A program made the position numbers and the translations under genes. Of a DNA stretch of 64,000 bases, positions 1-64,000 are shown in pieces. The notes beneath the pieces were generated by a model that was not told the origin of the DNA, searched no databases, and saw nothing but the letters and a program-made list of their open reading frames with translations. How positions within the stretch are numbered: the first letter of the stretch is position 1; every line of letters starts with the position of its first letter. The stretch comes from Brachybacterium massiliense (lineage in GTDB: Bacteria > Actinomycetota > Actinomycetes > Actinomycetales > Dermabacteraceae): contig NZ_FXXB01000006.1 in assembly GCF_900184245.1 (NCBI RefSeq), positions 1-64,000 on the forward strand, in the 5' to 3' direction.

Positions 1-93
1 CGCCCGGTTCCATTCCGAACCCGGAAGCTAAGCTCGATTGCGCCGATGGTACTGCACTCGGGAGGGTGTGGGAGAGTAGGTCGCCGCCGGACA
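1..93 (+). rRNA. rrf: 5S ribosomal RNA, 3' part
   Basis: The window opens inside a 5S rRNA gene. Bases 1-93 carry the conserved loop CATTCCGAACCCGGAAGCTAA and the 3' half ending in GGGAGAGTAGGTCGCCGCCGGACA-type sequence. The 5' part lies outside the window, so this is the end of an rRNA operon read on the plus strand. The strong terminator that follows directly supports this reading. The exact 3' end is uncertain by a few bases. Confidence 0.93.
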
Positions 94-101
94 TCTTCAC
101 T

Positions 102-160
102 GGGAGTGGAGGAGTGCTTGAACCCCTTATGGGTGTTCGCCTCCTCCACTCCCATTTTTT
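102..160 (+). terminator. Rho-independent terminator of the rRNA operon
   Basis: A 13-bp perfect stem pairs 102-114 (GGGAGTGGAGGAG) with 141-153 and is followed by ATTTTTT. A small second hairpin (ACCCC...GGGGT type) sits in the loop. It directly follows the 5S gene and is the clearest U-tract terminator in the window. Confidence 0.93.
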
Positions 161-318
161 ATGCCCAAAACTCGGAAGGCCACGCGCGTTGGCTGGGCTA
201 CCATTCCCGCGGCGGTGGTCCCTTGATCCCGTGCACCACCCTCGCTTCCGCCATGATGCTCGGCTCGAGCGCCCCATAGCCGTCACAGCAGCCACGCGCC
301 GCGCGTGTATGGGTAGGC

Positions 319-1070
319 GTCGAAGCTCGCGTCCGCACCGCCCTGCTCGAGAGCGGGATGATCGAGATGACCGGCGGTGAGCAGAGGATCGTCCTGGAGT
401 CTCCGGCGGGCCTGGCCCGGATCACCGTGCACACGGCGGGCGGGCGCGTCGAGCAGGTCACCACCCAGGGTGAGCCCGCCTATGTCGCCGACCGCGGACT
501 CTCGGCGGAGGTCCCGGACTACGGGCGGGTGGACTTCGACCTGGTCTGGTCCGGCGCCTTCTACGCGATGATCGATGCCTCAGTGCACGGCTTCGCGCTC
601 ACGGCCGACGAGCAGATCGCCCTGACCGCCTTCGGGACGCCTTCGTACGCGCAGCCCGACCGGGACTGCGCCAGGAGCATCCCTCGCTCGGGGACGTGGG
701 ACCGCTGTCCTTCGTCCACTTCATGGGACGGGGGCACTCTCTGGGCATCGGCGCGGCCGAGTCCCGTTCGACCACCTACGTCCACCCCGGGGTGATCTGC
801 CGCCGCCCCACCGGGGCCGGCACCTCCGCCCGGCTCGCGCTCCTGGCCGGGCAAGGTGCGCTGGGGCCGGGCGATGCGTTGGAGACGATCTCCCCACGTG
901 GCAACCGCTTTGTGGGCACCGTGGTCGGGGAGACGAGAGTGGGAGACTTTCCCGCCTGGCACTCGACGATCACCGGCTCGGCCCGGCTGATGGCCCGTTC
1001 TCGACTCACCGTGGACCTCGATGACCCGCTGGTGGATGCCTCGGATCTCGAACTCCTGCTCAGCACCTGA
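319..1070 (+). pseudogene. Decayed proline racemase / trans-3-hydroxyproline dehydratase family gene
   Basis: The plus strand encodes pieces of a proline-racemase-family protein (PF05544) in two frames. The first piece, up to about 660, contains a family-like AFYAMIDA segment. The second, from about 665 to 1070, contains SFVHF, RRPTGAGTSARLALL and GNRFVGTVVGETRVG. The join needs one frameshift near 660-670. The 5' third, which would hold the first catalytic Cys motif, is missing; readable homology starts near 319 (VRTALLESGM). The second active-site position is Thr (PTGAGTSA) rather than Cys. In this family that is typical of trans-3-hydroxy-L-proline dehydratases. The gene is almost certainly non-functional. 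Confidence 0.72.
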
Positions 1071-1093
1071 GCTGCCGACGGTCAGCGTTCTGC

Positions 1094-1549
1094 TCAGCGG
1101 CCGCGGCGCCGAGGTCGCAGCGCGTTGGTGCACCACAGCGACAGCGCGATGAGCACCGGCTGGAAGAACAGACGGCCGAAGCGCTTGGCGTCGGTGTCCA
1201 GCCCGAAGCCGTCGCGCTCGTGCAGCCACTGGGCGATGTTGCCGGGGAACACGGCGACGAAGAACGCCGCGGCGATCCAGCCGACGGTCGCCTGGCGGCG
1301 TACGAGCAGCATCAGGGCGCTGCCCAGGGTGATCTCGGCGATCCCGGAGGTGACCACCGTGGTGTCAGGGTCCAGGGGCACGAAGTCCGGCACCTGGGCC
1401 TGGAACTCCTCCCGCGCGACGGTGCGGTGGCTGATACCGGTGCCGACCAGCATCGCTCCCAATGCGAGGCGGGCCAGAGTACGCGGCCAGGTGCTGCGCC
1501 GAGTCTTCCCGGCGGCGGGATCGGGACGAGGGGAGCGACGCACGGACAT
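1094..1549 (-). CDS. DoxX-like integral membrane protein
   Basis: The product is a 151-residue membrane protein. After a basic N-terminus (about 25 residues) it has four likely membrane segments, near residues 26-42, 64-82, 87-105 and 128-143. The pattern with a helix ending in LFFQPVLIALSLW and a conserved GxGxSH-like motif after helix 1 is that of the DoxX/DoxD superfamily. Members are small four-helix proteins linked to redox or sulfur metabolism in some bacteria; no specific function can be assigned here. It stands alone between the pseudogene and a hypothetical gene on the same strand. Confidence 0.75.
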   Translation of the reverse strand: MSVRRSPRPDPAAGKTRRSTWPRTLARLALGAMLVGTGISHRTVAREEFQAQVPDFVPLDPDTTVVTSGIAEITLGSALMLLVRRQATVGWIAAAFFVAVFPGNIAQWLHERDGFGLDTDAKRFGRLFFQPVLIALSLWCTNALRPRRRGR

Positions 1550-1638
1550 GACGCACCTTCCGGTGGCGGGACGGGCGAGTTGACCTTACCCGCCTCAGCT
1601 GGCCGCACCGTGCGGACGCGCACGCCGGGACCTGCCCC

Positions 1639-2061
1639 TCAGGCCGCGAGAATCGGCGCCGGGAAACTGGTCCTCGATGGTTGGGACGCTGGCTCGTCGC
1701 TCTTCGACGGCTGGTCGTCCTCACCCGTGAGGGGTGCGGGAGCGTGCTCCTCGGAGGTCTCAACGGTCTCGGCGCACCGCGGCAGAGGCGCGGGCAGGTC
1801 CAGGCTCACCGGCAAATACCCGTCGCTGAAGGGATCGGGTGCGGCCATGCGCGCCTCGAGCTGGGCGACTATGGCGGCTTCGAGGTGCCTCGCTTCGGTG
1901 AGGTCGACCCGGATGGGACTTGCGGGGTCGAGCATGCGTGCGCGTGCGACATGTTCGAGGAGCACCGGCAAGGTCTGCTCGGTGAGGCATCCGGTGGCGA
2001 TCAGCTCGATCGCTTCGAGATCCAGATCGGCTCGGATCAGCAGGGAGATCGTGTGTTTCAT
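1639..2061 (-). CDS. Hypothetical protein with STAS-like N-terminal region
   Basis: The product is 140 residues long. Residues 1-75 (MKHTISLLIRADLDLEAIEL, then VRVDLTEARHLE-type sequence) could form a small alpha/beta STAS-like fold, with the strand-helix IRVDLTEARHLEAAIVAQLEA resembling the phosphorylatable loop region of anti-anti-sigma factors. No clear Ser is present at the usual place, so the resemblance is weak. Residues 76-140 are acidic, Pro/Ser-rich and probably disordered. It lies about 120 bp downstream of the Hsp20 gene on the same strand and may be co-transcribed with it. The function is unknown. Confidence 0.55.
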   Translation of the reverse strand: MKHTISLLIRADLDLEAIELIATGCLTEQTLPVLLEHVARARMLDPASPIRVDLTEARHLEAAIVAQLEARMAAPDPFSDGYLPVSLDLPAPLPRCAETVETSEEHAPAPLTGEDDQPSKSDEPASQPSRTSFPAPILAA

Positions 2062-2182
2062 GGTGGCGCTCTGGGATGGGCGCGCTCGTACAGACGCGCC
2101 CCGGACGTGCGAGGGGTTGAGGGACGCTGCGGCGTTCGACCGGTCGGTGCGGGGCCCGGGGGTACCGGGCCCCGCACCGAAA

Positions 2183-2614
2183 TCAGCCGACGGAGGACTC
2201 GAGCTGGGGCGCGCTCTGCGCGGAGGTGATCTCGATCTTTCGGGGCTTGGCCCTCTCGCTGAGCGGGATCGTCACGCTGAGCACGCCGTTGTCGTAGCTC
2301 GCGGTGATCGCCTCGGTGTCCAGCCCCTGGCCCAGGGTGAGCTGACGCAGGAAGCTGCCGCCGGTGCGTTCGCGAGAGATCCACCTGGCGCCCTCGTCCG
2401 TGGTGAGGGTTCGTTCGGCGCGGATGGTAAGCAGTTGCCCATCGACATCGATGTCCACCGAGCCGGGATCCACCCCCGGCAGGTCAGCGGACAGGATGTA
2501 CCGGTCGCCCAGGCGGTAGAGATCCATCGGCATCTGCCGCGGGCCACGCCGGCCGTTGTCGAAGAAGGCGTTCGTGAAGTGCTCCAGGTCTCGGAGCTGA
2601 TCGAAAGTGGTCAT
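2183..2614 (-). CDS. Small heat-shock protein, Hsp20/alpha-crystallin family
   Basis: This 143-residue chaperone has a complete alpha-crystallin domain at about residues 30-125. It begins PMDLYRLGDRYILSADLPGV, continues with ERTGGSFLRQLTLG and ends in the typical YDNGVLSVTIPLSE strand, followed by a short C-terminal tail with an IEI-type motif. Such proteins are ATP-independent holdases that bind unfolding proteins in the cytoplasm. The start MTTFDQ at 2614 was chosen because AAAGGAG lies six bases before it; the frame extends further upstream but through the operator region. Upstream are a HAIR-like element and a CIRCE element, so the gene is probably repressed by both HspR and HrcA. Confidence 0.93.
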   Translation of the reverse strand: MTTFDQLRDLEHFTNAFFDNGRRGPRQMPMDLYRLGDRYILSADLPGVDPGSVDIDVDGQLLTIRAERTLTTDEGARWISRERTGGSFLRQLTLGQGLDTEAITASYDNGVLSVTIPLSERAKPRKIEITSAQSAPQLESSVG

Positions 2615-2659
2615 CGCATCTCCTTTCCACAGGGCCGCCGCCATCGGCGGCCACTTCAC

Positions 2660-2680
2660 CTTGAGCCGGATCGACTCAAC
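2660..2680 (-). promoter_or_regulatory. HAIR-like element (HspR operator)
   Basis: The sequence reads CTTGAGC-N7-ACTCAAC, matching the HAIR consensus CTTGAGT-N7-ACTCAAG with one change per arm. It lies 46-66 bp upstream of the Hsp20 start, between the start codon and the CIRCE element. HspR is the usual regulator binding HAIR in actinobacteria. Confidence 0.75.
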
Positions 2681-2691
2681 TGTGGCCGAGA

Positions 2692-2718
2692 TTAGCACTC
2701 GACCCCGAAGAGTGCCAG
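2692..2718 (-). promoter_or_regulatory. CIRCE element (HrcA operator)
   Basis: TTAGCACTC-N9-GAGTGCCAG, or CTGGCACTC-N9-GAGTGCTAA read toward the gene, is the form of CIRCE common before actinobacterial chaperone genes. It lies 78-104 bp upstream of the Hsp20 start and probably overlaps the promoter. Confidence 0.88.
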
Positions 2719-2801
2719 ATTATGTTCACTCACAGCGTAGAGGCGCAGCGTGCAAGGGTGCGCGATGCGCAGTGGGGGTGCTGCCGCCGGGGCGAGGAGG
2801 G

Positions 2802-3605
2802 CTATCCGGGGAGCTGTGGCACGGCGGCGAGGAGTTTCTGCGTATAGGGGTCCTTCGGGGCGGTGAGCACGTCCAGGGTGGGGCCTTGCTCCACGATCCG
2901 GCCGTCGTGCAGGATCACGGTCTCCTCGCACAGGCGGCCCACGATCGCGATGTCATGGCTGACCATCACCAGCGTCATCCCCAGCTCGTCCTTCAACTGC
3001 GCGAGCAGCTCGATGATCTGGGCGCGCACCGAGACGTCGAGCGCGCTGGCCGGTTCGTCGGCCACCAGGACCTGCGGGGACGGGGCGAGCGTGCGGGCGA
3101 TCGCGATCCGCTGACGCTGCCCGCCGGAGAACTCGCCGGGGTAGCGGGCGGCCATATCGGGCGTGAGCCCCACGGCCTCGAGCAGCTCGGCCACGCGGGC
3201 ACGGTGGTCGCCCGGGACGACCAGGGATTCGAGCGGCTCGCGCAGGATCTGGTCGACGCTCATGCGGGGGTCGAGGGAGGAGCGGGGGTCCTGGAAGACC
3301 AGCTGCACGGAGCGTCGGAACTCTCGCATCCGGGAGGCGCGGGCGCGGCGCAGGGGTGCCCCGCGGAACTCGACCTGCCCGGCGCTCGGAGAGGACAGCG
3401 CCATCAGCAGGGAGAGGATGGTGGACTTCCCGGCCCCGGATTCGCCTACGATCCCCAGGCTCCGCCCGGCATGGACCTCCAGGTCGATGCCGTGCAGCAC
3501 GGTGTTCGCGCGAGCGCCGTGGCCGTAGGTGCGGTGCACCTCGCGCAGGGCCAGCAGCGGCGGCTGAGAGGTCGTCCCAGCAGTCGGCGCAGGGGTCGCG
3601 GTCAT
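2802..3605 (-). CDS. Peptide/nickel-type ABC transporter ATPase (DppF/OppF-like)
   Basis: This 267-residue ATPase energises import of peptides, nickel or similar solutes. It has Walker A GESGAGKS (about residue 55), the Q-loop VFQDPRSSLDPRM, signature FSGGQRQR, Walker B VLVADEP followed by ASALDVS, and the H-loop VSHD. The C-terminal stretch with DPYT and KLL is typical of this subfamily. Its ATG overlaps the stop of the preceding ATPase gene by four bases (ATGA), so the two were one operon. No permease or binding-protein gene of this system is left next to it. A near-identical but truncated copy lies at 9806-10322. Confidence 0.85.
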   Translation of the reverse strand: MTATPAPTAGTTSQPPLLALREVHRTYGHGARANTVLHGIDLEVHAGRSLGIVGESGAGKSTILSLLMALSSPSAGQVEFRGAPLRRARASRMREFRRSVQLVFQDPRSSLDPRMSVDQILREPLESLVVPGDHRARVAELLEAVGLTPDMAARYPGEFSGGQRQRIAIARTLAPSPQVLVADEPASALDVSVRAQIIELLAQLKDELGMTLVMVSHDIAIVGRLCEETVILHDGRIVEQGPTLDVLTAPKDPYTQKLLAAVPQLPG

Positions 3606-4378
3606 CGCTTTTCCTCCCGGGTGGGCAGGGCGGTGACGGCGCGGGCCGCGGTCACCAGCGAACGGGCGTAGACACTGGTGGGGGAGGTGAGCAGACGGGC
3701 GGCGGGGCCGGTCTCGACCACCTTCCCCTTGCGCATCACCACCAGGTCCTCGGCCACACGGGCCACCACCGGCAGGTCGTGGGAGACGAACACCAGCGTC
3801 ACCCCGGTGCGCTCGATCATCGCGTCGAGCAGGGTGAGGATCTCGTCCTGGAGGGTGACGTCCAGGGCAGTGGTCGGCTCGTCGGCGATCAGCACCTCGG
3901 GCTCGCAGGCGAGCGCCATCGCGAGCGCCACCCGCTGACGCTGCCCGCCGGAGAGCTCCCACGGGTAGGAGCGCAGGATCCGCTCGCTCTCGCGCAGCGC
4001 CACCAGCTCCAGCAGCTCGAGCACGCGGCGCTGCGCGGCCGCGCCCCGCAGCGGGGTGTGCAGGCGCAGCGGCCCGGCGATCTGGCGGCCGACGGTCATC
4101 AGCGGATCCAGCGCCGTCAGCGGCTCCTGGAACACCATCGCGATGCGTCGGCCCCGCACCGCGCGCAGCGCGCGCTCGCCGCGGCCCAGCAGCTCCTCCC
4201 CGTCCAGGGTGATGGAGCCGGTGGCGTGCATGCCCTCGGGCAGCAGGCCCAGCACGGCCTGGGCGGTCAGCGACTTGCCGGAGCCGGACTCACCGATCAG
4301 GCCGAGACGTCCGCCGGTGGGCACCTCCCAGCTGACGTCCTCCAGCCGCGGGCGACCGGCCTCCTCGATGCCCACCTG
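3602..4378 (-). CDS. Peptide-type ABC transporter ATPase (DppD-like), 5'-truncated
   Basis: The readable product, about 258 residues, contains GESGSGKS, VFQEPLTALDP, LSGGQRQR, VLIADEPTTALD and VSHD, so every nucleotide-binding motif is present. It lacks the first beta strand normally found before Walker A. A GTG at 4378 with AAGGA nine bases before it is the best available start. Just upstream the frame runs straight into remnants of an unrelated gene (4383-4850). This suggests a deletion that removed the true 5' end together with the permease genes. It may still be translated, but it is probably non-functional as part of a transporter. Confidence 0.6.
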   Translation of the reverse strand, partial: QVGIEEAGRPRLEDVSWEVPTGGRLGLIGESGSGKSLTAQAVLGLLPEGMHATGSITLDGEELLGRGERALRAVRGRRIAMVFQEPLTALDPLMTVGRQIAGPLRLHTPLRGAAAQRRVLELLELVALRESERILRSYPWELSGGQRQRVALAMALACEPEVLIADEPTTALDVTLQDEILTLLDAMIERTGVTLVFVSHDLPVVARVAEDLVVMRKGKVVETGPAARLLTSPTSVYARSLVTAARAVTALPTREEKR

Positions 4379-4382
4379 TGAG

Positions 4383-4850
4383 TTGTCCTTACACGCACCA
4401 TCCCGCTCTCCGCATCGACCACAGGGGTCAGCCGCCGCTCGTCGAGAGCGGTGCGGGGATGGGAGAGTCCCAGCGCGACCACCTCCCCGAGCGCGAACTG
4501 CTCCCGCCAGCCCCGGCTCCGGCAGCAGGACCACCCGGGCGTAGGCGCGCATCCCGGTCCGCATCGCCTGCGGCTCCTCGAAGCAGCGGCGAGGCGACGA
4601 CCCGCTCGCGATCCGCACGGCGAGCTGCTCGGTACGGGAGCCGGTGCGGGCCCCGTCGGACCCGAGCTCCACGAACACCCCGACCCGCGATCGGGCAGGC
4701 AGCACCCTCTCGAGCAGACCGATCGTGGCGAGGCTGTCCGCCCAGCACACCTGCTTCTGCTCGGGATGCGCGGACAGGTGCTCCGCGAGGCGGCGCAGCG
4801 GCGTCTGCGGGTCTTCCCCGACGCACGATCCAGCGCAAGCGAGCCTGGCG
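4383..4850 (-). pseudogene. Remnant of D-threonine aldolase / D-serine deaminase-like gene
   Basis: Two frames on the minus strand carry fragments of a PLP-dependent alanine-racemase-fold enzyme with a D-Ser dehydratase-type C-terminal domain. One frame has QVCWADSLATI, GVFVELGSDGARTG and YARVVLLPEPGLA. The other has VALGLSHPRTALDERRLTPVV, the typical end of this family (GLSHPCTAFDKWR-like). The N-terminal third and internal segments are missing. The known role of the family is deamination or aldol cleavage of D-hydroxy-amino acids. The remnant ends where the truncated ABC ATPase begins, so both were damaged by the same or adjacent deletions. Confidence 0.6.
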
Positions 4851-4869
4851 CGTGACGGGGCCTGCCGGC

Positions 4870-6135
4870 TCAGCAGGCTGCGGGGACCTCGGCGCTCTCG
4901 GCGGCCTCGGCCGCGACCCGTCGGGCCTCCTGGCGGCGGTGCACCGCGAAGGACCAGCCGGCGATGCCCAGGCCCAGGATCGCGAGGCCCATGCCCGTCC
5001 AGGCGGGGGCGAGCAGGCCCCAGCCGGCGGCGAGCACGGCCGCGCCGAGCGCCGCCCCGAGGGAGTTGCCGATGTTCAGCGCCGAGTGATGCAGCGCCGC
5101 GGCGAGCGAAGGCGCATCCGGCGAGGCATCCAGCAGGAAGAGCTGCAGCGAGGGGCCCATCATCTGGGAGGTGATCGCGAGGGCGAGCAGCAGGAGCATC
5201 CCGGCGATCGCGTTGTGGGCGACCAGCGCGAACACTGCGAGGCTGAGTGCCATGCCGATCAGGCCCAGGAAGATCGTGCCGTAGACGCTGCGATCAGCGA
5301 GTCGGCCGGCGAGGATGTTCCCCAGCGTCATGCCCAGGCCGAACACGAACAGACCCACGGGCACGGCGCGCTCGCCGAGCCCCATCACGCCGGGCACGAT
5401 CTCGCCGATGTAGCTGTAGACGGCGAACATGCCGCCGAAGCCGATCGATCCGATGCCGAGCGCGAACCACACCTGGGCACGGCGCAGCGCACCGAGCTCG
5501 GCGCGGATCGACCCGGTGGTGCCGCTCCCCTCAGGCTCGGGCACCAGGCGCCACACCGCGAGGGTGGTGATCGCAGCGATCACCACCACGGTCACGTACG
5601 CCGAGCGCCATCCCACGCTCTGCCCGAGCGCGGTCGAGGCAGGGACGCCGAGCATCGTCGCGATGGTCAGGCCTAGCATCACCAGCGACACCGAGCGGGC
5701 GCGTCGCCCGGCGGGGGAGAGGCGTGCGGCGACCAGGGAGGCGACTCCGAAGTAGGCGCCGTGGGGCAGGCCGGAGAGGAAGCGGGAGGCGGCGAGCACG
5801 GTGTAGCTGTCCGCCATCGCCGAGAGCAGGTTCCCCAGGCCGATCAGGGCGATCAGCAGCACCAGCAACCTGGCGCGAGGCATCCGCACCGCGGCGATCG
5901 TCACCAGCGGAGCCCCGACCACCACGCCGAGCGCGTACAGGGTGATCAGCATCCCGGCTTGCGGGATGGAGACGCCCAGGTCGCGGGCGATCTGCGGTAG
6001 CAGCCCCATGCTCGCGAACTCGGTGGTGCCGATCGCGAAGGCGCCCAGCGACATGGCCAGGATGACCAGCCGCAGGCGGCCGGGCGGCAGCGGCGCGGCC
6101 GCGACAGCGGGCTGAGGGGCGGGGTGCGAGGTCAT
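4870..6135 (-). CDS. MFS transporter, DHA1/arabinose-efflux-permease type
   Basis: This 421-residue protein has twelve predicted membrane helices and belongs to the major facilitator superfamily. The N-terminal half starts AMSLGAFAIGTTEFASMGLLP, a hallmark of the AraJ/PbuE-like DHA1 exporters, and has GLPHGAYFGV in helix 5. A central loop near residue 205 separates the two six-helix halves. It probably exports sugars, nucleosides or drugs by proton antiport in the cytoplasmic membrane; the substrate cannot be read from sequence. CTGGAG precedes the ATG at 6135. It is intact although the gene downstream is a remnant. Confidence 0.88.
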   Translation of the reverse strand: MTSHPAPQPAVAAAPLPPGRLRLVILAMSLGAFAIGTTEFASMGLLPQIARDLGVSIPQAGMLITLYALGVVVGAPLVTIAAVRMPRARLLVLLIALIGLGNLLSAMADSYTVLAASRFLSGLPHGAYFGVASLVAARLSPAGRRARSVSLVMLGLTIATMLGVPASTALGQSVGWRSAYVTVVVIAAITTLAVWRLVPEPEGSGTTGSIRAELGALRRAQVWFALGIGSIGFGGMFAVYSYIGEIVPGVMGLGERAVPVGLFVFGLGMTLGNILAGRLADRSVYGTIFLGLIGMALSLAVFALVAHNAIAGMLLLLALAITSQMMGPSLQLFLLDASPDAPSLAAALHHSALNIGNSLGAALGAAVLAAGWGLLAPAWTGMGLAILGLGIAGWSFAVHRRQEARRVAAEAAESAEVPAAC

Positions 6136-6315
6136 GGGGCTCCAGCGCGACGGGGGTCAGGGACACGCTGCCGACGCTGGTAGCGGTGAGTACCCCTCGA
6201 TCCTAGAGCCGTGAGCGCGAGGTGGCCAGGGAGGGTGAGGGATCTCGGCCGCGTGGTCAGGCCACCCGCCCGCCGGCCTCGGGCCGACGGGCCGACGGGC
6301 CGACGACGGCCGGGC

Positions 6316-6930
6316 TCATTCCCCGTAGCGCAGCTCCACGCGACGGTTCGCAGCGTAGGTGGAGGGGTCATCAGGGTTCTCGGAGACGGCGGGCTGCCCG
6401 TCCCCGAAGCCCTCCACCTCGAGCGTGAGGTCGGGACGCTCGGCGGCCAGGGCATCGGCGACCGCCTGGGCGCGGTGCTCGGAGAGCTGCTGGTTGTCGA
6501 AGTCGTACTGGGAGCGGTCCACCGGGCGGGAATCGGTGTGCCCGCCCACCTGCACCGTCGCACCCTCGGGCACCTCGGCGGCGAGCTCGACGATCTTGCT
6601 GGCGGCGGGCGCGGGCAGGTCCCAGGCGTTGGAGGCGAACAGGATGTCGGTCTCCAGCACGATCACGTCCTCCTCCGTGTCCGTGTCCGTGCCGCCGAGC
6701 GAGGTGATCGACTCCGTGGCGTCGAAGCGGGTGATGGACTCCGCGGCGTCGAACCGGGTGATCGAGTCGGAGAGGACCTCCTCGGTGACCTCGAAGCCCG
6801 GCTCGGGCGGGCCGTCCGAGATCACCTCGGCGACGGCGTGCGGGGTGACGAGCGCGACGGCGAGCAGGGTCGCGGAGCCGGCAGTGAGGCGGGCGAGGCG
6901 TCGGCGCGCGTGAGGGGAGGTGCGGATCAT
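6316..6930 (-). CDS. Secreted OmpA-family (peptidoglycan-binding) protein
   Basis: This 204-residue protein has an N-terminal basic signal peptide (residues 1-34, ending HAVAEV). It then has a short repeat with ITRFDAAESITRFDATESIT, and a C-terminal OmpA domain from about residue 90. The domain shows LFASNAWDL, VQVGGHTDSRPVD, YDFDNQQLSEHRAQAV and the final NRRVEL motif. OmpA domains bind peptidoglycan through the Asp and Arg seen here, so the protein probably acts at the cell wall. The start lies two bases after the stop of the upstream lipoprotein gene, so the pair forms an operon and probably works together. Confidence 0.85.
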   Translation of the reverse strand: MIRTSPHARRRLARLTAGSATLLAVALVTPHAVAEVISDGPPEPGFEVTEEVLSDSITRFDAAESITRFDATESITSLGGTDTDTEEDVIVLETDILFASNAWDLPAPAASKIVELAAEVPEGATVQVGGHTDSRPVDRSQYDFDNQQLSEHRAQAVADALAAERPDLTLEVEGFGDGQPAVSENPDDPSTYAANRRVELRYGE

Positions 6931-6932
6931 GG

Positions 6933-7643
6933 TCACTCCCCACCCTCCGCGGTGGCGTCGTCCGCGGCGGCGCCCTGCTCGATCGGGACGTCCTCGAACT
7001 CGGGGGCGCCGGGGATGGCGATGTTGATCGTGTCGATGTCGTCCTCGGGGGCGGCGAAGGTGGCCCAGTACGCCTGGGTGTCGCCGGAGGCGAGCTTGTG
7101 CTCCGCCTGCTTGCTGTTCCAGACATTGGGGGTGTCCCAGCCGTTGCCGGTGCCGAGGATGTCGTAGCGCTTGAGGTTCTCGCGGTCGAACAGGGCCGGC
7201 GGCACGTTGGAGTGGTTGTCGCCGTGCAGCTCCCACAGCGAGAACGTGCCGGACTCGCGGAACTCGGGGGTGTAGGTCAGCAGCAGCTCCATCGTCCGGC
7301 CGCGCTGGATCAGGTGGTGCAGGCCCACGGTCATGGTGCCGTCGATCTCGTCGGTGGGCAGGGTGTAGCTGATCGTGTCGACCGCGTCGGCGGGATCGAT
7401 GACCTCCGGCGCTCCGCCGGAGGCGTCGTCGGCGCCGGTCTGCTGCTCCTCGCCGCCGCCGTCCGAGGGCGAAGGCTGCTCGGCGTCGGACTCCTCCGGG
7501 ACCTCGGCCGCGGGGGAGTCGGGGCCGTCCTCGAAGTCCGCCTGCTCGGTGACGCCACAGGCGGCGAGGGGCAGCGCGGCCAGGGCGGTGAGGGCCAGCG
7601 CGGCCCGCCGGCGGGTGAGGGTCACTTTGCGGAGCTGGGTCAT
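6933..7643 (-). CDS. Putative lipoprotein, partner of OmpA-family protein
   Basis: The product has 236 residues. A twin-Arg-like basic N-terminus (TLTRRRAALALTALAALPL) ends in the lipobox LAAC near residue 28. Then come about 60 residues of low-complexity Asp/Glu/Ser/Pro linker and a globular domain (about residues 90-215) with YTLPTDEIDGTMTVGLHHL and FSLWELHGDNHSNVPP. I do not recognise the domain by name. Three in-frame ATGs exist; the one at 7643 has AAGGAG at the right distance and was chosen. It is directly followed by the OmpA gene, so it is a likely envelope factor. Confidence 0.75.
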   Translation of the reverse strand: MTQLRKVTLTRRRAALALTALAALPLAACGVTEQADFEDGPDSPAAEVPEESDAEQPSPSDGGGEEQQTGADDASGGAPEVIDPADAVDTISYTLPTDEIDGTMTVGLHHLIQRGRTMELLLTYTPEFRESGTFSLWELHGDNHSNVPPALFDRENLKRYDILGTGNGWDTPNVWNSKQAEHKLASGDTQAYWATFAAPEDDIDTINIAIPGAPEFEDVPIEQGAAADDATAEGGE

Positions 7644-7765
7644 GGTCATCTCCTTCATCGGGCCGCTGCAGCGGCTCTCCTCGAGCTGGTGTCACCCGTA
7701 TGTCGTCGCGGGGAGCGGAATGGTTGCATCCCATCGCGAGAATCTTTCCGGGAGGTGAACAGCCC

Positions 7766-9089
7766 TCATCCCGAGACGTTCACCGTAGCGCGCGCCTCGA
7801 GCTGCCGGCCGTCCGCGCTGTGGCCCTGCAGCACCACCTCCGCGGTGCCCGGGGACGCAGCAATGATCGTCACCTGCTCGGCATCGGCCACATGGGAGCC
7901 GGAGGGCAGCGACCACACCCAGGAGTCCACCCCTTCGACCTCGGCGGTGAACACCGCCTCCTCGCCCACGGCGACCTCCTCGGGGCCGGTGATCGTCAGC
8001 GACGCCCCTTCGACGGCCGACGGCACCGCGTCCCCGCGACCGAGCAGCATCCCCGCCCCGAGGCCGAGCAGCAGCGCGGCCACGACGACCAGCGCGGTCA
8101 GGACCGTGCGGCGGCGCAGGGCGGGGGGAGCGGAGGGCGCGTCGGCGGCGAGGGCCGACGCGCCCTCCGCTCGTGCTCGCTGGGGCCGACGGGGGCGTCG
8201 CGCTCTCCGGGGCCGGAGGGGTGAGCGCCTGCTCGACCTCGGCGAGCCATTCCCGGGCGTCGCTCTGGCGGGCGCCGGGATCCTCCGCGAGGCCCCGCTC
8301 GATGACCGCATCGAGCGCGGCGGGCAGGGAGGCGCCCTGGATCAGCCAGCGCAGCAGCGCGGACATCGCCCAGATGTCGGCGCGGATGTCCACCACCGCC
8401 GGACGGGACTGCTCGGGCGGGCGGAATCCCTCGGTGCCGGCCGCGACGGTGAGCCCGGAGCTGACGGCGAGGTCCTTGCACATCCCCAGGTCCGCGACCA
8501 GCAGGCGCTCATCGGCCCCCAGCAGCACCGCGCCGGTCCGGGCGGCCCGGGTGCCGGCGCCGCCGTCGGCCCCGGCCCCGACACCTGCGCCCGCCCCCGC
8601 GCTTGTCCCCGCGGGAGTCCCTGCCTCGACCTCGCTGACGGTCCCTCCGGCGCTGGTCAGCAGCAGGTTCCCGGGGCTGAGGTCGCGATGCACCAGCCGG
8701 GCGCGATGCACGGCGTCCACGGCGGCGGCGAGCGGGCGCGCAAGAGCCAGCACCTCCTCGGCGCTCGCCCGCCACCCGTCGCTGCGCAGCATCGCGACGC
8801 GGTCGCGCAGGGTGCCGCGGTCGGCGTGCTCGAGCACCAGGTAGGGCTGCTGGCGGGGCGTCTGGTCGATGTCGTGGACGGCGACCACGTGGGGGCCGCC
8901 CACGCGGCGCAGGCTGCGGCCCTCGGCGATGAACCGTTCGCGGATCTCGGGGTTCAGGCTGTGGTTCTCGGCGAGGACCTTCACCACGACCGTCGCATCC
9001 AGCCGCTGGTCGTGGGCGAGATAGGCGGTGGCGAAGGAGCCGACGCCCACCACCTCGAGCAGCCGGTAGTGGCCCAGCAGCTCGTCCAT
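7766..9089 (-). CDS. Membrane Ser/Thr protein kinase, with frameshift before the TM segment
   Basis: The first frame (9089 down to about 8190) encodes a complete eukaryotic-like kinase: GVGSFATAYLA glycine loop, VVVKVL lysine, LVHRDLSPGNLLL catalytic loop and ADLG in place of DFG. A Gly/Ala-rich insertion lies between catalytic loop and DLG. The membrane helix (TVLTALVVVAALLLGLGAGMLL) and an extracellular domain of about 95 residues (ITGPEEVAVGEEAVFTAEVE, Ig/PKD-like) follow in the neighbouring frame, ending at 7766. The frames meet at C/G homopolymers near 8175-8195, so a one-base indel or sequencing error is likely. Without the shift the first frame runs on to 7692 as Arg-rich nonsense. The ATG overlaps the stop of the sigma-factor gene. 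Confidence 0.8.
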
Positions 9090-9757
9090 CAGCGCTCCGC
9101 GGCGGCGGTGCCGCCTGCCTCGAGCCGGCCGGCGAGCATCGCGCGGCCGCGGCTGATCTGCGACTTCACGGTGCCCTCGCTGCGGTCGAGACGCTCGGCG
9201 ATCTCGCGATAGGGCAGCTGCTCGAGATCGCGCAGCACCACCGGGATCCGGTAGAGCTCCGGCAGCTGCTCGAGCAGCTGGTGCACGGTGACCCGGTCCG
9301 CGATCAGCGAGCTCATCCGGGCCGAAGGGCGGTCCGACTCCTGCAGCTCGACGGTCTCGCGCTGGCGGCGCAGATGATCGGCCACCCGGCGCCGCACGAT
9401 GCTGTGCACCCAGGTGGTCACCTTCGCCCGACCGTCGTACCCGCTGATCGACTGGGCGATCGAGATCAGGGAGTCCTGGGCGACGTCCTCCACCGCGACC
9501 GGGTCCAGCAGCGCGGCACCGGCGAAACGACGCACCACCCCGGAGCCGTCGAGGGTCTCGAGGAACAACGTGAGCGCGTCATGGCCGGTGGAGGTGAGAG
9601 GGGCGAGCACGGCGAGCACCTCGTCCAGGCCCTCCGTCTCGAGCATCCCGTCCACCGCGTGCCGGGCGGCATCGAGCCTGCCCTCGCGCACGTGTCGGGC
9701 CAGCTCCTGGCCGTGCCGTGTGGTGCCCCCGGGCGACGGTCCCCGCTCCGTGTCCAT
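9089..9757 (-). CDS. ECF-type RNA polymerase sigma factor
   Basis: The 222-residue protein has a sigma-70 region 2 (about residues 85-140: VAQDSLISIAQSISGYDGRAKVTTWVHSI) and region 4 (about 165-212: LLEQLPELYRIPVVLRDLEQ, then IAERLDRSEGTVKSQISRGR). There is no region 1.1 or 3, as in ECF sigma factors. An extra N-terminal helical region of about 70 residues precedes region 2. The ATG at 9757 is preceded by TAGGCT at seven bases, which fits a leaderless transcript. The stop codon overlaps the kinase start by one base (TGATG), so sigma factor and kinase are translationally coupled. The kinase probably controls this sigma factor or its regulon. Confidence 0.88.
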   Translation of the reverse strand: MDTERGPSPGGTTRHGQELARHVREGRLDAARHAVDGMLETEGLDEVLAVLAPLTSTGHDALTLFLETLDGSGVVRRFAGAALLDPVAVEDVAQDSLISIAQSISGYDGRAKVTTWVHSIVRRRVADHLRRQRETVELQESDRPSARMSSLIADRVTVHQLLEQLPELYRIPVVLRDLEQLPYREIAERLDRSEGTVKSQISRGRAMLAGRLEAGGTAAAER

Positions 9758-9805
9758 GGGATCGAGCCTAACCCGGTGCCGGCGCGTCACCGGCCGCCGT
9801 CTCGT

Positions 9806-10322
9806 TCACGGCAGCTGCGGCACCGCGGCGAGGAGCTTCTGGGTGTACGGGTCCTTCGGGGCGGTGAGCACGTCCAGGGTGGGGCCTTGCTCCACGATCC
9901 GGCCGTCGTGCAGGATCACGGTCTCCTCGCACAGGCGGCCCACGATCGCGATGTCGTGGCTGACCATCACCAGCGTCATCCCCAGCTCGTCCTTCAACTG
10001 CGCGAGCAGCTCGATGATCTGGGCGCGCACCGAGACGTCGAGCGCGCTGGCCGGTTCGTCGGCCACCAGCACCTGGGGGGAGGGGGCCAGGGCGCGGGCG
10101 ATCGCGATGCGCTGACGCTGCCCGCCCGAGAACTCCCCGGGATAGCGGGAGGCCATCTCGGGGGCAAGGCCCACGGCCTCGAGCAGCTCGGCCACGCGCA
10201 TGCGGTGGTCCCCCGGGATCGCGAGGGACTCGAGCGGCTCGCGGAGGATCTGGTCCACGCTCATGCGCGGGTCCAGCGAGGAGCGGGGGTCCTGGAAGAC
10301 CAGCTGCACGGAGCGTCGGAAC
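9806..10322 (-). pseudogene. Truncated second copy of DppF-like ABC ATPase
   Basis: This segment encodes the C-terminal two-thirds of a peptide-type ABC ATPase, from RRSVQLVFQDPRSSLDPRMS to the end. Walker A and the first 90 residues are absent. It matches the gene at 2802-3605. The first 270 or so bases from the 3' end are almost identical, and the rest diverges at many silent and a few replacement positions (for example LAIPGDHRMR versus LVVPGDHRAR). At 10322 homology stops abruptly in non-coding DNA. It cannot make a working ATPase. It is a direct repeat of the 2.8-kb locus, about 7 kb away. Confidence 0.8.
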
Positions 10323-10586
10323 GCACCGGTCGCACCGGCGGGCGGCTACCGCCCTACCAAGAAGATCTTAGGTCGCCCCCAGGCGCAGGGAGGGGCCCAG
10401 AGGTGTCATCTCCGTCTCGCCAGAGGCGTTCCGGCGCGGCGAGCGGGCGCCTCGCGCTCCGTGCCGTGGGACCTAGGGCGCCGGGCGGGGGTGATGCCGG
10501 TAGTGTGCTGACGAGCCGGCCACAGCAGCCTGGCCCCGCGCGCCCGAGGACCCGGCGCGCGGACGTCGATCCGAGGGGATGTCTCC

Positions 10587-10904
10587 ATGGAACAGATCAC
10601 CGTCGCCGGTCACCCCGAGCCCGTCCCCGCCTCCGCCGTCGCCGCACGGATGCTGAGCGAGCGCCTCGAGAGCGTGCGCCAGAGCCGTGGCGCCGACGCC
10701 GCCGACAACCTCGAGCAGCTGGTGGGCAAGCGGATCGGTACCCTGCTCGAGGGCGGGATGCCCGGCATCGACGTCGCGACCATGCGCGCGATCGTGAACT
10801 ATGTGGAGATCCCCGAGGAGGAGGACACCTCCACCGCGCTCGGCCGCGCCGTGCAGGGGCTGCGCGACAAAGCCGCCCAGCGCGGCAAGCGCATCATGGA
10901 CTGA
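10587..10904 (+). CDS. Conserved hypothetical protein, 105 residues
   Basis: The product is a small, acidic, probably helical cytoplasmic protein (MEQITVAGHPEPVPASAVAA, ending GKRIMD) with no signal peptide and no motif I can name. A GAGGGGATGT stretch before the ATG can serve as ribosome-binding site. TAGTGT near 10499 could be a -10 box. Its end (CATGGACTGA) resembles the first, most degenerate unit of the tandem repeat that follows, which suggests the repeat grew from the 3' end of this gene. Confidence 0.6.
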   Translation: MEQITVAGHPEPVPASAVAARMLSERLESVRQSRGADAADNLEQLVGKRIGTLLEGGMPGIDVATMRAIVNYVEIPEEEDTSTALGRAVQGLRDKAAQRGKRIMD

Positions 10905-10921
10905 TCCGCCCTGTGAGTGCT

Positions 10922-11066
10922 CGCATGGACTGAGCCGCCCGCCGGATGCTCGGATGAGCTGAGCTGCCCGCCGGATGCTCGGATGGGCTGAGCTGCCCGC
11001 CGGGTGCTCGGATGGGCTGAGCTGCCCGCCGGGTGCTCGGATGGGCTGAGCTGCCCGCCGGGTGCT
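10922..11066 (+). repeat. Five tandem copies of a 29-bp unit
   Basis: Five head-to-tail 29-bp units start at 10922, 10951, 10980, 11009 and 11038. Each follows the pattern CGGATGRGCTGAGCTGCCCG plus CCGGRTGCT. The last three are identical, the second differs at two positions and the first is degenerate. The unit length is not a multiple of three and stop codons occur in each unit, so it is non-coding. Confidence 0.9.
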
Positions 11067-11139
11067 CGGGGGCCGATGGTCGAGTACTGGCGCCACAGCG
11101 ACCTCTATGGCTATATCGCCGTACAACTCGCTCCTGCGC

Positions 11140-11254
11140 CCGTAGTCGACGACCGGGCCCGGCACGTGCGGCCCTTGGGTCCGTACTCGACGACCGGGCC
11201 CGGCGTGTGCGGTCATCGGGCCCGGCGCGTGCGGCCCCTGCGCCTGTACTCGAC
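11140..11254 (+). repeat. Degenerate direct repeats with GGGCCC palindromes
   Basis: An 18-base sequence TCGACGACCGGGCCCGGC occurs at 11146-11163 and 11187-11204, 41 bp apart. A third partial copy (GGGCCCGGCGCGTGCGG) follows from about 11218, and TACTCGAC recurs near 11247. Together with the 29-bp array it fills the 483-bp non-coding gap between 10904 and 11388. I see no gene there. Confidence 0.65.
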
Positions 11255-11356
11255 CTTCAGCCCCCGATACACCTCTCGCGCATCACGGTCTGGGCGGCAA
11301 TCCCCGCGCCTCGCTCGGAAGGGGCCGATGTCCACCCCTGACCACCGATGGTTTTG

Positions 11357-11373
11357 CTTATGCCCCACATAAG
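11357..11373 (+). promoter_or_regulatory. Candidate operator of the thiosulfate-uptake genes
   Basis: CTTATG-N5-CATAAG is a perfect inverted repeat 14 bp upstream of the tsuA start. It lies immediately before the probable -10 box TAGCGT (11375-11380). Its place makes it a likely repressor site. The regulator is unknown and no regulator gene is adjacent. Confidence 0.55.
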
Positions 11374-11387
11374 TTAGCGTGGCGCCC

Positions 11388-12455
11388 ATGATTCTGACTG
11401 GCCTCCTCCTCGGCGCGGTGCTCGGCTACGTCCTGCAGCGCTCGCGGTTCTGCGTCACCGGCGCGTTCCGCGACCTGTACATGGCCCGCTCCGCGCGCTA
11501 CTTCATCCCCTTCCTCCTCGCCATCGCGATCCAGGCGATCGGCGTCGCCGCGCTCACCGGCGCGGGCGTCATCGCCCCCGAGGCCGCGTCCTTCGCACCG
11601 CTCGCGGTGATCGGTGGCGGCCTGCTGTTCGGCGTCGGCATCATCATGGCCGGCGGCTGCGCCACCGGCACCTACTACCGCGCTGGCGAGGGCCTGATCG
11701 GCTCCTGGGTCGCGCTGATCTTCTACGCCCTGTTCGCCGCCGTGATGAAGTACGGGCCGCTGGGCGGATTCACCGAGGCCGCCCGCGCCCGCACCGTCGG
11801 CGCCACCACCATCCAGGAGACGCTCGGCGTGAGCGTCTGGGTGCCCACGATCCTGTTCTCCGCCCTGGTCGCAGCGCTCGTGGTGCGCCAGGTGCGCAAG
11901 AACGCCGGGAAGAAGGCCGTGCGCCTGCCCGCCCGCCGCACCGGCATCGGCCACTACCTCGCCGACGTCGCCTGGAACCCGTGGGTGGGCGGCGTGCTGC
12001 TGGGCCTGATCGCGATCGCGGCCTGGGTGCTCTCCACCGCCTCCGGCCGCAACGGCGGCCTGGGCATCACCACACCCTCGGCCAAGATCGTCACCTTCCT
12101 GACCACCGGGGACGTCACCCTCGTGGACTGGTCGGTGATGCTCGTGCTCGGCATCCTGCTCGGCTCGTTCATCGCCGCCAAGCTCTCGGGCGAGTTCCGC
12201 TGGCGGGTGCCGGACTCCGCCACCATCCTGCGCAGCGCCGGAGGGGGCGTGGCCATGGGCGTGGGCGCCGCGCTCGCCGGCGGCTGCACCATCGGCAACT
12301 CCCTGGTGGAGACCAGTCTGTTCAGCTACCAGGGCTGGGTCTCCTTCGCCGCGATCATGCTCGGCACCTGGGGCGCGGCCTGGTTCTTCCTGATGCGCCC
12401 GCAGAAGGCCGCCGCGCAGAACCGTCCCGCCCCCGTGCTCAGCCCCGCCGGCTGA
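11388..12455 (+). CDS. tsuA: YeeE/YedE-family thiosulfate transporter TsuA
   Basis: The 355-residue protein is a polytopic membrane channel of the YeeE/YedE (DUF395) family. It opens with LLGAVLGYVLQRSRFCVTGAFRD and has two repeats of the family signature: GIIMAGGCATGTYYRAGEG (about residue 85) and GVGAALAGGCTIGNSL (about 295). These conserved Cys residues pass thiosulfate through the membrane in characterised TsuA. The ATG at 11388 is preferred to the GTG at 11379 because TAGCGT lies seven bases before it, as in other leaderless genes here. A TusA-like gene follows 38 bp downstream, the usual TsuA-TsuB pair that feeds sulfur into cysteine synthesis. Confidence 0.9.
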   Translation: MILTGLLLGAVLGYVLQRSRFCVTGAFRDLYMARSARYFIPFLLAIAIQAIGVAALTGAGVIAPEAASFAPLAVIGGGLLFGVGIIMAGGCATGTYYRAGEGLIGSWVALIFYALFAAVMKYGPLGGFTEAARARTVGATTIQETLGVSVWVPTILFSALVAALVVRQVRKNAGKKAVRLPARRTGIGHYLADVAWNPWVGGVLLGLIAIAAWVLSTASGRNGGLGITTPSAKIVTFLTTGDVTLVDWSVMLVLGILLGSFIAAKLSGEFRWRVPDSATILRSAGGGVAMGVGAALAGGCTIGNSLVETSLFSYQGWVSFAAIMLGTWGAAWFFLMRPQKAAAQNRPAPVLSPAG

Positions 12456-12493
12456 GCGGCACGCCTCGACCCGACCCACCGGAAGGACCTCTC

Positions 12494-12724
12494 ATGCCTG
12501 CCTACACCCTGCAGACCAACGGCGCCGTGTGCCCGTTCCCGCTGATCGACGCGAAGAACGCGATGCAGCAGCTGAACACCGGCGATGACCTGATCATCGG
12601 CTTCGACTGCACCCAGGCCACCGACTCGCTGCCCCAATGGGCGGCCGAGGACGGCCACGAGGTGGTCGCCTTCGACCGCACCGGCGACGCCGGCTGGAGC
12701 ATCACGGTGCGCAAGGGCGCCTGA
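12494..12724 (+). CDS. tsuB: TusA-like sulfurtransferase TsuB
   Basis: This 76-residue protein has the SirA/TusA fold with the signature CPFPL at residues 13-17, whose first Cys carries the persulfide. The rest (DAKNAMQQLNTGDDLIIGFD, DSLPQWAAEDGHEV) fits the two-layer alpha/beta fold. It has GGAAGGA about eight bases before the ATG. Beside the YeeE-type channel it is expected to accept thiosulfate or its sulfur at the inner face of the membrane. The region 12725-12858 between it and the convergent next gene holds only short GC-rich repeats. Confidence 0.9.
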   Translation: MPAYTLQTNGAVCPFPLIDAKNAMQQLNTGDDLIIGFDCTQATDSLPQWAAEDGHEVVAFDRTGDAGWSITVRKGA

Positions 12725-12858
12725 GCCTCGAGCTGCGGGTCCGACGGGTCCGATCGGCGGAAGAAGCCGACAGGGCCGGCCGGCGGAAGGGCCGACGGGC
12801 CCGGCCGGCGAGCCGCAGACTGCGTCACGCAGCCCCGCGGCGGGACGTGCCAGCGGCG

Positions 12859-13305
12859 TCAGCGGATGTTGCTCCACACCGCCACATGGACCGTCGGCTC
12901 GGTGTCCTGACTGATCACCACCACGTAATCCATGGTGGAGCCGATCGTGCCGCTGGCTACGCGATCACCCTGCTTCTGCACACCCTCGCCCAGCTCGGCC
13001 ACCACCACGGGCAGATCATCACGCTCGGCCCGCGACTCGATGCCCTCGGGGAAGTTCGCCCGCACCCAGTGCTCGACCTCTCCGACCGGGCCGCTGAACA
13101 CGACGATGTGCCCCCAGCCATGAGCACTCTCGAGCGGACCCTCTGCGAGCTGCATCTCGAGGTCAGGGGGAAGGAAACCGCCCTCGGTCAGGAGCATCTC
13201 GGGGTTGTTCGCGATGCTCGGCACGTCGCCGTACGTGCAGGCCGCGGCGAGCAGACTCGTGGCCATGGCGGCTGCGGCACCTTGGAGGAAGCGGCGTCGC
13301 TGCAC
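12859..13305 (-). CDS. Putative lipoprotein with twin-arginine signal
   Basis: The product is 148 residues if started at the GTG at 13305, which has AAAGGA about ten bases upstream. It begins VQRRRFLQGAAAAMATSLLA and has a lipobox (AAAC near residue 22). The mature part is a single domain with WGHIVVFSGPVGEVEHWVRA and a predicted strand TVHVAVWSN at the end. I do not recognise the domain. It is convergent with tsuB, and the TetR gene lies 62 bp upstream in the same direction. It is likely exported and membrane-anchored. Confidence 0.65.
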   Translation of the reverse strand: MQRRRFLQGAAAAMATSLLAAACTYGDVPSIANNPEMLLTEGGFLPPDLEMQLAEGPLESAHGWGHIVVFSGPVGEVEHWVRANFPEGIESRAERDDLPVVVAELGEGVQKQGDRVASGTIGSTMDYVVVISQDTEPTVHVAVWSNIR

Positions 13306-13367
13306 GGGACGGGTCCTTTCTGCGGCGTCGGCGCAACCTAGCACGGCGTCTGTGCACTCGCCGGGGC

Positions 13368-13967
13368 TCAGCGGTCCTCGCGCAGCAGGCGCCGCACCGC
13401 CTCCCGCACCACGGCCGCGTCCTGCGGCTCGGTGTCCAGGGCGCGGTGGATGGTGAGCCCCTCGATGAGGGCGTCGACCATGCGGGCCGTCGGCGGATCC
13501 AGATGCTGCTCGAGCGCGGCGCGGCTCGCCGCCATCCAGGCGTTGGTCAGCGCGCGGTACGCAGGCTGGCGCGCGGCGAGGGTGTACAGCTCGTGGGTGA
13601 GGACCAGCTCGCGCGGGGAGTCGAAGATGTCCTCGAGGATGTGCGCGGAGATCGCCTCGGCCACCTCCTCGCGGGTGCTCGCCCGCGCCATGCGCTGCGC
13701 GATCGTGGAGCTCACGGAGAGCGCGAAGCGGGTGAAGGCCTCCCGCAGCAGCTCGTCCATCCCGGTGAAGTGATAGGTCATCGACCCCAGCGGCACCCCG
13801 GCCGCGGCCGCGACCCGCCGGTGTGAGGTGCCGGCCACCCCGTGCTCGGCGAGCACCTGAAGGCAGGCGTCGATGATGCGGTCCCTCCGCTGGGGGTCAT
13901 GGCGCCGGCGGCGAGCACCGCGCGGCGCTTGCTGGGCGTCGCGTCGCGGAGCATCGGCCGGGGTCAT
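13368..13967 (-). CDS. TetR-family transcriptional regulator
   Basis: The 199-residue protein has a TetR helix-turn-helix at about residues 25-70 (RIIDACLQVLAEHGVAGTSH, then VAAAAGVPLGSMTYHF) and a ligand-binding domain behind it. The start at 13967 is preceded by TAGGTT at seven bases, consistent with a leaderless mRNA. It is divergent from an MFS gene. A perfect 19-bp palindrome in the shared promoter region (13998-14016) is the likely operator for both genes, so it probably represses the transporter and itself until a ligand binds. Confidence 0.9.
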   Translation of the reverse strand: MTPADAPRRDAQQAPRGARRRRHDPQRRDRIIDACLQVLAEHGVAGTSHRRVAAAAGVPLGSMTYHFTGMDELLREAFTRFALSVSSTIAQRMARASTREEVAEAISAHILEDIFDSPRELVLTHELYTLAARQPAYRALTNAWMAASRAALEQHLDPPTARMVDALIEGLTIHRALDTEPQDAAVVREAVRRLLREDR

Positions 13968-13997
13968 GGGGGAGAACCTACCCCACCTATGTACGGG

Positions 13998-14016
13998 CGT
14001 ACACACGCTGTGTACG
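13998..14016 (+). promoter_or_regulatory. Perfect 19-bp TetR operator
   Basis: CGTACACA-CGC-TGTGTACG is a perfect palindrome between the divergent TetR and MFS genes. It overlaps TACGAT (14013-14018), the probable -10 box of the MFS gene, so binding would block its transcription. This also argues that the MFS start lies downstream of 14025. Confidence 0.8.
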
Positions 14017-14084
14017 ATCGTCCCCTGCGGCGTCGGACCGTCGCGCCCACCTCCTACTTCTCGCGAAAGTCGTCACCGCACACC

Positions 14085-15308
14085 GTGTACTCCCTCCTGC
14101 TCGCGATCATCTACCTCGCCTTCATCAGCCTCGGCCTGCCCGACTCCCTCGTGGGCGCCGGCTGGCCGGTGATGCACCAGGACCTCGGCGTCCCCGTCGC
14201 CTTCGCCGGCATCGTCACGATGATCATCGCGATCGGCACGATCATCTCCAGCCTCGCCTCCGAGCGCCTCACCCTGCGCTTCGGCGCCGGGGCGGTCACC
14301 GTGGTCAGCGTGGGGATGACCGCCGCCGCGCTGCTGGGCTTCTCCACCTCGAGCGCGTTCTGGATGCTGTGCCTGTGGGCGATCCCGTACGGGCTCGGGG
14401 CGGGCGCGGTGGACGCGGCCCTGAACAACTATGTGGCCCTGCACTACGCCGCGCGGCATATGAACTGGCTGCACAGCTTCTGGGGTGTGGGTGCCTCGAT
14501 CAGCCCCTTCGTGATGGGCTACGCGATCTCCTCCGGCGGCGGCTGGTCCAGCGCCTACCTCGCGATCGGCGTGGTCCAGGCCGTGCTCACCCTCGGCCTG
14601 CTGCTCAGCATCCCGCTGTGGGGGAAGGTGGACCGCGAACGCACCCGTGCGCGGGACGTCCAGACCCATGAGCCCGACGCCGACGCGCCCGCCCAGAAGG
14701 GCAGCGCCCCGGTGCCGCTCGCGACGGCGCTCAAGGTCCCCGGCGTGGTGCTGATCCTGCTGGCCTTCTTCGCCTACTGCTCCCTCGAGAGCACGGCGCT
14801 GGTGTGGTCGGCCTCGTACATGGTCGCCGAGCGCGGCGCCCCGCCGGCCCTCGCGGCGAAGCTCGGCGCGCTGTTCATCCTGGGCCTGACCGCCGGGCGC
14901 TTCCTGGCCGGCTTCTTCGCCGACAGGATCGGGGACCGCGCCCTGATCCGCGGCGGCTTCGTCGCGATCGGCGTGGGTGCGGTGCTGCTGGTGCTGCCGC
15001 TGCCCACCGACGTGGTCGGCTTCGTGGGCCTGGTGATCATCGGCCTCGGCTCCGCACCGGTGTACCCGGCGATCATCCACTCCACACCGGGCAACTTCGG
15101 CCGACGCAACTCCCAGGCCATCATCGGCATCCAGATGGCCGCCGCCTATGTGGGCTCCACCCTCGCCCCGCCGCTGTTCGGGGTGCTGTCCACCTGGACC
15201 GGGATGTGGATCTTCCCGGTGTACATCGGTGTGCTGACGGTGCTGGGACTGGTGATGTCCGAGCGGCTGAACCGGGTGGTGCCCGCCCCGTCGGCCGCGA
15301 CGGCGTGA
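14085..15308 (+). CDS. MFS transporter, FucP-like sugar permease
   Basis: The protein has about 407 residues and twelve membrane helices. It begins VYSLLLAIIYLAFISLGLPDSLVGAG and has GVGASISPFVMGYAIS and SAPVYPAIIHSTPGNFG, features of the FHS/FucP-like branch of MFS. The frame is open far upstream through the TetR gene, so the start is uncertain. The GTG at 14085 was chosen because it lies after the TetR operator and -10 box; an ATG at 13989 is possible but sits in front of the operator. It is followed 90 bp later by an alpha-L-fucosidase gene, suggesting uptake of fucose or fucosides. Confidence 0.8.
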   Translation: MYSLLLAIIYLAFISLGLPDSLVGAGWPVMHQDLGVPVAFAGIVTMIIAIGTIISSLASERLTLRFGAGAVTVVSVGMTAAALLGFSTSSAFWMLCLWAIPYGLGAGAVDAALNNYVALHYAARHMNWLHSFWGVGASISPFVMGYAISSGGGWSSAYLAIGVVQAVLTLGLLLSIPLWGKVDRERTRARDVQTHEPDADAPAQKGSAPVPLATALKVPGVVLILLAFFAYCSLESTALVWSASYMVAERGAPPALAAKLGALFILGLTAGRFLAGFFADRIGDRALIRGGFVAIGVGAVLLVLPLPTDVVGFVGLVIIGLGSAPVYPAIIHSTPGNFGRRNSQAIIGIQMAAAYVGSTLAPPLFGVLSTWTGMWIFPVYIGVLTVLGLVMSERLNRVVPAPSAATA

Positions 15309-15398
15309 GATCGCGCAGGTACTGGGCGTGCTGGGCACGAGCGCGACGGAGCCCGTAGCGTAGGGCGCACCACTCGACGCGGAGAACCGGAGAGCGCT

Positions 15399-16718
15399 GT
15401 GCCCGTCAAGGATGACCTGGACCGTTGGAACGCCCTGCCCACCCGCCTGCCGGACTGGTTCCGTGACGCGCCGCTGGGGATCTTCATCCACTGGGGCGCC
15501 TACTCCGTGCCCGCCTGGGCGGAGCTCGGCGCCGAGCTCGGCGCGGCCGATGACGGCGCGGACCGCCTCACCCGCAACCCCTACTCCGAGTGGTACGCCA
15601 ACACCATCCGCATCGAGGGCTCCCCGGCCGCCGAGCACCACCGCACCGTCCACGACGGCGCCCCCTACGACGACTTCCTCGATACCTGGCAGGCCGAGCG
15701 CTTCGACCCAGGCGCCTGGGCGGAGCTGTTCCGCCGCGCGGGCGCCGACTACGTCGTGCTGACCACCAAGCACCACGACGGGATCCCACTGTGGGACGCC
15801 CCCGGCTCCGGGGAGCGCAACACCGCCCGTCGCGGCCCACGCCGGGACCTGGTGGGCGAGGTCGCCCGCGCCGCCGGCGGGGCCGGGCTGCGCTTCGGGG
15901 TCTACTACTCCGGCGGCCTGGACTGGCATGTGCGGCCGACGTCCCCGCTCGTGCACGGCGAGGACGTCCACGACGCCAAGCGACCCCGGGACGACGAGTA
16001 CGGGAAGTACTGCAGCGCCCAGGTGCGCGACCTCATCGACCGCTACCGCCCCGACGTGCTCTGGAACGACATCGGCTGGCCGAACCAGAACATGCACTTC
16101 GGCACGGGCGGTCTCGGCGAGCTGCTCGAGCACTTCTACCGCGAGCGCCCCGAGGGGCTGATCAACGACCGCTTCTCCGGCGCCCACCACGACTTCGTGA
16201 CCACCGAGTACCAGGCGGGGGAGGCGCCCGCAGAGCAGGCCTGGGAGAACTGCCGCGGCATCGGGCAGAGCTTCGGCTACAACCAGCTCGAGGGCCCCGA
16301 GCAGTACATGAGCGGCACCCAGGCCGTGCGGCACGTGATCGACGCCGTCTCCCGCGGCGGGAGGGTGCTGCTGAACGTGGGGCCCCGGGCCGACGGGACA
16401 TTGCCCGAGCCCCAGGTCGAGGTGCTCGAGCAGCTGGGTGAGTTCATGGCCGAGCACAAGCAGGCGCTCGCCGGATCCCGCGGCCTCGGGGAGCTCCAGA
16501 TCCCCGGCGCCGACTGGGCCCGGGCGGTCGAGAAGGACGGGCGCTGCCACGTGTTCGTCGTGGGAGACCCGGGCGTGCTGCGGATCGCGGCAGGGGATCT
16601 GCCGGAGGGCTTCGGCTGGCCGGCGGAGGGGGTCGAGGTGGAGCTGGGCGGAGCGACCTTGGTGCCGGTCGCGGTGTCGTCGGAAGCGTCGGGCCCTCGC
16701 GCTACCGTTCCCTCATGA
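15399..16718 (+). CDS. Alpha-L-fucosidase, GH29
   Basis: The 439-residue enzyme hydrolyses terminal alpha-L-fucose. The GH29 barrel spans about residues 15-350. It shows WFRDAPLGIFIHWGAYSVPAW, LTTKHHDGI, the nucleophile region DVLWNDIGW (Asp in the W-x-D context), and SFGYNQLEG, LLNVGPRADGTLP near its end. There is no signal peptide, so it acts in the cytoplasm on imported fucosides. The start is GTG at 15399 with CCGGAGAG upstream. It follows the FucP-like transporter, and its stop overlaps the next start (ATGA). The C-terminal beta-sandwich is short. Confidence 0.93.
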   Translation: MPVKDDLDRWNALPTRLPDWFRDAPLGIFIHWGAYSVPAWAELGAELGAADDGADRLTRNPYSEWYANTIRIEGSPAAEHHRTVHDGAPYDDFLDTWQAERFDPGAWAELFRRAGADYVVLTTKHHDGIPLWDAPGSGERNTARRGPRRDLVGEVARAAGGAGLRFGVYYSGGLDWHVRPTSPLVHGEDVHDAKRPRDDEYGKYCSAQVRDLIDRYRPDVLWNDIGWPNQNMHFGTGGLGELLEHFYRERPEGLINDRFSGAHHDFVTTEYQAGEAPAEQAWENCRGIGQSFGYNQLEGPEQYMSGTQAVRHVIDAVSRGGRVLLNVGPRADGTLPEPQVEVLEQLGEFMAEHKQALAGSRGLGELQIPGADWARAVEKDGRCHVFVVGDPGVLRIAAGDLPEGFGWPAEGVEVELGGATLVPVAVSSEASGPRATVPS

Positions 16719-17671
16719 CGACCACCACCCGCGCAGACCGCGCCGCCGGAGCACTGCTGGGGCTCGCCTGCGGGGACGCCGCCGGCGTCCCCTACGAGTT
16801 CGCGAGCGCCCCGTATGATCCGCAGCGCGGCCCCGAGATGATCGGCGGCGGGCTCGGCCCGTACGCACCGGGGGAGTGGTCCGACGACACGCAGATGGCG
16901 CTGTGCATCGCGCGCGTCGCCGCCTCGGAGACCCCGATCGACTCCGAGGAGGGCCTCGATGCGATCGCGCAGGGCTTCCTGGACTGGATGCGCGAGGGCG
17001 CGAGCGACGTGGGCACCCAGACCCGCCAGGTGCTCGGCGCCCTGCAGGCCGACGACGACGGTCCCGGCCTCGGCGCACGGATGACCGCCCTGTCCGCAGA
17101 GCTGCATGCCCGCTCCGGTCGCACCGCCGGCAACGGCGCGCTGATGCGCACCGCCCCCGTCGCGCTCGCGTTCCTCGAGGACCCCGAGCGCACCGCCCGC
17201 GCGGCACGGCTGATCGCCGAGCTCACCCACGCCGACCCCCTCGCCGGGGACTCGTGCGTGCTGTGGTGCGAAGCGATCCGGCGCACGATCGTCGACGGGG
17301 TGCAGGGACGGCCCGAGGACGGCTTCGGCCTGCTGCCGCCCGAACGCCGCAGCGCCTGGGCGGCGCTCGCCGACGGCACCTGGCGCGAGGCGGCCCTGGC
17401 GCCGAACGGCTTCACCGTCACTGCCCTGTACGCCGCACTCCGCAGCATCGAGCGGGCCTCCGCGGCGCGGGACTCGGCCTTCCGCACCGGCATCGCCGCC
17501 GCGGTCGCGCTCGGCGATGACACCGACACCATCGCCGCGATCACCGGCTCGCTGCTCGGCGCGTGGACCGGGGCGGAGGAGATCCCGGCGCAGTGGGTCG
17601 ATGCGGTGCACGGCTGGCCCGGCGAGGACGGGCCGGGGCTCGTGGAGCTCGCGTACGCGATCACTCGCTGA
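16715..17671 (+). CDS. ADP-ribosylglycohydrolase family protein (DraG-like)
   Basis: The 318-residue all-helical protein belongs to PF03747. It has GALLGLACGDAAGVPYEF at the N-terminus, the metal-binding WSDDTQMAL (about residue 55), GNGALMRTAP in the middle and GDDTDTIAAITGSLLGAW near the C-terminus, which together bind the two magnesium ions. Members remove ADP-ribose from proteins or small molecules. TACCGT lies six bases before the ATG, so it probably has its own leaderless promoter although it overlaps the fucosidase gene by four bases. The substrate here is unknown. Confidence 0.92.
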   Translation: MTTTTRADRAAGALLGLACGDAAGVPYEFASAPYDPQRGPEMIGGGLGPYAPGEWSDDTQMALCIARVAASETPIDSEEGLDAIAQGFLDWMREGASDVGTQTRQVLGALQADDDGPGLGARMTALSAELHARSGRTAGNGALMRTAPVALAFLEDPERTARAARLIAELTHADPLAGDSCVLWCEAIRRTIVDGVQGRPEDGFGLLPPERRSAWAALADGTWREAALAPNGFTVTALYAALRSIERASAARDSAFRTGIAAAVALGDDTDTIAAITGSLLGAWTGAEEIPAQWVDAVHGWPGEDGPGLVELAYAITR

Positions 17672-17699
17672 CCCCGGCCCGTCCTGCTGGCGACACCGC

Positions 17700-18710
17700 T
17701 CAGCGGGCGGCGATCTCCTCGAGCTCGCCCACCCAGCCCCGCACGCGCTCGGGCGCGGCCCAGCTGATCTCGAGCGAGTTGCGGGCCAGCTGCACAACCT
17801 CGGCACGGGTGAGCTGCTGAGCGGTGGCGAGCGCCTCGATGTTGTCGCCCACGTAGCCGCCGAAGTAGGAGGGGTCGTCCGAGGCGATCGAGACCTTCAG
17901 CCCCTGGCGCAGCAGCGTGGTGATCTCCTCGCCTTTCATCTGCTCGGTGACGAAGGAGTTCGACAGCGGGCAGCAGGTGAAGCCGATGCCGCGTTCCTTC
18001 GCCTCCGCCACCAGATCCGGGTTCTCGAGGATGTTGGTGCCGTGGTCGATGCGCTCCACCCCGATCTGGTGCAGCACGGTGGCGATGTTGGTGATCGACT
18101 GCTCCTGATCGATGTCGCAGTGCATCGTCAGCCGGTACCCGGCCTCCTTTGCGGCGGCGAAGATCTCCGCGAACTTCTCCGGCGGGTTGCCACGTTCATC
18201 GGAGTCCAGGCCTACGCCCACGATCCGGTCGCGGTAGGGCAGGGACGCCTCGAGCGTCTCCTTCGCCGACTCCGCGCTGTGGTCGCGCAGGAAGCACATG
18301 ATCAGCGCGGCATCCACGCCCAGGCTCTGCGCCTCCTCCACCGCGGACCAGAGCCCGTCGATCACGGTCGAGAAGGGGATGCCGCGGCTGGTGTGCGCCT
18401 GTGGGTCGAAGAAGATCTCCGCGCGCACCACCCCGTCGGCCGCGGCGCGGCGGAAGTAGTCCATGGTCAGGTCGTGGAAGTCCTGCTCGGTCACGAGCAC
18501 CTCCATCGCCGGGTAGTACACGGCCAGGAAGCTGGTGAGGTCCGTGAACTGGTAGGTGTCGCGCACCTGCTCCACGGTGCTCTGGCCGATGTCCACGCCG
18601 TTGCGGCGCGCCAGCTCGAGCTTCAGCTCCGGCTCGAGGGTGCCCTCGATGTGCAGGTGGAGCTCGGCCTTGGGCAGGGAGTCGATGAACGGACGGTCAT
18701 AGCTCGGCAT
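17700..18710 (-). CDS. Adenine/adenosine deaminase
   Basis: The 336-residue metal-dependent hydrolase has LPKAELHLHIEGTLEPE (zinc HxH and substrate loop), FFDPQAHTSRG, MHCDID with the zinc His, HGTNIL with the catalytic His, and SDDPSYFGGY with the zinc Asp. The FDPQ-HT-RG and DDPxYFGGY signatures are those of the fungal-type adenine deaminases rather than classic adenosine deaminases. The best guess is therefore deamination of adenine to hypoxanthine in purine salvage. It is convergent with the previous gene and has GAGGAG upstream of its ATG. Confidence 0.88.
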   Translation of the reverse strand: MPSYDRPFIDSLPKAELHLHIEGTLEPELKLELARRNGVDIGQSTVEQVRDTYQFTDLTSFLAVYYPAMEVLVTEQDFHDLTMDYFRRAAADGVVRAEIFFDPQAHTSRGIPFSTVIDGLWSAVEEAQSLGVDAALIMCFLRDHSAESAKETLEASLPYRDRIVGVGLDSDERGNPPEKFAEIFAAAKEAGYRLTMHCDIDQEQSITNIATVLHQIGVERIDHGTNILENPDLVAEAKERGIGFTCCPLSNSFVTEQMKGEEITTLLRQGLKVSIASDDPSYFGGYVGDNIEALATAQQLTRAEVVQLARNSLEISWAAPERVRGWVGELEEIAAR

Positions 18711-18859
18711 GGTGGGGTGATCTCCTCGGGCGGCGGGGCATTATGCCTGGCCAGGATAGGAGCATGACGTGGGCGCGGGCCTGGGAGTTCGCGGGGCGCG
18801 GGTCGCTTCCGACGAGAAAGCGGTCGAGCCGATCGTCGGGTTCACGCTACGGTGACGCG

Positions 18860-19432
18860 GTGACATCCCGTGTTCGCCGCGCAGCGGCCGCCGATATTCC
18901 GCCGGCCGCTCGCGTTCTCGCCCGCGCCTTCGACGAGTATCCGTGGACCCGCTGGTCGATTCCCGCCGACGGCTACGCCCAGCGTCTGGAAGCGCTGCAG
19001 GACATCTATCTGCGTCACGCCCTGCGGTGCGGGCTGGTGCTCGTCAGCGAGGACGCGCTCGGGGTGGTGGCACTGCTGCCGCCCGATGCTCCCGCTCCCC
19101 CGCACGAGGACCAGGCACGGATCGCCGAGCTCCTCGGGGACCGGCTCGCCGCGCTCGTCTCGGCAGAGCTTCCCGCTGCGCCATCGGGCGCCTGGGAGCT
19201 CGCCACCCTCGGTGTGCATCCCAGGAGCTGGGGGCGTGGCTGCGGTTCCGCACTGCTCGCCGGCGCGCTGCAGGAAGTGGATCGTTCCGAGGCGCGCACC
19301 GTCTCCCTCGAGACCTCGGATCCTCGCAACGTGGCGCTCTACGAGCGACACGGCTTCGGCCTGACAGCGACGACGCACGTCCCGGATGGCCCGGTGGTGC
19401 ACTCGATGGTGCGCCCCATCACAGAGGCCTGA
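18860..19432 (+). CDS. GNAT-family N-acetyltransferase
   Basis: The 190-residue protein has the GNAT acetyl-CoA motif LATLGVHPRSWGRGCGSALL (about residue 118) and a C-terminal VALYERHGFGLTA typical of the fold. The GTG at 18860 was chosen because TACGGT lies six bases upstream, the leaderless pattern seen repeatedly here. Longer in-frame extensions have an Arg/Ser-rich start unlike the family. The acceptor substrate cannot be predicted. It is convergent with the SDR gene. Confidence 0.85.
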   Translation: MTSRVRRAAAADIPPAARVLARAFDEYPWTRWSIPADGYAQRLEALQDIYLRHALRCGLVLVSEDALGVVALLPPDAPAPPHEDQARIAELLGDRLAALVSAELPAAPSGAWELATLGVHPRSWGRGCGSALLAGALQEVDRSEARTVSLETSDPRNVALYERHGFGLTATTHVPDGPVVHSMVRPITEA

Positions 19433-19496
19433 GGAGACGGGTCCGAACGCCTCTCGCGCCGGTCGGTGAGCATCGGGGCGTGTGAAGAGGAAGCGT

Positions 19497-20261
19497 TCAG
19501 CGCCCCCGCGCCGCGAGCTTCGCCATCAGCCCCGTCGGCGCGAGCTTGGCGACGGTGGTGATCGCCTTGTAGCGCTTGCTCGGCACGGAGACGGCCTTGC
19601 CCTTGGCCACGTCCCGCAGCGACTCCTCGACCACGCGCGGCGCCTCGAGCCACTGCCAGTCAGGGATGCCCTCCTCGCCCTTGGCCAGGCCCAGTCGCTC
19701 GTGGAACTCGGTGTGCGTGTAGCCGGGGCACACGGCGGTGACGGTCACGCCGCGGGAGCGGTACCGGCTGTTGGCCCAGCGGGAGAACATCACCTGCCAG
19801 GATTTCACGGCGCCGTAGGTGGAGCGGGGCATGAACGCGGCGACCGAGGCGATGTTCAGGATCGTGCCACTGCGCCGCGCGAGCATGCCCGGCAGGGCGG
19901 CGTGCATCAGCCGCATCGGCACTTCGACGTGGAGCATGAGGTGGCGGGCCTCGTCCTCGATATCGCTGTTCTCGAAGGCGAGCGGCAGCCCGAACCCGGC
20001 GCTGTTGATCAGCACGTCGATCGGTCGCGCCGCATCCGTGAGACGGTCGACGACGGAGGCGGCGCCGGCGGGGGAGGAGAGGTCAGCGCTGAGCACCTCG
20101 ACCCCTGCGGCTCCTGCGCCGGTCAGCTCGCCGGCAAGTTCCTCGAGTCGGGCCTCGTTGCGGGCGACCAGCACGAGTCGGTCACCGCGGCGTGCGAGCT
20201 GGCGGGCGTATTCGGTGCCGAGCCCGGAGCTGGCGCCGGTGATCAAGGACGTCGATGTCAT
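19497..20261 (-). CDS. Short-chain dehydrogenase/reductase
   Basis: The 254-residue protein is a classical SDR. The NADP-binding TGASSGLGTEYA is at residues 8-19, an Arg-rich region (VARNEAR) follows the second strand, NSAG is near residue 88, and the catalytic SVAAFMPRSTYGAVK contains Ser, Tyr and Lys. The C-terminus (KRYKAITTVAKLAPTGLMAK) is typical of SDRs annotated as DltE-like or fatty-acyl type. It oxidises or reduces an unknown carbonyl compound. A small membrane-protein gene ends ten bases upstream on the same strand. Confidence 0.9.
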   Translation of the reverse strand: MTSTSLITGASSGLGTEYARQLARRGDRLVLVARNEARLEELAGELTGAGAAGVEVLSADLSSPAGAASVVDRLTDAARPIDVLINSAGFGLPLAFENSDIEDEARHLMLHVEVPMRLMHAALPGMLARRSGTILNIASVAAFMPRSTYGAVKSWQVMFSRWANSRYRSRGVTVTAVCPGYTHTEFHERLGLAKGEEGIPDWQWLEAPRVVEESLRDVAKGKAVSVPSKRYKAITTVAKLAPTGLMAKLAARGR

Positions 20262-20270
20262 GGCTCGAGC

Positions 20271-20651
20271 TTAGGAGGCCTCCTGGGATCCCGTGCTGGG
20301 AGGGCAGGAAGCGTGGCAGTGCCTGCAGCAGCTTGGTGGCGGGCACGAGGGTGCAGGCGACGCATGATCGGTCGACGTCCCGTTCTTTCTCTCTTCGTAG
20401 ATATGGAGCGCGGCCCGCCGGGCTATTGCTTTGCCGAAGTTGAACTCGACCATGAATGCGGCGGCCAGTGCACCCGTGAACGTGAGGATCACGAGCGCGG
20501 CCGCAGAGACCCAGGTGTCCTCGAGACTGTTCATGGTGACGATCGTGAGCACCATCGTGGCGGAGGCGAACACCACTGCCAGCAGGGCCAGAAGATTCCC
20601 TGCGGAGGCGATACTGGCTGCTTTGCCCTGTACCACAGCGACGTCATACAC
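20271..20651 (-). CDS. Hypothetical small membrane protein with Cys/Pro-rich tail
   Basis: The product has about 126 residues from GTG at 20651 (a second GTG at 20636 is also possible). It has two predicted membrane helices, GNLLALLAVVFASATMVLTI and WVSAAALVILTFTGALAAAF, a short charged loop and a hydrophilic tail rich in Cys, Pro and Ser (PSCPPPSCCRHCHASCPPS). No family is recognised. AGAGGGAGG lies directly before the first GTG. It is ten bases from the SDR gene and may be co-transcribed with it. Base composition here looks slightly lower in GC than the neighbours. Confidence 0.5.
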   Translation of the reverse strand: MYDVAVVQGKAASIASAGNLLALLAVVFASATMVLTIVTMNSLEDTWVSAAALVILTFTGALAAAFMVEFNFGKAIARRAALHIYEERKNGTSTDHASPAPSCPPPSCCRHCHASCPPSTGSQEAS

Positions 20652-21371
20652 CTCCCTCTCAGATTCGCTGACGCAGTATCCATGCTGTGAGTACGGTTTG
20701 TGGATTGAGCGGAGATGGCCGTTGACGCGTCGCTCGAGGCCTGACCCGAGCTGGCGGCTGTCGCACCGGCAATCGCTGATGGTTCTGCAGTTCACGCGCT
20801 CAGGGTAGCGATTGCTCGCTCGTATTGCGGGGTCTCGCCATGACGGCTTCGCCTTCGCACGCCAGCCGAGTACAGACCCGCCCGCTGAGGTGAGCAGGGG
20901 TCCACGGCAGCGGAGAGGCGCGCGTACGGGGAAGGGACCGTCGCCGCGGCGACCGCCAGGTGTCAGACGTTCGAGCTCGAGATGGTGCCGGTCGTGAGGT
21001 TCGCGGGGCACCGCGTCCGAGTTCTCCCGAGCGAGGCGGAGTGCCGAGCGGTACAGCGGCTCCAGCAGGCCCCTTCGCTGATGACCCGCACCGCCTCGCG
21101 GTGGGAGCGCGCGACGGACCTGTGGAATGAGTCTCGCGGCTCGGCGTTCTCTGTGATCCGGATCGATGCGGTCAGCTGCAGCCGCTGCGTGCCGGCGCCG
21201 CAGCACATGGCGACGACGCTGCCGAGGTTCTCGAACTGTCGCAGGACGGCGGACTTCAAAGGAGTCTGTCGCAGCGAAACCGAACAGTGCCGAGTGATCC
21301 ATGTGTCAGCAGCGGGCCCCGGCAGCCTCCACGCTGCCAGGGCCCGCCGTCTCGCCGAGGGCTCGGGTCGC
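20652..21371. other. Long stretch without a convincing gene
   Basis: This stretch of about 720 bp lies between the small membrane protein and the NlpC-like gene. Open frames exist on both strands, but none has a family match I recognise or a good start. One minus-strand frame (21259 to 20963; TTG start, ENLGSVVAMCCGAG) looks slightly protein-like. It may be a degraded gene. Confidence 0.4.
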
Positions 21372-22172
21372 TCAGAACCCGTTGTAGCGGTAGGCGTTGT
21401 TGTTCCAGAAGGAGCTGCCCCAGGTGTGGGTGCTCGAGGTGGCTCCCACTCCGCCGGTCTGCTCGATGGCGGTGAAGGAGGTCTTCGAGGAGTCGGTCCA
21501 GCCGGTGAAGATCACGACGTGACCGGCAGCGCCGGCGGAGCCTGCGCCGAGGTTGCCGATGATGTCGCCGGGCTGGAGGTCGTCCTTCTTGATCTCGGTG
21601 AAGTGCTCGGGCAGCGTCACCGTGGAGTAGGACTGGTCCAGGCCGTACGCCATGGAGACGAAGCCGGAGCAGTCGGTGCGGTAGGAGCGACCGTCGGGCC
21701 CGGTGGTGTAGGCCTCCATCGAGTAGGGGATCCCGCGGTCCACCCAGTTCTGGCCGCGGTCGAGCACGGTCTGGCGGTCCGCGGAGAGGCCCGGATCCTC
21801 CGGGACGGGATCCTCGGGGGCGGTATCCCCGTCGCAGGCGCCGAGCCCGCTGGCATCCGGCACGGTCACATACGCGCGGGAGACGAAGCCTTCGACACCG
21901 TTGTAGGAGACCTTCGCCCAGTACTCGGTGTTGTAGGTGCCCTGCACGGCTTCGCCGGCGGTCTGGCATTCGAGGTCCACGGTGGTGCCGGCCGGGATCT
22001 GGCCGAGAATCGCGGAGCTGGTGTCGGAGCCGCTGCGGATGCTGAGCACATCGGTGGTGGTGCCGGGCGCCGCGGCATGCGCGGGCTGGCCGAGCATCGT
22101 GAAACCCGCGACGGCGAAGGCCGCCGCTGCGGCGCCGCCCAGGACTCGCTTCGAGACAGTGGTCGCGTTCAT
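21372..22172 (-). CDS. Secreted SH3 + NlpC/P60-like cell-wall protein
   Basis: The 266-residue precursor has a signal peptide (residues 1-33, ending AHAAAP), an SH3b-like domain (about 38-105: VLSIRSGSDTSSAILGQIPA, then GVEGFVSRAYV) and a Cys/His hydrolase-like domain (about 130-260). The latter has YRTDCSGFVSMAYGL with the catalytic Cys and AGHVVIFTGW with the His. Family members cleave or remodel peptidoglycan stem peptides outside the cell. The domain is closer to the amidase/CHAP-like variants than to classic NlpC. GAGGGGAC precedes the ATG. The 185-bp leader is long for this window, so post-transcriptional control is possible. Confidence 0.82.
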   Translation of the reverse strand: MNATTVSKRVLGGAAAAAFAVAGFTMLGQPAHAAAPGTTTDVLSIRSGSDTSSAILGQIPAGTTVDLECQTAGEAVQGTYNTEYWAKVSYNGVEGFVSRAYVTVPDASGLGACDGDTAPEDPVPEDPGLSADRQTVLDRGQNWVDRGIPYSMEAYTTGPDGRSYRTDCSGFVSMAYGLDQSYSTVTLPEHFTEIKKDDLQPGDIIGNLGAGSAGAAGHVVIFTGWTDSSKTSFTAIEQTGGVGATSSTHTWGSSFWNNNAYRYNGF

Positions 22173-22357
22173 GGTTCTTCGTCCCCTCAGAGATGATGTC
22201 GGGTTCGTCGTTCCGTTTCGCCGCCGGGCAGGCCGCCGCGTCGACGCCCACGACCCTAGGGATGATGACGAATTGATAACACCCCACCCCTATGGGGACC
22301 TCTCCCCATTGCCACAGCAGGCCAGCGACGGGATCCTCGCGCGCGCCCGGAGGCTGT

Positions 22358-23242
22358 TCAGCGCCCCTGGCGCCGGTACTCCCGCGGCGTCATCCCGCAG
22401 GCCGCGCTCATGTGCTGGTAGAAGCTGCTGAGCGAGCCGAAGCCGGCGGCGTCTGCGATCTCCGTGATCCGCAGCGAGGTGGTCAGCAGCAGCCGCTGCG
22501 CCTCGGCGACCCGGCACATCGTCACGTACTCCCCGAGGGTCACCCCGGCGGTGCGTCGGAACACCGTCATCGCGTGCGAGGGCGCCAGGTGCACGGCGGC
22601 GGCGATCTCCGCGACGCTCAGAGGTGCGCGATGGTTCTCGCGCACGTACTGCGCCATCGCGCTGACCTGGCGAAGCCTGGCGGCGGGCACCGCGCCCGCA
22701 GCGCCGAGCGGTGCCTCGGGATCGGCGCGGGCCGACGCGCGCAGCACCCTCCGCACCGCGGCCTGGATCTCGAGCAGGGCGATCTCGGCGGAGTCGTCGT
22801 CGGCCTCAGGCGCGGTGCCCGCCGTGTCGCCGTGCTCGGAGCCGGCGAACTCGCGGCCCCAGCGATCGGCCATTCGGGCGATGTGCGCGGCGAGGTCGGG
22901 GGCGTAGGTGATCAGCGGCTGGGCGCTGAGCAGGGGAGCGGTCTGCGCTTCGGGCAGGCCCCAGCTGAGGAACATGCTGAAGGGCACGTGCAGCCAGCAC
23001 ATGTCCCCGGTGCGGGAGTCGACCAGGCCGTGGGGCTGCGCGGCCCAGAACACGGCGATCTCCCCGGCACGGATCGTGAGCGGATGCCCGCCGAAGAGAT
23101 AGTTCAGCTGGCCATCGAGCACCAGGTTGATCTCGACGTCGTCATGGCGGTGCATCGAGAACATCGGCGGCGGCGCCCCGCGGCGCACCCACAGCCCAGG
23201 AGGCATCTCCTCGACGGCATCGCTGATCGGCCACTGGCTCAT
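22358..23242 (-). CDS. AraC-family regulator, MelR-like
   Basis: The 294-residue regulator has an N-terminal cupin sensor (MFSMHRHDDVEINLVLDGQL, AGEIAVFWAAQPHGL) and two C-terminal AraC helix-turn-helix motifs. These are SVAEIAAAVHLAPSHAMTVF (about residue 220) and ITEIADAAGFGSLSSFYQHM, ending GMTPREYRR. It is divergent from a GH4 alpha-galactosidase gene, the same arrangement as melR and melA in enterobacteria, so it probably activates that gene in response to an alpha-galactoside such as melibiose. TACAGT lies six bases before the ATG at 23242, which indicates a leaderless transcript and selects this start. Confidence 0.9.
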   Translation of the reverse strand: MSQWPISDAVEEMPPGLWVRRGAPPPMFSMHRHDDVEINLVLDGQLNYLFGGHPLTIRAGEIAVFWAAQPHGLVDSRTGDMCWLHVPFSMFLSWGLPEAQTAPLLSAQPLITYAPDLAAHIARMADRWGREFAGSEHGDTAGTAPEADDDSAEIALLEIQAAVRRVLRASARADPEAPLGAAGAVPAARLRQVSAMAQYVRENHRAPLSVAEIAAAVHLAPSHAMTVFRRTAGVTLGEYVTMCRVAEAQRLLLTTSLRITEIADAAGFGSLSSFYQHMSAACGMTPREYRRQGR

Positions 23243-23346
23243 CGCCCCACTGTAGACCGCATCTCGCCGCGGCGACCGTAGGATCCTGGAACTTTCGCCG
23301 AGGATTCCGGGAGACCTCCGCCCAGCTGCGGCCCTAGCGTGAAGCC

Positions 23347-24732
23347 ATGACAACGACGTTTGTAAAGAACCCCAAGATCACCCTCATCGGCGCCGGCGGC
23401 TTCGTGTTCCCGTTCCGGCTCATCGGGGACATCCTCTCCTTCCCCGCGCTGCGCGAGTCGACGCTGAGCCTGATGGACATCAACCCCGACAAGCTCGGCC
23501 CGGTCGCGGACGCCACGCGCGAGCTGATCGCCCACCACGGCTTCCCCACCGCGGTCGAGGAGACCACCGACCGTCGCACAGCGCTCGAGGGTGCGGACAT
23601 CGTGATCATCACCTTCCAGGTGGGCGGGGTGGAGTCCTACCGGCACGACGTGGAGATCCCGCGGAGGTACGGGATCGACCAAACCGTCGGCGACACCATC
23701 GGCCCCGGCGGGGTGTTCCGCTTCCTGCGCTCCGTGCCCGCCTACGACCAGATCGCGGCCGACGCCCTCGAGGTGTGCCCGGACGCCACCTTCATCAATT
23801 ACGCCAACCCCATGGCGATGGCCACTGCGTACCTGAATGCCAAGGGGCTGCGCACCGTGGGGCTGTGCCACAGCGTCCAGGGCACCACGCGAATGCTCGC
23901 CCGCACCCTCGGCGTGCCCTACGAGGAGGTCTCCTACCGCTGCGCTGGCATCAACCATCAGGCCTGGATCCTCGAGTTCATGCGCGGTCAGGAGGACCTG
24001 TATCCGCAGGTGCGCGAGGTGATGGCCGCGAAGCACCAGCGCGGCCACGGGGCCGACGGGCTCGCGGGGGACGATGGCGACCACTCCGAGGTGGCGGACG
24101 GCGCGAACGTCTACGAGGGCGGGAACGAGCAGGTGCGCACCTCGATCATGAACGCCTTCGGCTACTTCCAGACCGAGTCCAGCCACCACGCCTCGGAGTA
24201 CCTGCCCTACTTCCGCAAGACCCCCGAGCTGGTGGAGGAGTTCATCCCCGAGCGCTGGGACTACTACGAGATCTGCGCCGCCCACGACGACCAGGGCGAC
24301 ATCGACGCCCAGCTCGAGAAGCTCAAGGCCGAGCTCGCGCCCAGCGTCGAGTACGGCGCACAGATCGCGAACTCGATCGTCACCGGCACCCCGAGCGTGA
24401 TCCACGGGAACGTGCCGAACGCCGGCGCGCTGATCACCAACCTCCCGGCCGATGCCTGCGTGGAGGTGCCCTGCCTGGTCGATGCCCGCGGCGTGCAGCC
24501 CACCGCGATCGGGGAGCTGCCCCCGCAGCTCGCGGCGCTGAACCGCACCAACGTCAACGTGCAGACCCTCGCCGTGCGTGCCGCGCTCGACGGGAACGTG
24601 GACAACGTCCACCACGCCGTGGCACTGGATCCGCTGACCGCCGCGCTGCTCACCCTCGAGGACGCGCGCGCGATGACCGACGAGCTGCTGGCGGCGCATG
24701 CGGAGCGGCTGCCGGAGCGGTTGCGGAGGTGA
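23347..24732 (+). CDS. melA: Alpha-galactosidase, GH4 (MelA-type)
   Basis: The 461-residue enzyme is a GH4 glycosidase that uses NAD and Mn2+ to cleave alpha-galactosides by oxidation, elimination and re-reduction. It has ITLIGAGGFVFPFRLIGDIL for NAD binding, INYANPMAM, LCHSVQGT with the metal-binding Cys-His, and GINHQAWILEF with the second metal His. The acidic insertion GHGADGLAGDDGDHSEVADG near residue 235 is longer than usual. It has no signal peptide. TAGCGT six bases before the ATG suggests a leaderless mRNA whose promoter is shared with the divergent AraC gene. Confidence 0.92.
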   Translation: MTTTFVKNPKITLIGAGGFVFPFRLIGDILSFPALRESTLSLMDINPDKLGPVADATRELIAHHGFPTAVEETTDRRTALEGADIVIITFQVGGVESYRHDVEIPRRYGIDQTVGDTIGPGGVFRFLRSVPAYDQIAADALEVCPDATFINYANPMAMATAYLNAKGLRTVGLCHSVQGTTRMLARTLGVPYEEVSYRCAGINHQAWILEFMRGQEDLYPQVREVMAAKHQRGHGADGLAGDDGDHSEVADGANVYEGGNEQVRTSIMNAFGYFQTESSHHASEYLPYFRKTPELVEEFIPERWDYYEICAAHDDQGDIDAQLEKLKAELAPSVEYGAQIANSIVTGTPSVIHGNVPNAGALITNLPADACVEVPCLVDARGVQPTAIGELPPQLAALNRTNVNVQTLAVRAALDGNVDNVHHAVALDPLTAALLTLEDARAMTDELLAAHAERLPERLRR

Positions 24733-24792
24733 GGACCCCGCCGCCCTCGACTGTCACCGCCTCCTCCTATGGTCCTGGCCAAGGAGGACGAG

Positions 24793-25083
24793 ATGAAGAA
24801 GAGGTACAGCGCCCAGTGCGGGAAGAACCGCTACAGCGATGAGGGCTACGCGATCCGCAACGCGATCGCCTCGAGCCGGCGGGGCGGGCTGCCGCTGCGC
24901 ACCTACCGCTGTCCCGACTGCAAGGGCTGGCACCTGACCAAGCGTCGCGAGTGGCACGAGGTGCCCGCCCCGGTGCGCGTGCCGGAGGCGCGGCACCCGA
25001 ACGGTCACCGCCGCTCCTGCCCCTGCGGGCAGTGCGCGTGGTGGGCCGACGCGACGGCGCCCACGCTGGCAGCCGCCTCATGA
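24793..25083 (+). CDS. Small zinc-ribbon-like hypothetical protein
   Basis: The 96-residue protein is basic. It contains AQCGKNRYSDEGYAIRNAIA, then YRCPDCKGWHLTKRR and later CPCGQCAWW, several Cys pairs that could bind zinc. Proteins with CPxCxGWHLT occur widely in actinobacteria and are often annotated as hypothetical. The ATG at 24793 has a perfect AAGGAGG before it, so the nine-codon upstream extension was left out. It follows melA by 60 bp and could be co-transcribed. No function is known. Confidence 0.7.
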   Translation: MKKRYSAQCGKNRYSDEGYAIRNAIASSRRGGLPLRTYRCPDCKGWHLTKRREWHEVPAPVRVPEARHPNGHRRSCPCGQCAWWADATAPTLAAAS

Positions 25084-25135
25084 GTCGTAGCGGCTCACCC
25101 GATTGCGCCTCCGCAACGGCGCAGAGCGCCGACGC

Positions 25136-25567
25136 TCACTGCGTGAAGAACGTGTACTCCGCGGAGAAGTCCTCGATGGGCTCGGTGCTGTCGGTCCGCA
25201 GCATCGCGTAGGTCTCGTCCTCGGGTCCCGAGCGCTGGATCAGCGGCAGCGTGAGGTCCTCGACCACCACGGGCTCGCCAGGGCGCAGCTCGTACTCCAT
25301 GCCCTCGTCCCCGTCGCCGTACAGGGTCAGGGTGCCGCTTCCCGCGGCGATGGAGAAGGTGCCGCTGATGACGATCGTGCTGTGCCCCTCGCCGCCCTCG
25401 AGCTCGGTGCTCCACTGCTCCTCCGACGAACCGACCGACGCGCTGCAGGACATCTCGTGGTTCGAGCCGCTGCACTTCTCGCTGACGAACTTGTTGCACC
25501 CGCCCAGCATCAGCGTCGAGACCAGCAGGAGGCAGGCGATTCCGGCGCGCTTCCGATGTCGATCCAT
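25136..25567 (-). CDS. Putative lipoprotein
   Basis: The 143-residue precursor has a basic N-terminus, a hydrophobic stretch (IACLLLVSTLMLGGC) and a lipobox LGGC at residues 21-24. The mature part is small and acidic with two further Cys residues (EKCSGSNHEMSCSAS) that may form a disulfide. It then has a predicted beta domain (IVISGTFSIAAGSGTLTLYG). TACGAT lies seven bases before the ATG, so it is probably leaderless. No family is recognised. It is convergent with the preceding small gene. Confidence 0.7.
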   Translation of the reverse strand: MDRHRKRAGIACLLLVSTLMLGGCNKFVSEKCSGSNHEMSCSASVGSSEEQWSTELEGGEGHSTIVISGTFSIAAGSGTLTLYGDGDEGMEYELRPGEPVVVEDLTLPLIQRSGPEDETYAMLRTDSTEPIEDFSAEYTFFTQ

Positions 25568-25633
25568 GGACGGAATCGTACGCGTGTCGCAAAATTGACA
25601 TGCCCGTTCGCGATCATGCCGAGCCGGGGAGGC

Positions 25634-25664
25634 CTCCCTCGGGAGCCGGTGGCTCCCGAGGGAG
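25634..25664 (-). terminator. Terminator hairpin after the PIG-L gene
   Basis: A 14-bp perfect stem pairs 25634-25647 (CTCCCTCGGGAGCC) with 25651-25664 around a GGT loop, seven bases beyond the stop codon of the PIG-L gene. There is no U-tract, as is common for GC-rich actinobacterial terminators. Confidence 0.65.
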
Positions 25665-25671
25665 CTCCGGC

Positions 25672-28440
25672 TCAGGTCACGGCCGCTGCCGCTGCCGAGA
25701 CCCTGCCGTCCGCATCGAAGGACGCCAGCACTGTGAGCTCAGCGCCCTCCTCCAACAGCTGGGTCAGCCCATCAACCTTCACGTTCACGCGCCGCTCTCC
25801 GGCTGGCATCACTCGTTGGTCCTCGACGAGCACCTGGTCCCCGTCCCACACGAAGATCTTCGCAGTGCCCTTGACAGGCGCGTCGAACACTGCGGTGATC
25901 CGGTCCTTCTTCGTCGAGACGGAGACGATCTCGAGAGATCCATCGGTGGGGCCGTGCCCGCCGAGCGGAACCCCGTCGCCGGAGCTCTGCAGGATCGACT
26001 CGGGGGAGTCCACGGAGAGGGCCGCGGTCGAGGGCACGACCGCCTCTTTCGGCTCCGAGCCAGCGTCCTCGAGCCCCTCGAGGGTGACCAGGCCCCAGCG
26101 CCACGGGTCTGCCCTCACCCCGCGGAACGTGGACCAGCCCACCCGGACCTGCGCCGTCTGGTTCTGGGTATCTGAGTCGTTGATCAGCACGTTGAATCCC
26201 ATGCGGGCAGGGTCGATACCGTCGGGGAGCACGTCGAAGGGGATCTTCGCCTCGAGGTCGTATCCGGAGTACTTCTCTTCGGTCTCCGCCATGGTGACGG
26301 CCACCTCCATCCCGGGGGCGGTCTCCTCGGCCTCTCCCTGATGGCTGTCGCGATCGCGCCCAGCGCCCACCGGCCCTGTCATCGACCCGAGCGACGGCAT
26401 GATCCCGGCGATGAAGGTCTGTGACGTGTTCGCGGCATTGCCGCGCGGGTCGACGTAGATCTCGACGGAATCGGTACGACGCTGGCGCTTGTTGTCGTCG
26501 ACCGGAAGGATCGTGCCGCGGACGTCATCGGTGACCGAGACGAACACGTACAGGTTCTCGTCGTCGAAGGTGAGCCAGGCCTGGCCGGTGACGGAGTCGG
26601 TCGTGCCGCCCGGCGTGCCTTCTCCTTCCCAGATCGCTTCGACCGGGATGGGCTCTCCGGGATACTCCTCCGCATCGCGCACTCCGTCGATGCTCGGCGC
26701 AGCATCCGCGCGCTGTGCGGCGTAGCTCGGCACGAGATTCATCGTCACCGTGCGTTCCGCAGTAGAGCCTTCGGAGCCGGTCCGGATCACCACCGGCCAA
26801 GCCCCTTCGTTCTCCGAGCGGTTCGCGGCGGGCAGAGCCGGATCCGTGCTGATCACCTCGACGGTGTGCGACACACTCTCTCCGGGGGCGACGGAAGCGA
26901 TCTCGAGCTGGGCGGGCGAGACCTCGAAGCCGTTCGGCACGTCGATCTCCACCGTTCCGCCTCGGGGCTGGGAGGAGAGGTTGCGGGTGATCATCTCCAG
27001 CGTGTGCGACCGACCCTGGGCGACGGCGAACAGCTCGGGCACCAGTGCATCAAGATGCTTGAGCTCCAGTGCCTGGGTCCACTCCCGGAACTCACCGATC
27101 TCCTCGAGCGGAGCGATCGTGGACTCGAGCGCCCCGCCGACCCGTATCGGCGCGCTGTTGGTCCCCGTCGCGCTGCCCGAGGCCACGGTGACCTCGACCC
27201 GGGCGGTCTCGCCCGGGGTGAGTTCTGCACCGGCGGTGAGCTCGAACGAGAAATCGTGGAGGGTCCCTGCAGCGAGCGCGGGAAGGGGCTGCTCCGTGCT
27301 GCAGCTCCATCCTTCGGGAGCTGTGAGCGAGATGGTCCCGGACTCGAGATCGGCATCTGCAGGGGCCGCGACGATGACCGAGACGGACAGCGGCTCGCCT
27401 CCGACGAACTCGTAGCGTTCGGGACTGACTTCGATCCGCGTCCCATGGGGGAGTCCGTCCTCGAGCTCGAGGGCGGCTCCACGCAGGGCGGCATCCCCTC
27501 CCGTGGCCGGGTCCGGAAGCGGGGTGCGCGAGTGGAGCACCGTCAGCCAGGTGCTCCCGATCTCCTCCGGGTTCGAGGGACTGGCGGGTCGCTCCGCCCA
27601 GCCCTGACTGGCGTAGGTCCAGATCGCCTCATCCTTGACAGCGGACCAGCGCTTCCCGTGCCGGGCGCTCTCGGTGCCCTCCCAGACGCCGAACACCAGA
27701 TCACTGGCCACCGTTGGGGTGTAGCCGTGCGAGACCCCGTCAGGACCTGTCGGCCCCTCACCGTTCGCGCCGCTGCGCAGGATCCGGTCAGGTGTCCAGG
27801 GTGTAAGGCCCTCCGCGAGGTGCTCCGGGAAGGCGTCGGGGTCTCCGGCGCTCAGGTACGCCTCGAGCGCGTACATCGCCGCCTGCTGGTGGTTGCCGTG
27901 GTTTCCCGCGACGGCGGAGGGATTCATCGTGATGATGACCTCCGGCCGAGTCGCCCGCACCACTCGCACGATCCGTCCGAGCAGCTCGTCCCCACCCCAG
28001 ACCTCACGAGACAGGGGAGCGCTCGCGGTGTAGTAGAAGTCCACGGCATCGAGGTTGTACACGTGCTCGATGCCCGCGAGTCGCACGGCATCGCGCTCCT
28101 CGGACTCGCGCAGGAGGCCCAGCGGCGGGCCTTCCTCGAGGCCGACGGCATTGCCGCCGCCCTCGCCGCGGGTGGCGGTGATGACTCCGACACGCATGCC
28201 ATGGAACTCGTTCCACTGGCCGAGGGCCGCCAAGGTGCCGGCTTCATCGTCAGGGTGGGCGCCGATGAACAGGATGTTCAGCTTCACTGCTTCCGGCGCC
28301 TCCTCGGCGATCGCTCGTTCTGCAGGCGTCAGCGCGAGCCCGGTGGTGGACAGCGCGGTCGACGCGCCGAGCACTCCGGTGGCTTGCAGCACCCGCCGAC
28401 GACTCACGTTTGTACGCGACCTGCTGTGACAGTTCTCCAT
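25672..28440 (-). CDS. Secreted multidomain PIG-L/LmbE-family deacetylase with CBM9-like module
   Basis: The 922-residue precursor has a Tat signal (NVSRRRVLQATG, to about residue 45) and a PIG-L deacetylase domain (about 52-300). The domain has the zinc motif AHPDDEAGTL and a second His region GNHGNHQQAA. After it come two NEW3-like beta-sandwiches (about 335-450 and 470-570), a CBM9/DOMON-like domain (about 575-755: PSIDGVRDAEEYPGEPI, LTFDDENLYVFVSVTDDV, SVEIYVDP) and a C-terminal Ig-like region. PIG-L enzymes remove N-acetyl groups from amino sugars. This one would act outside the cell on a bound glycan or glycoconjugate. It is divergent from the ROK operon, with a hairpin after its stop and AGGAGAGG before its ATG. 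Confidence 0.88.
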   Translation of the reverse strand: MENCHSRSRTNVSRRRVLQATGVLGASTALSTTGLALTPAERAIAEEAPEAVKLNILFIGAHPDDEAGTLAALGQWNEFHGMRVGVITATRGEGGGNAVGLEEGPPLGLLRESEERDAVRLAGIEHVYNLDAVDFYYTASAPLSREVWGGDELLGRIVRVVRATRPEVIITMNPSAVAGNHGNHQQAAMYALEAYLSAGDPDAFPEHLAEGLTPWTPDRILRSGANGEGPTGPDGVSHGYTPTVASDLVFGVWEGTESARHGKRWSAVKDEAIWTYASQGWAERPASPSNPEEIGSTWLTVLHSRTPLPDPATGGDAALRGAALELEDGLPHGTRIEVSPERYEFVGGEPLSVSVIVAAPADADLESGTISLTAPEGWSCSTEQPLPALAAGTLHDFSFELTAGAELTPGETARVEVTVASGSATGTNSAPIRVGGALESTIAPLEEIGEFREWTQALELKHLDALVPELFAVAQGRSHTLEMITRNLSSQPRGGTVEIDVPNGFEVSPAQLEIASVAPGESVSHTVEVISTDPALPAANRSENEGAWPVVIRTGSEGSTAERTVTMNLVPSYAAQRADAAPSIDGVRDAEEYPGEPIPVEAIWEGEGTPGGTTDSVTGQAWLTFDDENLYVFVSVTDDVRGTILPVDDNKRQRRTDSVEIYVDPRGNAANTSQTFIAGIMPSLGSMTGPVGAGRDRDSHQGEAEETAPGMEVAVTMAETEEKYSGYDLEAKIPFDVLPDGIDPARMGFNVLINDSDTQNQTAQVRVGWSTFRGVRADPWRWGLVTLEGLEDAGSEPKEAVVPSTAALSVDSPESILQSSGDGVPLGGHGPTDGSLEIVSVSTKKDRITAVFDAPVKGTAKIFVWDGDQVLVEDQRVMPAGERRVNVKVDGLTQLLEEGAELTVLASFDADGRVSAAAAAVT

Positions 28441-28487
28441 GAGGATCCTCTCCTGGGCCTGGCATCACCTCTCCGTGATGCCGCTCA

Positions 28488-28506
28488 TACTTCATAGCCC
28501 GAAGTA
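28488..28506. promoter_or_regulatory. Palindrome between PIG-L and ROK genes, candidate ROK operator
   Basis: TACTTC-N7-GAAGTA is a perfect inverted repeat 48-66 bp upstream of the PIG-L start. A related ACTTT-N11-AAAGT pair at 28612-28632 overlaps the ROK promoter. Two related sites in a divergent promoter region next to a ROK gene are good candidates for its binding sites. Confidence 0.6.
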
Positions 28507-28601
28507 AGTGGCGGTGGCAAGGGCTCCAGGAGGGGCACTCTTTCTTTCATCTCCTGTTGTTTCTTGCGGCGTCGTGGAGGGGGGAGGCGGTCGCCAAGGC
28601 C

Positions 28602-28637
28602 TTGCGCGCTCACTTTCTGCACGCTATAAAGTAACTA
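28602..28637 (+). promoter_or_regulatory. Promoter of the ROK-ABC-lyase/kinase operon
   Basis: TTGCGC (28602-28607) and TATAAA (28625-28630) are spaced by 17 bp. The expected transcription start falls on or next to the ATG at 28637, so the mRNA is probably leaderless. The ACTTT/AAAGT inverted repeat (28612-28632) spans the spacer and -10 box, which suits repression. Confidence 0.7.
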
Positions 28638-29932
28638 TGTCGATGGTGACCCCCTCCGCAGCGAATGGCGCCCAGCGCCTCCGCCGCCATGAAGCCGTGG
28701 TGAGCGCACTGCTCGAACACGGCACCATGTCGCGCACCGAGCTCGCGGAGATCACCGGCTACTCGCAGTCCTCGATGACGTCGTCCATCCGCCACCTGAT
28801 ACGTCTTGGTCACGTGATCGAGACCGGGCGCGGCCGGTCCACGGGCGGCCGGCGCCGGACCCTGCTGGAGTTCGACAGGCGCAGCGTGCTGCTCATGATC
28901 CTGTCCGTCGACGCGGGCCACATGGTGGCCAGACAGGTCGACCTCTCCGGGACCGTGCACGTCCAGGTGCGACGCAAGCTGGACCCCGAGCATCCGCAGG
29001 CGGCGGTCACCGCTGCCGTCGAAGCGCTCCAGAACGCCGCCGAGGCACAATCCACCTGCGCGATCATCTCGATGCCCGGCGTGGTCTCGGCCGACGGCGA
29101 CGTCTCGCTGGCTCCCGCTCTCGGTGCCTCACCCGGCCGTCGGCTGCAGGATCTGGTCGCCGAGATCTCCGGCCTGCACACCATCGGCGAGAACGACGTC
29201 AACCTCCTCGCACTGGGCGAGTCCGAGGACGGCGCTGTCCGTGACGGTGACGACTTCGGACTGATCTACGTCGGGGACGGGATCGGCGGTGCTCTGGTGC
29301 TGAACGGTCAGGTGCGCCGCGGCGCTACCGGCTCCGCCGGCGAGATCGGCTTCCTGCCCTGGAGCGGAGCTGACGGCGGAACGCTGACTCGCGCTGTCAG
29401 CGGCACCGCCGTCGGGCCTCTGGAGTACGACTGGTCCGTCCCGGCGCTGTCCGCCAAGGCCGAGGCGATCGGCATCGAGTCCGGCACCACCCACATCGTC
29501 ACGGCCCTCGAGCAGAGCGACTCGCCCGACGCCGCGATCCTCCTCGGGCAGGCGCTGGATGCGTGGGCGTACGCCGCGATCGTGCTCACCTGCGTGGTGA
29601 ACCCCGGCCGGATCGTCCTGGCCGGTGATGCCGCCACTCTCGGCCCTGCCTCCCGTGAAGCACTCGCCGACCGCGTCCGCGCGGGAAGTCCGTCGCCGGT
29701 GGATGTCTGCTATGCCGAGCTGGGCGACCGCGCGATCGTCAGCGGCGCCATCGCGCAGGTGCGCACCGCTCCCTGGATCTTCCTGCCCGAGGAAGACAGT
29801 CCGCACCCGCAGTCCCCGGAGCCCGCGGCTCCCGACTCCGAGCGCCGTCCCGGACCCGAATCCATGGCCGAGCCGCACCCGAACAACGAAACCCCGTACA
29901 CGAACACACCCCACCTCGAAGGAGAGATCTGA
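28637..29932 (+). CDS. ROK-family transcriptional repressor
   Basis: The 431-residue protein has an N-terminal winged helix (about residues 12-70: RLRRHEAVVSALLEHGTMSR, ELAEITGYSQSSM) and a C-terminal ROK sugar-kinase-like domain. That domain has GDGIGGALVLNGQVRRGATG and GSAGEIGFLP; the usual zinc Cys cluster is not obvious. ROK repressors sense sugars or sugar phosphates. An unusual Pro/Glu-rich tail of about 50 residues ends the protein. The start ATG at 28637 lies six bases after TATAAA. Its TGA overlaps the ATG of the binding-protein gene by one base. It probably controls its own operon and the divergent PIG-L gene. Confidence 0.88.
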   Translation: MSMVTPSAANGAQRLRRHEAVVSALLEHGTMSRTELAEITGYSQSSMTSSIRHLIRLGHVIETGRGRSTGGRRRTLLEFDRRSVLLMILSVDAGHMVARQVDLSGTVHVQVRRKLDPEHPQAAVTAAVEALQNAAEAQSTCAIISMPGVVSADGDVSLAPALGASPGRRLQDLVAEISGLHTIGENDVNLLALGESEDGAVRDGDDFGLIYVGDGIGGALVLNGQVRRGATGSAGEIGFLPWSGADGGTLTRAVSGTAVGPLEYDWSVPALSAKAEAIGIESGTTHIVTALEQSDSPDAAILLGQALDAWAYAAIVLTCVVNPGRIVLAGDAATLGPASREALADRVRAGSPSPVDVCYAELGDRAIVSGAIAQVRTAPWIFLPEEDSPHPQSPEPAAPDSERRPGPESMAEPHPNNETPYTNTPHLEGEI

Positions 29933-30996
29933 TGTTCAACCGACGCAAGTATCTGCAGGGCACCGCACTGGCTGGGACGGTTGCCGCTCTGGCGGCCTGT
30001 GGCCTCGACGGAGGTGGCAGCAGCTCCGGCGGTGGAGAGGGCGGCGCCGTGCCGTTCACCATCTACACCGCCCGGGACAGTGCGCTCGCCGAGAAGGTGG
30101 TCGCAGACTTCGAAGCGGCCCACCCGGAATGGGAAGGCATGGCGACCATCCTCAACCTCGGCGCCCAGGAGGCGCTCGAGCGTGTCCGTGCCGAGAAGAG
30201 CAATCCTCAGGGTGATGTCTGGTGGGGAGGCACCCGCCAGCAGCTGACGCAGGGCGCCGCCGATGGCGTGCTCGCAGCGGCGCCGCAGGAAGTCGTGGAC
30301 GCGGTCCCGGAGGACTACCGCGACCCGGAGGGGCTGTGGGTCGGCGAGATGCTCCTCGCTGAGCTGTTCATGATCAACACGGAGATGATCAGCGGCGACG
30401 AGATCCCGGGCGACTGGGACGATCTGCTGGACCCGCAGTACGCCGGGAACATCGTGATCCGCGACGTCGAGGCCTCCGGCACCATGCGCGCGATCTACTG
30501 CGCCATGATCGATCGCCTCTACGAGGAGGAGGAATCGCCGGAGCCCGGGTACGAGTGGCTGCTCGGCCTGGATGCGAACACTGTGGCGTACGCCGCCAAC
30601 CCCACCGACATGTACCAGCGGGTAAGCCGCGAAGAAGCTGCCATTTCTCCGTGGAACCTGCAGGACATCATGCTGCAGAAGCACGGCGACTTCCCGATGT
30701 TCGACGCCGTGGTCCCTGCCTCCGGTGCACCGATGCTGGTGGACGGACTGGCCAAGATCGCGAACGGCCCCGGGGGCGCCGGTGCCGATGCCTTCATCAG
30801 CTACCTGATGAGCGCAGAGGTGCAGACGGCGATGGCGGAGGAGTACTTCCAGATCCCCGCCATCGAGCTCGAGGAGGAGCCGCAGTGGCTCGTGGACCTC
30901 GGACTGAAGGAGATGGAGGTCGACTGGGACCGCATCGCCGAGAACGAAGAGGAGTGGATCAGCTACTGGGCGAGCAACATCAAGGGCCAGGGCTGA
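29932..30996 (+). CDS. ABC transporter substrate-binding lipoprotein, AfuA/FbpA family
   Basis: The 354-residue precursor starts MFNRRKYLQG and has a lipobox LAAC at about residues 20-23, then a Gly/Ser linker. The mature protein (VPFTIYTARDSALAEKVVAD to the end) has the fold of ferric/organic-anion binding proteins related to AfuA and PotD. Features are NPQGDVWWGGTRQQL, GLWVGEMLLAELFMIN, DWDDLLDPQYAGNIVI and SGAPMLVDGLAKIANGPGG. The adjacent Tyr pair that holds Fe3+ in FbpA is not apparent, so an organic solute is more likely. GAAGGAGA precedes the ATG, which overlaps the ROK stop. A strong hairpin after the stop may protect this part of the mRNA. Confidence 0.88.
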   Translation: MFNRRKYLQGTALAGTVAALAACGLDGGGSSSGGGEGGAVPFTIYTARDSALAEKVVADFEAAHPEWEGMATILNLGAQEALERVRAEKSNPQGDVWWGGTRQQLTQGAADGVLAAAPQEVVDAVPEDYRDPEGLWVGEMLLAELFMINTEMISGDEIPGDWDDLLDPQYAGNIVIRDVEASGTMRAIYCAMIDRLYEEEESPEPGYEWLLGLDANTVAYAANPTDMYQRVSREEAAISPWNLQDIMLQKHGDFPMFDAVVPASGAPMLVDGLAKIANGPGGAGADAFISYLMSAEVQTAMAEEYFQIPAIELEEEPQWLVDLGLKEMEVDWDRIAENEEEWISYWASNIKGQG

Positions 30997-31016
30997 CCAG
31001 GTCTTCTGACCACGAT

Positions 31017-31042
31017 GGGGCCCGCCCGGGCGGGCGGGCCCC
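31017..31042 (+). promoter_or_regulatory. Intercistronic hairpin after the binding-protein gene
   Basis: A 12-bp GC stem pairs 31017-31028 (GGGGCCCGCCCG) with 31031-31042, with two loop bases. It sits between binding-protein and ATPase genes. Such hairpins often stabilise the upstream transcript or partly stop transcription, giving excess binding protein. Confidence 0.7.
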
Positions 31043-31063
31043 ATGCCATTTTCGGAGGGAACC

Positions 31064-32155
31064 ATGAATTCTGTCGATCTCGAGAGCATCACGAAGATCT
31101 ACGGCGGCACCACCCCGTCGGTCGACGACGTCTCACTGACCGTCGGTGATGGTGAGTTCTTCACACTTCTCGGCCCGTCGGGATGCGGGAAATCGACCAC
31201 GCTCCGCATGATCGCCGGTTTCATCAGCCCGACATCGGGCACGATCCGCTTCGGTGACCGAGACGTGACCTCGCTGCCGCCGCACAAGCGTGACACGGGC
31301 ATGGTCTTTCAGAACTACGCGCTCTTCCCTCATATGGACGTCGCCGGCAACGTCGCCTACGGCCTGTCGATGCGTCGAGTCGGCAAGGAGGAGAAGCGCA
31401 CTCGCGTGGCGAAGGCTCTGGAGATCGTCGGGCTGGACGGGTATGCGGACCGCCGGATCGACCAGCTCTCCGGCGGCCAGCAGCAGCGCGTCGCACTGGC
31501 CCGCGCGCTCGTGATCGAACCGTCGGTCCTGCTTCTCGATGAACCGCTGTCGAACCTGGACGCCAAACTGCGCGAGGAGACCCGCGCCCAGATCCGCCAA
31601 ATCCAGCAGCGCGCGAGCACCACGAGCGTCTACGTCACCCATGACCAGTCCGAAGCGATGGCGATGTCGGACCGCATCGCGGTGATGAGCGCCGGTGTGC
31701 TCCACCAGGTGGGAGCACCTCGAGAGATCTACCGCCGGCCCGCGACCAGCTTCGTAGCCCGCTTCATCGGTCGCTCCAACGTGCTCGAGGGAGCCATCGA
31801 GGGTGTCGAGAGCTCGAGACTCGCTGTACGACTGGACGGCGGCGAAGCCCTGTTCGCACCGATCGTGAACGGCACGCTCTCCTCCGAGGTGGTCAAGGGA
31901 GATCGCGTCGCACTGTCGCTGCGCCCGGAGACCCTGAGGATCGATCCGCTCGAGGACACCGCTGAGGTCCCGGTCGGCGCGATCCGAGCCACCGTGAGGA
32001 TGTCCGAGTTCACCGGGTCGAGCTGTGTGGTCTGGCTGCGCTACGGAGAGCAGGATCTGCTCGCGACCATTCCGGACACGGATGATCTCCCGCAGGACGG
32101 GGAGGACGTCCTGCTGCGTCCCGACATCGAGCGGACCTGGGTGGTGGCGCCGTGA
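31064..32155 (+). CDS. ABC transporter ATPase, FbpC/PotA-like
   Basis: The 363-residue ATPase has GPSGCGKST (Walker A), VFQNYALFPHMDV (Q-loop), LSGGQQQRVALARAL (signature), LLLDEPLSNLDAKLR (Walker B, D-loop) and VTHDQSEAM (H-loop). A TOBE domain follows from about residue 280. The start ATG has TCGGAGGG before it. The stop overlaps the permease GTG (GTGA). It belongs with the AfuA-like binding protein and the fused permease as one importer. Confidence 0.92.
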   Translation: MNSVDLESITKIYGGTTPSVDDVSLTVGDGEFFTLLGPSGCGKSTTLRMIAGFISPTSGTIRFGDRDVTSLPPHKRDTGMVFQNYALFPHMDVAGNVAYGLSMRRVGKEEKRTRVAKALEIVGLDGYADRRIDQLSGGQQQRVALARALVIEPSVLLLDEPLSNLDAKLREETRAQIRQIQQRASTTSVYVTHDQSEAMAMSDRIAVMSAGVLHQVGAPREIYRRPATSFVARFIGRSNVLEGAIEGVESSRLAVRLDGGEALFAPIVNGTLSSEVVKGDRVALSLRPETLRIDPLEDTAEVPVGAIRATVRMSEFTGSSCVVWLRYGEQDLLATIPDTDDLPQDGEDVLLRPDIERTWVVAP

Positions 32156-33930
32156 CACTGACTGCGAAACCCCAGGCCGCGGCGGTTCCGCGGAGGCGGC
32201 GCTCCCGGTTGCAGCTCACCGCCTCGGACAGATTCGTCTATGCACTGTCGATCCCGCTGGTGCTCATCCTGCTGATCTACATCGTCTTCCCGATGATCGC
32301 CACCGTGGTCACCTCCATGGAAGGCGGCGGCGCCGTCTACCAAGACTTCCTGGGCGGGAACTCTCGCCGGGCGCTCTTCCTGTCGGTCGGGATCTCGCTG
32401 GCATCGGTGCTCACCTCCGGAGTTCTGGGCACGGCGCTCGCCGTACTGCTGACCCGCTTCTCCTTCGCCGGGCGCTCGGTCCTGAAGGTCTTCGCGCTCC
32501 TGCCGTTGGCGCTGCCTCCGCTGATCGGTGCGATGTCGTTCTACTACCTCTACGGCACCAGCGGCATCATCCCGCGCCTGCTCGAGGAGGTCATCGGGAT
32601 CCCGGCGTCCACCACGTCGTTCGACGGCCTGGCCGGGGTGATGCTCGTGCACACGCTGACTATGTACCCGTACTTCTACCTCTCCGTCAGCGCCGGGCTC
32701 TCCGGTTCTGACGCCTCCCTCGAGGAGGCAGCGATGAATCTCGGCGCGAGCCGGGCCACCATGTGGCGCACAGTGCTGCTGCCGATGCTCACGCCGGCGC
32801 TGGTCTCCGGTGCGCTGCTGACCTTCATGGTCTCGATGGCCTCGTTCACGGCCCCGCAGTTCTACAACGTCAACACCCTGACCATGCGGATCGTCGCAGC
32901 CCGCACCTCAGGCGCCTACGACCTCGCGGCGGCTCAGTCCACCGTGCTGTCCGTGGTCTCGATCCTCTTCCTGCTGCTGATGCGCTGGTACCAGAACCGT
33001 CGGCTCACCCGTTCCATGTCGAAGGGAACTCCACAGGCGCTCAAGGTCGTCCAGGGGGTCCTGCCTCAGATCGGTGCCGCGCTCGGCTCCGCAGTCATCG
33101 TCGCGATCCTGGTCGCGCCGGTCGCGTCGATCCTGCTGCTGGCCTTCACGGTCAACGGCACCTGGACCACCCAGATCCTCCCGCCCGAGTACACCCTGCA
33201 GAACTTCATCGACATCTTCACGGAGCCTCGCAGCCTGCGACCGATCCTGGTCTCCTCGCAGATGTCCGCGGTGGCGATGGCCGCATCGATCGTGGTGGGC
33301 GTCCTGACCGCATGGGTGATCGCACGCTGGAAGGGCAAGGGCGCCGGAATCCTCGACCTCATGATCATGCTGCCGTGGGCACTGCCGGGCACTGTGGTGG
33401 GCGTCAACATCGTCACCGCTTTCGCCTCGCCCACCCCGTTCAACCTCGGGCAGGTGCTCATCGGCTCCCTCTGGATCCTGCCGCTGGCGTACTTCATCCG
33501 CTTCGTGCCGCTGGTGTTCCGCAACGCCGCTGCCTCGCTCGCACAGATCGATCCCTCGGTCGAGGAGGCCGCGCAGAACCTCGGTGCAGGTCCGTTCCGC
33601 ACTTTGCGCACGATCACCCTGCCGCTGATGGCGCGCGGAGTGATCGCCGGTGCTCTGCTCGCCTTCGTCCAGGGCTTCGGCGAGTACGTCGCCTCCGTGG
33701 TCATCTACCCGGCCCGCTACGTGCCGCTGTCGGTGGAGATCTACAACCGTCAGTACTCCAACGACCTCGGATCCGCCTTCGCCTACGGCTCGCTGCAGGT
33801 GCTGGCGATCCTCATCGTCCTGATCGTCTCGGAGCTCCTCGAGAAACCGGGGCGCTTCCGCCGCCGCCGTCGTCCCGCAGGAGCCGACACCACCGCTGCC
33901 ACCACCACTGCCGCTGCCCCTGCAGCGTGA
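32152..33930 (+). CDS. Fused double ABC permease, FbpB/AfuB-like
   Basis: The 592-residue permease carries two BPD_transp_1 domains of about six helices each. Each has an EAA loop: EEAAMNLGASRATMWRTVLL near residue 197 and EEAAQNLGAGPFRTLRTITL near 475, which contact the ATPase. This two-domain architecture is normal for FbpB/AfuB. The C-terminus is Ala/Thr-rich. It starts at a GTG that overlaps the ATPase stop by three bases and ends 12 bp before the lyase/kinase gene, so all are one operon. Confidence 0.9.
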   Translation: MTLTAKPQAAAVPRRRRSRLQLTASDRFVYALSIPLVLILLIYIVFPMIATVVTSMEGGGAVYQDFLGGNSRRALFLSVGISLASVLTSGVLGTALAVLLTRFSFAGRSVLKVFALLPLALPPLIGAMSFYYLYGTSGIIPRLLEEVIGIPASTTSFDGLAGVMLVHTLTMYPYFYLSVSAGLSGSDASLEEAAMNLGASRATMWRTVLLPMLTPALVSGALLTFMVSMASFTAPQFYNVNTLTMRIVAARTSGAYDLAAAQSTVLSVVSILFLLLMRWYQNRRLTRSMSKGTPQALKVVQGVLPQIGAALGSAVIVAILVAPVASILLLAFTVNGTWTTQILPPEYTLQNFIDIFTEPRSLRPILVSSQMSAVAMAASIVVGVLTAWVIARWKGKGAGILDLMIMLPWALPGTVVGVNIVTAFASPTPFNLGQVLIGSLWILPLAYFIRFVPLVFRNAAASLAQIDPSVEEAAQNLGAGPFRTLRTITLPLMARGVIAGALLAFVQGFGEYVASVVIYPARYVPLSVEIYNRQYSNDLGSAFAYGSLQVLAILIVLIVSELLEKPGRFRRRRRPAGADTTAATTTAAAPAA

Positions 33931-33942
33931 GAGGAGCCCCTG

Positions 33943-36453
33943 TTGTCCCAGGAGCAACACCCCGCTGAGGACCGGAACCTCCCGGACCCCGTCGCCGAGA
34001 AGCCCCCCGGCCCCGCCGGTGGGACCGACCGCATCCCTCTGACGGGCCGGGAGGACCTGTCGATCTACTGGGACAACCACCTGCGCGTCGCCTTCGAGCA
34101 GTCCGCACCGCACGACCTGCCGGCGATGGTCGAGGCATCCCTGGCCCACGTGATCATGCTGCGCGGCACAGGGGCGCTCACCGAGCAGCGCGCCGACCGC
34201 CTGCTGGGTGGCCTGCTGCAGCTGTGGCAACGCTGGGGAGACGAAAACCCTGGCGGCGACTGGACACCGCGTGTCTCCTCGCACCCCTTCGACGGATCGG
34301 TGGAGGACCCGTACTACTACCTCGAACAGCAGCTCGCCGCCGCCTGCGGGATCAGCACCGCCGAGCTCGACGTGCAGCTGGCCCGGAGTCGCAACGATCT
34401 CGATGCGGGTGTCTTCAGGATGATCCTGCGCCGGGGCATCCTCGACCTGGCGGAGCTGCTGCTGCAGACGGTCCGGGACCTCACCGCCGCGGCCTCGCGC
34501 ACCGTCGACGCCGTTCTGATCGGGCACACCCACCGCCGCCCGGCTCAGCCCACCACCATCGCCCATGTGCTCTCGGGGCTCGCCGAGGCCATGCTCTCCC
34601 AAGCCGAGGAGCTGCTGTCCGTCTACGACGAGATGAACGTGTCACCGCTCGGCTCAGCGGCGTTCACCGGTACGGACATCGCGATCGACGCGCAGCGCGT
34701 CGCCGATCTGCTCGGCTTCGGAAGCTCGTTCACGGCCTCCTACGAAGCCGTCGCCGGAGCCGAGCACTTCATGCGTCTCGCCGCGCTGCACGCCCGAATC
34801 GGCGCGACCGGGGCGCGCTGGGCTCGGGTGCTGCAGGAGTGGATGAATCTGGGGTGGGTCCGGATGCCCACGGAGTTCACCCAGGGATCCTCGATCATGC
34901 CGCAGAAGAAGAATCCGGTGGTCCTCGAACATCTGGTCTCGATGTCAGGCGCCGCGAACGGTGAGATGTCCTCGGTCTTCACGACGATCGCCGCCGGCTG
35001 GTACGAGGACTCCAACAACGCCACCACCGATGTGCAGAAGCATCTGTGGTCGTCCACGGAAAGGGTGCTGCGCGTGGTGCGGCTGCTGGACGGCCTCACC
35101 CTCGAGATCGAGCCGGAGGAGCTGCCCACGGACGAGGAGATCGTTCGCTCAGGCGCGACCACGACCGCCGTCGCCGAAGCCCTGGCCACCCGTTCTGTCC
35201 CGTGGCGCGGCGCGCATGACGTGGTGGGGATCCTCTTCCGCCAGGGAGACCCCACCACCTGGACCGCTCGACAGGTGGAAGACGCACTCGTAGATGCCGG
35301 CATCGAGGACGACGGGGCGCTGCGCGATCTCGTGCTCGAGTCCGGCCGGGAGCCTCGACGCATCCTGGATCGCGAGCAGCCCGGATCTCCCGGGCGCGGC
35401 CCCATCGCAGTGGCGTTGGGTGTGGCCGAGGAGCGGGCAGGGCGCCTCGCCAGCTCGTTCTCCGAGCGCAGAGAAGCGCTGGACGGAGCGCGAGAGGAGC
35501 TGGTGCGGACGGCAGAGGAGCTCGTCGGCACAGCAGAGCCAGGGCTGGTGCTGAGCGTGATCGGGAACGCGAACCTCGATGTGATCGTCCATCGTGCCCG
35601 TTCGTTTCCGCCTGCGGGCACCGAGCAGATCGTGCCGGGCATCGAGGTGAGGCTCGGAGGATCTGCCGCGATCGCCGCTCAGCGCTCCGCCCAGATGGGC
35701 CTGCCCACGCGCCTGGTGGCGAAGGTGGGCGATGACCCGACAGGAGAGATGGTGCGCACCCTCGCCAGCGAGGACGGACTGGTCACCGACCTGATCATGG
35801 ACTCTGCTCATGACTCCGGGCTCACCGTGGTCGCCGAGGACCGAGGTTTCGAGCGGTCCTTCCTTTCCTCGCTCGGAGCGATGGGACGCTTCGGCCCGGG
35901 CGACGTCCCCGATACCGCGCTCAGGGCGCGGTATGTGCTCTGCAGCGGGTACTTCCTGCTGCCCGAGATGAAGGGTGCGGCCACCGGGTCGCTGCTGACC
36001 GCCGCACACCGACATGGGGCGATCACGGCCGTCGACACCGGCCACCCGGACGGCGGCTGGAACGAGGAAGTGCGCAAGGAGCTGCTGGAGCACGTGCTGC
36101 CGCACACCGACTACTTCCTGCCCAACGAGAGCGAGCTGACCGGTATCACCGGCATCGATGACGTCGATCGGGCGGCGCAGCACCTCTCCGCCCATTGCGG
36201 GACCACCGTGATCGCGAAGCTCGGCGCGCACGGTGCACTGCTGGCCGCGGACGGGAAGGTCACGAGAGCCGCCGCTCCCAGCGTCGAGGTCGTGGACACC
36301 ACCGGAGCCGGAGACTCGTTCAACGCGGCGCTGCTGGCCGCCCTGCACCGCGGAGAGAGCACCGCGGATGCCCTGGCCTCCGCAGTGAGGACGGCGAGCG
36401 AACTGGTCGCCACTGCGCCGGAGCAGCGGGCCGAGGTGCTGCGGCGCGCGTGA
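33943..36453 (+). CDS. Fusion of argininosuccinate-lyase-family enzyme and PfkB carbohydrate kinase
   Basis: The 836-residue protein joins two enzymes. Residues about 35-505 are a fumarase/aspartase-superfamily lyase of the argininosuccinate lyase type. All three signature regions are present: ARSRNDLDAG, GHTHRRPAQP with the catalytic-site His, and GSSIMPQKKNP with the catalytic Ser. Residues about 540-836 are a PfkB sugar kinase, with SVIGNANLDVIVH, GGSAAIAAQRSAQMG, LPNESELTGI and DTTGAGDSFNAALL with the catalytic Asp. A short Glu/Arg-rich helix links them. Start is TTG at 33943 with AGAGGAG six bases before. The lyase should release fumarate or a similar acid from an N- or C-linked conjugate, and the kinase should phosphorylate the freed or attached sugar. 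It is last in the ROK-ABC operon. The substrate is unknown. Confidence 0.88.
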   Translation: MSQEQHPAEDRNLPDPVAEKPPGPAGGTDRIPLTGREDLSIYWDNHLRVAFEQSAPHDLPAMVEASLAHVIMLRGTGALTEQRADRLLGGLLQLWQRWGDENPGGDWTPRVSSHPFDGSVEDPYYYLEQQLAAACGISTAELDVQLARSRNDLDAGVFRMILRRGILDLAELLLQTVRDLTAAASRTVDAVLIGHTHRRPAQPTTIAHVLSGLAEAMLSQAEELLSVYDEMNVSPLGSAAFTGTDIAIDAQRVADLLGFGSSFTASYEAVAGAEHFMRLAALHARIGATGARWARVLQEWMNLGWVRMPTEFTQGSSIMPQKKNPVVLEHLVSMSGAANGEMSSVFTTIAAGWYEDSNNATTDVQKHLWSSTERVLRVVRLLDGLTLEIEPEELPTDEEIVRSGATTTAVAEALATRSVPWRGAHDVVGILFRQGDPTTWTARQVEDALVDAGIEDDGALRDLVLESGREPRRILDREQPGSPGRGPIAVALGVAEERAGRLASSFSERREALDGAREELVRTAEELVGTAEPGLVLSVIGNANLDVIVHRARSFPPAGTEQIVPGIEVRLGGSAAIAAQRSAQMGLPTRLVAKVGDDPTGEMVRTLASEDGLVTDLIMDSAHDSGLTVVAEDRGFERSFLSSLGAMGRFGPGDVPDTALRARYVLCSGYFLLPEMKGAATGSLLTAAHRHGAITAVDTGHPDGGWNEEVRKELLEHVLPHTDYFLPNESELTGITGIDDVDRAAQHLSAHCGTTVIAKLGAHGALLAADGKVTRAAAPSVEVVDTTGAGDSFNAALLAALHRGESTADALASAVRTASELVATAPEQRAEVLRRA

Positions 36454-36582
36454 CTCCCGGCCGGGCATCCAGGCCGAGCGGGCACGAGGTCACAGGTCTC
36501 GCGCTGGAGACCGGGCCGCCGTCGCGCACCATGCGATCGCGCCCGCTCGGTTCCGTCATGGCGTCCCGGCCGCTCGGCCCGC

Positions 36583-38144
36583 TCAGCCGCTGCCCTCAGT
36601 CAGGCTCGTCGCCGGCAGCCAGTCCGCGCCCAGCAGCTCGGCCACGCCGGTGAGTCCTGCGGTGTCTCCGCCCACGGTGTCGGAGGCGGCGGCGATCCGC
36701 TCCACCATCACCTTGCTGACCTGCTCCTCCACCGTGTCCTGGGCGTAGGCGATGTGCCAGGGCGAGACCTGGTGGTCGCGGTGGGTGCGGCCGGTGACCT
36801 GCCGTCCGGCGATGCCGGAGAAGCGTGCCTGGTGGAACACGCCCACGCGCGGCTCGGTGCTCGCCTGTCGCCCGCCTTCCAGGGTCTCCCCAACGTGCAG
36901 GCTGATCGAGGCGACGGTGGTGAATACGCACACCTTCGCCTCGCCGGTCTGGAACTTCAGTCGCTCCGCTTCGTCGTCGAAGCGGTCCTGTCCGTAGATC
37001 GTGGCGATCTCGAGCCCGGCATCGCGCAGACGCTCGGTGATCGGTTCCGCGGCGGTGCCCACGAACTCGACCGAGCACGCCACCTGCCGTTCGGCCTCCA
37101 CCTGCTGCGCGATCCACGCGACGGTGGAGTCCACCCGGATCAGTCCGGCCTTCTGCCGGAACCGCAGCAGCGCCGCGCGGCCCTTGGCGGTGTTGCGCCC
37201 GCGGCGGGCGATGTCCATCTCGCGGCAGAACTCGCCCCACTCCGCCTCGTACGCGTCCCGCTCGGCGGGGGTGAGCGCCACCGGCATCCCGGAGATCGGC
37301 ACCGGTCCCCACGGCGCTGCCCGGTGCAGCATCGCGGGCGGCTGCGAGTCCTCGAGCCAGCCCCGCACCAGCGCGAGATCCTCCGCGCGACGGGAGGCGT
37401 CGGTGGTCCAGGTGGCGCCGTAGCGGCCCTTCTCCAGGGCGACTCCGTGGCGTTCGAGCGCTGCCGCGAAGTCGGTGCCGGGCTGTTTCACCGAGGTCCA
37501 GCGCGCCATCGGTTCGTGGTGCGCCTGTGCGTAGGCGGGGGCGAGGTAGGGCAGCTCGAGAGGGGTATGCCCGGGTGTTGCAGTGGTCGCGATGACGAAC
37601 GGCGCGTCGTCGTGCGGGTGCGAGTGCCTGGAGAGCCGTGCCCAGAGCTTCCACCGTTTGGTGGTGGTGCGCCGCAGCGCGTGCGCCTCATCCGCGATGA
37701 TCACGTCCCAGACATGACCGGCGACCTTCTCCAGGCGACGCCCGGCTCGTCGGCCAGCAGGAAGAGCCGACCTCCGGCCGCGGCGTGCGCGGCGATCGCG
37801 TCGGCCGCCTCGTACTGGAGCTGGCGCGGTTCGAGATCGTCGGCCAGCGCGGGCAGCGGTGCGGGATCGCCCGGGTTGAGCTGGTTCTCGAGGAATTGGC
37901 CGAGGGTGTGAGGGCCCGGCGCGTACGGCGCGAGATGCGCGGGCAGATGGCGGCCGACGAACAGGTGCATCTTCACCGCCGGATGCCACGACGCCCCCTC
38001 GACCTGCGTGCCGTAGGGGACGTCCAGCACCCAGGTGCGCTCGCCGGGGCCGACGAACGGCAGCGGCCGCTGCGCGGAGCTGGACCCCTTCCGGCGCGGG
38101 GACCTGCGGCGTCGGCGGGTGGTGGAGCGGCGAGTGCTGGACAC
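36583..38144 (-). pseudogene. DEAD/SNF2-type helicase gene with internal deletion
   Basis: The N-terminal part (38144 to about 37740) ends FLLADEPGV, where helicase motif I (GxGKT) should follow. The sequence then jumps, in another frame, to LEKVAGHVWDVIIADEAHAL, which is motif II. Roughly 70-80 residues and the frame are lost, so Walker A is absent. The C-terminal part is intact and has ATTATPGHTP (motif III), the helicase C-terminal domain and GRTHRDHQVSPW (motif VI-like, RTHR). The protein would have been a superfamily 2 ATPase acting on nucleic acids. It is now non-functional. Confidence 0.78.
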
Positions 38145-38153
38145 GCCGTGACC

Positions 38154-38462
38154 TTACCGGGGTTCGCCGATACCCAGCGCCTCACCGATCAGGCGCGGGT
38201 ACTCCTCGAGGGATGACGGTTCGTGCAGAGTCGGCTCCGGGGAGGCGGGCACCATCAGCACCCAGCGCACCAGGTGCTCCCGTCGCATCTTCGCGATCAC
38301 GATCTGGCCGCCGGCGGGGTGAGGGAGGGTGAGCATGGGCCTGTCCTCGTGCTCCAGGAGAGTGCCCTCCAGCTGGGGGTGGGCTGCGAGGATCGCGTGC
38401 CTGATCCGGTCGCGCTGCAGGACGGTGCCGGCGGCGTCGAGGGTGTCACGGGTGGGGAACAT
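38154..38462 (-). CDS. Conserved hypothetical protein, 102 residues
   Basis: The small soluble protein begins MFPTRDTLDAAGTVLQRDRI and contains PMLTLPHPAGGQIVIAKMRR and RWVLMVPASPEPTLHEPSSL. It looks like a compact alpha/beta domain. I recognise no family. It ends ten bases upstream of the helicase pseudogene on the same strand and was probably its operon partner. A CGGAG stretch lies upstream of the ATG. Confidence 0.6.
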   Translation of the reverse strand: MFPTRDTLDAAGTVLQRDRIRHAILAAHPQLEGTLLEHEDRPMLTLPHPAGGQIVIAKMRREHLVRWVLMVPASPEPTLHEPSSLEEYPRLIGEALGIGEPR

Positions 38463-38682
38463 GGAGGACTCCGAGAGATCGGCGTGAAGGGGCGGTGAGC
38501 GTGCCCCTGCGGTGAGGCCCTCAGCCTCTCGCAGGGCTGTGACAGGCCGCGGCCCCCACCGTCGGCTGTCAAGCGCCTTGACAGAGTCAGGAGGCTCGGG
38601 TCTTCGTCCCTCGTCATCGAGCCTGGTGCCCGCGGAGCGAGGCGTCAGTTCGCAGGCCGGAAACTGGGCATACCCTGTGCGC

Positions 38683-39843
38683 ATGCTGAACCCTCGCGCG
38701 GCCTCCGCCGCAGCTCCGCCCAGCGCCTCTCGCCGCCTGCCGGGCAGCCTCCGTGGGGGCGGGTGGATGCACCTCGCGCTCGTGGGCGTGATCAGCATGC
38801 TGCTGGTGTACGTCGCCGCGTCGATCGTGCTCACCGTGCCGCTCCCCGCGCTGCTGACCCTCCTCGGCCTGGCGGGCGCCCTGCTGCTGTGGAGGCTTCC
38901 GCGCGGAGCCCTGCAGATCGCGGACGCGGTGGCGCTGGGGCTGATCGCGGTGGTGCTCTACGCCGCCGGGCTCGACCTCGTCTCGTACTACCTCGCGGGG
39001 ATAGTGGGAACGCTCGCGCTGCGGCGCCATGCGCGCGGGTGGCTGTATCTCGTCACGGGGGCCGTGGTGCTGGCCTCAGGTTGGTCGAGCGTGACGATGG
39101 CGTGGAACGAGGGCCCGGTGCCCCGGCTGTTCACAGAAGCGGTGCCGTGGCTCGATCTGCACCTGCCTGTGCTCACGGGCGGATTCGCGATGATCGCCGT
39201 GGGGCTGGTGTTCCTCACCACGGGCACCTGGAAGATGGCGCTGCGCATCGACCTGCTCGCCCTCGCGCTGCTCCTCGCCGCGGTGATGCATGTGACCGCG
39301 GCGGTGCTGGGCTTCATGTCCTCCTCGCTGCCGATGATCCTCGCCGACGTGTATCCGGGGACCTACTCCTACGAGGACGACTCGTACGCGACGGCCAGCG
39401 GCATGATCTCGGTGCTGCAGATGAGTTCGAAGGGTCTGATCATGGGCGCGCTGATCCCGCTCGCGCTCGTGGTCGCGGCGGTGGTGCGGCTCGTCCGCCA
39501 GCCGAGCATCACCCCGCGAGGCATTCCGCTGCAGCCGACGTCCCTCACCGTCGCCACGCTGACCGGGCTCGCCCTGGTGGTGCCCGGGTTCCTGATCCTG
39601 GTGCTGGGGCTCACCGGGGACGACAGCCCGCTGCAGCTGATCCTCCCCTTCGTGATCGACGGGGCGGGGCTGCTGCTGTGGGCCGTGGCGGTGGTCGCCT
39701 GGTGGCGGAACACCGGCGCGCTCCGCGGCATCTATGCACCCGGCGGCGACGTGACCCGGACGGACCTCGTGGTCACGCTGCTCCTCGCTGCGGCGCCCGG
39801 GCTGCTGGCGATGTTCGACATCGCCCTGGTGTTCATCCCGTAG
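38683..39843 (+). CDS. Polytopic membrane protein of unknown function
   Basis: The 386-residue protein has an Ala/Ser/Arg-rich start and about nine to ten membrane helices, beginning LALVGVISMLLVYVAASIVL and ending LVVTLLLAAAPGLLAMFDIA. One extracytoplasmic loop (ADVYPGTYSYEDDSYATASG) is rich in Tyr and Asp. TACCCT lies six bases before the ATG, so it is probably leaderless. No family is recognised; there are no transport or enzyme motifs. Confidence 0.7.
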   Translation: MLNPRAASAAAPPSASRRLPGSLRGGGWMHLALVGVISMLLVYVAASIVLTVPLPALLTLLGLAGALLLWRLPRGALQIADAVALGLIAVVLYAAGLDLVSYYLAGIVGTLALRRHARGWLYLVTGAVVLASGWSSVTMAWNEGPVPRLFTEAVPWLDLHLPVLTGGFAMIAVGLVFLTTGTWKMALRIDLLALALLLAAVMHVTAAVLGFMSSSLPMILADVYPGTYSYEDDSYATASGMISVLQMSSKGLIMGALIPLALVVAAVVRLVRQPSITPRGIPLQPTSLTVATLTGLALVVPGFLILVLGLTGDDSPLQLILPFVIDGAGLLLWAVAVVAWWRNTGALRGIYAPGGDVTRTDLVVTLLLAAAPGLLAMFDIALVFIP

Positions 39844-40015
39844 CCGGTGCACACGTGCCTGGGAGCGTTCGCATGCTGTCCCAGCGGCCGGCGGGCCTGC
39901 GGATCATGCCTTCGTCGCCACCCGGGGCGAAAAGCACCAGGACGAAGCCTGTGGCGGTTAGCAATTGGTGGACATCCCGCAGAGCTTTCGGTACGGTTCA
40001 CTCGGCACCATTCTA

Positions 40016-40027
40016 GACAACGTTGTC
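40016..40027 (+). promoter_or_regulatory. LacI operator before the GH32 gene
   Basis: GACAACGTTGTC is a perfect 12-bp palindrome 79-90 bp upstream of the GH32 start, just after a possible -10 box (CATTCT, 40009-40014). The same 12 bases recur at 43276-43287 before the sugar ABC operon. The central CG is typical of LacI-family sites, and a LacI gene lies at 47534. Confidence 0.8.
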
Positions 40028-40105
40028 AGAACGTCATCGCTGCGCCGATTCCGGCGCTTGACGTGACGACGCCACCCCAGACGCTCCCAATGGAGGGAAA
40101 CGAAC

Positions 40106-43100
40106 ATGGCCCATACCACCGCGCCGCGTTTCGCACTGCGCCTCATGTGCGCTGGCGCCGCTGCCGCATTGACCCTCGCAGTGGGCGCAGCCCCCAGCTT
40201 CTCCGAGGGCTCCATCGGCTCCGAGCCGAACCGTCCGGGCTATCACTACACCCCCGAGCGGAACTGGATGAACGACCCCAACGGCATGGTGTACCACGAC
40301 GGCCTCTACCACCTGTACTACCAGTACAACCCTGAGGGGAGCGCCTGGGGGAACATGTCCTGGGGGCACGCGACCAGTCCCGACCTCATGACCTGGACCG
40401 AGCAGCCCCTTGCGATCGGGCAGACGTTCGATGATGACGGCAACAGCATCGAGGACATCTTCTCGGGTTCCGTCGTGGTGGATCACGGCAACACCAGCGG
40501 GCTCGGCACGGGCGACGAGGACCCGCTCATCGCGCTGTACACCAGTGCCTACACGGACAACCACCCTGAGCATGCCGGGAAGCAGGCGCAGTCCCTCGCG
40601 TTCTCCACGGACGGAGGATTCACCTGGGAGAAATACGAGGGGAATCCTGTCGCAGATCGCGACTCGGGCAATTTTCGCGACCCGAAGGTGTTTTGGTACG
40701 AGGGGGACACGCCGGCGGAATCCCATTGGGTCATGGTGGCGGTCGAGGCGACCGACTACCAGGTTGTCGTCTACACCTCGGACGATCTCCTCCACTGGGA
40801 GTTCGCCTCCGATTTCGGGCCCGCGAATGCGGTCGGCGGCATCTGGGAGTGCCCGGACCTCTTCGAGCTCCCCGTGGACGGGAACCCTGAGGAGACCCGC
40901 TGGGTCATGATCGTGAACCTCAACCCCGGCTCTGTGGCCGGGGGCAGCGGCGGCCAGTACTTCGTGGGCGACTTCGACGGGAAGACCTTCACCGCCGAGA
41001 ACGTCGTGGAGGATCTCCCCGCTCCGGACGGTGACGTCCTGTGGGACTTCGAGGGCGGGGACTTCTCCGGATGGCACGTCACGAACCAGGCGGACCATGA
41101 CGAGAACGGGCCCTTCGGGCGGGCCCCTGCGTCGGGGCCTGTCAGCGGGCAGCAAACCGTCCACGGCGTCGAGGGCGAAGGTTTCGTCAACTCGTTCCAC
41201 GGCGGCGACGGACCCGTCGGCACCATGGAGTCCGAGCCGTTCACCGTGGAGCGCGATTACCTCAGCTTCCTAGTCGGAGGTGGGAGAAATCCGCACCAGG
41301 AAGGCACCCGGCCCGATAACGACCCGCCGGCGGGGACCCTGCTCTGGAACGGCTTCGAGGAAGTCGACGGCACGGTCACCCTCGAGGACATGGGCTGGGC
41401 CGGAACCGGCGACCTCGCTGCCGCCGACAACCCGGTGACCGAGGGTGGCGAGTACGCGATCGGCGACAAGCGCATCAACACCTGGGAGGGCGGGCCCCAC
41501 GGCGACGACAACGTGGGGACGCTGACGTCCCCCGAGTTCACCATCGATGCCGACCACCTCAACATGCTGGTGGGCGGCGGTGCACGTTCGGAGGCGTCCG
41601 AGGAGTCGCTCGAGGTGCAGCTGCTGGTCGACGGCGAGGTGGTGCGGAGACTGACCGGTCCCGGGGATGGTGCACTGAACTGGCGCCACTGGGACATCTC
41701 GGACCTGCAGGGGCGTACTGCGCAGTTGCGTGTGGTCGACGAGGCCACGGGAGGCTGGGGCCACCTGACCCTCGACCACGTCGTCATGGGCGACGAGGTC
41801 GCGCTGCCCCGGGGTGATGAGACCACGGTGAACCTCGTGGTCGATGGCGAGGTGGTCCGCACCGCGACCGGTTCCGACAGCGAGAATCTGGACTGGCAGA
41901 GCTGGGACGTGGCGGAGTTCGCGGGCCAGCAGGCCTCGCTCCGCATCGTCGACAACAGCAGCGGCGGGTGGGGGCACATCCTCGTCGATCACTTCGTCGC
42001 CACGGACGCGCCGATCGCCTCGTCGTTGGAGAACTATCAGTGGTTGGACTGGGGCAGCGACTACTACGCGACCGTCTCCTACTCCGATGCACCTGACGGG
42101 AAGCGAATCACTCAGGGCTGGATGAACAACTGGCTTTACGCAGGTGACGTCCCGGTGTCGCCGTGGGTCTCGGCGATGACCCTTCCGCGCGAGGTCGGGC
42201 TGACCCGCACCGACCACGGCATCGAGCTCGTCCATCACCCGGTTGAGCAGGCCGAGGGCTTTCTCGACGAGGCGTCGAGCCGCACGGTCACCGATGCACT
42301 GGCGTCGGCGGGCACTGCACCGCTCAGCGCCGACGGCGGATCGATCGGCGGCGACATGCTGCGCGTCGATCTGAGTCTCGATCCGGGGTCATCGGACCGC
42401 GCGGGGATCGTGTTGCGCGCTTCCGATGGATTCACCGCCGATCCATCCACCAGTGCTGATGGTGCGCAGGGGACTCTGGTGGGCTACAACGCCGAGCGCG
42501 GCAGGGTCTTCGTCGACAGGACTCGCTCGGGCGAAGTCGACTTCCACAGCGCCTTCCCCGGCCAGGTGGAAGCGCCTGTCACGCTCGAGGAGGATGGAAC
42601 GGTCTCGTTCAGCATCTGGCTGGACCGTTCTTCCGTCGAGGTGTTTGCACAGGACGGCACAAGGACGCTGACCGAGCTGGTCTTCCCTGACGTCGACTCC
42701 CAGCAGGTTCTCGCGTTCGCTGAGGGAGGGGATGCGCGGATCGTCCACGCGACGATCACGCCGGTGGAGCAGACAATGTTCAACGCGAGGCCGACCGATC
42801 CGACCGATCCGGCCGATCCGACGGAGCCTGCCGATCCGGCCGATCCGACGGAGCCTGCCGATCCGGCCGATCCGACGGAGCCTGCAGCGCCGACGGAGCC
42901 GAGAGATCCGGCTGATCCGACCGGGCCGGCAGATCCGACTGGGCAGGCAGTGCCGTCCGGAGGGCCCGGCGGCGGGGGCCAGTCGCAGGGCGGCGCTCCG
43001 GAGAGCTCCGGGCCGCCTCGCGCCGGTGAGGGCCTCGCCATGACCGGCATCAACGCCCTCACAGGAGCGGCGGCAGCGCTCGTGCTGGTCGTCGCCGGAG

Positions 43101-43144
43101 CATCAGCAATCGTCATCGCCCGAGCCCGGCGGCGGCGACTCTGA
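40106..43144 (+). CDS. Cell-wall-anchored GH32 fructan hydrolase (levanase/inulinase type)
   Basis: The 1012-residue precursor has a signal peptide (residues 1-35) and a GH32 five-bladed propeller with the nucleophile WMNDPNG (about residue 55), FRDPKV (about 190) and ECPDLFELP with the acid/base Glu (about 250). Two beta-sandwich insertions of about 150 residues each (about 310-635, with GWGHLTLDHV and GWGHILVDHF) split the propeller. The propeller resumes with YYATVSYSD and ends in a GH32 C-terminal sandwich. A DPTEPADPA repeat linker leads to a sorting signal: LAMTG, a hydrophobic helix and RARRRR. It releases fructose or fructo-oligosaccharides at the cell surface. GGAGGG precedes the ATG. 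Confidence 0.92.
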   Translation: MAHTTAPRFALRLMCAGAAAALTLAVGAAPSFSEGSIGSEPNRPGYHYTPERNWMNDPNGMVYHDGLYHLYYQYNPEGSAWGNMSWGHATSPDLMTWTEQPLAIGQTFDDDGNSIEDIFSGSVVVDHGNTSGLGTGDEDPLIALYTSAYTDNHPEHAGKQAQSLAFSTDGGFTWEKYEGNPVADRDSGNFRDPKVFWYEGDTPAESHWVMVAVEATDYQVVVYTSDDLLHWEFASDFGPANAVGGIWECPDLFELPVDGNPEETRWVMIVNLNPGSVAGGSGGQYFVGDFDGKTFTAENVVEDLPAPDGDVLWDFEGGDFSGWHVTNQADHDENGPFGRAPASGPVSGQQTVHGVEGEGFVNSFHGGDGPVGTMESEPFTVERDYLSFLVGGGRNPHQEGTRPDNDPPAGTLLWNGFEEVDGTVTLEDMGWAGTGDLAAADNPVTEGGEYAIGDKRINTWEGGPHGDDNVGTLTSPEFTIDADHLNMLVGGGARSEASEESLEVQLLVDGEVVRRLTGPGDGALNWRHWDISDLQGRTAQLRVVDEATGGWGHLTLDHVVMGDEVALPRGDETTVNLVVDGEVVRTATGSDSENLDWQSWDVAEFAGQQASLRIVDNSSGGWGHILVDHFVATDAPIASSLENYQWLDWGSDYYATVSYSDAPDGKRITQGWMNNWLYAGDVPVSPWVSAMTLPREVGLTRTDHGIELVHHPVEQAEGFLDEASSRTVTDALASAGTAPLSADGGSIGGDMLRVDLSLDPGSSDRAGIVLRASDGFTADPSTSADGAQGTLVGYNAERGRVFVDRTRSGEVDFHSAFPGQVEAPVTLEEDGTVSFSIWLDRSSVEVFAQDGTRTLTELVFPDVDSQQVLAFAEGGDARIVHATITPVEQTMFNARPTDPTDPADPTEPADPADPTEPADPADPTEPAAPTEPRDPADPTGPADPTGQAVPSGGPGGGGQSQGGAPESSGPPRAGEGLAMTGINALTGAAAALVLVVAGASAIVIARARRRRL
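42806..42886 (+). repeat. Three 27-bp tandem repeats coding the Pro/Asp linker
   Basis: Three 27-bp units start at 42806, 42833 and 42860, each coding a nine-residue DPADPTEPA-type segment. They form the cell-wall-spanning linker of the GH32 enzyme. Copies one and two are identical and the third differs at its last base. Confidence 0.85.
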
Positions 43145-43152
43145 GGCGGCTG

Positions 43153-43189
43153 CCGCGCCCCGGGACCGGGCAACGGTCCCGGGGCGCGG
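43153..43189 (+). terminator. Terminator hairpin after the GH32 gene
   Basis: A 15-bp perfect stem pairs 43153-43167 (CCGCGCCCCGGGACC) with 43175-43189 around a seven-base loop, just after the GH32 stop. There is no U-tract. It separates GH32 from the ABC operon, which has its own operator. Confidence 0.75.
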
Positions 43190-43269
43190 TGCGCGCGCTC
43201 GTGACCAGCGGGTGCGCACGAGTTATCGGATCGTGATGCACACGTGACCGAAGAGTCGAATCGCGGCCC

Positions 43270-43287
43270 TACACTGACAACGTTGTC
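43270..43287 (+). promoter_or_regulatory. -10 box and LacI operator of the sugar ABC operon
   Basis: TACACT (43270-43275) is followed directly by the palindrome GACAACGTTGTC (43276-43287), so a bound repressor would cover the transcription start. The operator is identical to that before GH32. The mRNA leader to the ATG at 43376 is about 95 bases. Confidence 0.8.
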
Positions 43288-43375
43288 TGTTCGGTGTGAC
43301 GGCAGCTATATCCCACCGTCGTCGGGACGGCAACGCCACCGCATGGTGGCACTCAATGAGGAGTCGGAGGTAGAG

Positions 43376-44923
43376 ATGGTCGATCCGCACGCAGTTCTCG
43401 AGATGCGGAACATCACCAAGCTGTTCCCGGGCGTGCGCGCGCTCGACGACGTCACGATGACCGTTCGCCGCGGTGATATCCACGCGATCTGCGGGGAGAA
43501 CGGTGCTGGGAAGTCGACGCTCATGAAGGTGCTGTCCGGCGTGTACCCCCATGGCACCTACAGCGGGCAGATCGTGTTCGAGGGCGAAGAGATGGCGTTC
43601 AAGGACATCAAATCCTCGGAGAGCGCCGGCATCGTCATCATCCACCAGGAGCTCGCCCTCATCCCCGAGCTCTCCGTCACCGAGAACATCTTCCTGGGCA
43701 ACGAGATCGTCGCCGGTGGTCTCATCGACCGGCGCGAAGCTCGGCGGCGCTGCCGTGATCTGCTCGCTCGCGTGGGCCTCGACATCGATCCCGATATGGC
43801 GGTGAAGTACCTGGGCGTGGGTCAGCAGCAGCTGGTCGAGATCGCGAAGGCGCTGTCGAAGAACGTCAGGCTGCTGATCCTCGACGAGCCCACCGCGGCG
43901 CTGAACGAGGACGACTCGGAGAATCTGCTCCTGCTGATGAAGGGCCTCAAGGGTCGTGGGATCACCTCGATCATGATCTCGCACAAGCTCAACGAGATCG
44001 CCGCCGTGTCCGATGCGGTCACGGTGATCCGAGACGGTCGCACGGTCGAGACCTACGCGGTCGAGGCCGGTCATGTCGATGAGGACCGCATCATCCGTGC
44101 CATGGTGGGCCGCTCGCTCGACAACCGCTACCCCGAGCACGAGCCGAACACCGGGGGTGAGACGATCATCGAGGTGAAAGGCTGGACGGTCGAGCATCCG
44201 AACGTGCCCGGCAAGCTCGTGTGCGATGACGAGAGCTTCGTCGCGCGCCGCGGGGAGATCGTGGGCTTCGCCGGACTCATGGGGGCGGGCCGGACCGAGC
44301 TCGCACGCTCGCTGTTCGGTCGCTCCTACGGCATCCACCGCTCCGGCCAGCTGTTCCTCCACGGCCAGCCCGTGGTGCTGAACACCGTGCGGGACGCCAT
44401 CCGTCATCGCCTCGCCTATGTCTCCGAGGACCGGAAGCTGCTCGGCCTGAACCTGTTGGACACCATCAAGCAGACCATCGTCTCCGCGAACCTGGGCGCT
44501 GTCGTGCGGCGTGGACTGATCGACGGGTCGAAGGAGCGCGCAGTCGCGGAACGGTACCGCACGTCGCTGCGTATCAAGACCCCCGGCATCGATGTCGGGG
44601 TCGCGACCCTCTCGGGAGGCAACCAGCAGAAGGTCGTCCTGGCCAAGTGGCTGTTCCCCGATCCTGAGGTGCTGATCCTGGACGAACCGACCCGCGGGAT
44701 CGACGTGGGAGCGAAGTTCGAGATCTACAAGCTCATCCAGGAGCTCGCTGATCAGGGCAAGGCGGTCATCGTCATCTCCTCCGAGCTGCCAGAGATCCTG
44801 GGGATCTGCGACCGGATCTACACGATCTGCGAAGGGCGCATCACCGGTGAGGTGCCCCGCTCCGAGGCCGATCAGGAAACGCTCATGCGCATGATGACCA
44901 CCACCGTCGGCTCCGCCGCCTGA
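43376..44923 (+). CDS. Sugar ABC importer ATPase with two NBDs (GguA/MmsA-like)
   Basis: The 515-residue protein has two ABC domains. The first has GENGAGKSTLMKVLSG and the signature LGVGQQQLVEIAKAL, the second GLMGAGRTELARSLFG and LSGGNQQKVVLAKWL with LILDEPTRGIDVG. As is usual for RbsA/XylG/GguA proteins, the second Walker A is degenerate. The ATG at 43376 has GGAGG six bases before it. With the next two genes it forms a CUT2-class importer for a monosaccharide. The shared operator with GH32 makes fructose or a fructan product the best guess. Confidence 0.92.
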   Translation: MVDPHAVLEMRNITKLFPGVRALDDVTMTVRRGDIHAICGENGAGKSTLMKVLSGVYPHGTYSGQIVFEGEEMAFKDIKSSESAGIVIIHQELALIPELSVTENIFLGNEIVAGGLIDRREARRRCRDLLARVGLDIDPDMAVKYLGVGQQQLVEIAKALSKNVRLLILDEPTAALNEDDSENLLLLMKGLKGRGITSIMISHKLNEIAAVSDAVTVIRDGRTVETYAVEAGHVDEDRIIRAMVGRSLDNRYPEHEPNTGGETIIEVKGWTVEHPNVPGKLVCDDESFVARRGEIVGFAGLMGAGRTELARSLFGRSYGIHRSGQLFLHGQPVVLNTVRDAIRHRLAYVSEDRKLLGLNLLDTIKQTIVSANLGAVVRRGLIDGSKERAVAERYRTSLRIKTPGIDVGVATLSGGNQQKVVLAKWLFPDPEVLILDEPTRGIDVGAKFEIYKLIQELADQGKAVIVISSELPEILGICDRIYTICEGRITGEVPRSEADQETLMRMMTTTVGSAA

Positions 44924-44950
44924 CCCACGCAGTAACGAGAGAGCACACTC

Positions 44951-46231
44951 ATGAATGTTGTGAAGCAGATTTTCGGGACGGATTTCCGTCAGTTCACGAT
45001 GGTTTTCGCCCTCGTGGTACTACTCCTCGGGTTCCACATCGCCTCCGGCGGCAACATGCTGACGCCGGGGAACATGCAGAACCTCATCGCGGGCAACGCC
45101 TACGTGCTGATCCTCGCGATCGGCATGGTCATGGTCATCGTCATCGGTCACATCGACCTGTCCGTCGGCTCCGTCGCGGGCTTCGTCGGGATGTGCGTGG
45201 CGCTGTCCGCCCGCGACCTGAGCTTCCCCTGGTGGGCGGCGCTGCTCACCGGCCTGGTGGTGGGCGTCGCGATCGGCGCCTGGCACGGCTTCTGGCTCGC
45301 GAAGATCGGCATCCCTGGATTCATCACAACCCTCGCCGGGATGATGATCTTCCGCGGGGGCGTGATCTGGCTCAGCGGTTCGGTCAGCGTTCCCGTGCCG
45401 CCGGAGCTGAATGTGCTCGGCGCGGGTTACCTGCCCGAGTGGGGCCCGGCCTTCACGAACCTCAACAACTCGACGCTGCTGCTCGGCATCCTCGCGATCG
45501 CCTTCTACGCCTGGAGCCAGATCAGCACGTACCGCCAGCGCGTCGCCGATGGCGAGACCGGGCTGAACTTCACGGCGGTGATCATCCGCCTGGTGCTGGT
45601 CGGTGCTGTTCTGGCCTACGTGACGTTCCTGTTCGGCAGCGGCCGTCCTGGCACGTCCTTCCCGGTGCCCGGCCTGGTCCTCGTCTTCCTCGTGATCATC
45701 TACCACGTGATCACACAGCGCACCACGTTCGGGCGCCACATCTATGCGGTGGGTGGCAACAAGCAGGCCGCCGCGCTCTCGGGCGTGAGCGTCGCCAAGG
45801 TGCACTTCTTCGTCATGATGAACATGTCGTTCCTCGCGGCGCTCGCCGGGATCCTCTTCGTCGCCCGGGCGACGTCCGCCGGGCCCACCGACGGCAATAT
45901 GTGGGAGCTCGATGCGATCGCCGCCGTGTTCATCGGCGGAGCCGCCGTCTCCGGTGGGATCGGCACCGTGGCGGCGACCATGATCGGCGGGCTCGTCATG
46001 GCCACGTTGAACTCGGGTCTGTTCCTGATGGGCGTGGGACAGGACAAGACGCAGGTCATCAAGGGGCTCGTCCTCCTCGCGGCGGTCGCGTTCGACGTCT
46101 ACAACAAGCAGCAGGGCCGCCCCTCGATCACCGGCCGGCTCTTCGGTGACCGGCGGACGTCGGAGAGCACCACCGACTCGACGAAGGTCGCGCCAGCCGC
46201 GCCCGCCGCGCCGGGAACTGCCGAGAGCTGA
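44951..46231 (+). CDS. Sugar ABC importer permease (GguB/XylH-like)
   Basis: The 426-residue protein has ten or more membrane helices. It contains GHIDLSVGSVAGFVGM (the conserved permease motif near residue 58), GIPGFITTLAGMMIFRGGV and GGNKQAAALSGVSV, all typical of the BPD_transp_2 permeases of CUT2 importers. A Thr/Ala/Pro-rich tail follows the last helix. It begins 27 bp after the ATPase gene and is preceded by an AACGAGAGAG stretch. It forms the membrane pore of the importer. Confidence 0.92.
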   Translation: MNVVKQIFGTDFRQFTMVFALVVLLLGFHIASGGNMLTPGNMQNLIAGNAYVLILAIGMVMVIVIGHIDLSVGSVAGFVGMCVALSARDLSFPWWAALLTGLVVGVAIGAWHGFWLAKIGIPGFITTLAGMMIFRGGVIWLSGSVSVPVPPELNVLGAGYLPEWGPAFTNLNNSTLLLGILAIAFYAWSQISTYRQRVADGETGLNFTAVIIRLVLVGAVLAYVTFLFGSGRPGTSFPVPGLVLVFLVIIYHVITQRTTFGRHIYAVGGNKQAAALSGVSVAKVHFFVMMNMSFLAALAGILFVARATSAGPTDGNMWELDAIAAVFIGGAAVSGGIGTVAATMIGGLVMATLNSGLFLMGVGQDKTQVIKGLVLLAAVAFDVYNKQQGRPSITGRLFGDRRTSESTTDSTKVAPAAPAAPGTAES

Positions 46232-46318
46232 CCCTCCCGGACTCCGGGCATGCTCCAGCGCCCGGGATCCTGCCAGCAGCACTGGCCACTGAACCCACCT
46301 GACCCACTGACCTAACCC

Positions 46319-46340
46319 GGGAGCCCGATGGCGGGCTCCC
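46319..46340 (+). promoter_or_regulatory. Intercistronic hairpin before the sugar-binding protein gene
   Basis: GGGAGCCCG (46319-46327) pairs with CGGGCTCCC (46332-46340) around a four-base loop, 21 bp upstream of the binding-protein ATG. It probably marks an mRNA processing or stability site that raises expression of the binding protein. Confidence 0.65.
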
Positions 46341-46360
46341 ACATCACCTGAGGAGAAATC

Positions 46361-47458
46361 ATGAAGAGAAGGACTTTCACACTCGGCAGCGCAGCCGCAG
46401 CCGGTGCACTGCTCCTGGCAGCCTGCGGCGAGGGCCGCAGCGGTGGCGAGACGGCCGGCGGTGAAGAAGCCGGCAGCGGCTTCGAGGCCGACGCCACCAT
46501 CGGTGTGTCCCTGCCGTGGCTGGGGACGCAGAACTGGGCCGAGGCCCAGGCCATGTTCGAGGAGCAGCTCAAGAGCGCCGGCTTCACCCCGCTGATCCAG
46601 GCGGCGGACAACAAGGTGCCGCAGCAGCAGCAGCAGATCGAGGCGATGGTCCAGCAGGGCGCGAAGGCGATCGTGGTGGGCCCCATCGACGGCACCCAGC
46701 TGGGCAGCGCGCTGAAGGCGGCCAAGGACGCGGGCGTGCGGATCATCGGCTATGACCGGCTGATCGAGAACACCGATGCCGTCGACGGTGTGGTGCAGTT
46801 CGGCAGCATCCGCACCGGTGAGCTGCAGGGCCAGTCCCTCCTCGATGGTCTCGCCGAGCGCAAGGGCGAAGGTCCGTACAACATCGAGCTGTTCGGCGGC
46901 GGTCCTGCTGATCCGAATGCACCGAACTTCTTCGAGGGCGCGATGTCGGTCCTCCAGCCGAAGATCGACGACGGCACCCTCGTGGTCGTCTCCGGGCAGA
47001 CGGACTTCCAGCAGGTCGCGACCCAGGACTGGGACAACGGAAAGGCGCAGTCCCGCATGGACTCGCTGCTCGCCGCGAACTACTCGGACAAGCCCCTCGA
47101 TGGCGTGCTCTCCCCGAATGACGGCATCGCCCGCGCGATCATCACCTCCTGCAAGGGCGCCGGGCAGGACATCCCCGTGGTCGACGGCCTCGACGCCGAG
47201 ACGGAGTCGATCAAGTCGATCTGGGCCGGTGAGCAGTACTCCACTGTGCACAAGCCGACGAAGGACCTCGTGGCCAAGACCGTCGAGATCATCACCGCTT
47301 TCCAGAAGGGTGAGGAGGCGCCGGCGACCGAGGAGTCGGAGAACAACGGCGTGATCGACGTGCCGATCTATGCTCTGGATCCGATCGTCGTGACCGAGGC
47401 GAACGCGGAGGAGGTCTTCGCAGACGATCCCGACCGCCTCGCGCTCCTCGAAGGCTGA
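46361..47458 (+). CDS. Sugar-binding lipoprotein (ChvE-like)
   Basis: The 365-residue precursor has a signal (MKRRTFTLGSAAAAGALLLA) and a lipobox LAAC (about residues 19-22), then an acidic linker. The mature periplasmic-binding type I domain has IGVSLPWLGTQNWAEAQAMF, IIGYDRLIENTDAVD, LFGGGPADPNAPNFFEGA and VDGLDAETESIKSI, matching ChvE/XylF-type sugar receptors. TGAGGAGA lies before the ATG. Within the operon it delivers sugar to the GguA/GguB-like proteins. Confidence 0.92.
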   Translation: MKRRTFTLGSAAAAGALLLAACGEGRSGGETAGGEEAGSGFEADATIGVSLPWLGTQNWAEAQAMFEEQLKSAGFTPLIQAADNKVPQQQQQIEAMVQQGAKAIVVGPIDGTQLGSALKAAKDAGVRIIGYDRLIENTDAVDGVVQFGSIRTGELQGQSLLDGLAERKGEGPYNIELFGGGPADPNAPNFFEGAMSVLQPKIDDGTLVVVSGQTDFQQVATQDWDNGKAQSRMDSLLAANYSDKPLDGVLSPNDGIARAIITSCKGAGQDIPVVDGLDAETESIKSIWAGEQYSTVHKPTKDLVAKTVEIITAFQKGEEAPATEESENNGVIDVPIYALDPIVVTEANAEEVFADDPDRLALLEG

Positions 47459-47471
47459 GAGAGGACACACT

Positions 47472-47504
47472 GGTGGCCCCGGGGCTCCTCGCCCCGGGGC
47501 CACC
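47472..47504 (+). terminator. Hairpin after the sugar ABC operon
   Basis: A 14-bp perfect stem pairs 47472-47485 (GGTGGCCCCGGGGC) with 47491-47504 around TCCTC, 13 bp after the binding-protein stop. It lies just before the LacI gene, so it may end most transcription and let little read-through reach lacI. Confidence 0.75.
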
Positions 47505-47533
47505 GTCCGTCGCTGTGGATCGGAAGAGACCAG

Positions 47534-48655
47534 ATGTCGAAGAAGCGCGCCACCATGAAGGATGTCGCGGCACGCGCGGGGGTGGGGTTCAAGACCGTCT
47601 CCCGGGTGATCAACGAAGAAGCCGGGGTCTCCGAACAGACGGCGGCGAAGGTCCGCAGAGCCGCGTCCGAGCTGAACTACCGGCGCGATATGACCGCAGG
47701 AAACCTTCGCCGTGCCGCGGGGCGCACCGACAGCATCGGGCTCCTCGTCGCGAGCGTCGACAACGAGTTCGATGCGAAGCTGCACCGCGCCGTGGAGGAC
47801 GCCGCCCAGGAGCGCCGTGTCAGCGTGTTCTCGTCGAGTACCGATGAGGACGCTGATCGTGAGCATCAGCGTGCCCTCACCCTCCTGGCACGGAGGGTCG
47901 ACGGGCTCGTGCTCATGCCCTCGAGCGGAGATCTCGCCTACCTGCAGCACGAGCTGGACCTCGGCACTCCGGTGATCGCCGTGGACCGCCCGCCCAAGGG
48001 CATCTGCATCGACACGCTCATGGTCGACAACGAGAGCGGAGCCCGTGATGCACTCACGCACCTGATCGAGCACGGCCACCGGCGGGTCGCGGTCCTGGCG
48101 CATCTGGCGTCCCTGGTGACGTCCGCGCAGCGGATCGCGGGCGCGCGCGCCGCCTGGTCCGCCGCCGGTCTGCCCGCGGACTCTCTGCGGGTGGTCGACG
48201 GGATATCCACCGCTGAGGACACAGCCCGCATCCTGGATACCCTGTTGGACGCGGATGATCCTCCCACTGCGGTGTTCGCAGCGCGCAACACGATCGCCGT
48301 CGGTGTGGTGCGGGCGCTCCAGCGCCGCGGCCGACAGCACGAGATCGCGCTGATCGGCTTCGACGACTTCGGGCACGCGGATCTGCTGGATCCTGCGGTG
48401 ACCGTCGTGAGACAGGACCCGGCTCGACTCGGTGAGCTCGCTACGGAGCGGCTGTTCGCACGTCTTGACGACCGCTCGCTGCCCGTGGAGCAGCTGACCG
48501 TGAAGACCCGCCTGATACGGCGACGATCCTGCGGATGCGGGGCTCGAGCGGGGGCGGGATCGGGCGCAGGCCCGGGCAGCGACGGCTCCGGCGGCGCACC
48601 CGGCTCCCGGGGCCGTGCGGGTCCGGTCCGCGAAGCGAGCACGCACCGGTCGTGA
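47534..48655 (+). CDS. LacI-family transcriptional regulator of fructan/sugar uptake
   Basis: The 373-residue repressor has a LacI helix-turn-helix (MKDVAARAGVGFKTVSRVIN, residues 8-27) with its hinge helix (about 50-60: AGNLRRAAGR). A type I periplasmic-binding-like effector domain follows, with IGLLVASVDNEFDAKLHRAV, LVLMPSSGD, PVIAVDRPP and ALIGFDDFGHADLL. A Gly/Ala/Arg-rich tail after residue 335 (SCGCGARAGAGSGAGPGS) is unusual and probably disordered. It follows the sugar ABC operon, and the GACAACGTTGTC sites at 40016 and 43276 are its probable targets. Confidence 0.92.
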   Translation: MSKKRATMKDVAARAGVGFKTVSRVINEEAGVSEQTAAKVRRAASELNYRRDMTAGNLRRAAGRTDSIGLLVASVDNEFDAKLHRAVEDAAQERRVSVFSSSTDEDADREHQRALTLLARRVDGLVLMPSSGDLAYLQHELDLGTPVIAVDRPPKGICIDTLMVDNESGARDALTHLIEHGHRRVAVLAHLASLVTSAQRIAGARAAWSAAGLPADSLRVVDGISTAEDTARILDTLLDADDPPTAVFAARNTIAVGVVRALQRRGRQHEIALIGFDDFGHADLLDPAVTVVRQDPARLGELATERLFARLDDRSLPVEQLTVKTRLIRRRSCGCGARAGAGSGAGPGSDGSGGAPGSRGRAGPVREASTHRS

Positions 48656-48696
48656 GTAGCATCGGGATGCTGACCCGAGGCAGAGGAGCTTCCCCC

Positions 48697-50406
48697 ATGC
48701 ACGCATCCCAGAACCGCCGATCAGCGGAGGCCGTCGACGCCTTCACCCAGATCATGGGCTCGCGGCACGTCCTCACCACGCCGCGCGCGACCGCCCCGTA
48801 CACCACCGGTGACCGCTTCGGCGCCGGTGATGTGCTCGCCGTGCTGCGCCCCGGCTCCCTGGTGGACATGTGGCGGGCCCTGCAGGTGTGCGTGGACAAT
48901 GACCTGATCGTCATCACCCAGGCCGCGAACACCGGCCTGACCGGCGGCTCGGTGCCCGGCAACCAGGACTACGACCGCGACATCGTCATCATCTCCACCA
49001 CGCGGATCGACCAGATCCACCTGATCAACGATGCCCGCGAGGCGGTCTGCCTGGCCGGCGCCACCCTCTTCACCCTCGAGGACACCCTCGCCCCGCACGG
49101 CCGCGAGCCGCACTCGGTGATCGGCTCCACCTCGATCGGCGCGAGCGTGGTGGGCGGCATCGCGAACAACTCCGGCGGCTCCCAGATCCGCAAGGGCCCC
49201 GCCTATACCGAGCAGGCGATCTTCGCGCGCGTGGACGAGAACCGGCAGATCCACCTCGTCAACCACCTCGGCATCGACCTCGGCACCGACCCCACCCACA
49301 TCCTCGACCGCCTCCAGCGCGGCGACTGGGACCCGGCCGGCGTCACCCCGCCCCCGGCCGACGGAACCGGCACCGACTACGCCGAGCACCTGCGCGAGCT
49401 CGCGGACACCCCGGCCCGCTACAACGCGAACCCGAAGTTCCTCCACGAGGCTTCCGGCTCTGCCGGCAAGATCATGGTGTTCGCGGTGCGCACCCGCACC
49501 TTCCCACTCGAGGCGGACAAGGCGACCTTCTACATCGGCACCGATGATCCTGCGGACCTCGAGGCCCTGCGTCGCGCGTTCCTCGCAGCGGATTCCCCGC
49601 TGCCGATCTCGGGGGAGTACATGAGCTCCCACGCCTTCGACCTCGCGATCGAGTACGGCAAGGACACCTACGTCTCCCTCAAGCACGCCGGCTCCAGCAC
49701 CCTGGTGAAGATGTTCGCCCTGAAATCCTGGGCCAACGGCGTGTTCGCGAAGCTGCCCGGCTTCGGCCCCGCGACGGCCGATGCGATCTCCCAGAAGCTC
49801 TTCGCCGCGATCCCCGAGAAGTTCCCGCCCCGCCTCCTCGACTTCCGCGACCGCTTCGCCCACCACCTGCTGCTCGTGGTCAGCGGCAGTCAGCGCGAGA
49901 CCACCCAGCGCCTGCTCACCGAGTTCTTCGCCCAGCCCGCGCACCAGGGCGAGTTCTTCGAATGCGACGCTAACGAGGCCAAGAGCGCCACCCTGATCCG
50001 CTTCGGCGTGGCCAGCGCCGCCAGCCGCTACTACACGATGCACCGCGCGGAGGCTTCGGAGATGATCACCTTCGACGTGGCGCTGCGCCGCGATGACGAG
50101 GACTGGCTGGAGGTGCTCCCGACGGAGATCGCCGACCAGCTGCTCGAGAGTGTCTACTTCGGCCACTTCTTCTGCCACGTCCTCCACCAGGACCACGTTG
50201 CCAAGAAAGGCGTGGACCCCGTCGCGCTGAAGCAGCAGATGACGACGCTGCTCGAGGACCGTGGCGCCGCAGTCCCCGCCGAGCACAACTATGGCCGTAT
50301 CTACCCTGCCCCAGGCCCGATGGTCGAGCACTTCAAACAGCTGGATCCGCTGAACATGTTCAACGCAGGGGTGGGGAAGACGTCGGCGAGGAAGGGGTGG
50401 GCGTGA
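48697..50406 (+). CDS. dld: FAD-dependent, quinone-linked D-lactate dehydrogenase
   Basis: The 569-residue enzyme matches the membrane-associated Dld family (about 570 residues). It has an N-terminal FAD-binding domain (VITQAANTGLTGGSVPGNQD, SVIGSTSIGASVVGGIANNS) and a C-terminal membrane-binding plus cap domain, ending FCHVLHQDHVAKKGVD and EHNYGRIYPAPGPMVEHFKQ. It oxidises D-lactate to pyruvate and passes electrons to quinone at the inner face of the membrane. The ATG at 48697 has GAGGAG eight bases before it; the frame is open further upstream without homology. Confidence 0.94.
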   Translation: MHASQNRRSAEAVDAFTQIMGSRHVLTTPRATAPYTTGDRFGAGDVLAVLRPGSLVDMWRALQVCVDNDLIVITQAANTGLTGGSVPGNQDYDRDIVIISTTRIDQIHLINDAREAVCLAGATLFTLEDTLAPHGREPHSVIGSTSIGASVVGGIANNSGGSQIRKGPAYTEQAIFARVDENRQIHLVNHLGIDLGTDPTHILDRLQRGDWDPAGVTPPPADGTGTDYAEHLRELADTPARYNANPKFLHEASGSAGKIMVFAVRTRTFPLEADKATFYIGTDDPADLEALRRAFLAADSPLPISGEYMSSHAFDLAIEYGKDTYVSLKHAGSSTLVKMFALKSWANGVFAKLPGFGPATADAISQKLFAAIPEKFPPRLLDFRDRFAHHLLLVVSGSQRETTQRLLTEFFAQPAHQGEFFECDANEAKSATLIRFGVASAASRYYTMHRAEASEMITFDVALRRDDEDWLEVLPTEIADQLLESVYFGHFFCHVLHQDHVAKKGVDPVALKQQMTTLLEDRGAAVPAEHNYGRIYPAPGPMVEHFKQLDPLNMFNAGVGKTSARKGWA

Positions 50407-50448
50407 GTGGGGCCTGATGCGGATGCGTCCCGCAGGTGCGCATGAGGG

Positions 50449-51711
50449 TCAGTTCTTCTTCTCGCCCGTGGACCAGAAGTAGACCAGCCCCGTCCCGTTC
50501 AGCAGTCGGTCGCCGATGGCGCGCTCCTGATAGATCACCGGGTTGTGGGAGGCCAGGGTGCGGGCGTTGCGCCAGTGGCGGTCCAGTGCCCGTGCGGTCG
50601 AGGTCGCGGACGCCCCACCCACCTCGAACATCTCCGCGGTCACCGCGAGCACGTCGGGCACCGCGGTGAGCTGGGCCTGGATGGTGCGCAGCTCCGCCGC
50701 GTCGATCAGGTGAGCACGCTCTTCGTCGGTCGCCGACTGCGCTGTCGCGAGGAGCTGGGCCGCGGCCAGCACCGTCGCCTCCGCCGTCGCCGCTCGCGCA
50801 GAGATCCGGCCCACCACCTGCTGGACCAGCGGATCTTCCGCGGCAGTCGCGCCGCTGCCCTGGGAGTAGACCCGGGTGCGGGTGCGCACGAACTCGACCG
50901 CGTCCCGCACTGCCGCACGCCCCACCCCCACCAGGGAGGACAGCAGCACCAGCTGCAGGAACGCGGTCTGCGGCGTCGGCGCTCCGTCCCCGCCCTCGAG
51001 ACGCTCGCGCACATGGCTGGCCGGCACCGCGACATCCTCGAACAGCGAGGAGCCGCTGCCGGTGAGGGTCTGACCGAAACCATCCCAGTCATCGCGCAGC
51101 GTGACGCCGGGGGAGTCCGCCCGCACTGTTACACGGGCACGGCCGCCGGATCCGGTGCGGGCCGAGACGTTGATCCAGTCCGCGAACAGCGACCCGGTCG
51201 AGTAGTGCTTCTCGCCGGAGAGGCGGTAGCCGTCCTCGTCGGCGGTGACCGTGGTGACCAGGTCGCCGACTGTCGCGCTGGTGCGTTCGTGGCTGGCATT
51301 GCCGAACACGGCACCGTCGGCGACCAGACGGAACCAGTGCGCAGCGTCTTCTCTCGCAGCGTCTTCTCCGTCTGTGTCCTCTCCCTCCTCGCCGAGCAGC
51401 AGCCCGTTGACGAAGGCGAAGTGGGCGCGCAGCAGCTGCGGCAGATTCGAATCGGCCTCGCCCAGATCGATCAGCAGCCGGAAGAACGTCTCGATCCCCG
51501 CGCCGCCGCCTCCGTGCTCTGTGGGCACGGTGACGGCGGTGAAGCCCGAATCGGCCAGTGCTCGCACCTGCGCGAAGGGCAGGATCCGGGCACGGTCCCG
51601 CTCGGCGGAGCCGGCAGCGATCTCGTCGAGGACAGGGGCGAACCGCTCGCGCAGTGCGTCGTACTCGCGCAGTGCCGGATCGGTGGCGGGGGAGTTCTGG
51701 GTGGTGGTCAT
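50449..51711 (-). CDS. Flavin-dependent monooxygenase, acyl-CoA-dehydrogenase fold (SfnB/DszC-like)
   Basis: The 420-residue protein has the acyl-CoA dehydrogenase fold: FTAVTVPTEHGGGGAGIETF, FGNASHERTSATVGDL, GYRLSGEKHYSTGSLFADWI and DRHWRNARTLASHNPVIYQE. The HWRNARTLASHNP signature is that of the SfnB/DszC-type FMN monooxygenases. These oxidise sulfur compounds or other small substrates using reduced flavin; they are not true dehydrogenases. Its ATG overlaps the stop of the ABC ATPase gene (ATGA), so it is the last gene of the importer operon. The transported compound is probably its substrate or precursor, perhaps an organosulfur nutrient. Confidence 0.85.
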   Translation of the reverse strand: MTTTQNSPATDPALREYDALRERFAPVLDEIAAGSAERDRARILPFAQVRALADSGFTAVTVPTEHGGGGAGIETFFRLLIDLGEADSNLPQLLRAHFAFVNGLLLGEEGEDTDGEDAAREDAAHWFRLVADGAVFGNASHERTSATVGDLVTTVTADEDGYRLSGEKHYSTGSLFADWINVSARTGSGGRARVTVRADSPGVTLRDDWDGFGQTLTGSGSSLFEDVAVPASHVRERLEGGDGAPTPQTAFLQLVLLSSLVGVGRAAVRDAVEFVRTRTRVYSQGSGATAAEDPLVQQVVGRISARAATAEATVLAAAQLLATAQSATDEERAHLIDAAELRTIQAQLTAVPDVLAVTAEMFEVGGASATSTARALDRHWRNARTLASHNPVIYQERAIGDRLLNGTGLVYFWSTGEKKN

Positions 51712-53366
51712 GAGGCTTCCTGGAGGTCGCGGCGGGGGAGGGTGGAGACGAGCTGGCGGGTGTAAGGGTGCTGCGGGGCGTGCAGGACCTGGTCGGCGGT
51801 GCCGTGCTCGACCACCTGCCCGCCCTGCATCACCAGCACCCGGTCGCTGACGTGGTGGATCACGCCGAGGTCGTGGGAGATGAACAGATAGGCGGTGCCG
51901 AGCGCTGACTGCAGGTCGCCGAGCAGGTCCAGCACCTGCGCCTGCACGGACACATCGAGGGCGGAGACCGGCTCGTCCAGCACCAGCACCTCGGGATCGG
52001 TGGCGATGGCACGGGCGATCGCGGCACGCTGGCGCTGCCCGCCGGACATGGTCAGCGGATGCCGGGCGGCGAACGCGGGGTCGAGCCCCACTGCCTCCAG
52101 CAGCTCCGCGACCCGTGCTGAGCGGTCCCTCTCGCGGCCGCTGGATCCGGCGGAGCCTCGCGCTCCACCCCGCCGGCCCTGCCCGACGCTCAGGGAATCG
52201 GCGATGGTGCGGCCGACGGTCCAGCGCGGATCGAAGGAGGAGAGCGGATCCTGCTGCACGACGGCGATACGGTGCCGTCGGGAGCGCCGCTTCCGCTCGG
52301 GGATGCCGGTCCATGCCTCGCCGTCCAGCAGCACCTGCCCGGTGCTCGGTGGGGTCAGGCCCAGCGCCATCCAGGCGGTGGTCGACTTCCCCGATCCGGA
52401 CTCGCCGACGATCCCGAGGGTCTCTCCGGCATCGAGGGTGAAGGACACGTCCTGGACCACGGGGCGGGTGCGCCCGTCGGGCCCGCGGTAGCTCTTGCCC
52501 AGCCCGATCGCCTCGAGCACCGGGCCCGCCTCCGGGGCGCGTTCGCGGGGCACTGCGGTGATCGTGGCGGGCGGCAGGTCGGAGAGTCGGTCGCCCCGGG
52601 AGGAGGCCGAGGGGATCGCCGCGAGCAGTCGGCGCGTGTACGGGTCCTGCGGGGAGGTGAGCACCTGCGCGGTGGGCCCCTCCTCGACGACGCGGCCCCG
52701 GTGCATCACCAGCACGTGGTCGGCGAGCCGTTCGACGACGGAGAGGTCGTGGCTGATCAGGATGATCGCGCGGCCTGCGGAGAGGTTCTGCTCGAGCAGC
52801 TCGAGCACCTGGGCCTGCACCGTCACATCCAGTGCGGTGGTGGGTTCGTCGGCGATCAGCACCTGGGGATCCAATGCCAGCCCGGCGGCGATCAGCGCCC
52901 GCTGGCGCAGCCCGCCGGAGAGCTCGCTGGGCAGCTGCCGGGCGCGCAGCTCCGGCTCCGGGACGGAGACCGAGGTCAGCAGCTCCTGGACGCGGGCGGG
53001 GCGCTGCGCGGCGGGCACCCGGTGCGCGCGCAACGGCTCGGCGATCTCGGTGCCCACCGTGCGCAGCGGATCCAGGGAGACCAGGGCGTCCTGCAGCACA
53101 TAGCCGATGCGGCTGCCGCGCAGGTGGCGGAGCTGCTCGGGGGTCGCCTCGAGCACGTCGACCCCCACGTCCAGGGTGGTCGCGGTGACCTGGGCGCCGT
53201 GCCCGTTCAGGCCGAGCAGGCTGCGGGCGGTCACGGATTTGCCGGAACCGGATTCGCCGACGATGCCGAGGCACTCCCCGGCGCGCAGCGAGAAGGACAC
53301 ATCGCGCACCACCTCCTTGCCGTCGAAGGCGACAGAGAGATCCCGGACGGTGATCAGTGTGGTCAT
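51708..53366 (-). CDS. Fused double ATPase of a peptide/nickel-type ABC importer
   Basis: The 552-residue protein fuses DppD- and DppF-like ATPases. Domain one (about 1-250) has GESGSGKSVTARSLLG, LSGGLRQRALIAAGL, LIADEPTTALD and ISHDLSV. Domain two (about 275-540) has GESGSGKSTTAWMALG, MSGGQRQRAAIARAI, LVLDEPVSALD and ISHDLGV. Both are complete. A Gly/Arg/Ser-rich insertion near residue 410 is not typical of the family. ATGA overlaps link it to the permease before it and the monooxygenase after it. Confidence 0.92.
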   Translation of the reverse strand: MTTLITVRDLSVAFDGKEVVRDVSFSLRAGECLGIVGESGSGKSVTARSLLGLNGHGAQVTATTLDVGVDVLEATPEQLRHLRGSRIGYVLQDALVSLDPLRTVGTEIAEPLRAHRVPAAQRPARVQELLTSVSVPEPELRARQLPSELSGGLRQRALIAAGLALDPQVLIADEPTTALDVTVQAQVLELLEQNLSAGRAIILISHDLSVVERLADHVLVMHRGRVVEEGPTAQVLTSPQDPYTRRLLAAIPSASSRGDRLSDLPPATITAVPRERAPEAGPVLEAIGLGKSYRGPDGRTRPVVQDVSFTLDAGETLGIVGESGSGKSTTAWMALGLTPPSTGQVLLDGEAWTGIPERKRRSRRHRIAVVQQDPLSSFDPRWTVGRTIADSLSVGQGRRGGARGSAGSSGRERDRSARVAELLEAVGLDPAFAARHPLTMSGGQRQRAAIARAIATDPEVLVLDEPVSALDVSVQAQVLDLLGDLQSALGTAYLFISHDLGVIHHVSDRVLVMQGGQVVEHGTADQVLHAPQHPYTRQLVSTLPRRDLQEAS

Positions 53367-54253
53367 CGCAGTGCTCCTGCATCGGTGGACTGCTGGAGGC
53401 GCCGACCGAGCACGGTCAGCGACAGGGTGAACAGGACGATGGTGACGCCGGGGAAGAAGTCCATCCACCAGGCCTGCTGGATGTAGTGGCGCCCGGCGTT
53501 GAGCATCGCGCCCCATTCGGCGGTGGGCGGCTGGACGCCCATGCCGAGGAACCCCAGCGCCGCCGCCCACACGACCGCCTGTCCCACCCCCAGGGTGATC
53601 AGGACAGTCAGGGGCCGGAACGCGTTGGGCAGCAGGGTGCGCAGCAGGATTCGCGCCGGCGGGTGGCCGAGGGTGCGGGCCGCTTCGACATAGGCGGAGC
53701 GGCGCACCACGAGCACCTGGCTGCGCACCATCCGGGCGTAGCCGGGCATGGTCGCCAGGCCCACCGCCACCATCTGGGTCAGGGCGCTGTTGCCATACAC
53801 GGCGATGAGGATGAGAGCGAGCAGGATGCCGGGGAAGGCGTAGAGGATCTCGATCACCCGGGTCACGGCACCGTCGGCCAGTCGCCCGCCGAGCCCACCG
53901 GCGAGGCCCAGCACCATCGCGCCGAGCAGACCGATCGCGGTCGCACCGAGACCGATCAGCAGTGACTGGCGCGCCCCGTGGATCACGCGGCTGAACACGT
54001 CGCGGCCGGACTGGTCGGTGCCGAAGAGATGCTCGGCACTCGGCGGGGCGAAGCTCTCCGAGAGGCTGATCTCCAGCGGGTCCTGCGGTGCGAGCAGCCC
54101 CGGGGCCAGCGCGGCCAGCACGACCGCGCCGACGACTGCGCCGGGCAGCGCCACCCCGAGATGCCGCAGCGGGGAGCGGGAGGATCGGGCGGTGCGCAGA
54201 GGTGGGGCCGCGGGCTTCTCGACCTCGGGCAGCGGGGGAGCGAGGGTGGTCAT
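53363..54253 (-). CDS. ABC importer permease, DppC-like
   Basis: The 296-residue protein has a Pro-rich cytoplasmic start and six membrane helices. It shows HLFGTDQSGRDVFSRVIHGA (DppC family motif), YVEAARTLGHPPARILLRTL (EAA loop) and the final GVQPPTAEWGAMLNAGR. The ATG overlaps the stop of the DppB-like gene and its own stop overlaps the ATPase start, both as ATGA. It forms the membrane channel with DppB. Confidence 0.93.
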   Translation of the reverse strand: MTTLAPPLPEVEKPAAPPLRTARSSRSPLRHLGVALPGAVVGAVVLAALAPGLLAPQDPLEISLSESFAPPSAEHLFGTDQSGRDVFSRVIHGARQSLLIGLGATAIGLLGAMVLGLAGGLGGRLADGAVTRVIEILYAFPGILLALILIAVYGNSALTQMVAVGLATMPGYARMVRSQVLVVRRSAYVEAARTLGHPPARILLRTLLPNAFRPLTVLITLGVGQAVVWAAALGFLGMGVQPPTAEWGAMLNAGRHYIQQAWWMDFFPGVTIVLFTLSLTVLGRRLQQSTDAGALR

Positions 54254-55200
54254 GAGGTGGCTCCGATCGTGTGGCGCAGGCGGGGGTCGACGAGCACGGA
54301 GGCCGCGTCGCTGAGGATGTTCGCGATCACGTAGACGAGGGCGACCACGAAGGTCACGCCGATGACGAGGGGGAGATCCTGGGCGTTGACGGCGGCGACG
54401 AGCACCTGCCCGATCCCCTGCCGGGAGAAGATCACCTCGACCACGACCGCCCCGGAGATCAGGGAGCCGAGCCCCCAGCCGGACAGGGCGATGCCGGGCA
54501 GGGCCGCGTGGCGCAGCACCTGCCGGAAGCGCACATCGGCGGTACGAGCGCCGCGGGAGAGGGCGGAGAGCACGAACGGCTGGCGCAGCGCCACATCGAA
54601 CTCGTCCCGGGTGACCTGGGCGAGGAACCCTCCCAGCGGTATCCCGAGGGTGAGGGCGGGCAGCACCAGGCCGAGCGGCCCGTCGTCCACCACCGGCAGC
54701 CACTGCAGCACCACCGCGAACACCACCAGCAGCACCACCCCGAGCCAGAAGTGGGGCAGCGCCGCGAACACCACTTCGATGCCGGCGCCGAGCCGGCCCA
54801 GCCAGCCGCGTCGGCCGGCAGTGAGGAGGGTCAGCGTGATCGCGAGCGCCCAGGCGATCGCCAGAGCGGCCCCGGTCAGCTGCAGGGTGGGAAGGATCTG
54901 CTCGGAGACGATCGCGGTGACGGGCTGCTTCATCGTGTACGACTCGCCGAGATCCAGCTGGACCAGGCCCGTCAGGAACGCGCCGTACTGGACCAGGAGC
55001 GGGTCCTCGAAGCCGTACTGGTCCCGGATGGCCTGCAGCGTCTCCTCGGGAGGGTTCGCGGAGGCGCCGCCCAGGATCGCCATGGCCGGATCGCCGGGCA
55101 CAAGGTGCTGGAGGAAGAACACGATCGTCGCCACCGCCCACAGCAGCAGCGCGGCGGAGGCGATCGTGGTGAGGATCCTGCGGATCAGCACGACGTTCAT
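54250..55200 (-). CDS. ABC importer permease, DppB-like
   Basis: The 316-residue protein has six membrane helices and the DppB hallmarks. These are TIVFFLQHLVPGDPAMAILG near the start, LDLGESYTMKQPV, VFAALPHFWLGVVLLVVFAV, and an EAA-like loop near SALSRGARTADVRFRQVLRH. The C-terminus ends LVDPRLRH as in the family. Its start lies one base after the stop of the binding-protein gene, so the whole set is one transcript. Confidence 0.93.
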   Translation of the reverse strand: MNVVLIRRILTTIASAALLLWAVATIVFFLQHLVPGDPAMAILGGASANPPEETLQAIRDQYGFEDPLLVQYGAFLTGLVQLDLGESYTMKQPVTAIVSEQILPTLQLTGAALAIAWALAITLTLLTAGRRGWLGRLGAGIEVVFAALPHFWLGVVLLVVFAVVLQWLPVVDDGPLGLVLPALTLGIPLGGFLAQVTRDEFDVALRQPFVLSALSRGARTADVRFRQVLRHAALPGIALSGWGLGSLISGAVVVEVIFSRQGIGQVLVAAVNAQDLPLVIGVTFVVALVYVIANILSDAASVLVDPRLRHTIGATS

Positions 55201-55201
55201 G

Positions 55202-56857
55202 TCAGAGCCCCTCTCGGTTCAGGTAGGCGTCGTGGAGGACGGGCTCGCCCTCGCTGGGTTCGATCCAGATGTCCGAGACCAGGTCGCTGCGGATCGCGAG
55301 GCGGGTCTGGATCGGGTAGAGCGGGATGTGCCAGGCCTGCGCGGTCAGCAGGTCCTGCGCCTGGGAGTACAGGCGCTGCTGCAGGTCCGGGTCGGTGGTC
55401 GCGGCGGCGTCGAGCAGGATCTCGTCGAGCTCCGCGTCGAAGGCGTAGGAGACGTTCTGGCCGTTGTCCAGCTCGTACGTCTCCTGCGAGAACTTGATGT
55501 ACATGACCCCGGCGGTGGGGCTGTTCCAGTACCCGGCCCGGATGTCGAAGGCGAGCGGGTCGCGGCGGATCGCGGTGAGGGAGGCGGAGTCCTTGGGCAG
55601 CAGCTGGATCTCCACCCCCACCCGCTTCTGCATCGCCTGGAAGTTCTGCAGGATCGTCTGATCAGCGGGCGGGGTCTCACCGGGATCGGAGTTGTAGGGC
55701 AGGCGCAGGGAGAGGCGCTGGCCGTCCTTGGTGCGGTAGCCCTCCTCGTCCCGTCCGGTCCAGCCCGCGTCATCGAGCAGCGCGTTCGCGGTCTGCTCGT
55801 CGTAGGGGTAGGGGAGGGAGTAGGCGGGGTCGTAGAAGGGGGTGCCGGTGGAGATCGCATTGCCCTCGTAGGGGAACACTCCCGCGTAGGCGCTGCGGAC
55901 GATCCCTTCGGCGTCGGCCGCATGCACCAGCGCGCGGCGCACCCGAATATCGGCGAGAGCGGGATGGGTGGTGTTGAGGTCGAAGGCGAAGGGGATGCAG
56001 GAGTGGATGAAGTCGTCGGTGGTGATCTTGTCGTCAGCGGTGGCGGCGGGTACGGACTCCGGTGGCAGGTTGAAGATCGCATGCACCTTCCCGGACTGCA
56101 GCGCACCGAACCGGGCGGTGTTGTCCTTGAGGAACCGCCAGGTCAGCGACTCGACATAGGCGGGGCCCTGGTGGAGGGCGTCGGCCGGGGCGGAGTTGTA
56201 GTTCTCGTTGCGCACCATCACCACCTCCTGGTTGCGCTTCCATTCGGTGATGATGAACGGTCCGGTGCCCACCGGCCCCTCGCAGTTCTCGCTCAGCCCG
56301 CGCGCCATCGAGCGCGGGGATTCGATGCCGAAGAACGCCTGTGCCAGCACCTGCAGCAGCGGCGAGTAGGGCCGTTTCAGCTCCACCCGCACCACCAGCT
56401 CCGACAGCGCCGTCGCGGAGACGAAGTAGGGGGAGAGGTACAGCAGCGCGGTGGAGGACTGGGTCTTCGGATCCATGATGTGGGTGAAGTTCGCGACCAC
56501 CGCCTCGGCGGTCAGCGGATCCCCGTCGGTGAAGAACACTCCGGGCTTGAGGGTGAAGTCGTAGAGGAGGCCGTCCTCGGAGATCTCCCACGACTCGGCC
56601 AGCCACGGCACCACGGAGCCGTCGACCTTCATCGACACCAGCGAGTCGAGGTACTGGCGGGCGATGTACGTCTGCGGCATGTCCCCGGAGTTGTGGGGGT
56701 CCAGGCAGGTGGGTTCGCGGTCGGTCGCGAACACCAGGTGCCCGCCGTCCCTGGTGCCGGGAGGGAGGTCCGCACCGGGGGCGGCGGTGCCGCATCCGCC
56801 CAGCACGGTGCCGGCACCGGCTGCGGCGAGCGCGATCAGGACGGGTCGACGGCGCAC
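55202..56857 (-). CDS. Peptide/nickel-type substrate-binding lipoprotein (SBP family 5)
   Basis: The 551-residue precursor starts VRRRPVLIALAAAGAGTVLG and has a lipobox LGGC near residue 21. The mature SBP_bac_5 protein shows DREPTCLDPHNSGDMPQTYI, PWLAESWEISEDGLLYDFTL, the family motif VRRALVHAADAEGIV, and NFQAMQKRVGVEIQLLPKD. The GTG at 56857 has GAGGAG five bases upstream; longer frames have no homology. It is the first gene of the operon and should capture the organic solute for the Dpp-like importer and the downstream monooxygenase. Confidence 0.92.
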   Translation of the reverse strand: MRRRPVLIALAAAGAGTVLGGCGTAAPGADLPPGTRDGGHLVFATDREPTCLDPHNSGDMPQTYIARQYLDSLVSMKVDGSVVPWLAESWEISEDGLLYDFTLKPGVFFTDGDPLTAEAVVANFTHIMDPKTQSSTALLYLSPYFVSATALSELVVRVELKRPYSPLLQVLAQAFFGIESPRSMARGLSENCEGPVGTGPFIITEWKRNQEVVMVRNENYNSAPADALHQGPAYVESLTWRFLKDNTARFGALQSGKVHAIFNLPPESVPAATADDKITTDDFIHSCIPFAFDLNTTHPALADIRVRRALVHAADAEGIVRSAYAGVFPYEGNAISTGTPFYDPAYSLPYPYDEQTANALLDDAGWTGRDEEGYRTKDGQRLSLRLPYNSDPGETPPADQTILQNFQAMQKRVGVEIQLLPKDSASLTAIRRDPLAFDIRAGYWNSPTAGVMYIKFSQETYELDNGQNVSYAFDAELDEILLDAAATTDPDLQQRLYSQAQDLLTAQAWHIPLYPIQTRLAIRSDLVSDIWIEPSEGEPVLHDAYLNREGL

Positions 56858-57090
56858 GGGGTCTCCTCGGGGTGGTTCCGGTCTCTCGACGTGGCTGCGG
56901 CATCGCTCGGGGAGAGCGGCCGGGTTGCCCGGAACGTTAGAGACGGCCGGCAGGGCCGGGCGAGGAACGTGACCGAGTGCGATCCCGCGTGATGACGTAT
57001 GAGCGCGGATGACGGGCGGGGTCATGCGAGAGCATGGGTGGTCGCGGGGGTTCACGCGGGCGGGCGCTCGCCGGGCATAGGTTGGGCGTC

Positions 57091-57555
57091 ATGACGATGA
57101 CGAACGCTCCCCGCCAGCTGCGCCTGATCATCGAGACCGACGACGTCGACGAGGCGCTGCGGTTCTACCGTGACGTGCTCGGCATGCCCGAGCAGGCCGC
57201 CTTCGCCACCGAGGGGGAGGACCGGGTGGCGATCCTGCACGCCGGGACCGCGACGCTCGAGCTCGCGAGCCCCGCGCACGCCCGGGCCATCGACGAGGTC
57301 GAGAACGCGCCGAGCACGGACGGGCCGACGCTCCGCATCGCCCTCGAGGTCCAGGACACCGAGCAGGCCATCGCCGCTGCCGGCGAGCACGGCGCCGAGC
57401 TGCTCGCACCTCCCACCCGCACCCCGTTCCGCACGATCAACGCCCGGATCCAGGGGCCGGCGGGGTGGCAGGTGACGTTCTTCCAGGAGCTCGAGACGCT
57501 CGAGGAGCGCGAGGGGAGGGAAGGGTTCACGACCGACGATCAGCGCCCGCATTGA
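57091..57555 (+). CDS. VOC superfamily (glyoxalase/dioxygenase-like) protein
   Basis: The 154-residue protein has the vicinal-oxygen-chelate fold with FYRDVLGMPE near residue 30, VAILHAGTATLELASP, and a second repeat TPFRTINARIQGPAGWQVTF. The metal ligands (Glu/His positions) are only partly present, so it may bind a drug or metabolite rather than catalyse. TAGGTT lies seven bases before the ATG, suggesting a leaderless mRNA. The 57556-57789 stretch after it holds no gene I can support. Confidence 0.85.
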   Translation: MTMTNAPRQLRLIIETDDVDEALRFYRDVLGMPEQAAFATEGEDRVAILHAGTATLELASPAHARAIDEVENAPSTDGPTLRIALEVQDTEQAIAAAGEHGAELLAPPTRTPFRTINARIQGPAGWQVTFFQELETLEEREGREGFTTDDQRPH

Positions 57556-57816
57556 AAGATGGGTCGCGGGGCCCGACGGCTGCGCTATGCCAGGCAACGC
57601 TCGTATCTCCCACCTGGCCCTCCATCACGATCTGCACTGCAAGGCGGGCTGCTGCCAGCGGAGGGACGGCTTCAGCGCCACCCATCGTGCCGATCAGGGA
57701 CCCGTTCCTTCATCCCCGATCCGTGACTACAACGTCATGACCCGCAACATCTAGGTAGGTCGGACCGCGAACCTGCCTGATCTAGTTGGTGAAGCGCCCT
57801 GGGTTTCGTTCCGTGG

Positions 57817-58731
57817 TTAGACGGTCGCGGGCGCGGTCGTCGTGGTGTGAGTGTAGGCCGCTTCGACTGCCGCTGGAGTGCGGTAGTCGAGCGCCTCGTG
57901 GAGCCGGGTCGTGTTCCACCAGTGGACCCAGCCCATCGTCGCCAACTCGACTTCGCTGACCGACTCCCAGATCCGCTTCGAGTAGATAAGTTCCGTCTTG
58001 TAGAGGCCGTTCACGGTCTCGGCCAGGGCGTTATCGTAGCTATCGCCAACGGTGCCGACTGATGCTTTCACCCCCGCTGCGATGAGAGCGTCCGAATAGG
58101 CCAGTGAGACATACTGACTGCCCCTGTCGGAGTGGTGAACCAATCCGCTATCATTCCTGCTTGCGCCAGTGGAAAGAAGTGCGTGCTCCAGTGCGAGCAA
58201 AGGTAGAGACTGCGTGTGGAGTGTGGGTGCGACCGCCCAGCCGACAATTCTCCGACTGAAGACATCGGTGATGAATGCGACGTAGCAGAATCCGGCGAGG
58301 ATCCGGACGTAGGTGATGTCAGCGACCCAGAGCTGCCGCGGACGGTCCGCGGCAAACTTCCGTTCCACAAGGTCGGGGCGCTCATCCGGTCCGGCTCCAG
58401 GGCAGGTGGTGACGGGCTTACGGCCTCGCCGGACGCCTTGGAGTCCCGCGATCCTCATCAGTCGTGCCACCTGGTCGCGACCGACGTCCCATCCCGCATG
58501 CCGTATCGCGTGCCACATCTTTCGGACCCCGTAGACGCTGTAGTTCTCCTTGTGAATTCGTTTCACCTCCTCCACGAGCATCTCGTCCCGAATGCTACGA
58601 GCGCAGGCTGGCCTGCTCTTTGCGGCACGGTATCCGCGGGAGGTGATGAACCCACATTCTGTCGCACCGAGGATGCGGCAGATGGCCTCGACCCCGAACT
58701 GTTCGCGATGCATGTCGATGAACGCGATCAT
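57817..58731 (-). CDS. IS3-family transposase, orfB (DDE integrase)
   Basis: The 304-residue product has an HTH_21 region (YGVRKMWHAIRHAGWDVGRD) and an rve integrase core with LWVADITYVRILAGF (first Asp), VHHSDRGSQY (second Asp) and NALAETVNGLYKTELI (catalytic Glu). Its ATG overlaps the orfA stop (AAATGA), so it can be made alone by coupling or as an OrfAB fusion after a -1 frameshift. All catalytic residues are present, so the transposase is probably active. Confidence 0.93.
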   Translation of the reverse strand: MIAFIDMHREQFGVEAICRILGATECGFITSRGYRAAKSRPACARSIRDEMLVEEVKRIHKENYSVYGVRKMWHAIRHAGWDVGRDQVARLMRIAGLQGVRRGRKPVTTCPGAGPDERPDLVERKFAADRPRQLWVADITYVRILAGFCYVAFITDVFSRRIVGWAVAPTLHTQSLPLLALEHALLSTGASRNDSGLVHHSDRGSQYVSLAYSDALIAAGVKASVGTVGDSYDNALAETVNGLYKTELIYSKRIWESVSEVELATMGWVHWWNTTRLHEALDYRTPAAVEAAYTHTTTTAPATV

Positions 58732-59039
58732 TTCGTCGTGGGGCGGTCGAGTTCCGCTGCGAAAAACGCTGAGGCGGCCTTCAGGATCTCATTCGCGCGC
58801 CGTGCCTCGGCGAGTTCCCGTCGAAGACGCCGGTTCTCCTCCTCGAGCGGCTCGCCCGGGCCGGTCGGCTCGGTGGGGCCGTAGCGGTTGCACCAGATCC
58901 GCAGGGTCTCCTCCCCGACACCGAGCTGTGGTGCGACGGCACGGATCGACTGCGCTCTGGGACCTCCCTCGAGGGCTTGACGGTCGTGAACCATGCGCAC
59001 GGCGCGGTCACGCAGCTCTGGACTGAACTTCTTGGGCAT
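58728..59039 (-). CDS. IS3-family transposase, orfA (helix-turn-helix protein)
   Basis: The 103-residue protein has the HTH_Tnp_1 motif (FSPELRDRAVRMVHD, APQLGVGEETLRIWCNRYG) and a leucine-zipper-like helix (LEEENRRLRRELAEARRANE) for multimerisation. It overlaps orfB by four bases. It provides sequence recognition of the IS ends. Confidence 0.93.
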   Translation of the reverse strand: MPKKFSPELRDRAVRMVHDRQALEGGPRAQSIRAVAPQLGVGEETLRIWCNRYGPTEPTGPGEPLEEENRRLRRELAEARRANEILKAASAFFAAELDRPTTK

Positions 59040-59158
59040 ACTCCGATTCTCCTTGCTGAGACTCGGAACGAAACCCAGGGCGCTTCATGGCCTACGCTCC
59101 AGTCTCCCGCGTGCCGGCCTATAGACTCAGCGAAGTTTCACTCAGAGAAGGAGTGCCG

Positions 59159-59563
59159 GTGAGTAATCTCGGTGGCTATCAGGATGCAGTCCGGCTCATC
59201 AAGGCGCTGGGTGGCCCTAAGAGGGCTGCGGTGGTCGGCCTGGCCGTGGTCGGCACCACCGGCTACGGGGTGCTGCGCATGGCAGAGGCTGGCGGCAAAC
59301 GTGGCATCGGGGCGCTGAAGAGCGCAATCAAGAAGCGCAATGCCCCTTGCGAGCTGGAAGACAGGGTCTTCACCGTGCGGACCGACGGTACGGACGACCA
59401 GGGGCTCGAGTTCAAGCTCGGCGCTGAGTACAAGGTGCTCGAGTGCATTGACGACGCGGTCCTGATCGAGCTCGTGGGTGATGACGACAACCCACACATC
59501 GTGTCCGTCGCCTTCCTGACCACGATCTCCGACTTTCCGTCCGCCTCGACGGAGAACCACTGA
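59159..59563 (+). CDS. Hypothetical protein with one membrane-like helix, between two ISs
   Basis: The 134-residue protein starts at GTG 59159 (AGAAGGAG five bases before). Residues 18-35 (RAAVVGLAVVGTTGYGVLRM) may be a membrane or amphipathic helix. The rest is a small acidic-basic mixed domain with KRNAPCELEDRVFTVRTDGT and AEYKVLECIDDAVLIEL. No family is recognised. It lies between the IS3 and ISL3 elements and 52 bp before a small Cys-rich protein gene, so it belongs to acquired DNA. Confidence 0.6.
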   Translation: MSNLGGYQDAVRLIKALGGPKRAAVVGLAVVGTTGYGVLRMAEAGGKRGIGALKSAIKKRNAPCELEDRVFTVRTDGTDDQGLEFKLGAEYKVLECIDDAVLIELVGDDDNPHIVSVAFLTTISDFPSASTENH

Positions 59564-59615
59564 CCCGAAGATGCACGGCGTAGTCAGCCACCGGCTATAA
59601 AGAAGGAAGCGCCTC

Positions 59616-59798
59616 ATGGCATCGTACGTTTGCGCCAACTGCGACATCGACTTCGGCTACCCGCAAGGCCTTGAGGTCCACACAGAGCTGGGCTGCGAAT
59701 GGGGAGACGATGAAGATGACGGTGGCGCGAAGTATTGCTGCGGCATGATCTACGAGGACGGCGAGACCACCTGCAGTAGCTGCGGAGAGGCTCTGTAG
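59616..59798 (+). CDS. Small Cys-rich zinc-ribbon-like protein
   Basis: The 60-residue protein starts MASYVCANCDIDFGYPQGLE and has CxxC near residue 6, a His-x3-GC pair, CC near residue 41 and CSSC near the C-terminus. Two zinc sites of the ribbon type are likely. GAAGGAAG lies before the ATG. It follows the previous gene by 52 bp in the same direction and may be its partner. Function unknown. Confidence 0.6.
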   Translation: MASYVCANCDIDFGYPQGLEVHTELGCEWGDDEDDGGAKYCCGMIYEDGETTCSSCGEAL

Positions 59799-59838
59799 AG
59801 CTAGGGCGTGTCTCCTATATGTGCGGCAGTCCCATGCT

Positions 59839-61283
59839 GGCTCTTCGCGGCTCGTGGTGAAGGAGAGCGTCGCGTCGCTGGCGTAGAACGACCCGTGGTC
59901 CTGCTGTGATGGGTGTTGTCTAGACAGCCACATCCCAGAGGACCACGAGCCTGTGCATGAGAATACGGGTTCGCAGCGAGATGCTGCGAGCACGATCTTC
60001 AACCTGCCCGACTACCGCGTCATCGACGCGATCGACCTGCCCGATGGAGGCCGGCGGGTGGTGATCGAATCCATCGAGCCGCCGGGCTGTCCGTCGTGCG
60101 GGGTGCTCGCGACCAAGGTCCACTCCCGCCGATCCCAGAAGGTGCGAGACGTGCCCGTGGCCGGGGCGATGGCGGTGGTGTGGGCCAAGCGGCGCTGGTT
60201 CTGCCTCGAGTCGGCCTGCGCCCGGCGCACGTTCTGGGAAGCGACCGACCAGGTCCCGCACCGCGCGCGCTCGACGACCCGGCTGCGGGATCAGGTCGTC
60301 TCCGCGGTGATCACCTCTGGCCGGGCAGCCTCGGAAGTCGCCCGGGCCCATGGCGTCTCGTGGTGGCTGGTCCAGGCCGCGCTGGCGGCTGCCGCCGTGG
60401 TCCTGCCCACCGCCGAGGACGTGTCAGTGACGCGCCTGGGCATCGATGAGCACCGCTACCGGTCGGTGCGCTGGTTCCGCACCGACGACGGTGCCTGGAG
60501 ACGGTTCGAGCCCTGGATGACGACCCTGGTCGACCTCTCCACCGGGCAGGTCCTCGGTATCGTCGACGGCCGGGACTCCACCGCCGTCGGCGACTGGCTC
60601 GCCCAGCGCTCCGAGCTCTGGCGGGAGCGGATCGAGATCGTCGCCATCGATCCCTCGGCCGCGTTCCGCAAAGCACTGCGGACCTACCTGCCCCGCGTTG
60701 CGGTCTCGGTCGACAAGTTCCACCTCGTCAAGCTCGGAAACGACATGGTCACCACCGTCCGTCAACGCCTAGCCCGCACCCATCGCGGTCGTCGCGGCCG
60801 CAAGGACGACCCGGCCTGGGCCCACCGGATGCTGCTGCTACGCGGCGCTGACACCCTCACTCCACGGGCCTGGGAGCGGTTGGAGTCGGTGTTCCGCACC
60901 GATGACCCCACCGACGAGCTCTCGGCCGCCTGGGGCATCAAGGAGCAGCTCCGCCGCTTGCTGGCCACCGACACCCTCGCCCAGGCCTGGGACGAACGGA
61001 TGCGGATGGGCTACTTCGCCCAGCTCGCGAACATGCCCGAGGCGACCAAGCTCTACGACACCGTCGTGACCTGGTGGGACGCGATCGAGGTCCTCATCGT
61101 CACCGGCGCGACCACCGCCCGAGTCGAGGCAGCGAACACCGGCATCAAGAACATCAAACGCACCGGCCGCGGCTTCCGTAACGCGGAGAACTACCGGACC
61201 CGTATCCTGTTAGCCAGCGCCGCGAGAACCGTAGCGTGAATACCCGCTACAGCAGGGTCATTCACCACGAACCGCGAAGAGCC
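59839..61283 (+). mobile_element. ISL3-family insertion sequence (1445 bp)
   Basis: Inverted repeats of 23 bp (left 59839-59861, starting GGCTCTTCGCGG; right 61261-61283) differ at one base. One transposase gene lies inside. The expected 8-bp target duplication is absent: the flanks are CCCATGCT on the left and TGGTTGTG on the right. The right end lies inside a phage gene, so a deletion or rearrangement next to the element is likely. Confidence 0.9.
59953..61239 (+). CDS. ISL3-family transposase
   Basis: The 428-residue transposase has an N-terminal zinc finger (PGCPSCGVLATKVHSRR, CLESACARRTFWE), a helix-turn-helix region and the DDE domain. The domain includes LGIDEHRYRS, VDGRDSTAVGDWL, VAIDPSAAFRKAL, VSVDKFHLVKLGND and the Glu region RVEAANTGIKNIKRTGRGF. 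All are intact, so it is probably active. The GTG-like start is not well defined; the ATG-equivalent at 59953 (GTG) follows the left end by 114 bp. Confidence 0.92.
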   Translation: MHENTGSQRDAASTIFNLPDYRVIDAIDLPDGGRRVVIESIEPPGCPSCGVLATKVHSRRSQKVRDVPVAGAMAVVWAKRRWFCLESACARRTFWEATDQVPHRARSTTRLRDQVVSAVITSGRAASEVARAHGVSWWLVQAALAAAAVVLPTAEDVSVTRLGIDEHRYRSVRWFRTDDGAWRRFEPWMTTLVDLSTGQVLGIVDGRDSTAVGDWLAQRSELWRERIEIVAIDPSAAFRKALRTYLPRVAVSVDKFHLVKLGNDMVTTVRQRLARTHRGRRGRKDDPAWAHRMLLLRGADTLTPRAWERLESVFRTDDPTDELSAAWGIKEQLRRLLATDTLAQAWDERMRMGYFAQLANMPEATKLYDTVVTWWDAIEVLIVTGATTARVEAANTGIKNIKRTGRGFRNAENYRTRILLASAARTVA

Positions 61284-62413
61284 TGGTTGTGCCGGGACTC
61301 GTCGAAGATCCCGATAGCCAGTGCCACGCCCTCGATGTGCATGCCGAAGAAGTGGTTGGCGTTCGACTGGTCGAACTTGCCGCGCAGCTGCAGGGCGTGG
61401 TCCGTGGAGGACGACGATTTCAGGATCTGGACGTTCAGGAACACCGAGTCGTAGAGGTCGTAGGCGACGATCCCGCCACCGTCATAGCCACTGATCCAGA
61501 CGTTGTGCACAAACGCGTCCTGCACGACCTCGAAGACCAGCCCTGGCCGGGCCTGGGTGACCGACGAGTTCCAGTTCGCGTTCGCCTGAATCCGCAAGTC
61601 GCGGATCGAGACGCGCCGCGCGTTGTTCGTCCCCGACGTCGCGCCAGAGTTTCCGATCCACAGGACCGGCTCCGTAGACGAGGAGTTGTGGGTGAGGATT
61701 AGGGAGTCCTGGCCGTCGATGATGACGCGCTGGGAGTTGATGCCATCAACGCGGAGACCGCCGTGGACCGCCCAGGTGCGGGCGTCGGGAAGGACCACGA
61801 TCCCACCCTCGCCGGACTGGGCCGCCGCCAGTGCGGCGTTGATCGCGTCCGTGTCATCGGTGACGCCGTCCCCGACCGCGCCATAATCCCGCACGTCGAA
61901 TCGGGGCAGCAGCTCGCTGACGTATGCCTTGACGGCGGCTCGGGTCGCGGTGTCGGACGCGAGGTAAGAGGCGACCTGCGGGTCCGTCACCGAAGTGCCG
62001 CCGTAGGGGCCTTCCGGGCCTTCGTCGCCGGGTGGCCCCGGAGGGCCTTCGTCGCCCTTCACGACACGGACCGGCCCCTTCCCAGGGGTGACCGCCGCCG
62101 ACGCGACATTCGTAGGGCCAGTCACGTCGATGTGGAACGCGGGCCAGGCCACCCCGAGCCGCGGCGTGACCTTCCAGTTCCACACCTCGGGGTCGTTCTC
62201 GACCAGGTGCACGGGGACCATTTCTCCGTCCACAACCGGGGTCGTGACTGTGCGGGGCAGGACGGTGGCGGTGGAGTAGGGGATCGCGGGAGTAGACGCC
62301 TCGAACTCAACGTGCCCGCGCGCTCCCGCGAGAGCGGTTGCTGCACCGCCGACCCAGCCCACGGGCCAGGTCACCCGGTGCTGCACCATCGCGGCAGGGG
62401 TCGGTATCGTCAC
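61262..62413 (-). CDS. Phage tail-fibre/pectate-lyase-fold protein, 3' end cut by ISL3
   Basis: The readable product has 383 residues from GTG 62413, which overlaps the previous stop (GTGA). It has a collagen-like Gly-X-Y segment (GDEGPPGPPGDEGPEGP, about residue 145) and then a beta-helix domain starting FDVRDYGAVGDGVTDDTDAI, the classic phage pectate-lyase fold entry. The last seven residues come from the ISL3 inverted repeat and the stop lies in it, so the C-terminal part of the fibre is missing. Family members form receptor-binding or depolymerase tail spikes; this copy is probably inactive. Confidence 0.82.
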   Translation of the reverse strand: MTIPTPAAMVQHRVTWPVGWVGGAATALAGARGHVEFEASTPAIPYSTATVLPRTVTTPVVDGEMVPVHLVENDPEVWNWKVTPRLGVAWPAFHIDVTGPTNVASAAVTPGKGPVRVVKGDEGPPGPPGDEGPEGPYGGTSVTDPQVASYLASDTATRAAVKAYVSELLPRFDVRDYGAVGDGVTDDTDAINAALAAAQSGEGGIVVLPDARTWAVHGGLRVDGINSQRVIIDGQDSLILTHNSSSTEPVLWIGNSGATSGTNNARRVSIRDLRIQANANWNSSVTQARPGLVFEVVQDAFVHNVWISGYDGGGIVAYDLYDSVFLNVQILKSSSSTDHALQLRGKFDQSNANHFFGMHIEGVALAIGIFDESRHNQALRGSW

Positions 62414-62778
62414 TGGGTCCTCCAATCGAACGCGGGGATTTCCGCGAGGCTGATCGGCCCCGTACCCGCAGGGACACGGATTTGGTAGGGGTGGGACTGC
62501 CACGACTTCTTCACCGTGATGCCCCAGGGGTCACCCTGACGGGTCATGTGGTCGCTGGTCAGCCCCGCCGTGTCAGTGAAGATCCGCAACTGGCCTTTCC
62601 CGTCCACGAGGTGCACGGTCCGCGATCCCGCAGCGAGGATGGTGCCGGACGCGGGGTGGCGCAGGTCGCAGTCCAGGGAGAACGTGACGGTCCCCGATTT
62701 GGGGGCGTCCTCCGCGAACTCCAGCGCGAAGATTTCCACGACCCGTGACGGGACGCTCGGCGAGAAGTCAAGCGACAT
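62410..62778 (-). CDS. Phage tail-module protein, hypothetical
   Basis: The 122-residue protein begins MSLDFSPSVPSRVVEIFALE and has a predicted all-beta body with GTVTFSLDCDLRHPASGTIL and SRTVHLVDGKGQLRIFTDTA, ending PISLAEIPAFDWRTQ. It resembles small phage baseplate or neck-type beta proteins but no family can be named. It overlaps the next gene by four bases (GTGA) and the previous one by 11. Confidence 0.65.
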   Translation of the reverse strand: MSLDFSPSVPSRVVEIFALEFAEDAPKSGTVTFSLDCDLRHPASGTILAAGSRTVHLVDGKGQLRIFTDTAGLTSDHMTRQGDPWGITVKKSWQSHPYQIRVPAGTGPISLAEIPAFDWRTQ

Positions 62779-63007
62779 TCGGGGCCTCCTGCATGGTGAT
62801 GGTGGTGTCGGTGGTGAGCAGCACGCCGCCCGCCATCGACTGCCCGCCCTCAGTCACATCGGTGGCCGAGATTGTCACGACGCGGGACGGCATTCCGGGA
62901 GCGAGATCCACCGGCGGCACGATAGTGCTAGTCATATGGCCCTCCTCGGGCGTGCGTAGAAACCCCGACACCGAACGGTAGGGGTTGAAGAAAAAGGGGG
63001 CAGTCAC
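62768..63007 (-). CDS. Phage tail-module small protein
   Basis: The 79-residue product (MTAPFFFNPYRSVSGFLRTP) starts at GTG 63007, overlapping the previous stop as GTGA. An internal ATG at 62935 with a strong GAGGAGG is an alternative start giving 55 residues. The C-terminal part (PPVDLAPGMPSRVVTISATD) resembles the start of the next protein (PSRVV plus strand), so the two may share a fold. Function unknown. Confidence 0.55.
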   Translation of the reverse strand: MTAPFFFNPYRSVSGFLRTPEEGHMTSTIVPPVDLAPGMPSRVVTISATDVTEGGQSMAGGVLLTTDTTITMQEAPNVA

Positions 63008-63270
63008 GTGTCAAGCGAAGACCCGTCCGGCTCAACAATCACAGCCGCGTACGTCCGGTACGAGGCGAGTCCGTCCTGCATCGAGACCGCGCCCGACTCG
63101 TCCCGGACCACGACACTGAACGTCACGGATGATGGGCCGATGGACAGGTCGCGCACATCATCGACAGGCAGGCCGAGCGCCGCAAGAATCACGCGGATGT
63201 TCTCGCGCGGCACAGCATCAGGCGGAGGTGGTGGCCGGAGCCAGGACGGGTCAGAGGTCACGTTGCTCAT
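63004..63270 (-). CDS. Phage tail-module hypothetical protein
   Basis: The 88-residue protein starts at ATG 63270, overlapping the stop of the fibre gene as ATGA. It has a Pro-rich start (SWLRPPPPPDAVPRENIRVI) and a beta-rich domain SVTFSVVVRDESGAVSMQDG. It ends with a GTGA overlap into the next gene. No family is recognised. The coupling shows that it is part of one phage structural operon. Confidence 0.6.
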   Translation of the reverse strand: MSNVTSDPSWLRPPPPPDAVPRENIRVILAALGLPVDDVRDLSIGPSSVTFSVVVRDESGAVSMQDGLASYRTYAAVIVEPDGSSLDT

Positions 63271-64000
63271 GAGTTGATGCAGTCCTTCAGCTGTTGCCAT
63301 TCGCTCGCCGTCGCCATCGTGGAGAATCCTCCGCTCGACAGATTCGCTCCGGCAGGAATGATCCCGTTGATGCAGTTGATGACCTTCGTGGCCCGAGCAT
63401 TCGCTGCCGCTGCTTCGCTCTCCGCAGTCCCGGCGCGGGAATACGCGGCATCGGCTCGCTGCTGCGCGGTCGACGCGTTACTGATCCCCGTCCCCGCGCG
63501 AGTCCACGCAGAGTCAGCACGGGACTGCGCCGTCGCGGCATCAGCAAGCGCTCGGCCAGCCCGCCCGAACGCGTCCTCCGCTCGAGTGAACGCACCTGCC
63601 GCGGCAGTCGTTGCACCATCGGCGGTGGACTGCGCGGTCGCGGCATCAGCAAGGGCGCGTCCCGCCCGTCCGAACGCGTCCTCTGCGCGGGTGAAGGCGC
63701 CCGCTGCAGCCGTCACCGCACCATCAGCAGTGGACTGCGCCGCCGTGATACGCGTGTCATGAGCACCCAGCTCATCCTCGGCGCCCGAGACACGAGACTC
63801 CAACCCGTCAGCCGTATCCGCCTGCGATTCGAGCAGCGGGTTCAGCAGCCGCGTCTCGCCGCGGTGGTGGACCCGCGCGCCACGATCGTCAGTACCGAAC
63901 ACGGTCTGTCCCTCGTCATCGGTGAAGTGCAAAGACCCGTCACCGGGCTTCACCGATACCGGACCCAGCGGCGCAACTCCGACGCGACCGGTGCGAGAGT
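63267..64000 (-). CDS. Phage tail-fibre-like coiled-coil protein, N-terminus outside the window
   Basis: The frame is open from 63267 to the right edge, so the start lies beyond 64000. The visible part has an N-terminal GRVGVAPLGPVSVKPGDGSL region. It then has a long Ala-rich coiled coil (about 170 residues) made of two 35-residue repeats (AQSTADGAVTAAAGAFTRAE...) and two 21-residue repeats (AQSRADSAWTRAGTG, AQQRADAAYSRAGTA), all multiples of seven. It ends with a small Cys-containing tip (KVINCINGIIPAGAN). This looks like a trimeric tail-fibre shaft. A GTG at 63953 could also start a shorter product. Confidence 0.75.
   Translation of the reverse strand, partial: SRTGRVGVAPLGPVSVKPGDGSLHFTDDEGQTVFGTDDRGARVHHRGETRLLNPLLESQADTADGLESRVSGAEDELGAHDTRITAAQSTADGAVTAAAGAFTRAEDAFGRAGRALADAATAQSTADGATTAAAGAFTRAEDAFGRAGRALADAATAQSRADSAWTRAGTGISNASTAQQRADAAYSRAGTAESEAAAANARATKVINCINGIIPAGANLSSGGFSTMATASEWQQLKDCINS
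63531..63740 (-). repeat. Two 105-bp direct repeats in the tail-fibre shaft
   Basis: Two in-frame 105-bp units code for near-identical 35-residue (five-heptad) coiled-coil blocks. They differ at several silent sites and one residue (Val/Thr). The length of the shaft can vary by recombination between them. Confidence 0.8.

Follow-up and report, generated by a model that had tools for sequence, protein, structure and literature searches.

An open reading frame of 836 codons in the analysed window (the whole stretch of 64,000 nucleotides from Brachybacterium massiliense) encodes an aspartase/fumarase (Lyase_1) superfamily lyase fused to a PfkB carbohydrate kinase (33943..36453, forward strand), a protein that probably removes a four-carbon acid from a compound of glucosamine and then phosphorylates the sugar so released. 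We interpret it as a bifunctional enzyme for the catabolic scavenging of a glucosamine-dicarboxylate, most likely glucosaminyl-malate (GlcN-Mal), with fumarate and glucosamine-6-phosphate (GlcN-6-P) as the products, and give this interpretation a probability of roughly 0.57. The amino-sugar logic of the pathway is well supported; the identity of the substrate, the release of fumarate, the cleavage of a C-O bond, the order of the steps, the secretion of the PIG-L amidase and the regulation are what we infer.

The frame opens with a TTG codon, runs uninterrupted and is preceded by a GAGGAG ending six bases before the start, start sites in general being rough, as they come from a simple gene caller. 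Both domains passed their Pfam cut-offs (Lyase_1, PF00206, residues 141-338, 102.1 bits against 27; PfkB, PF00294, residues 538-822, 148.5 bits against 25.8), and the AlphaFold model (mean pLDDT 83.4, pTM 0.58) contained two mostly confident domains, the lyase at about 40-528, with some short weak loops, and the kinase at about 535-836, joined weakly at 530-533 and preceded by a low-confidence stretch (residues 1-39). The fusion was carried at nine loci including the window, the other hosts being further Brachybacterium genomes, Helcobacillus, Tessaracoccus, a Propionibacteriaceae MAG and one more genome of the order. The two-domain frame read through at eight other loci, one of them (in the L006/L015 organism) cut inside the gene by a contig end. 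Since nine loci encode the same fusion, a chance or assembly join of the two domains was ruled out. The fusion is real, and the architecture described in the sequence-only reading, with its named motifs, is borne out. It had a single origin in the tree, the relatives next to it being adjacent, overlapping lyase and kinase genes. A check for phage carriage gave zero matches at E<=1e-30 in a phage collection, and promoter and terminator scans yielded nothing useful.

The lyase half retains the SRND, GHTHRRPAQP and GSSIMPQKKNP motifs, including the catalytic TH and the SSxMPQKxNP loop of argininosuccinate lyase (ArgH); the active-site region GHTHRRPAQP occupies residues 194-203 (34522..34551, forward strand). 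Its fold is also that of ArgH (1TJW; Z 36.1 over 434 residues, 2.9 A). The residues lining the pocket differ: 20 of 20 ArgH, all from the host's own family, had D/L/Y/R, whereas all 33 lyases carrying what we call the signature, window included, had V/H/D followed by N (n = 32) or T (n = 1). In the window protein these are V326 and H330, within the flexible-loop motif GSSIMPQKKNPVVLEH (residues 315-330; 34885..34932, forward strand), and D356 and N358, in the D356-S357-N358 stretch (35008..35016, forward strand), where the Asp stands at the position of the ArgH Tyr. A Corynebacterium ArgH-like locus (L012), whose called lyase reached only 38 bits, was excluded from the 20 controls; that locus does contain an ABC ATPase homologue. 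The signature lyases formed one clade with and without the pocket columns (SH-aLRT 97 and 95), in trees built without six rows (L006, L049, L054, L056, L059 and L062) and without 14 of the 20 ArgH; the lyases of Cupriavidus (L104) and Streptomyces (L105) were used solely as outside rows of the first tree. Two lyases, from Haladaptatus (L074) and from Caballeronia (L075), were dropped as members, having neither the signature nor importer homologues nor a PIG-L gene.

Because the fusion scored 195.1 bits against the ArgH model TIGR00838, under the cut-off of 279.5, because the pocket is changed and because a canonical ArgH is encoded elsewhere in the host genome, the lyase half is not an ArgH, in agreement with the earlier claim that it serves no arginine biosynthesis. 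A duplicated ArgH joined to the kinase by accident and keeping residual function, which the ArgH-like fold and catalytic motifs might suggest, was rejected on score, clade and pocket residues and is highly improbable. In the annotated plasmid records consulted, the signature clade is labelled 'argininosuccinate lyase'.

Foldseek matched the lyase half best to the EDDS lyase of Chelativorans sp. BNC1 (PDB 6G3D-6G3I, 6RX8; 24% identity), which was also the nearest PDB sequence to the separate lyase of locus L052. EDDS lyase has TQRK where the fusion has THRR, and has no kinase. Its D290 and Y320, placed 4-6 A from the substrate according to PMC12363623, align with V and D of the fusion. XcbC, described as eliminating phosphate (PMC8727900), shows that an ASL-like enzyme can break bonds other than C-N.

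The C-terminal half is a complete PfkB domain with the GAGD motif (TTGAGDSF), nearest in fold to 3H49/3IN1 (E. coli YdjH) and ribokinase. It differs from the known members of the PfkB/ribokinase family in being joined to a lyase. Its score against ribokinase TIGR02152 was 108.5 bits, under 299.65, and among the 25 families listed it reached none of the cut-offs for ribokinase, fructokinase or KDG-kinase.

Upstream on the same strand lie genes for a ROK-family transcriptional regulator (28508..29932; its start may be 28637), an SBP_bac_6-type solute-binding protein (29932..30996), an ABC ATPase with ABC_tran and TOBE_2 domains (31043..32155; its start may be 31064) and a fused ABC permease with two BPD_transp_1 stretches, overlapping the ATPase gene by four bases (32152..33930). 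A PIG-L amidase/deacetylase gene diverges from them (25672..28440, reverse strand); its 922-residue product has an AHPDDE motif, NEW3 and CBM9-like domains and, as spotted by eye, a twin-arginine-like leader (SRRRVLQATG).

An ABC importer, of one of two types, adjoined the signature lyase in 33/33 loci, as the sequence-only reading had proposed for the window in giving the lyase its own importer. A sugar kinase, either PfkB (fused or separate) or ROK, was found at 29 of the 33, fused to the lyase, overlapping it or in one gene cluster with it, which supports the proposal that a single route includes both lysis and phosphorylation; no kinase was seen in the stretch read at the other four. Where they were separate, the lyase and kinase genes were adjacent and in the same context, rather than in unrelated ones. 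PIG-L was present at 22 loci, counting that of L051, which BLAST revealed as a gene split over two frames and which the PIG-L profile missed; in the stretch read at the other 11 no PIG-L was seen, one of them (L060) ending before its place. In contrast, importer, PIG-L and NagB genes were all absent (0 each) around the 20 ArgH of the host's family. Reciprocally, all 21 plasmid records that matched the alphaproteobacterial PIG-L at E<=1e-60, among 72,556 searched, carried a signature lyase 4,419-4,755 bases away. The gene set ranged over three phyla (Actinomycetota, Alphaproteobacteria and Deinococcus), and between loci its parts were replaced by others that would do the same job: SBP_bac_6 by a CUT1-type importer, PfkB by a ROK kinase, and NagB by a SIS-type NagB-II-like protein.

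The window PIG-L passed PF02585 (70.8 bits, cut-off 28.2). It failed BshB1 (TIGR04001; 39.8 bits against 182.5), yet this was its best NCBIfam match, with Mca about as near (37.3 bits) and also far under its cut-off. The PIG-L domain and AHPDDE motif are shared with the bacillithiol and mycothiol enzymes BshB, Bca, Mca and MshB; the window amidase differs in being multidomain, in its leader and in its distance from the BshB1 and Mca cut-offs. The two alphaproteobacterial PIG-L proteins scanned matched Mca and not BshB, a short Deinococcus one fitted MshB best, and the nearest PDB relative of the window domain was LnmX. All LmbE/PIG-L-like enzymes identified by 2014 act on N-acetyl- or N-acyl-glucosamine cores, according to a review (PMC4101496).

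Glucosamine-6-phosphate-deaminase-like genes of two families occurred at five of the 33 loci (L077, L052, L053, L063 and L070), and one of the four that were scored passed its NCBIfam cut-off. This was the NagB of L077 (242.1 bits against 236.9 for TIGR00502). The genes of L052 and L053 reached 208-210 bits on that model (208.9 for L052, and 208.4 and 210.3 when the genomes were searched), and glucosamine-6-phosphate deaminase models were still the best families for L052; the NagB of L063 was taken from the record's annotation. The SIS protein of L070 scored 313.4 bits against NagB-II NF046059, under the cut-off of 430, yet this was its best family by far. Elsewhere in the genome, a NagB over the cut-off was found in 7/7 fusion genomes searched. 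None of the nine ROK-type genomes had one, two lacking any match; their best SIS proteins scored 196-208 bits against the NagB-II cut-off of 430, a model that matched 14/14 control genomes too.

Enzymes of the argininosuccinate-lyase fold release fumarate, and the natural compound known to us that joins an N-acyl-glucosamine with a fumarate-yielding acid is bacillithiol, an antioxidant widespread among bacteria, with its O-linked malate. Bacillithiol is described as Cys-GlcN-malate (PMC4360819) and, with its derivatives, has been put forward as the bacterial thiol with the widest distribution (PMC6282198). In the scheme that we favour, the secreted PIG-L amidase would remove the N-acyl group outside the cell (the cysteine or S-conjugate of bacillithiol, or the acetyl of GlcNAc-Mal) and the ABC importer would take up GlcN-Mal. 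The N-terminal lyase, with its altered leaving-group pocket, would then release fumarate by beta-elimination, the C-terminal kinase would convert the freed glucosamine to GlcN-6-P, and NagB, encoded elsewhere in the genome, would turn this into fructose-6-phosphate and ammonia, the operon being controlled by the ROK regulator. Some operons also contain Creatininase and Amidohydro_2 genes, which have no role assigned in the scheme. The bacillithiol ligase BshC (TIGR03998) was found in 3 of 14 control genomes and in none of the 18 actinobacterial carriers, the carriers covered by the search. For those 18, recycling of the host's own bacillithiol was therefore rejected, pointing to scavenging instead.

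The sequence-only reading had suggested a sugar with an N-linked dicarboxylic acid. One such substrate would be an N-linked hexosamine-succinate, for example an aspartate-ketohexose Heyns compound (2-deoxy-2-aspartyl-glucose), from which C-N cleavage would give fumarate and glucosamine. The nearest solved structures, ArgH and EDDS lyase, belong to enzymes that cleave C-N bonds; the kinase and NagB would follow equally well, and sequence alone does not separate C-N from C-O cleavage. This substrate would, however, leave PIG-L without a role despite its constant linkage to the lyase in the plasmid records, and known PIG-L relatives, so far as described, need an N-acyl glucosamine. As stated, then, the guess was not supported: the PIG-L amidase, the genes of NagB type and the exchange of one kinase for another, all absent from that reading, favour an N-acyl-glucosamine compound, and the N-linked substrate seems rather unlikely. 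Far less likely is catabolism of the Amadori compounds fructosyl-aspartate or fructosyl-asparagine, in which the lyase would leave fumarate and 1-amino-1-deoxyfructose for a fructoselysine-6-kinase-like phosphorylation. The PfkB domain does match fructoselysine 6-kinase weakly (50.5 bits, cut-off 247), but it matches ribokinase better, and PIG-L would go unexplained. Fructose-asparagine and fructoselysine operons share with ours an importer, a kinase and sugar phosphate release, and use SIS-type deglycases; ours differs in its proposed fumarate-releasing lyase and its PIG-L and NagB-type genes, and its genes of deaminase type match NagB or NagB-II and not a fructoselysine-type deglycase (in L070, 313 against 27 bits).

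Somewhat less improbable than the N-linked substrate, though still doubtful, is another, perhaps undescribed, secreted N-acyl-glucosamine metabolite bearing a C4 or similar acid (e.g. a sulfo- or substituted malate glycoside) and degraded by the same pathway logic. It might account for the Creatininase and Amidohydro_2 genes, which lack a part in simple GlcN-Mal breakdown, and the NEW3 and CBM9-like domains of the window PIG-L suggest a larger or surface-bound target. Against it stand the spread of the gene set over three phyla and the fact that we know of no comparable N-acyl-glucosamine/acid compound as widespread as bacillithiol.

The gene set could, at about even odds, represent a cross-phylum pathway for eating bacillithiol, composed of a secreted PIG-L, a GlcN-malate importer, a glucosaminyl-malate lyase breaking the C-O bond by elimination and not hydrolysis, and a glucosamine kinase, which in Brachybacterium and its relatives is fused to the lyase. 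The biosynthesis of bacillithiol and its use in detoxification are already described in the literature consulted; a thin check of open-licence PMC literature turned up no account of its consumption by bacteria. The fusion offers an opportunity to assay both activities in one protein. If the reading is true, the 'argininosuccinate lyase' label of the signature clade would be corrected, elimination by a lyase in place of hydrolysis by a glycosidase would be a new enzyme activity, and released thiols would be a shared nutrient, scavenged by a dedicated route in unrelated phyla.

The open reading frame at 33943-36453 (forward strand) encodes, without a stop, a protein of 836 residues in which the Pfam domains Lyase_1 (residues 141-338) and PfkB (residues 538-822) were both recognised over the cut-off. 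An AlphaFold model, built on 20 aligned sequences that came from the window and from fetched genome loci, reached a mean pLDDT of 83.4 and a pTM of 0.58, with two mostly confident domains (about residues 40-528 and 535-836) and a weak joint at 530-533. The lyase half was matched by solved argininosuccinate lyases (ArgH; 1TJW, Z = 36.1, 434 residues, 2.9 Å), EDDS lyase giving the best Foldseek E-value, and the kinase half by the putative E. coli ribokinase YdjH (3H49, Z = 36.6) and other ribokinases. The open frame, the Pfam domains, the model and the structure matches confirm the sequence-only reading that a lyase and a PfkB kinase are joined in one protein.

The distribution of the fusion was patchy: it was found in 5 of 38 genomes of the genus (the window genome included; one match was broken by a contig end) and in 1/9 other genomes of the family. 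Among 396 genomes of the order, eight matches at E<=1e-40 comprised six fusions and two cases with the domains as separate genes; at the same threshold, 394 genomes of the class yielded the window genome and nine carrying the lyase alone, followed by a ROK-family sugar kinase in place of PfkB. The lyase profile gave two matches at E<=1e-100 in 396 genomes of the phylum, the window's own among them. Named carriers of the fusion were Brachybacterium paraconglomeratum, Candidatus Brachybacterium merdavium (the match broken where the contig stops), Helcobacillus massiliensis, Tessaracoccus sp. SD287 and a Propionibacteriaceae MAG. In two actinobacterial loci with separate genes, L052 and L053, the lyase gene as called runs four bases into the PfkB gene start (9972-11462 and 11459-12400 in L052). 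The seven fusions used in the lyase tree formed one clade (SH-aLRT 98), with L052 and L053 as its sister group (SH-aLRT 98), and the simplest history suggested by these sequences would be one fusion event between two overlapping genes.

Genes were called in 20 actinobacterial loci, the window among them. All 20 carried, within the lyase cluster, a ROK regulator, a solute-binding protein, an ATPase and a fused permease, as well as a kinase (nine fusions, two separate PfkB and nine ROK). A PIG-L amidase/deacetylase gene (25672-28440, reverse strand, in the window) adjoined the regulator, pointing away from it, in 75% of the loci (n = 15/20); it was not found in L047, L052, L053 and L058, and the L060 sequence stops short of its place. 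The PIG-L protein of the window has a leader, SRRRVLQATG, that is twin-arginine-like by eye. In Helcobacillus massiliensis (L051) this gene (13897-16472) lies in two reading frames with a break near 14590, either real or a sequencing error. Creatininase-like genes were carried by the nine ROK-type loci and Amidohydro_2 genes by L052, L053, L058 and L061, with insertions of one or the other kind in the operon at 8437-10259 (L058), 7938-9997 (L061) and 12409-13452 (L052); the scheme proposed below gives them no role. A gene for NagB, the glucosamine-6-phosphate (GlcN-6-P) deaminase, closes the L052 and L053 clusters, scoring 208-210 bits, under the cut-off of 236.9. Downstream of the window operon, a 1012-residue protein (40106-43144) has GH32 N- and C-terminal domains of the fructan/sucrose hydrolase type.

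Plasmid searches yielded 41 records with the L052 lyase (E<=1e-30) and 35 with the Aminobacter lyase (E<=1e-60). Regions of 15 of the latter were examined, two unannotated ones after gene calling: ten alphaproteobacterial, three from Deinococcus, one from Haladaptatus and one from Caballeronia. The alphaproteobacterial and Deinococcus loci have a different importer, of the CUT1 sugar type, accompanied by PIG-L in 7/13 and by a PfkB or ROK kinase in 9/13. NagB is annotated in Loktanella, that of Paroceanicella scores over the cut-off, and Roseomonas has a NagB-II-like SIS protein. Bosea, Shinella, Terrarubrum and D. aetherius showed the lyase and importer without PIG-L or kinase in the stretch examined. 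Two Deinococcus loci contain a second, short PIG-L gene, for which MshB was the best fit in D. wulumuqiensis, below cut-off. The lyase operon of Terrarubrum flagellatum (L071) is followed closely downstream by nadA, a gene for L-aspartate oxidase and nadC (11717-15101), and in Deinococcus aetherius (L072) the genes of a type I-C CRISPR-Cas system (1-6635) are found a short distance upstream of the lyase and importer genes.

As a control, 20 ArgH loci from the host's family were inspected with flanks of about 9 kb, as far as the contigs reached; none carried homologues of the two importer types, of PIG-L, of NagB or of a ROK kinase, and one had a PfkB gene about 7.8 kb off. The reverse test, from PIG-L to lyase, was stronger than this control: the lyase was present in all 21 plasmid records matching the Aminobacter PIG-L (E<=1e-60), 4,419-4,755 bases away, nine of these records being Aminobacter and the 21 not independent cases. 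This type of PIG-L occurred in 21/27 alphaproteobacterial lyase plasmid records, the other six being without it.

Four aligned positions separated the operon lyases from ArgH completely: D, L, Y and R in all ArgH sequences (n = 20/20), as against V, H, D and then N (n = 32) or T (n = 1) in the 33 operon lyases. In the PDB alignment made with the L052 lyase, positions 1 and 3 correspond by counting to D290 and Y320 in EDDS lyase, which one study places among six residues 4-6 Å from the substrate, picked to engineer amine acceptance (PMC12363623). The operon lyases keep the TH and SSIMPQKxNP segments, the second Ile being Val in two Deinococcus rows. In a tree with long branches, whose deep joins are less sure, the 27 signature lyases used formed one clade (97), also without the pocket columns and their neighbours (95). 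The clade, the kept segments and the common residue changes together indicate that the elimination machinery was retained and the leaving-group pocket altered in one common way.

Other lyases of the superfamily, with pocket residues unlike those of either group above, were encountered in Haladaptatus (L074, 8929-10416; pocket G, K, D, G) and Caballeronia (L075, 8815-10392; pocket V, Y, H, G); neither an importer homologue nor PIG-L was found near them. On a Streptomyces plasmid (L105, 3609-9765), another ArgH-like lyase stands beside an ATP-grasp enzyme, several PLP enzymes and an adenylation-domain protein in what is probably a natural-product cluster, and one in Cupriavidus (L104, 1441-3975) adjoins a tripartite tricarboxylate transporter binding protein, suggesting another lyase acting on an imported acid.

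The fusion is real and conserved; it joins a sugar kinase to a lyase of a clade other than ArgH and is embedded in a catabolic gene set common to three phyla. It is well supported that the route acts on an N-acyl-glucosamine compound and ends in an amino-sugar phosphate. The lyase fold and intact catalytic motifs imply, by analogy with what is established for the superfamily, that fumarate would be eliminated from a succinyl- or malyl-type group. XcbC was itself a family match here (122.3 bits against a cut-off of 575), and since it is said to eliminate phosphate from phosphosulfolactate (PMC8727900), C-O bond cleavage is not foreign to this fold. According to a 2014 review, the LmbE/PIG-L-like enzymes identified by then all act on N-acetylglucosamine cores, or on N-acylglucosamine cores in the case of Mca and Bca (PMC4101496). 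NagB and the NagB-II-like protein, from different families with the same reaction, indicate GlcN-6-P. Bacillithiol is described as Cys-GlcN-malate, formed via GlcNAc-malate and GlcN-malate, and Bca as cutting its S-conjugates (PMC4360819). A glucosamine core with a C4 acid able to leave as fumarate thus points to GlcN-malate, and bacillithiol/GlcN-malate is our best single guess for the compound, at somewhat better than even odds (about 0.57). BshC was found in none of the 18 actinobacterial carrier genomes, so these bacteria would feed on bacillithiol made by other organisms.

Several points fit this assignment poorly. By their scores, the PIG-L proteins do not qualify as BshB. No NagB over the cut-off was found in the nine ROK-type genomes, two of which had no match at all. 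The SIS relatives in these genomes reach about half of the NagB-II threshold, and the model that detects them also gives hits in all control genomes, so that the last step of the route is putative there. The bacillithiol/GlcN-malate reading is somewhat less sure because most operon deaminase genes miss their cut-offs.
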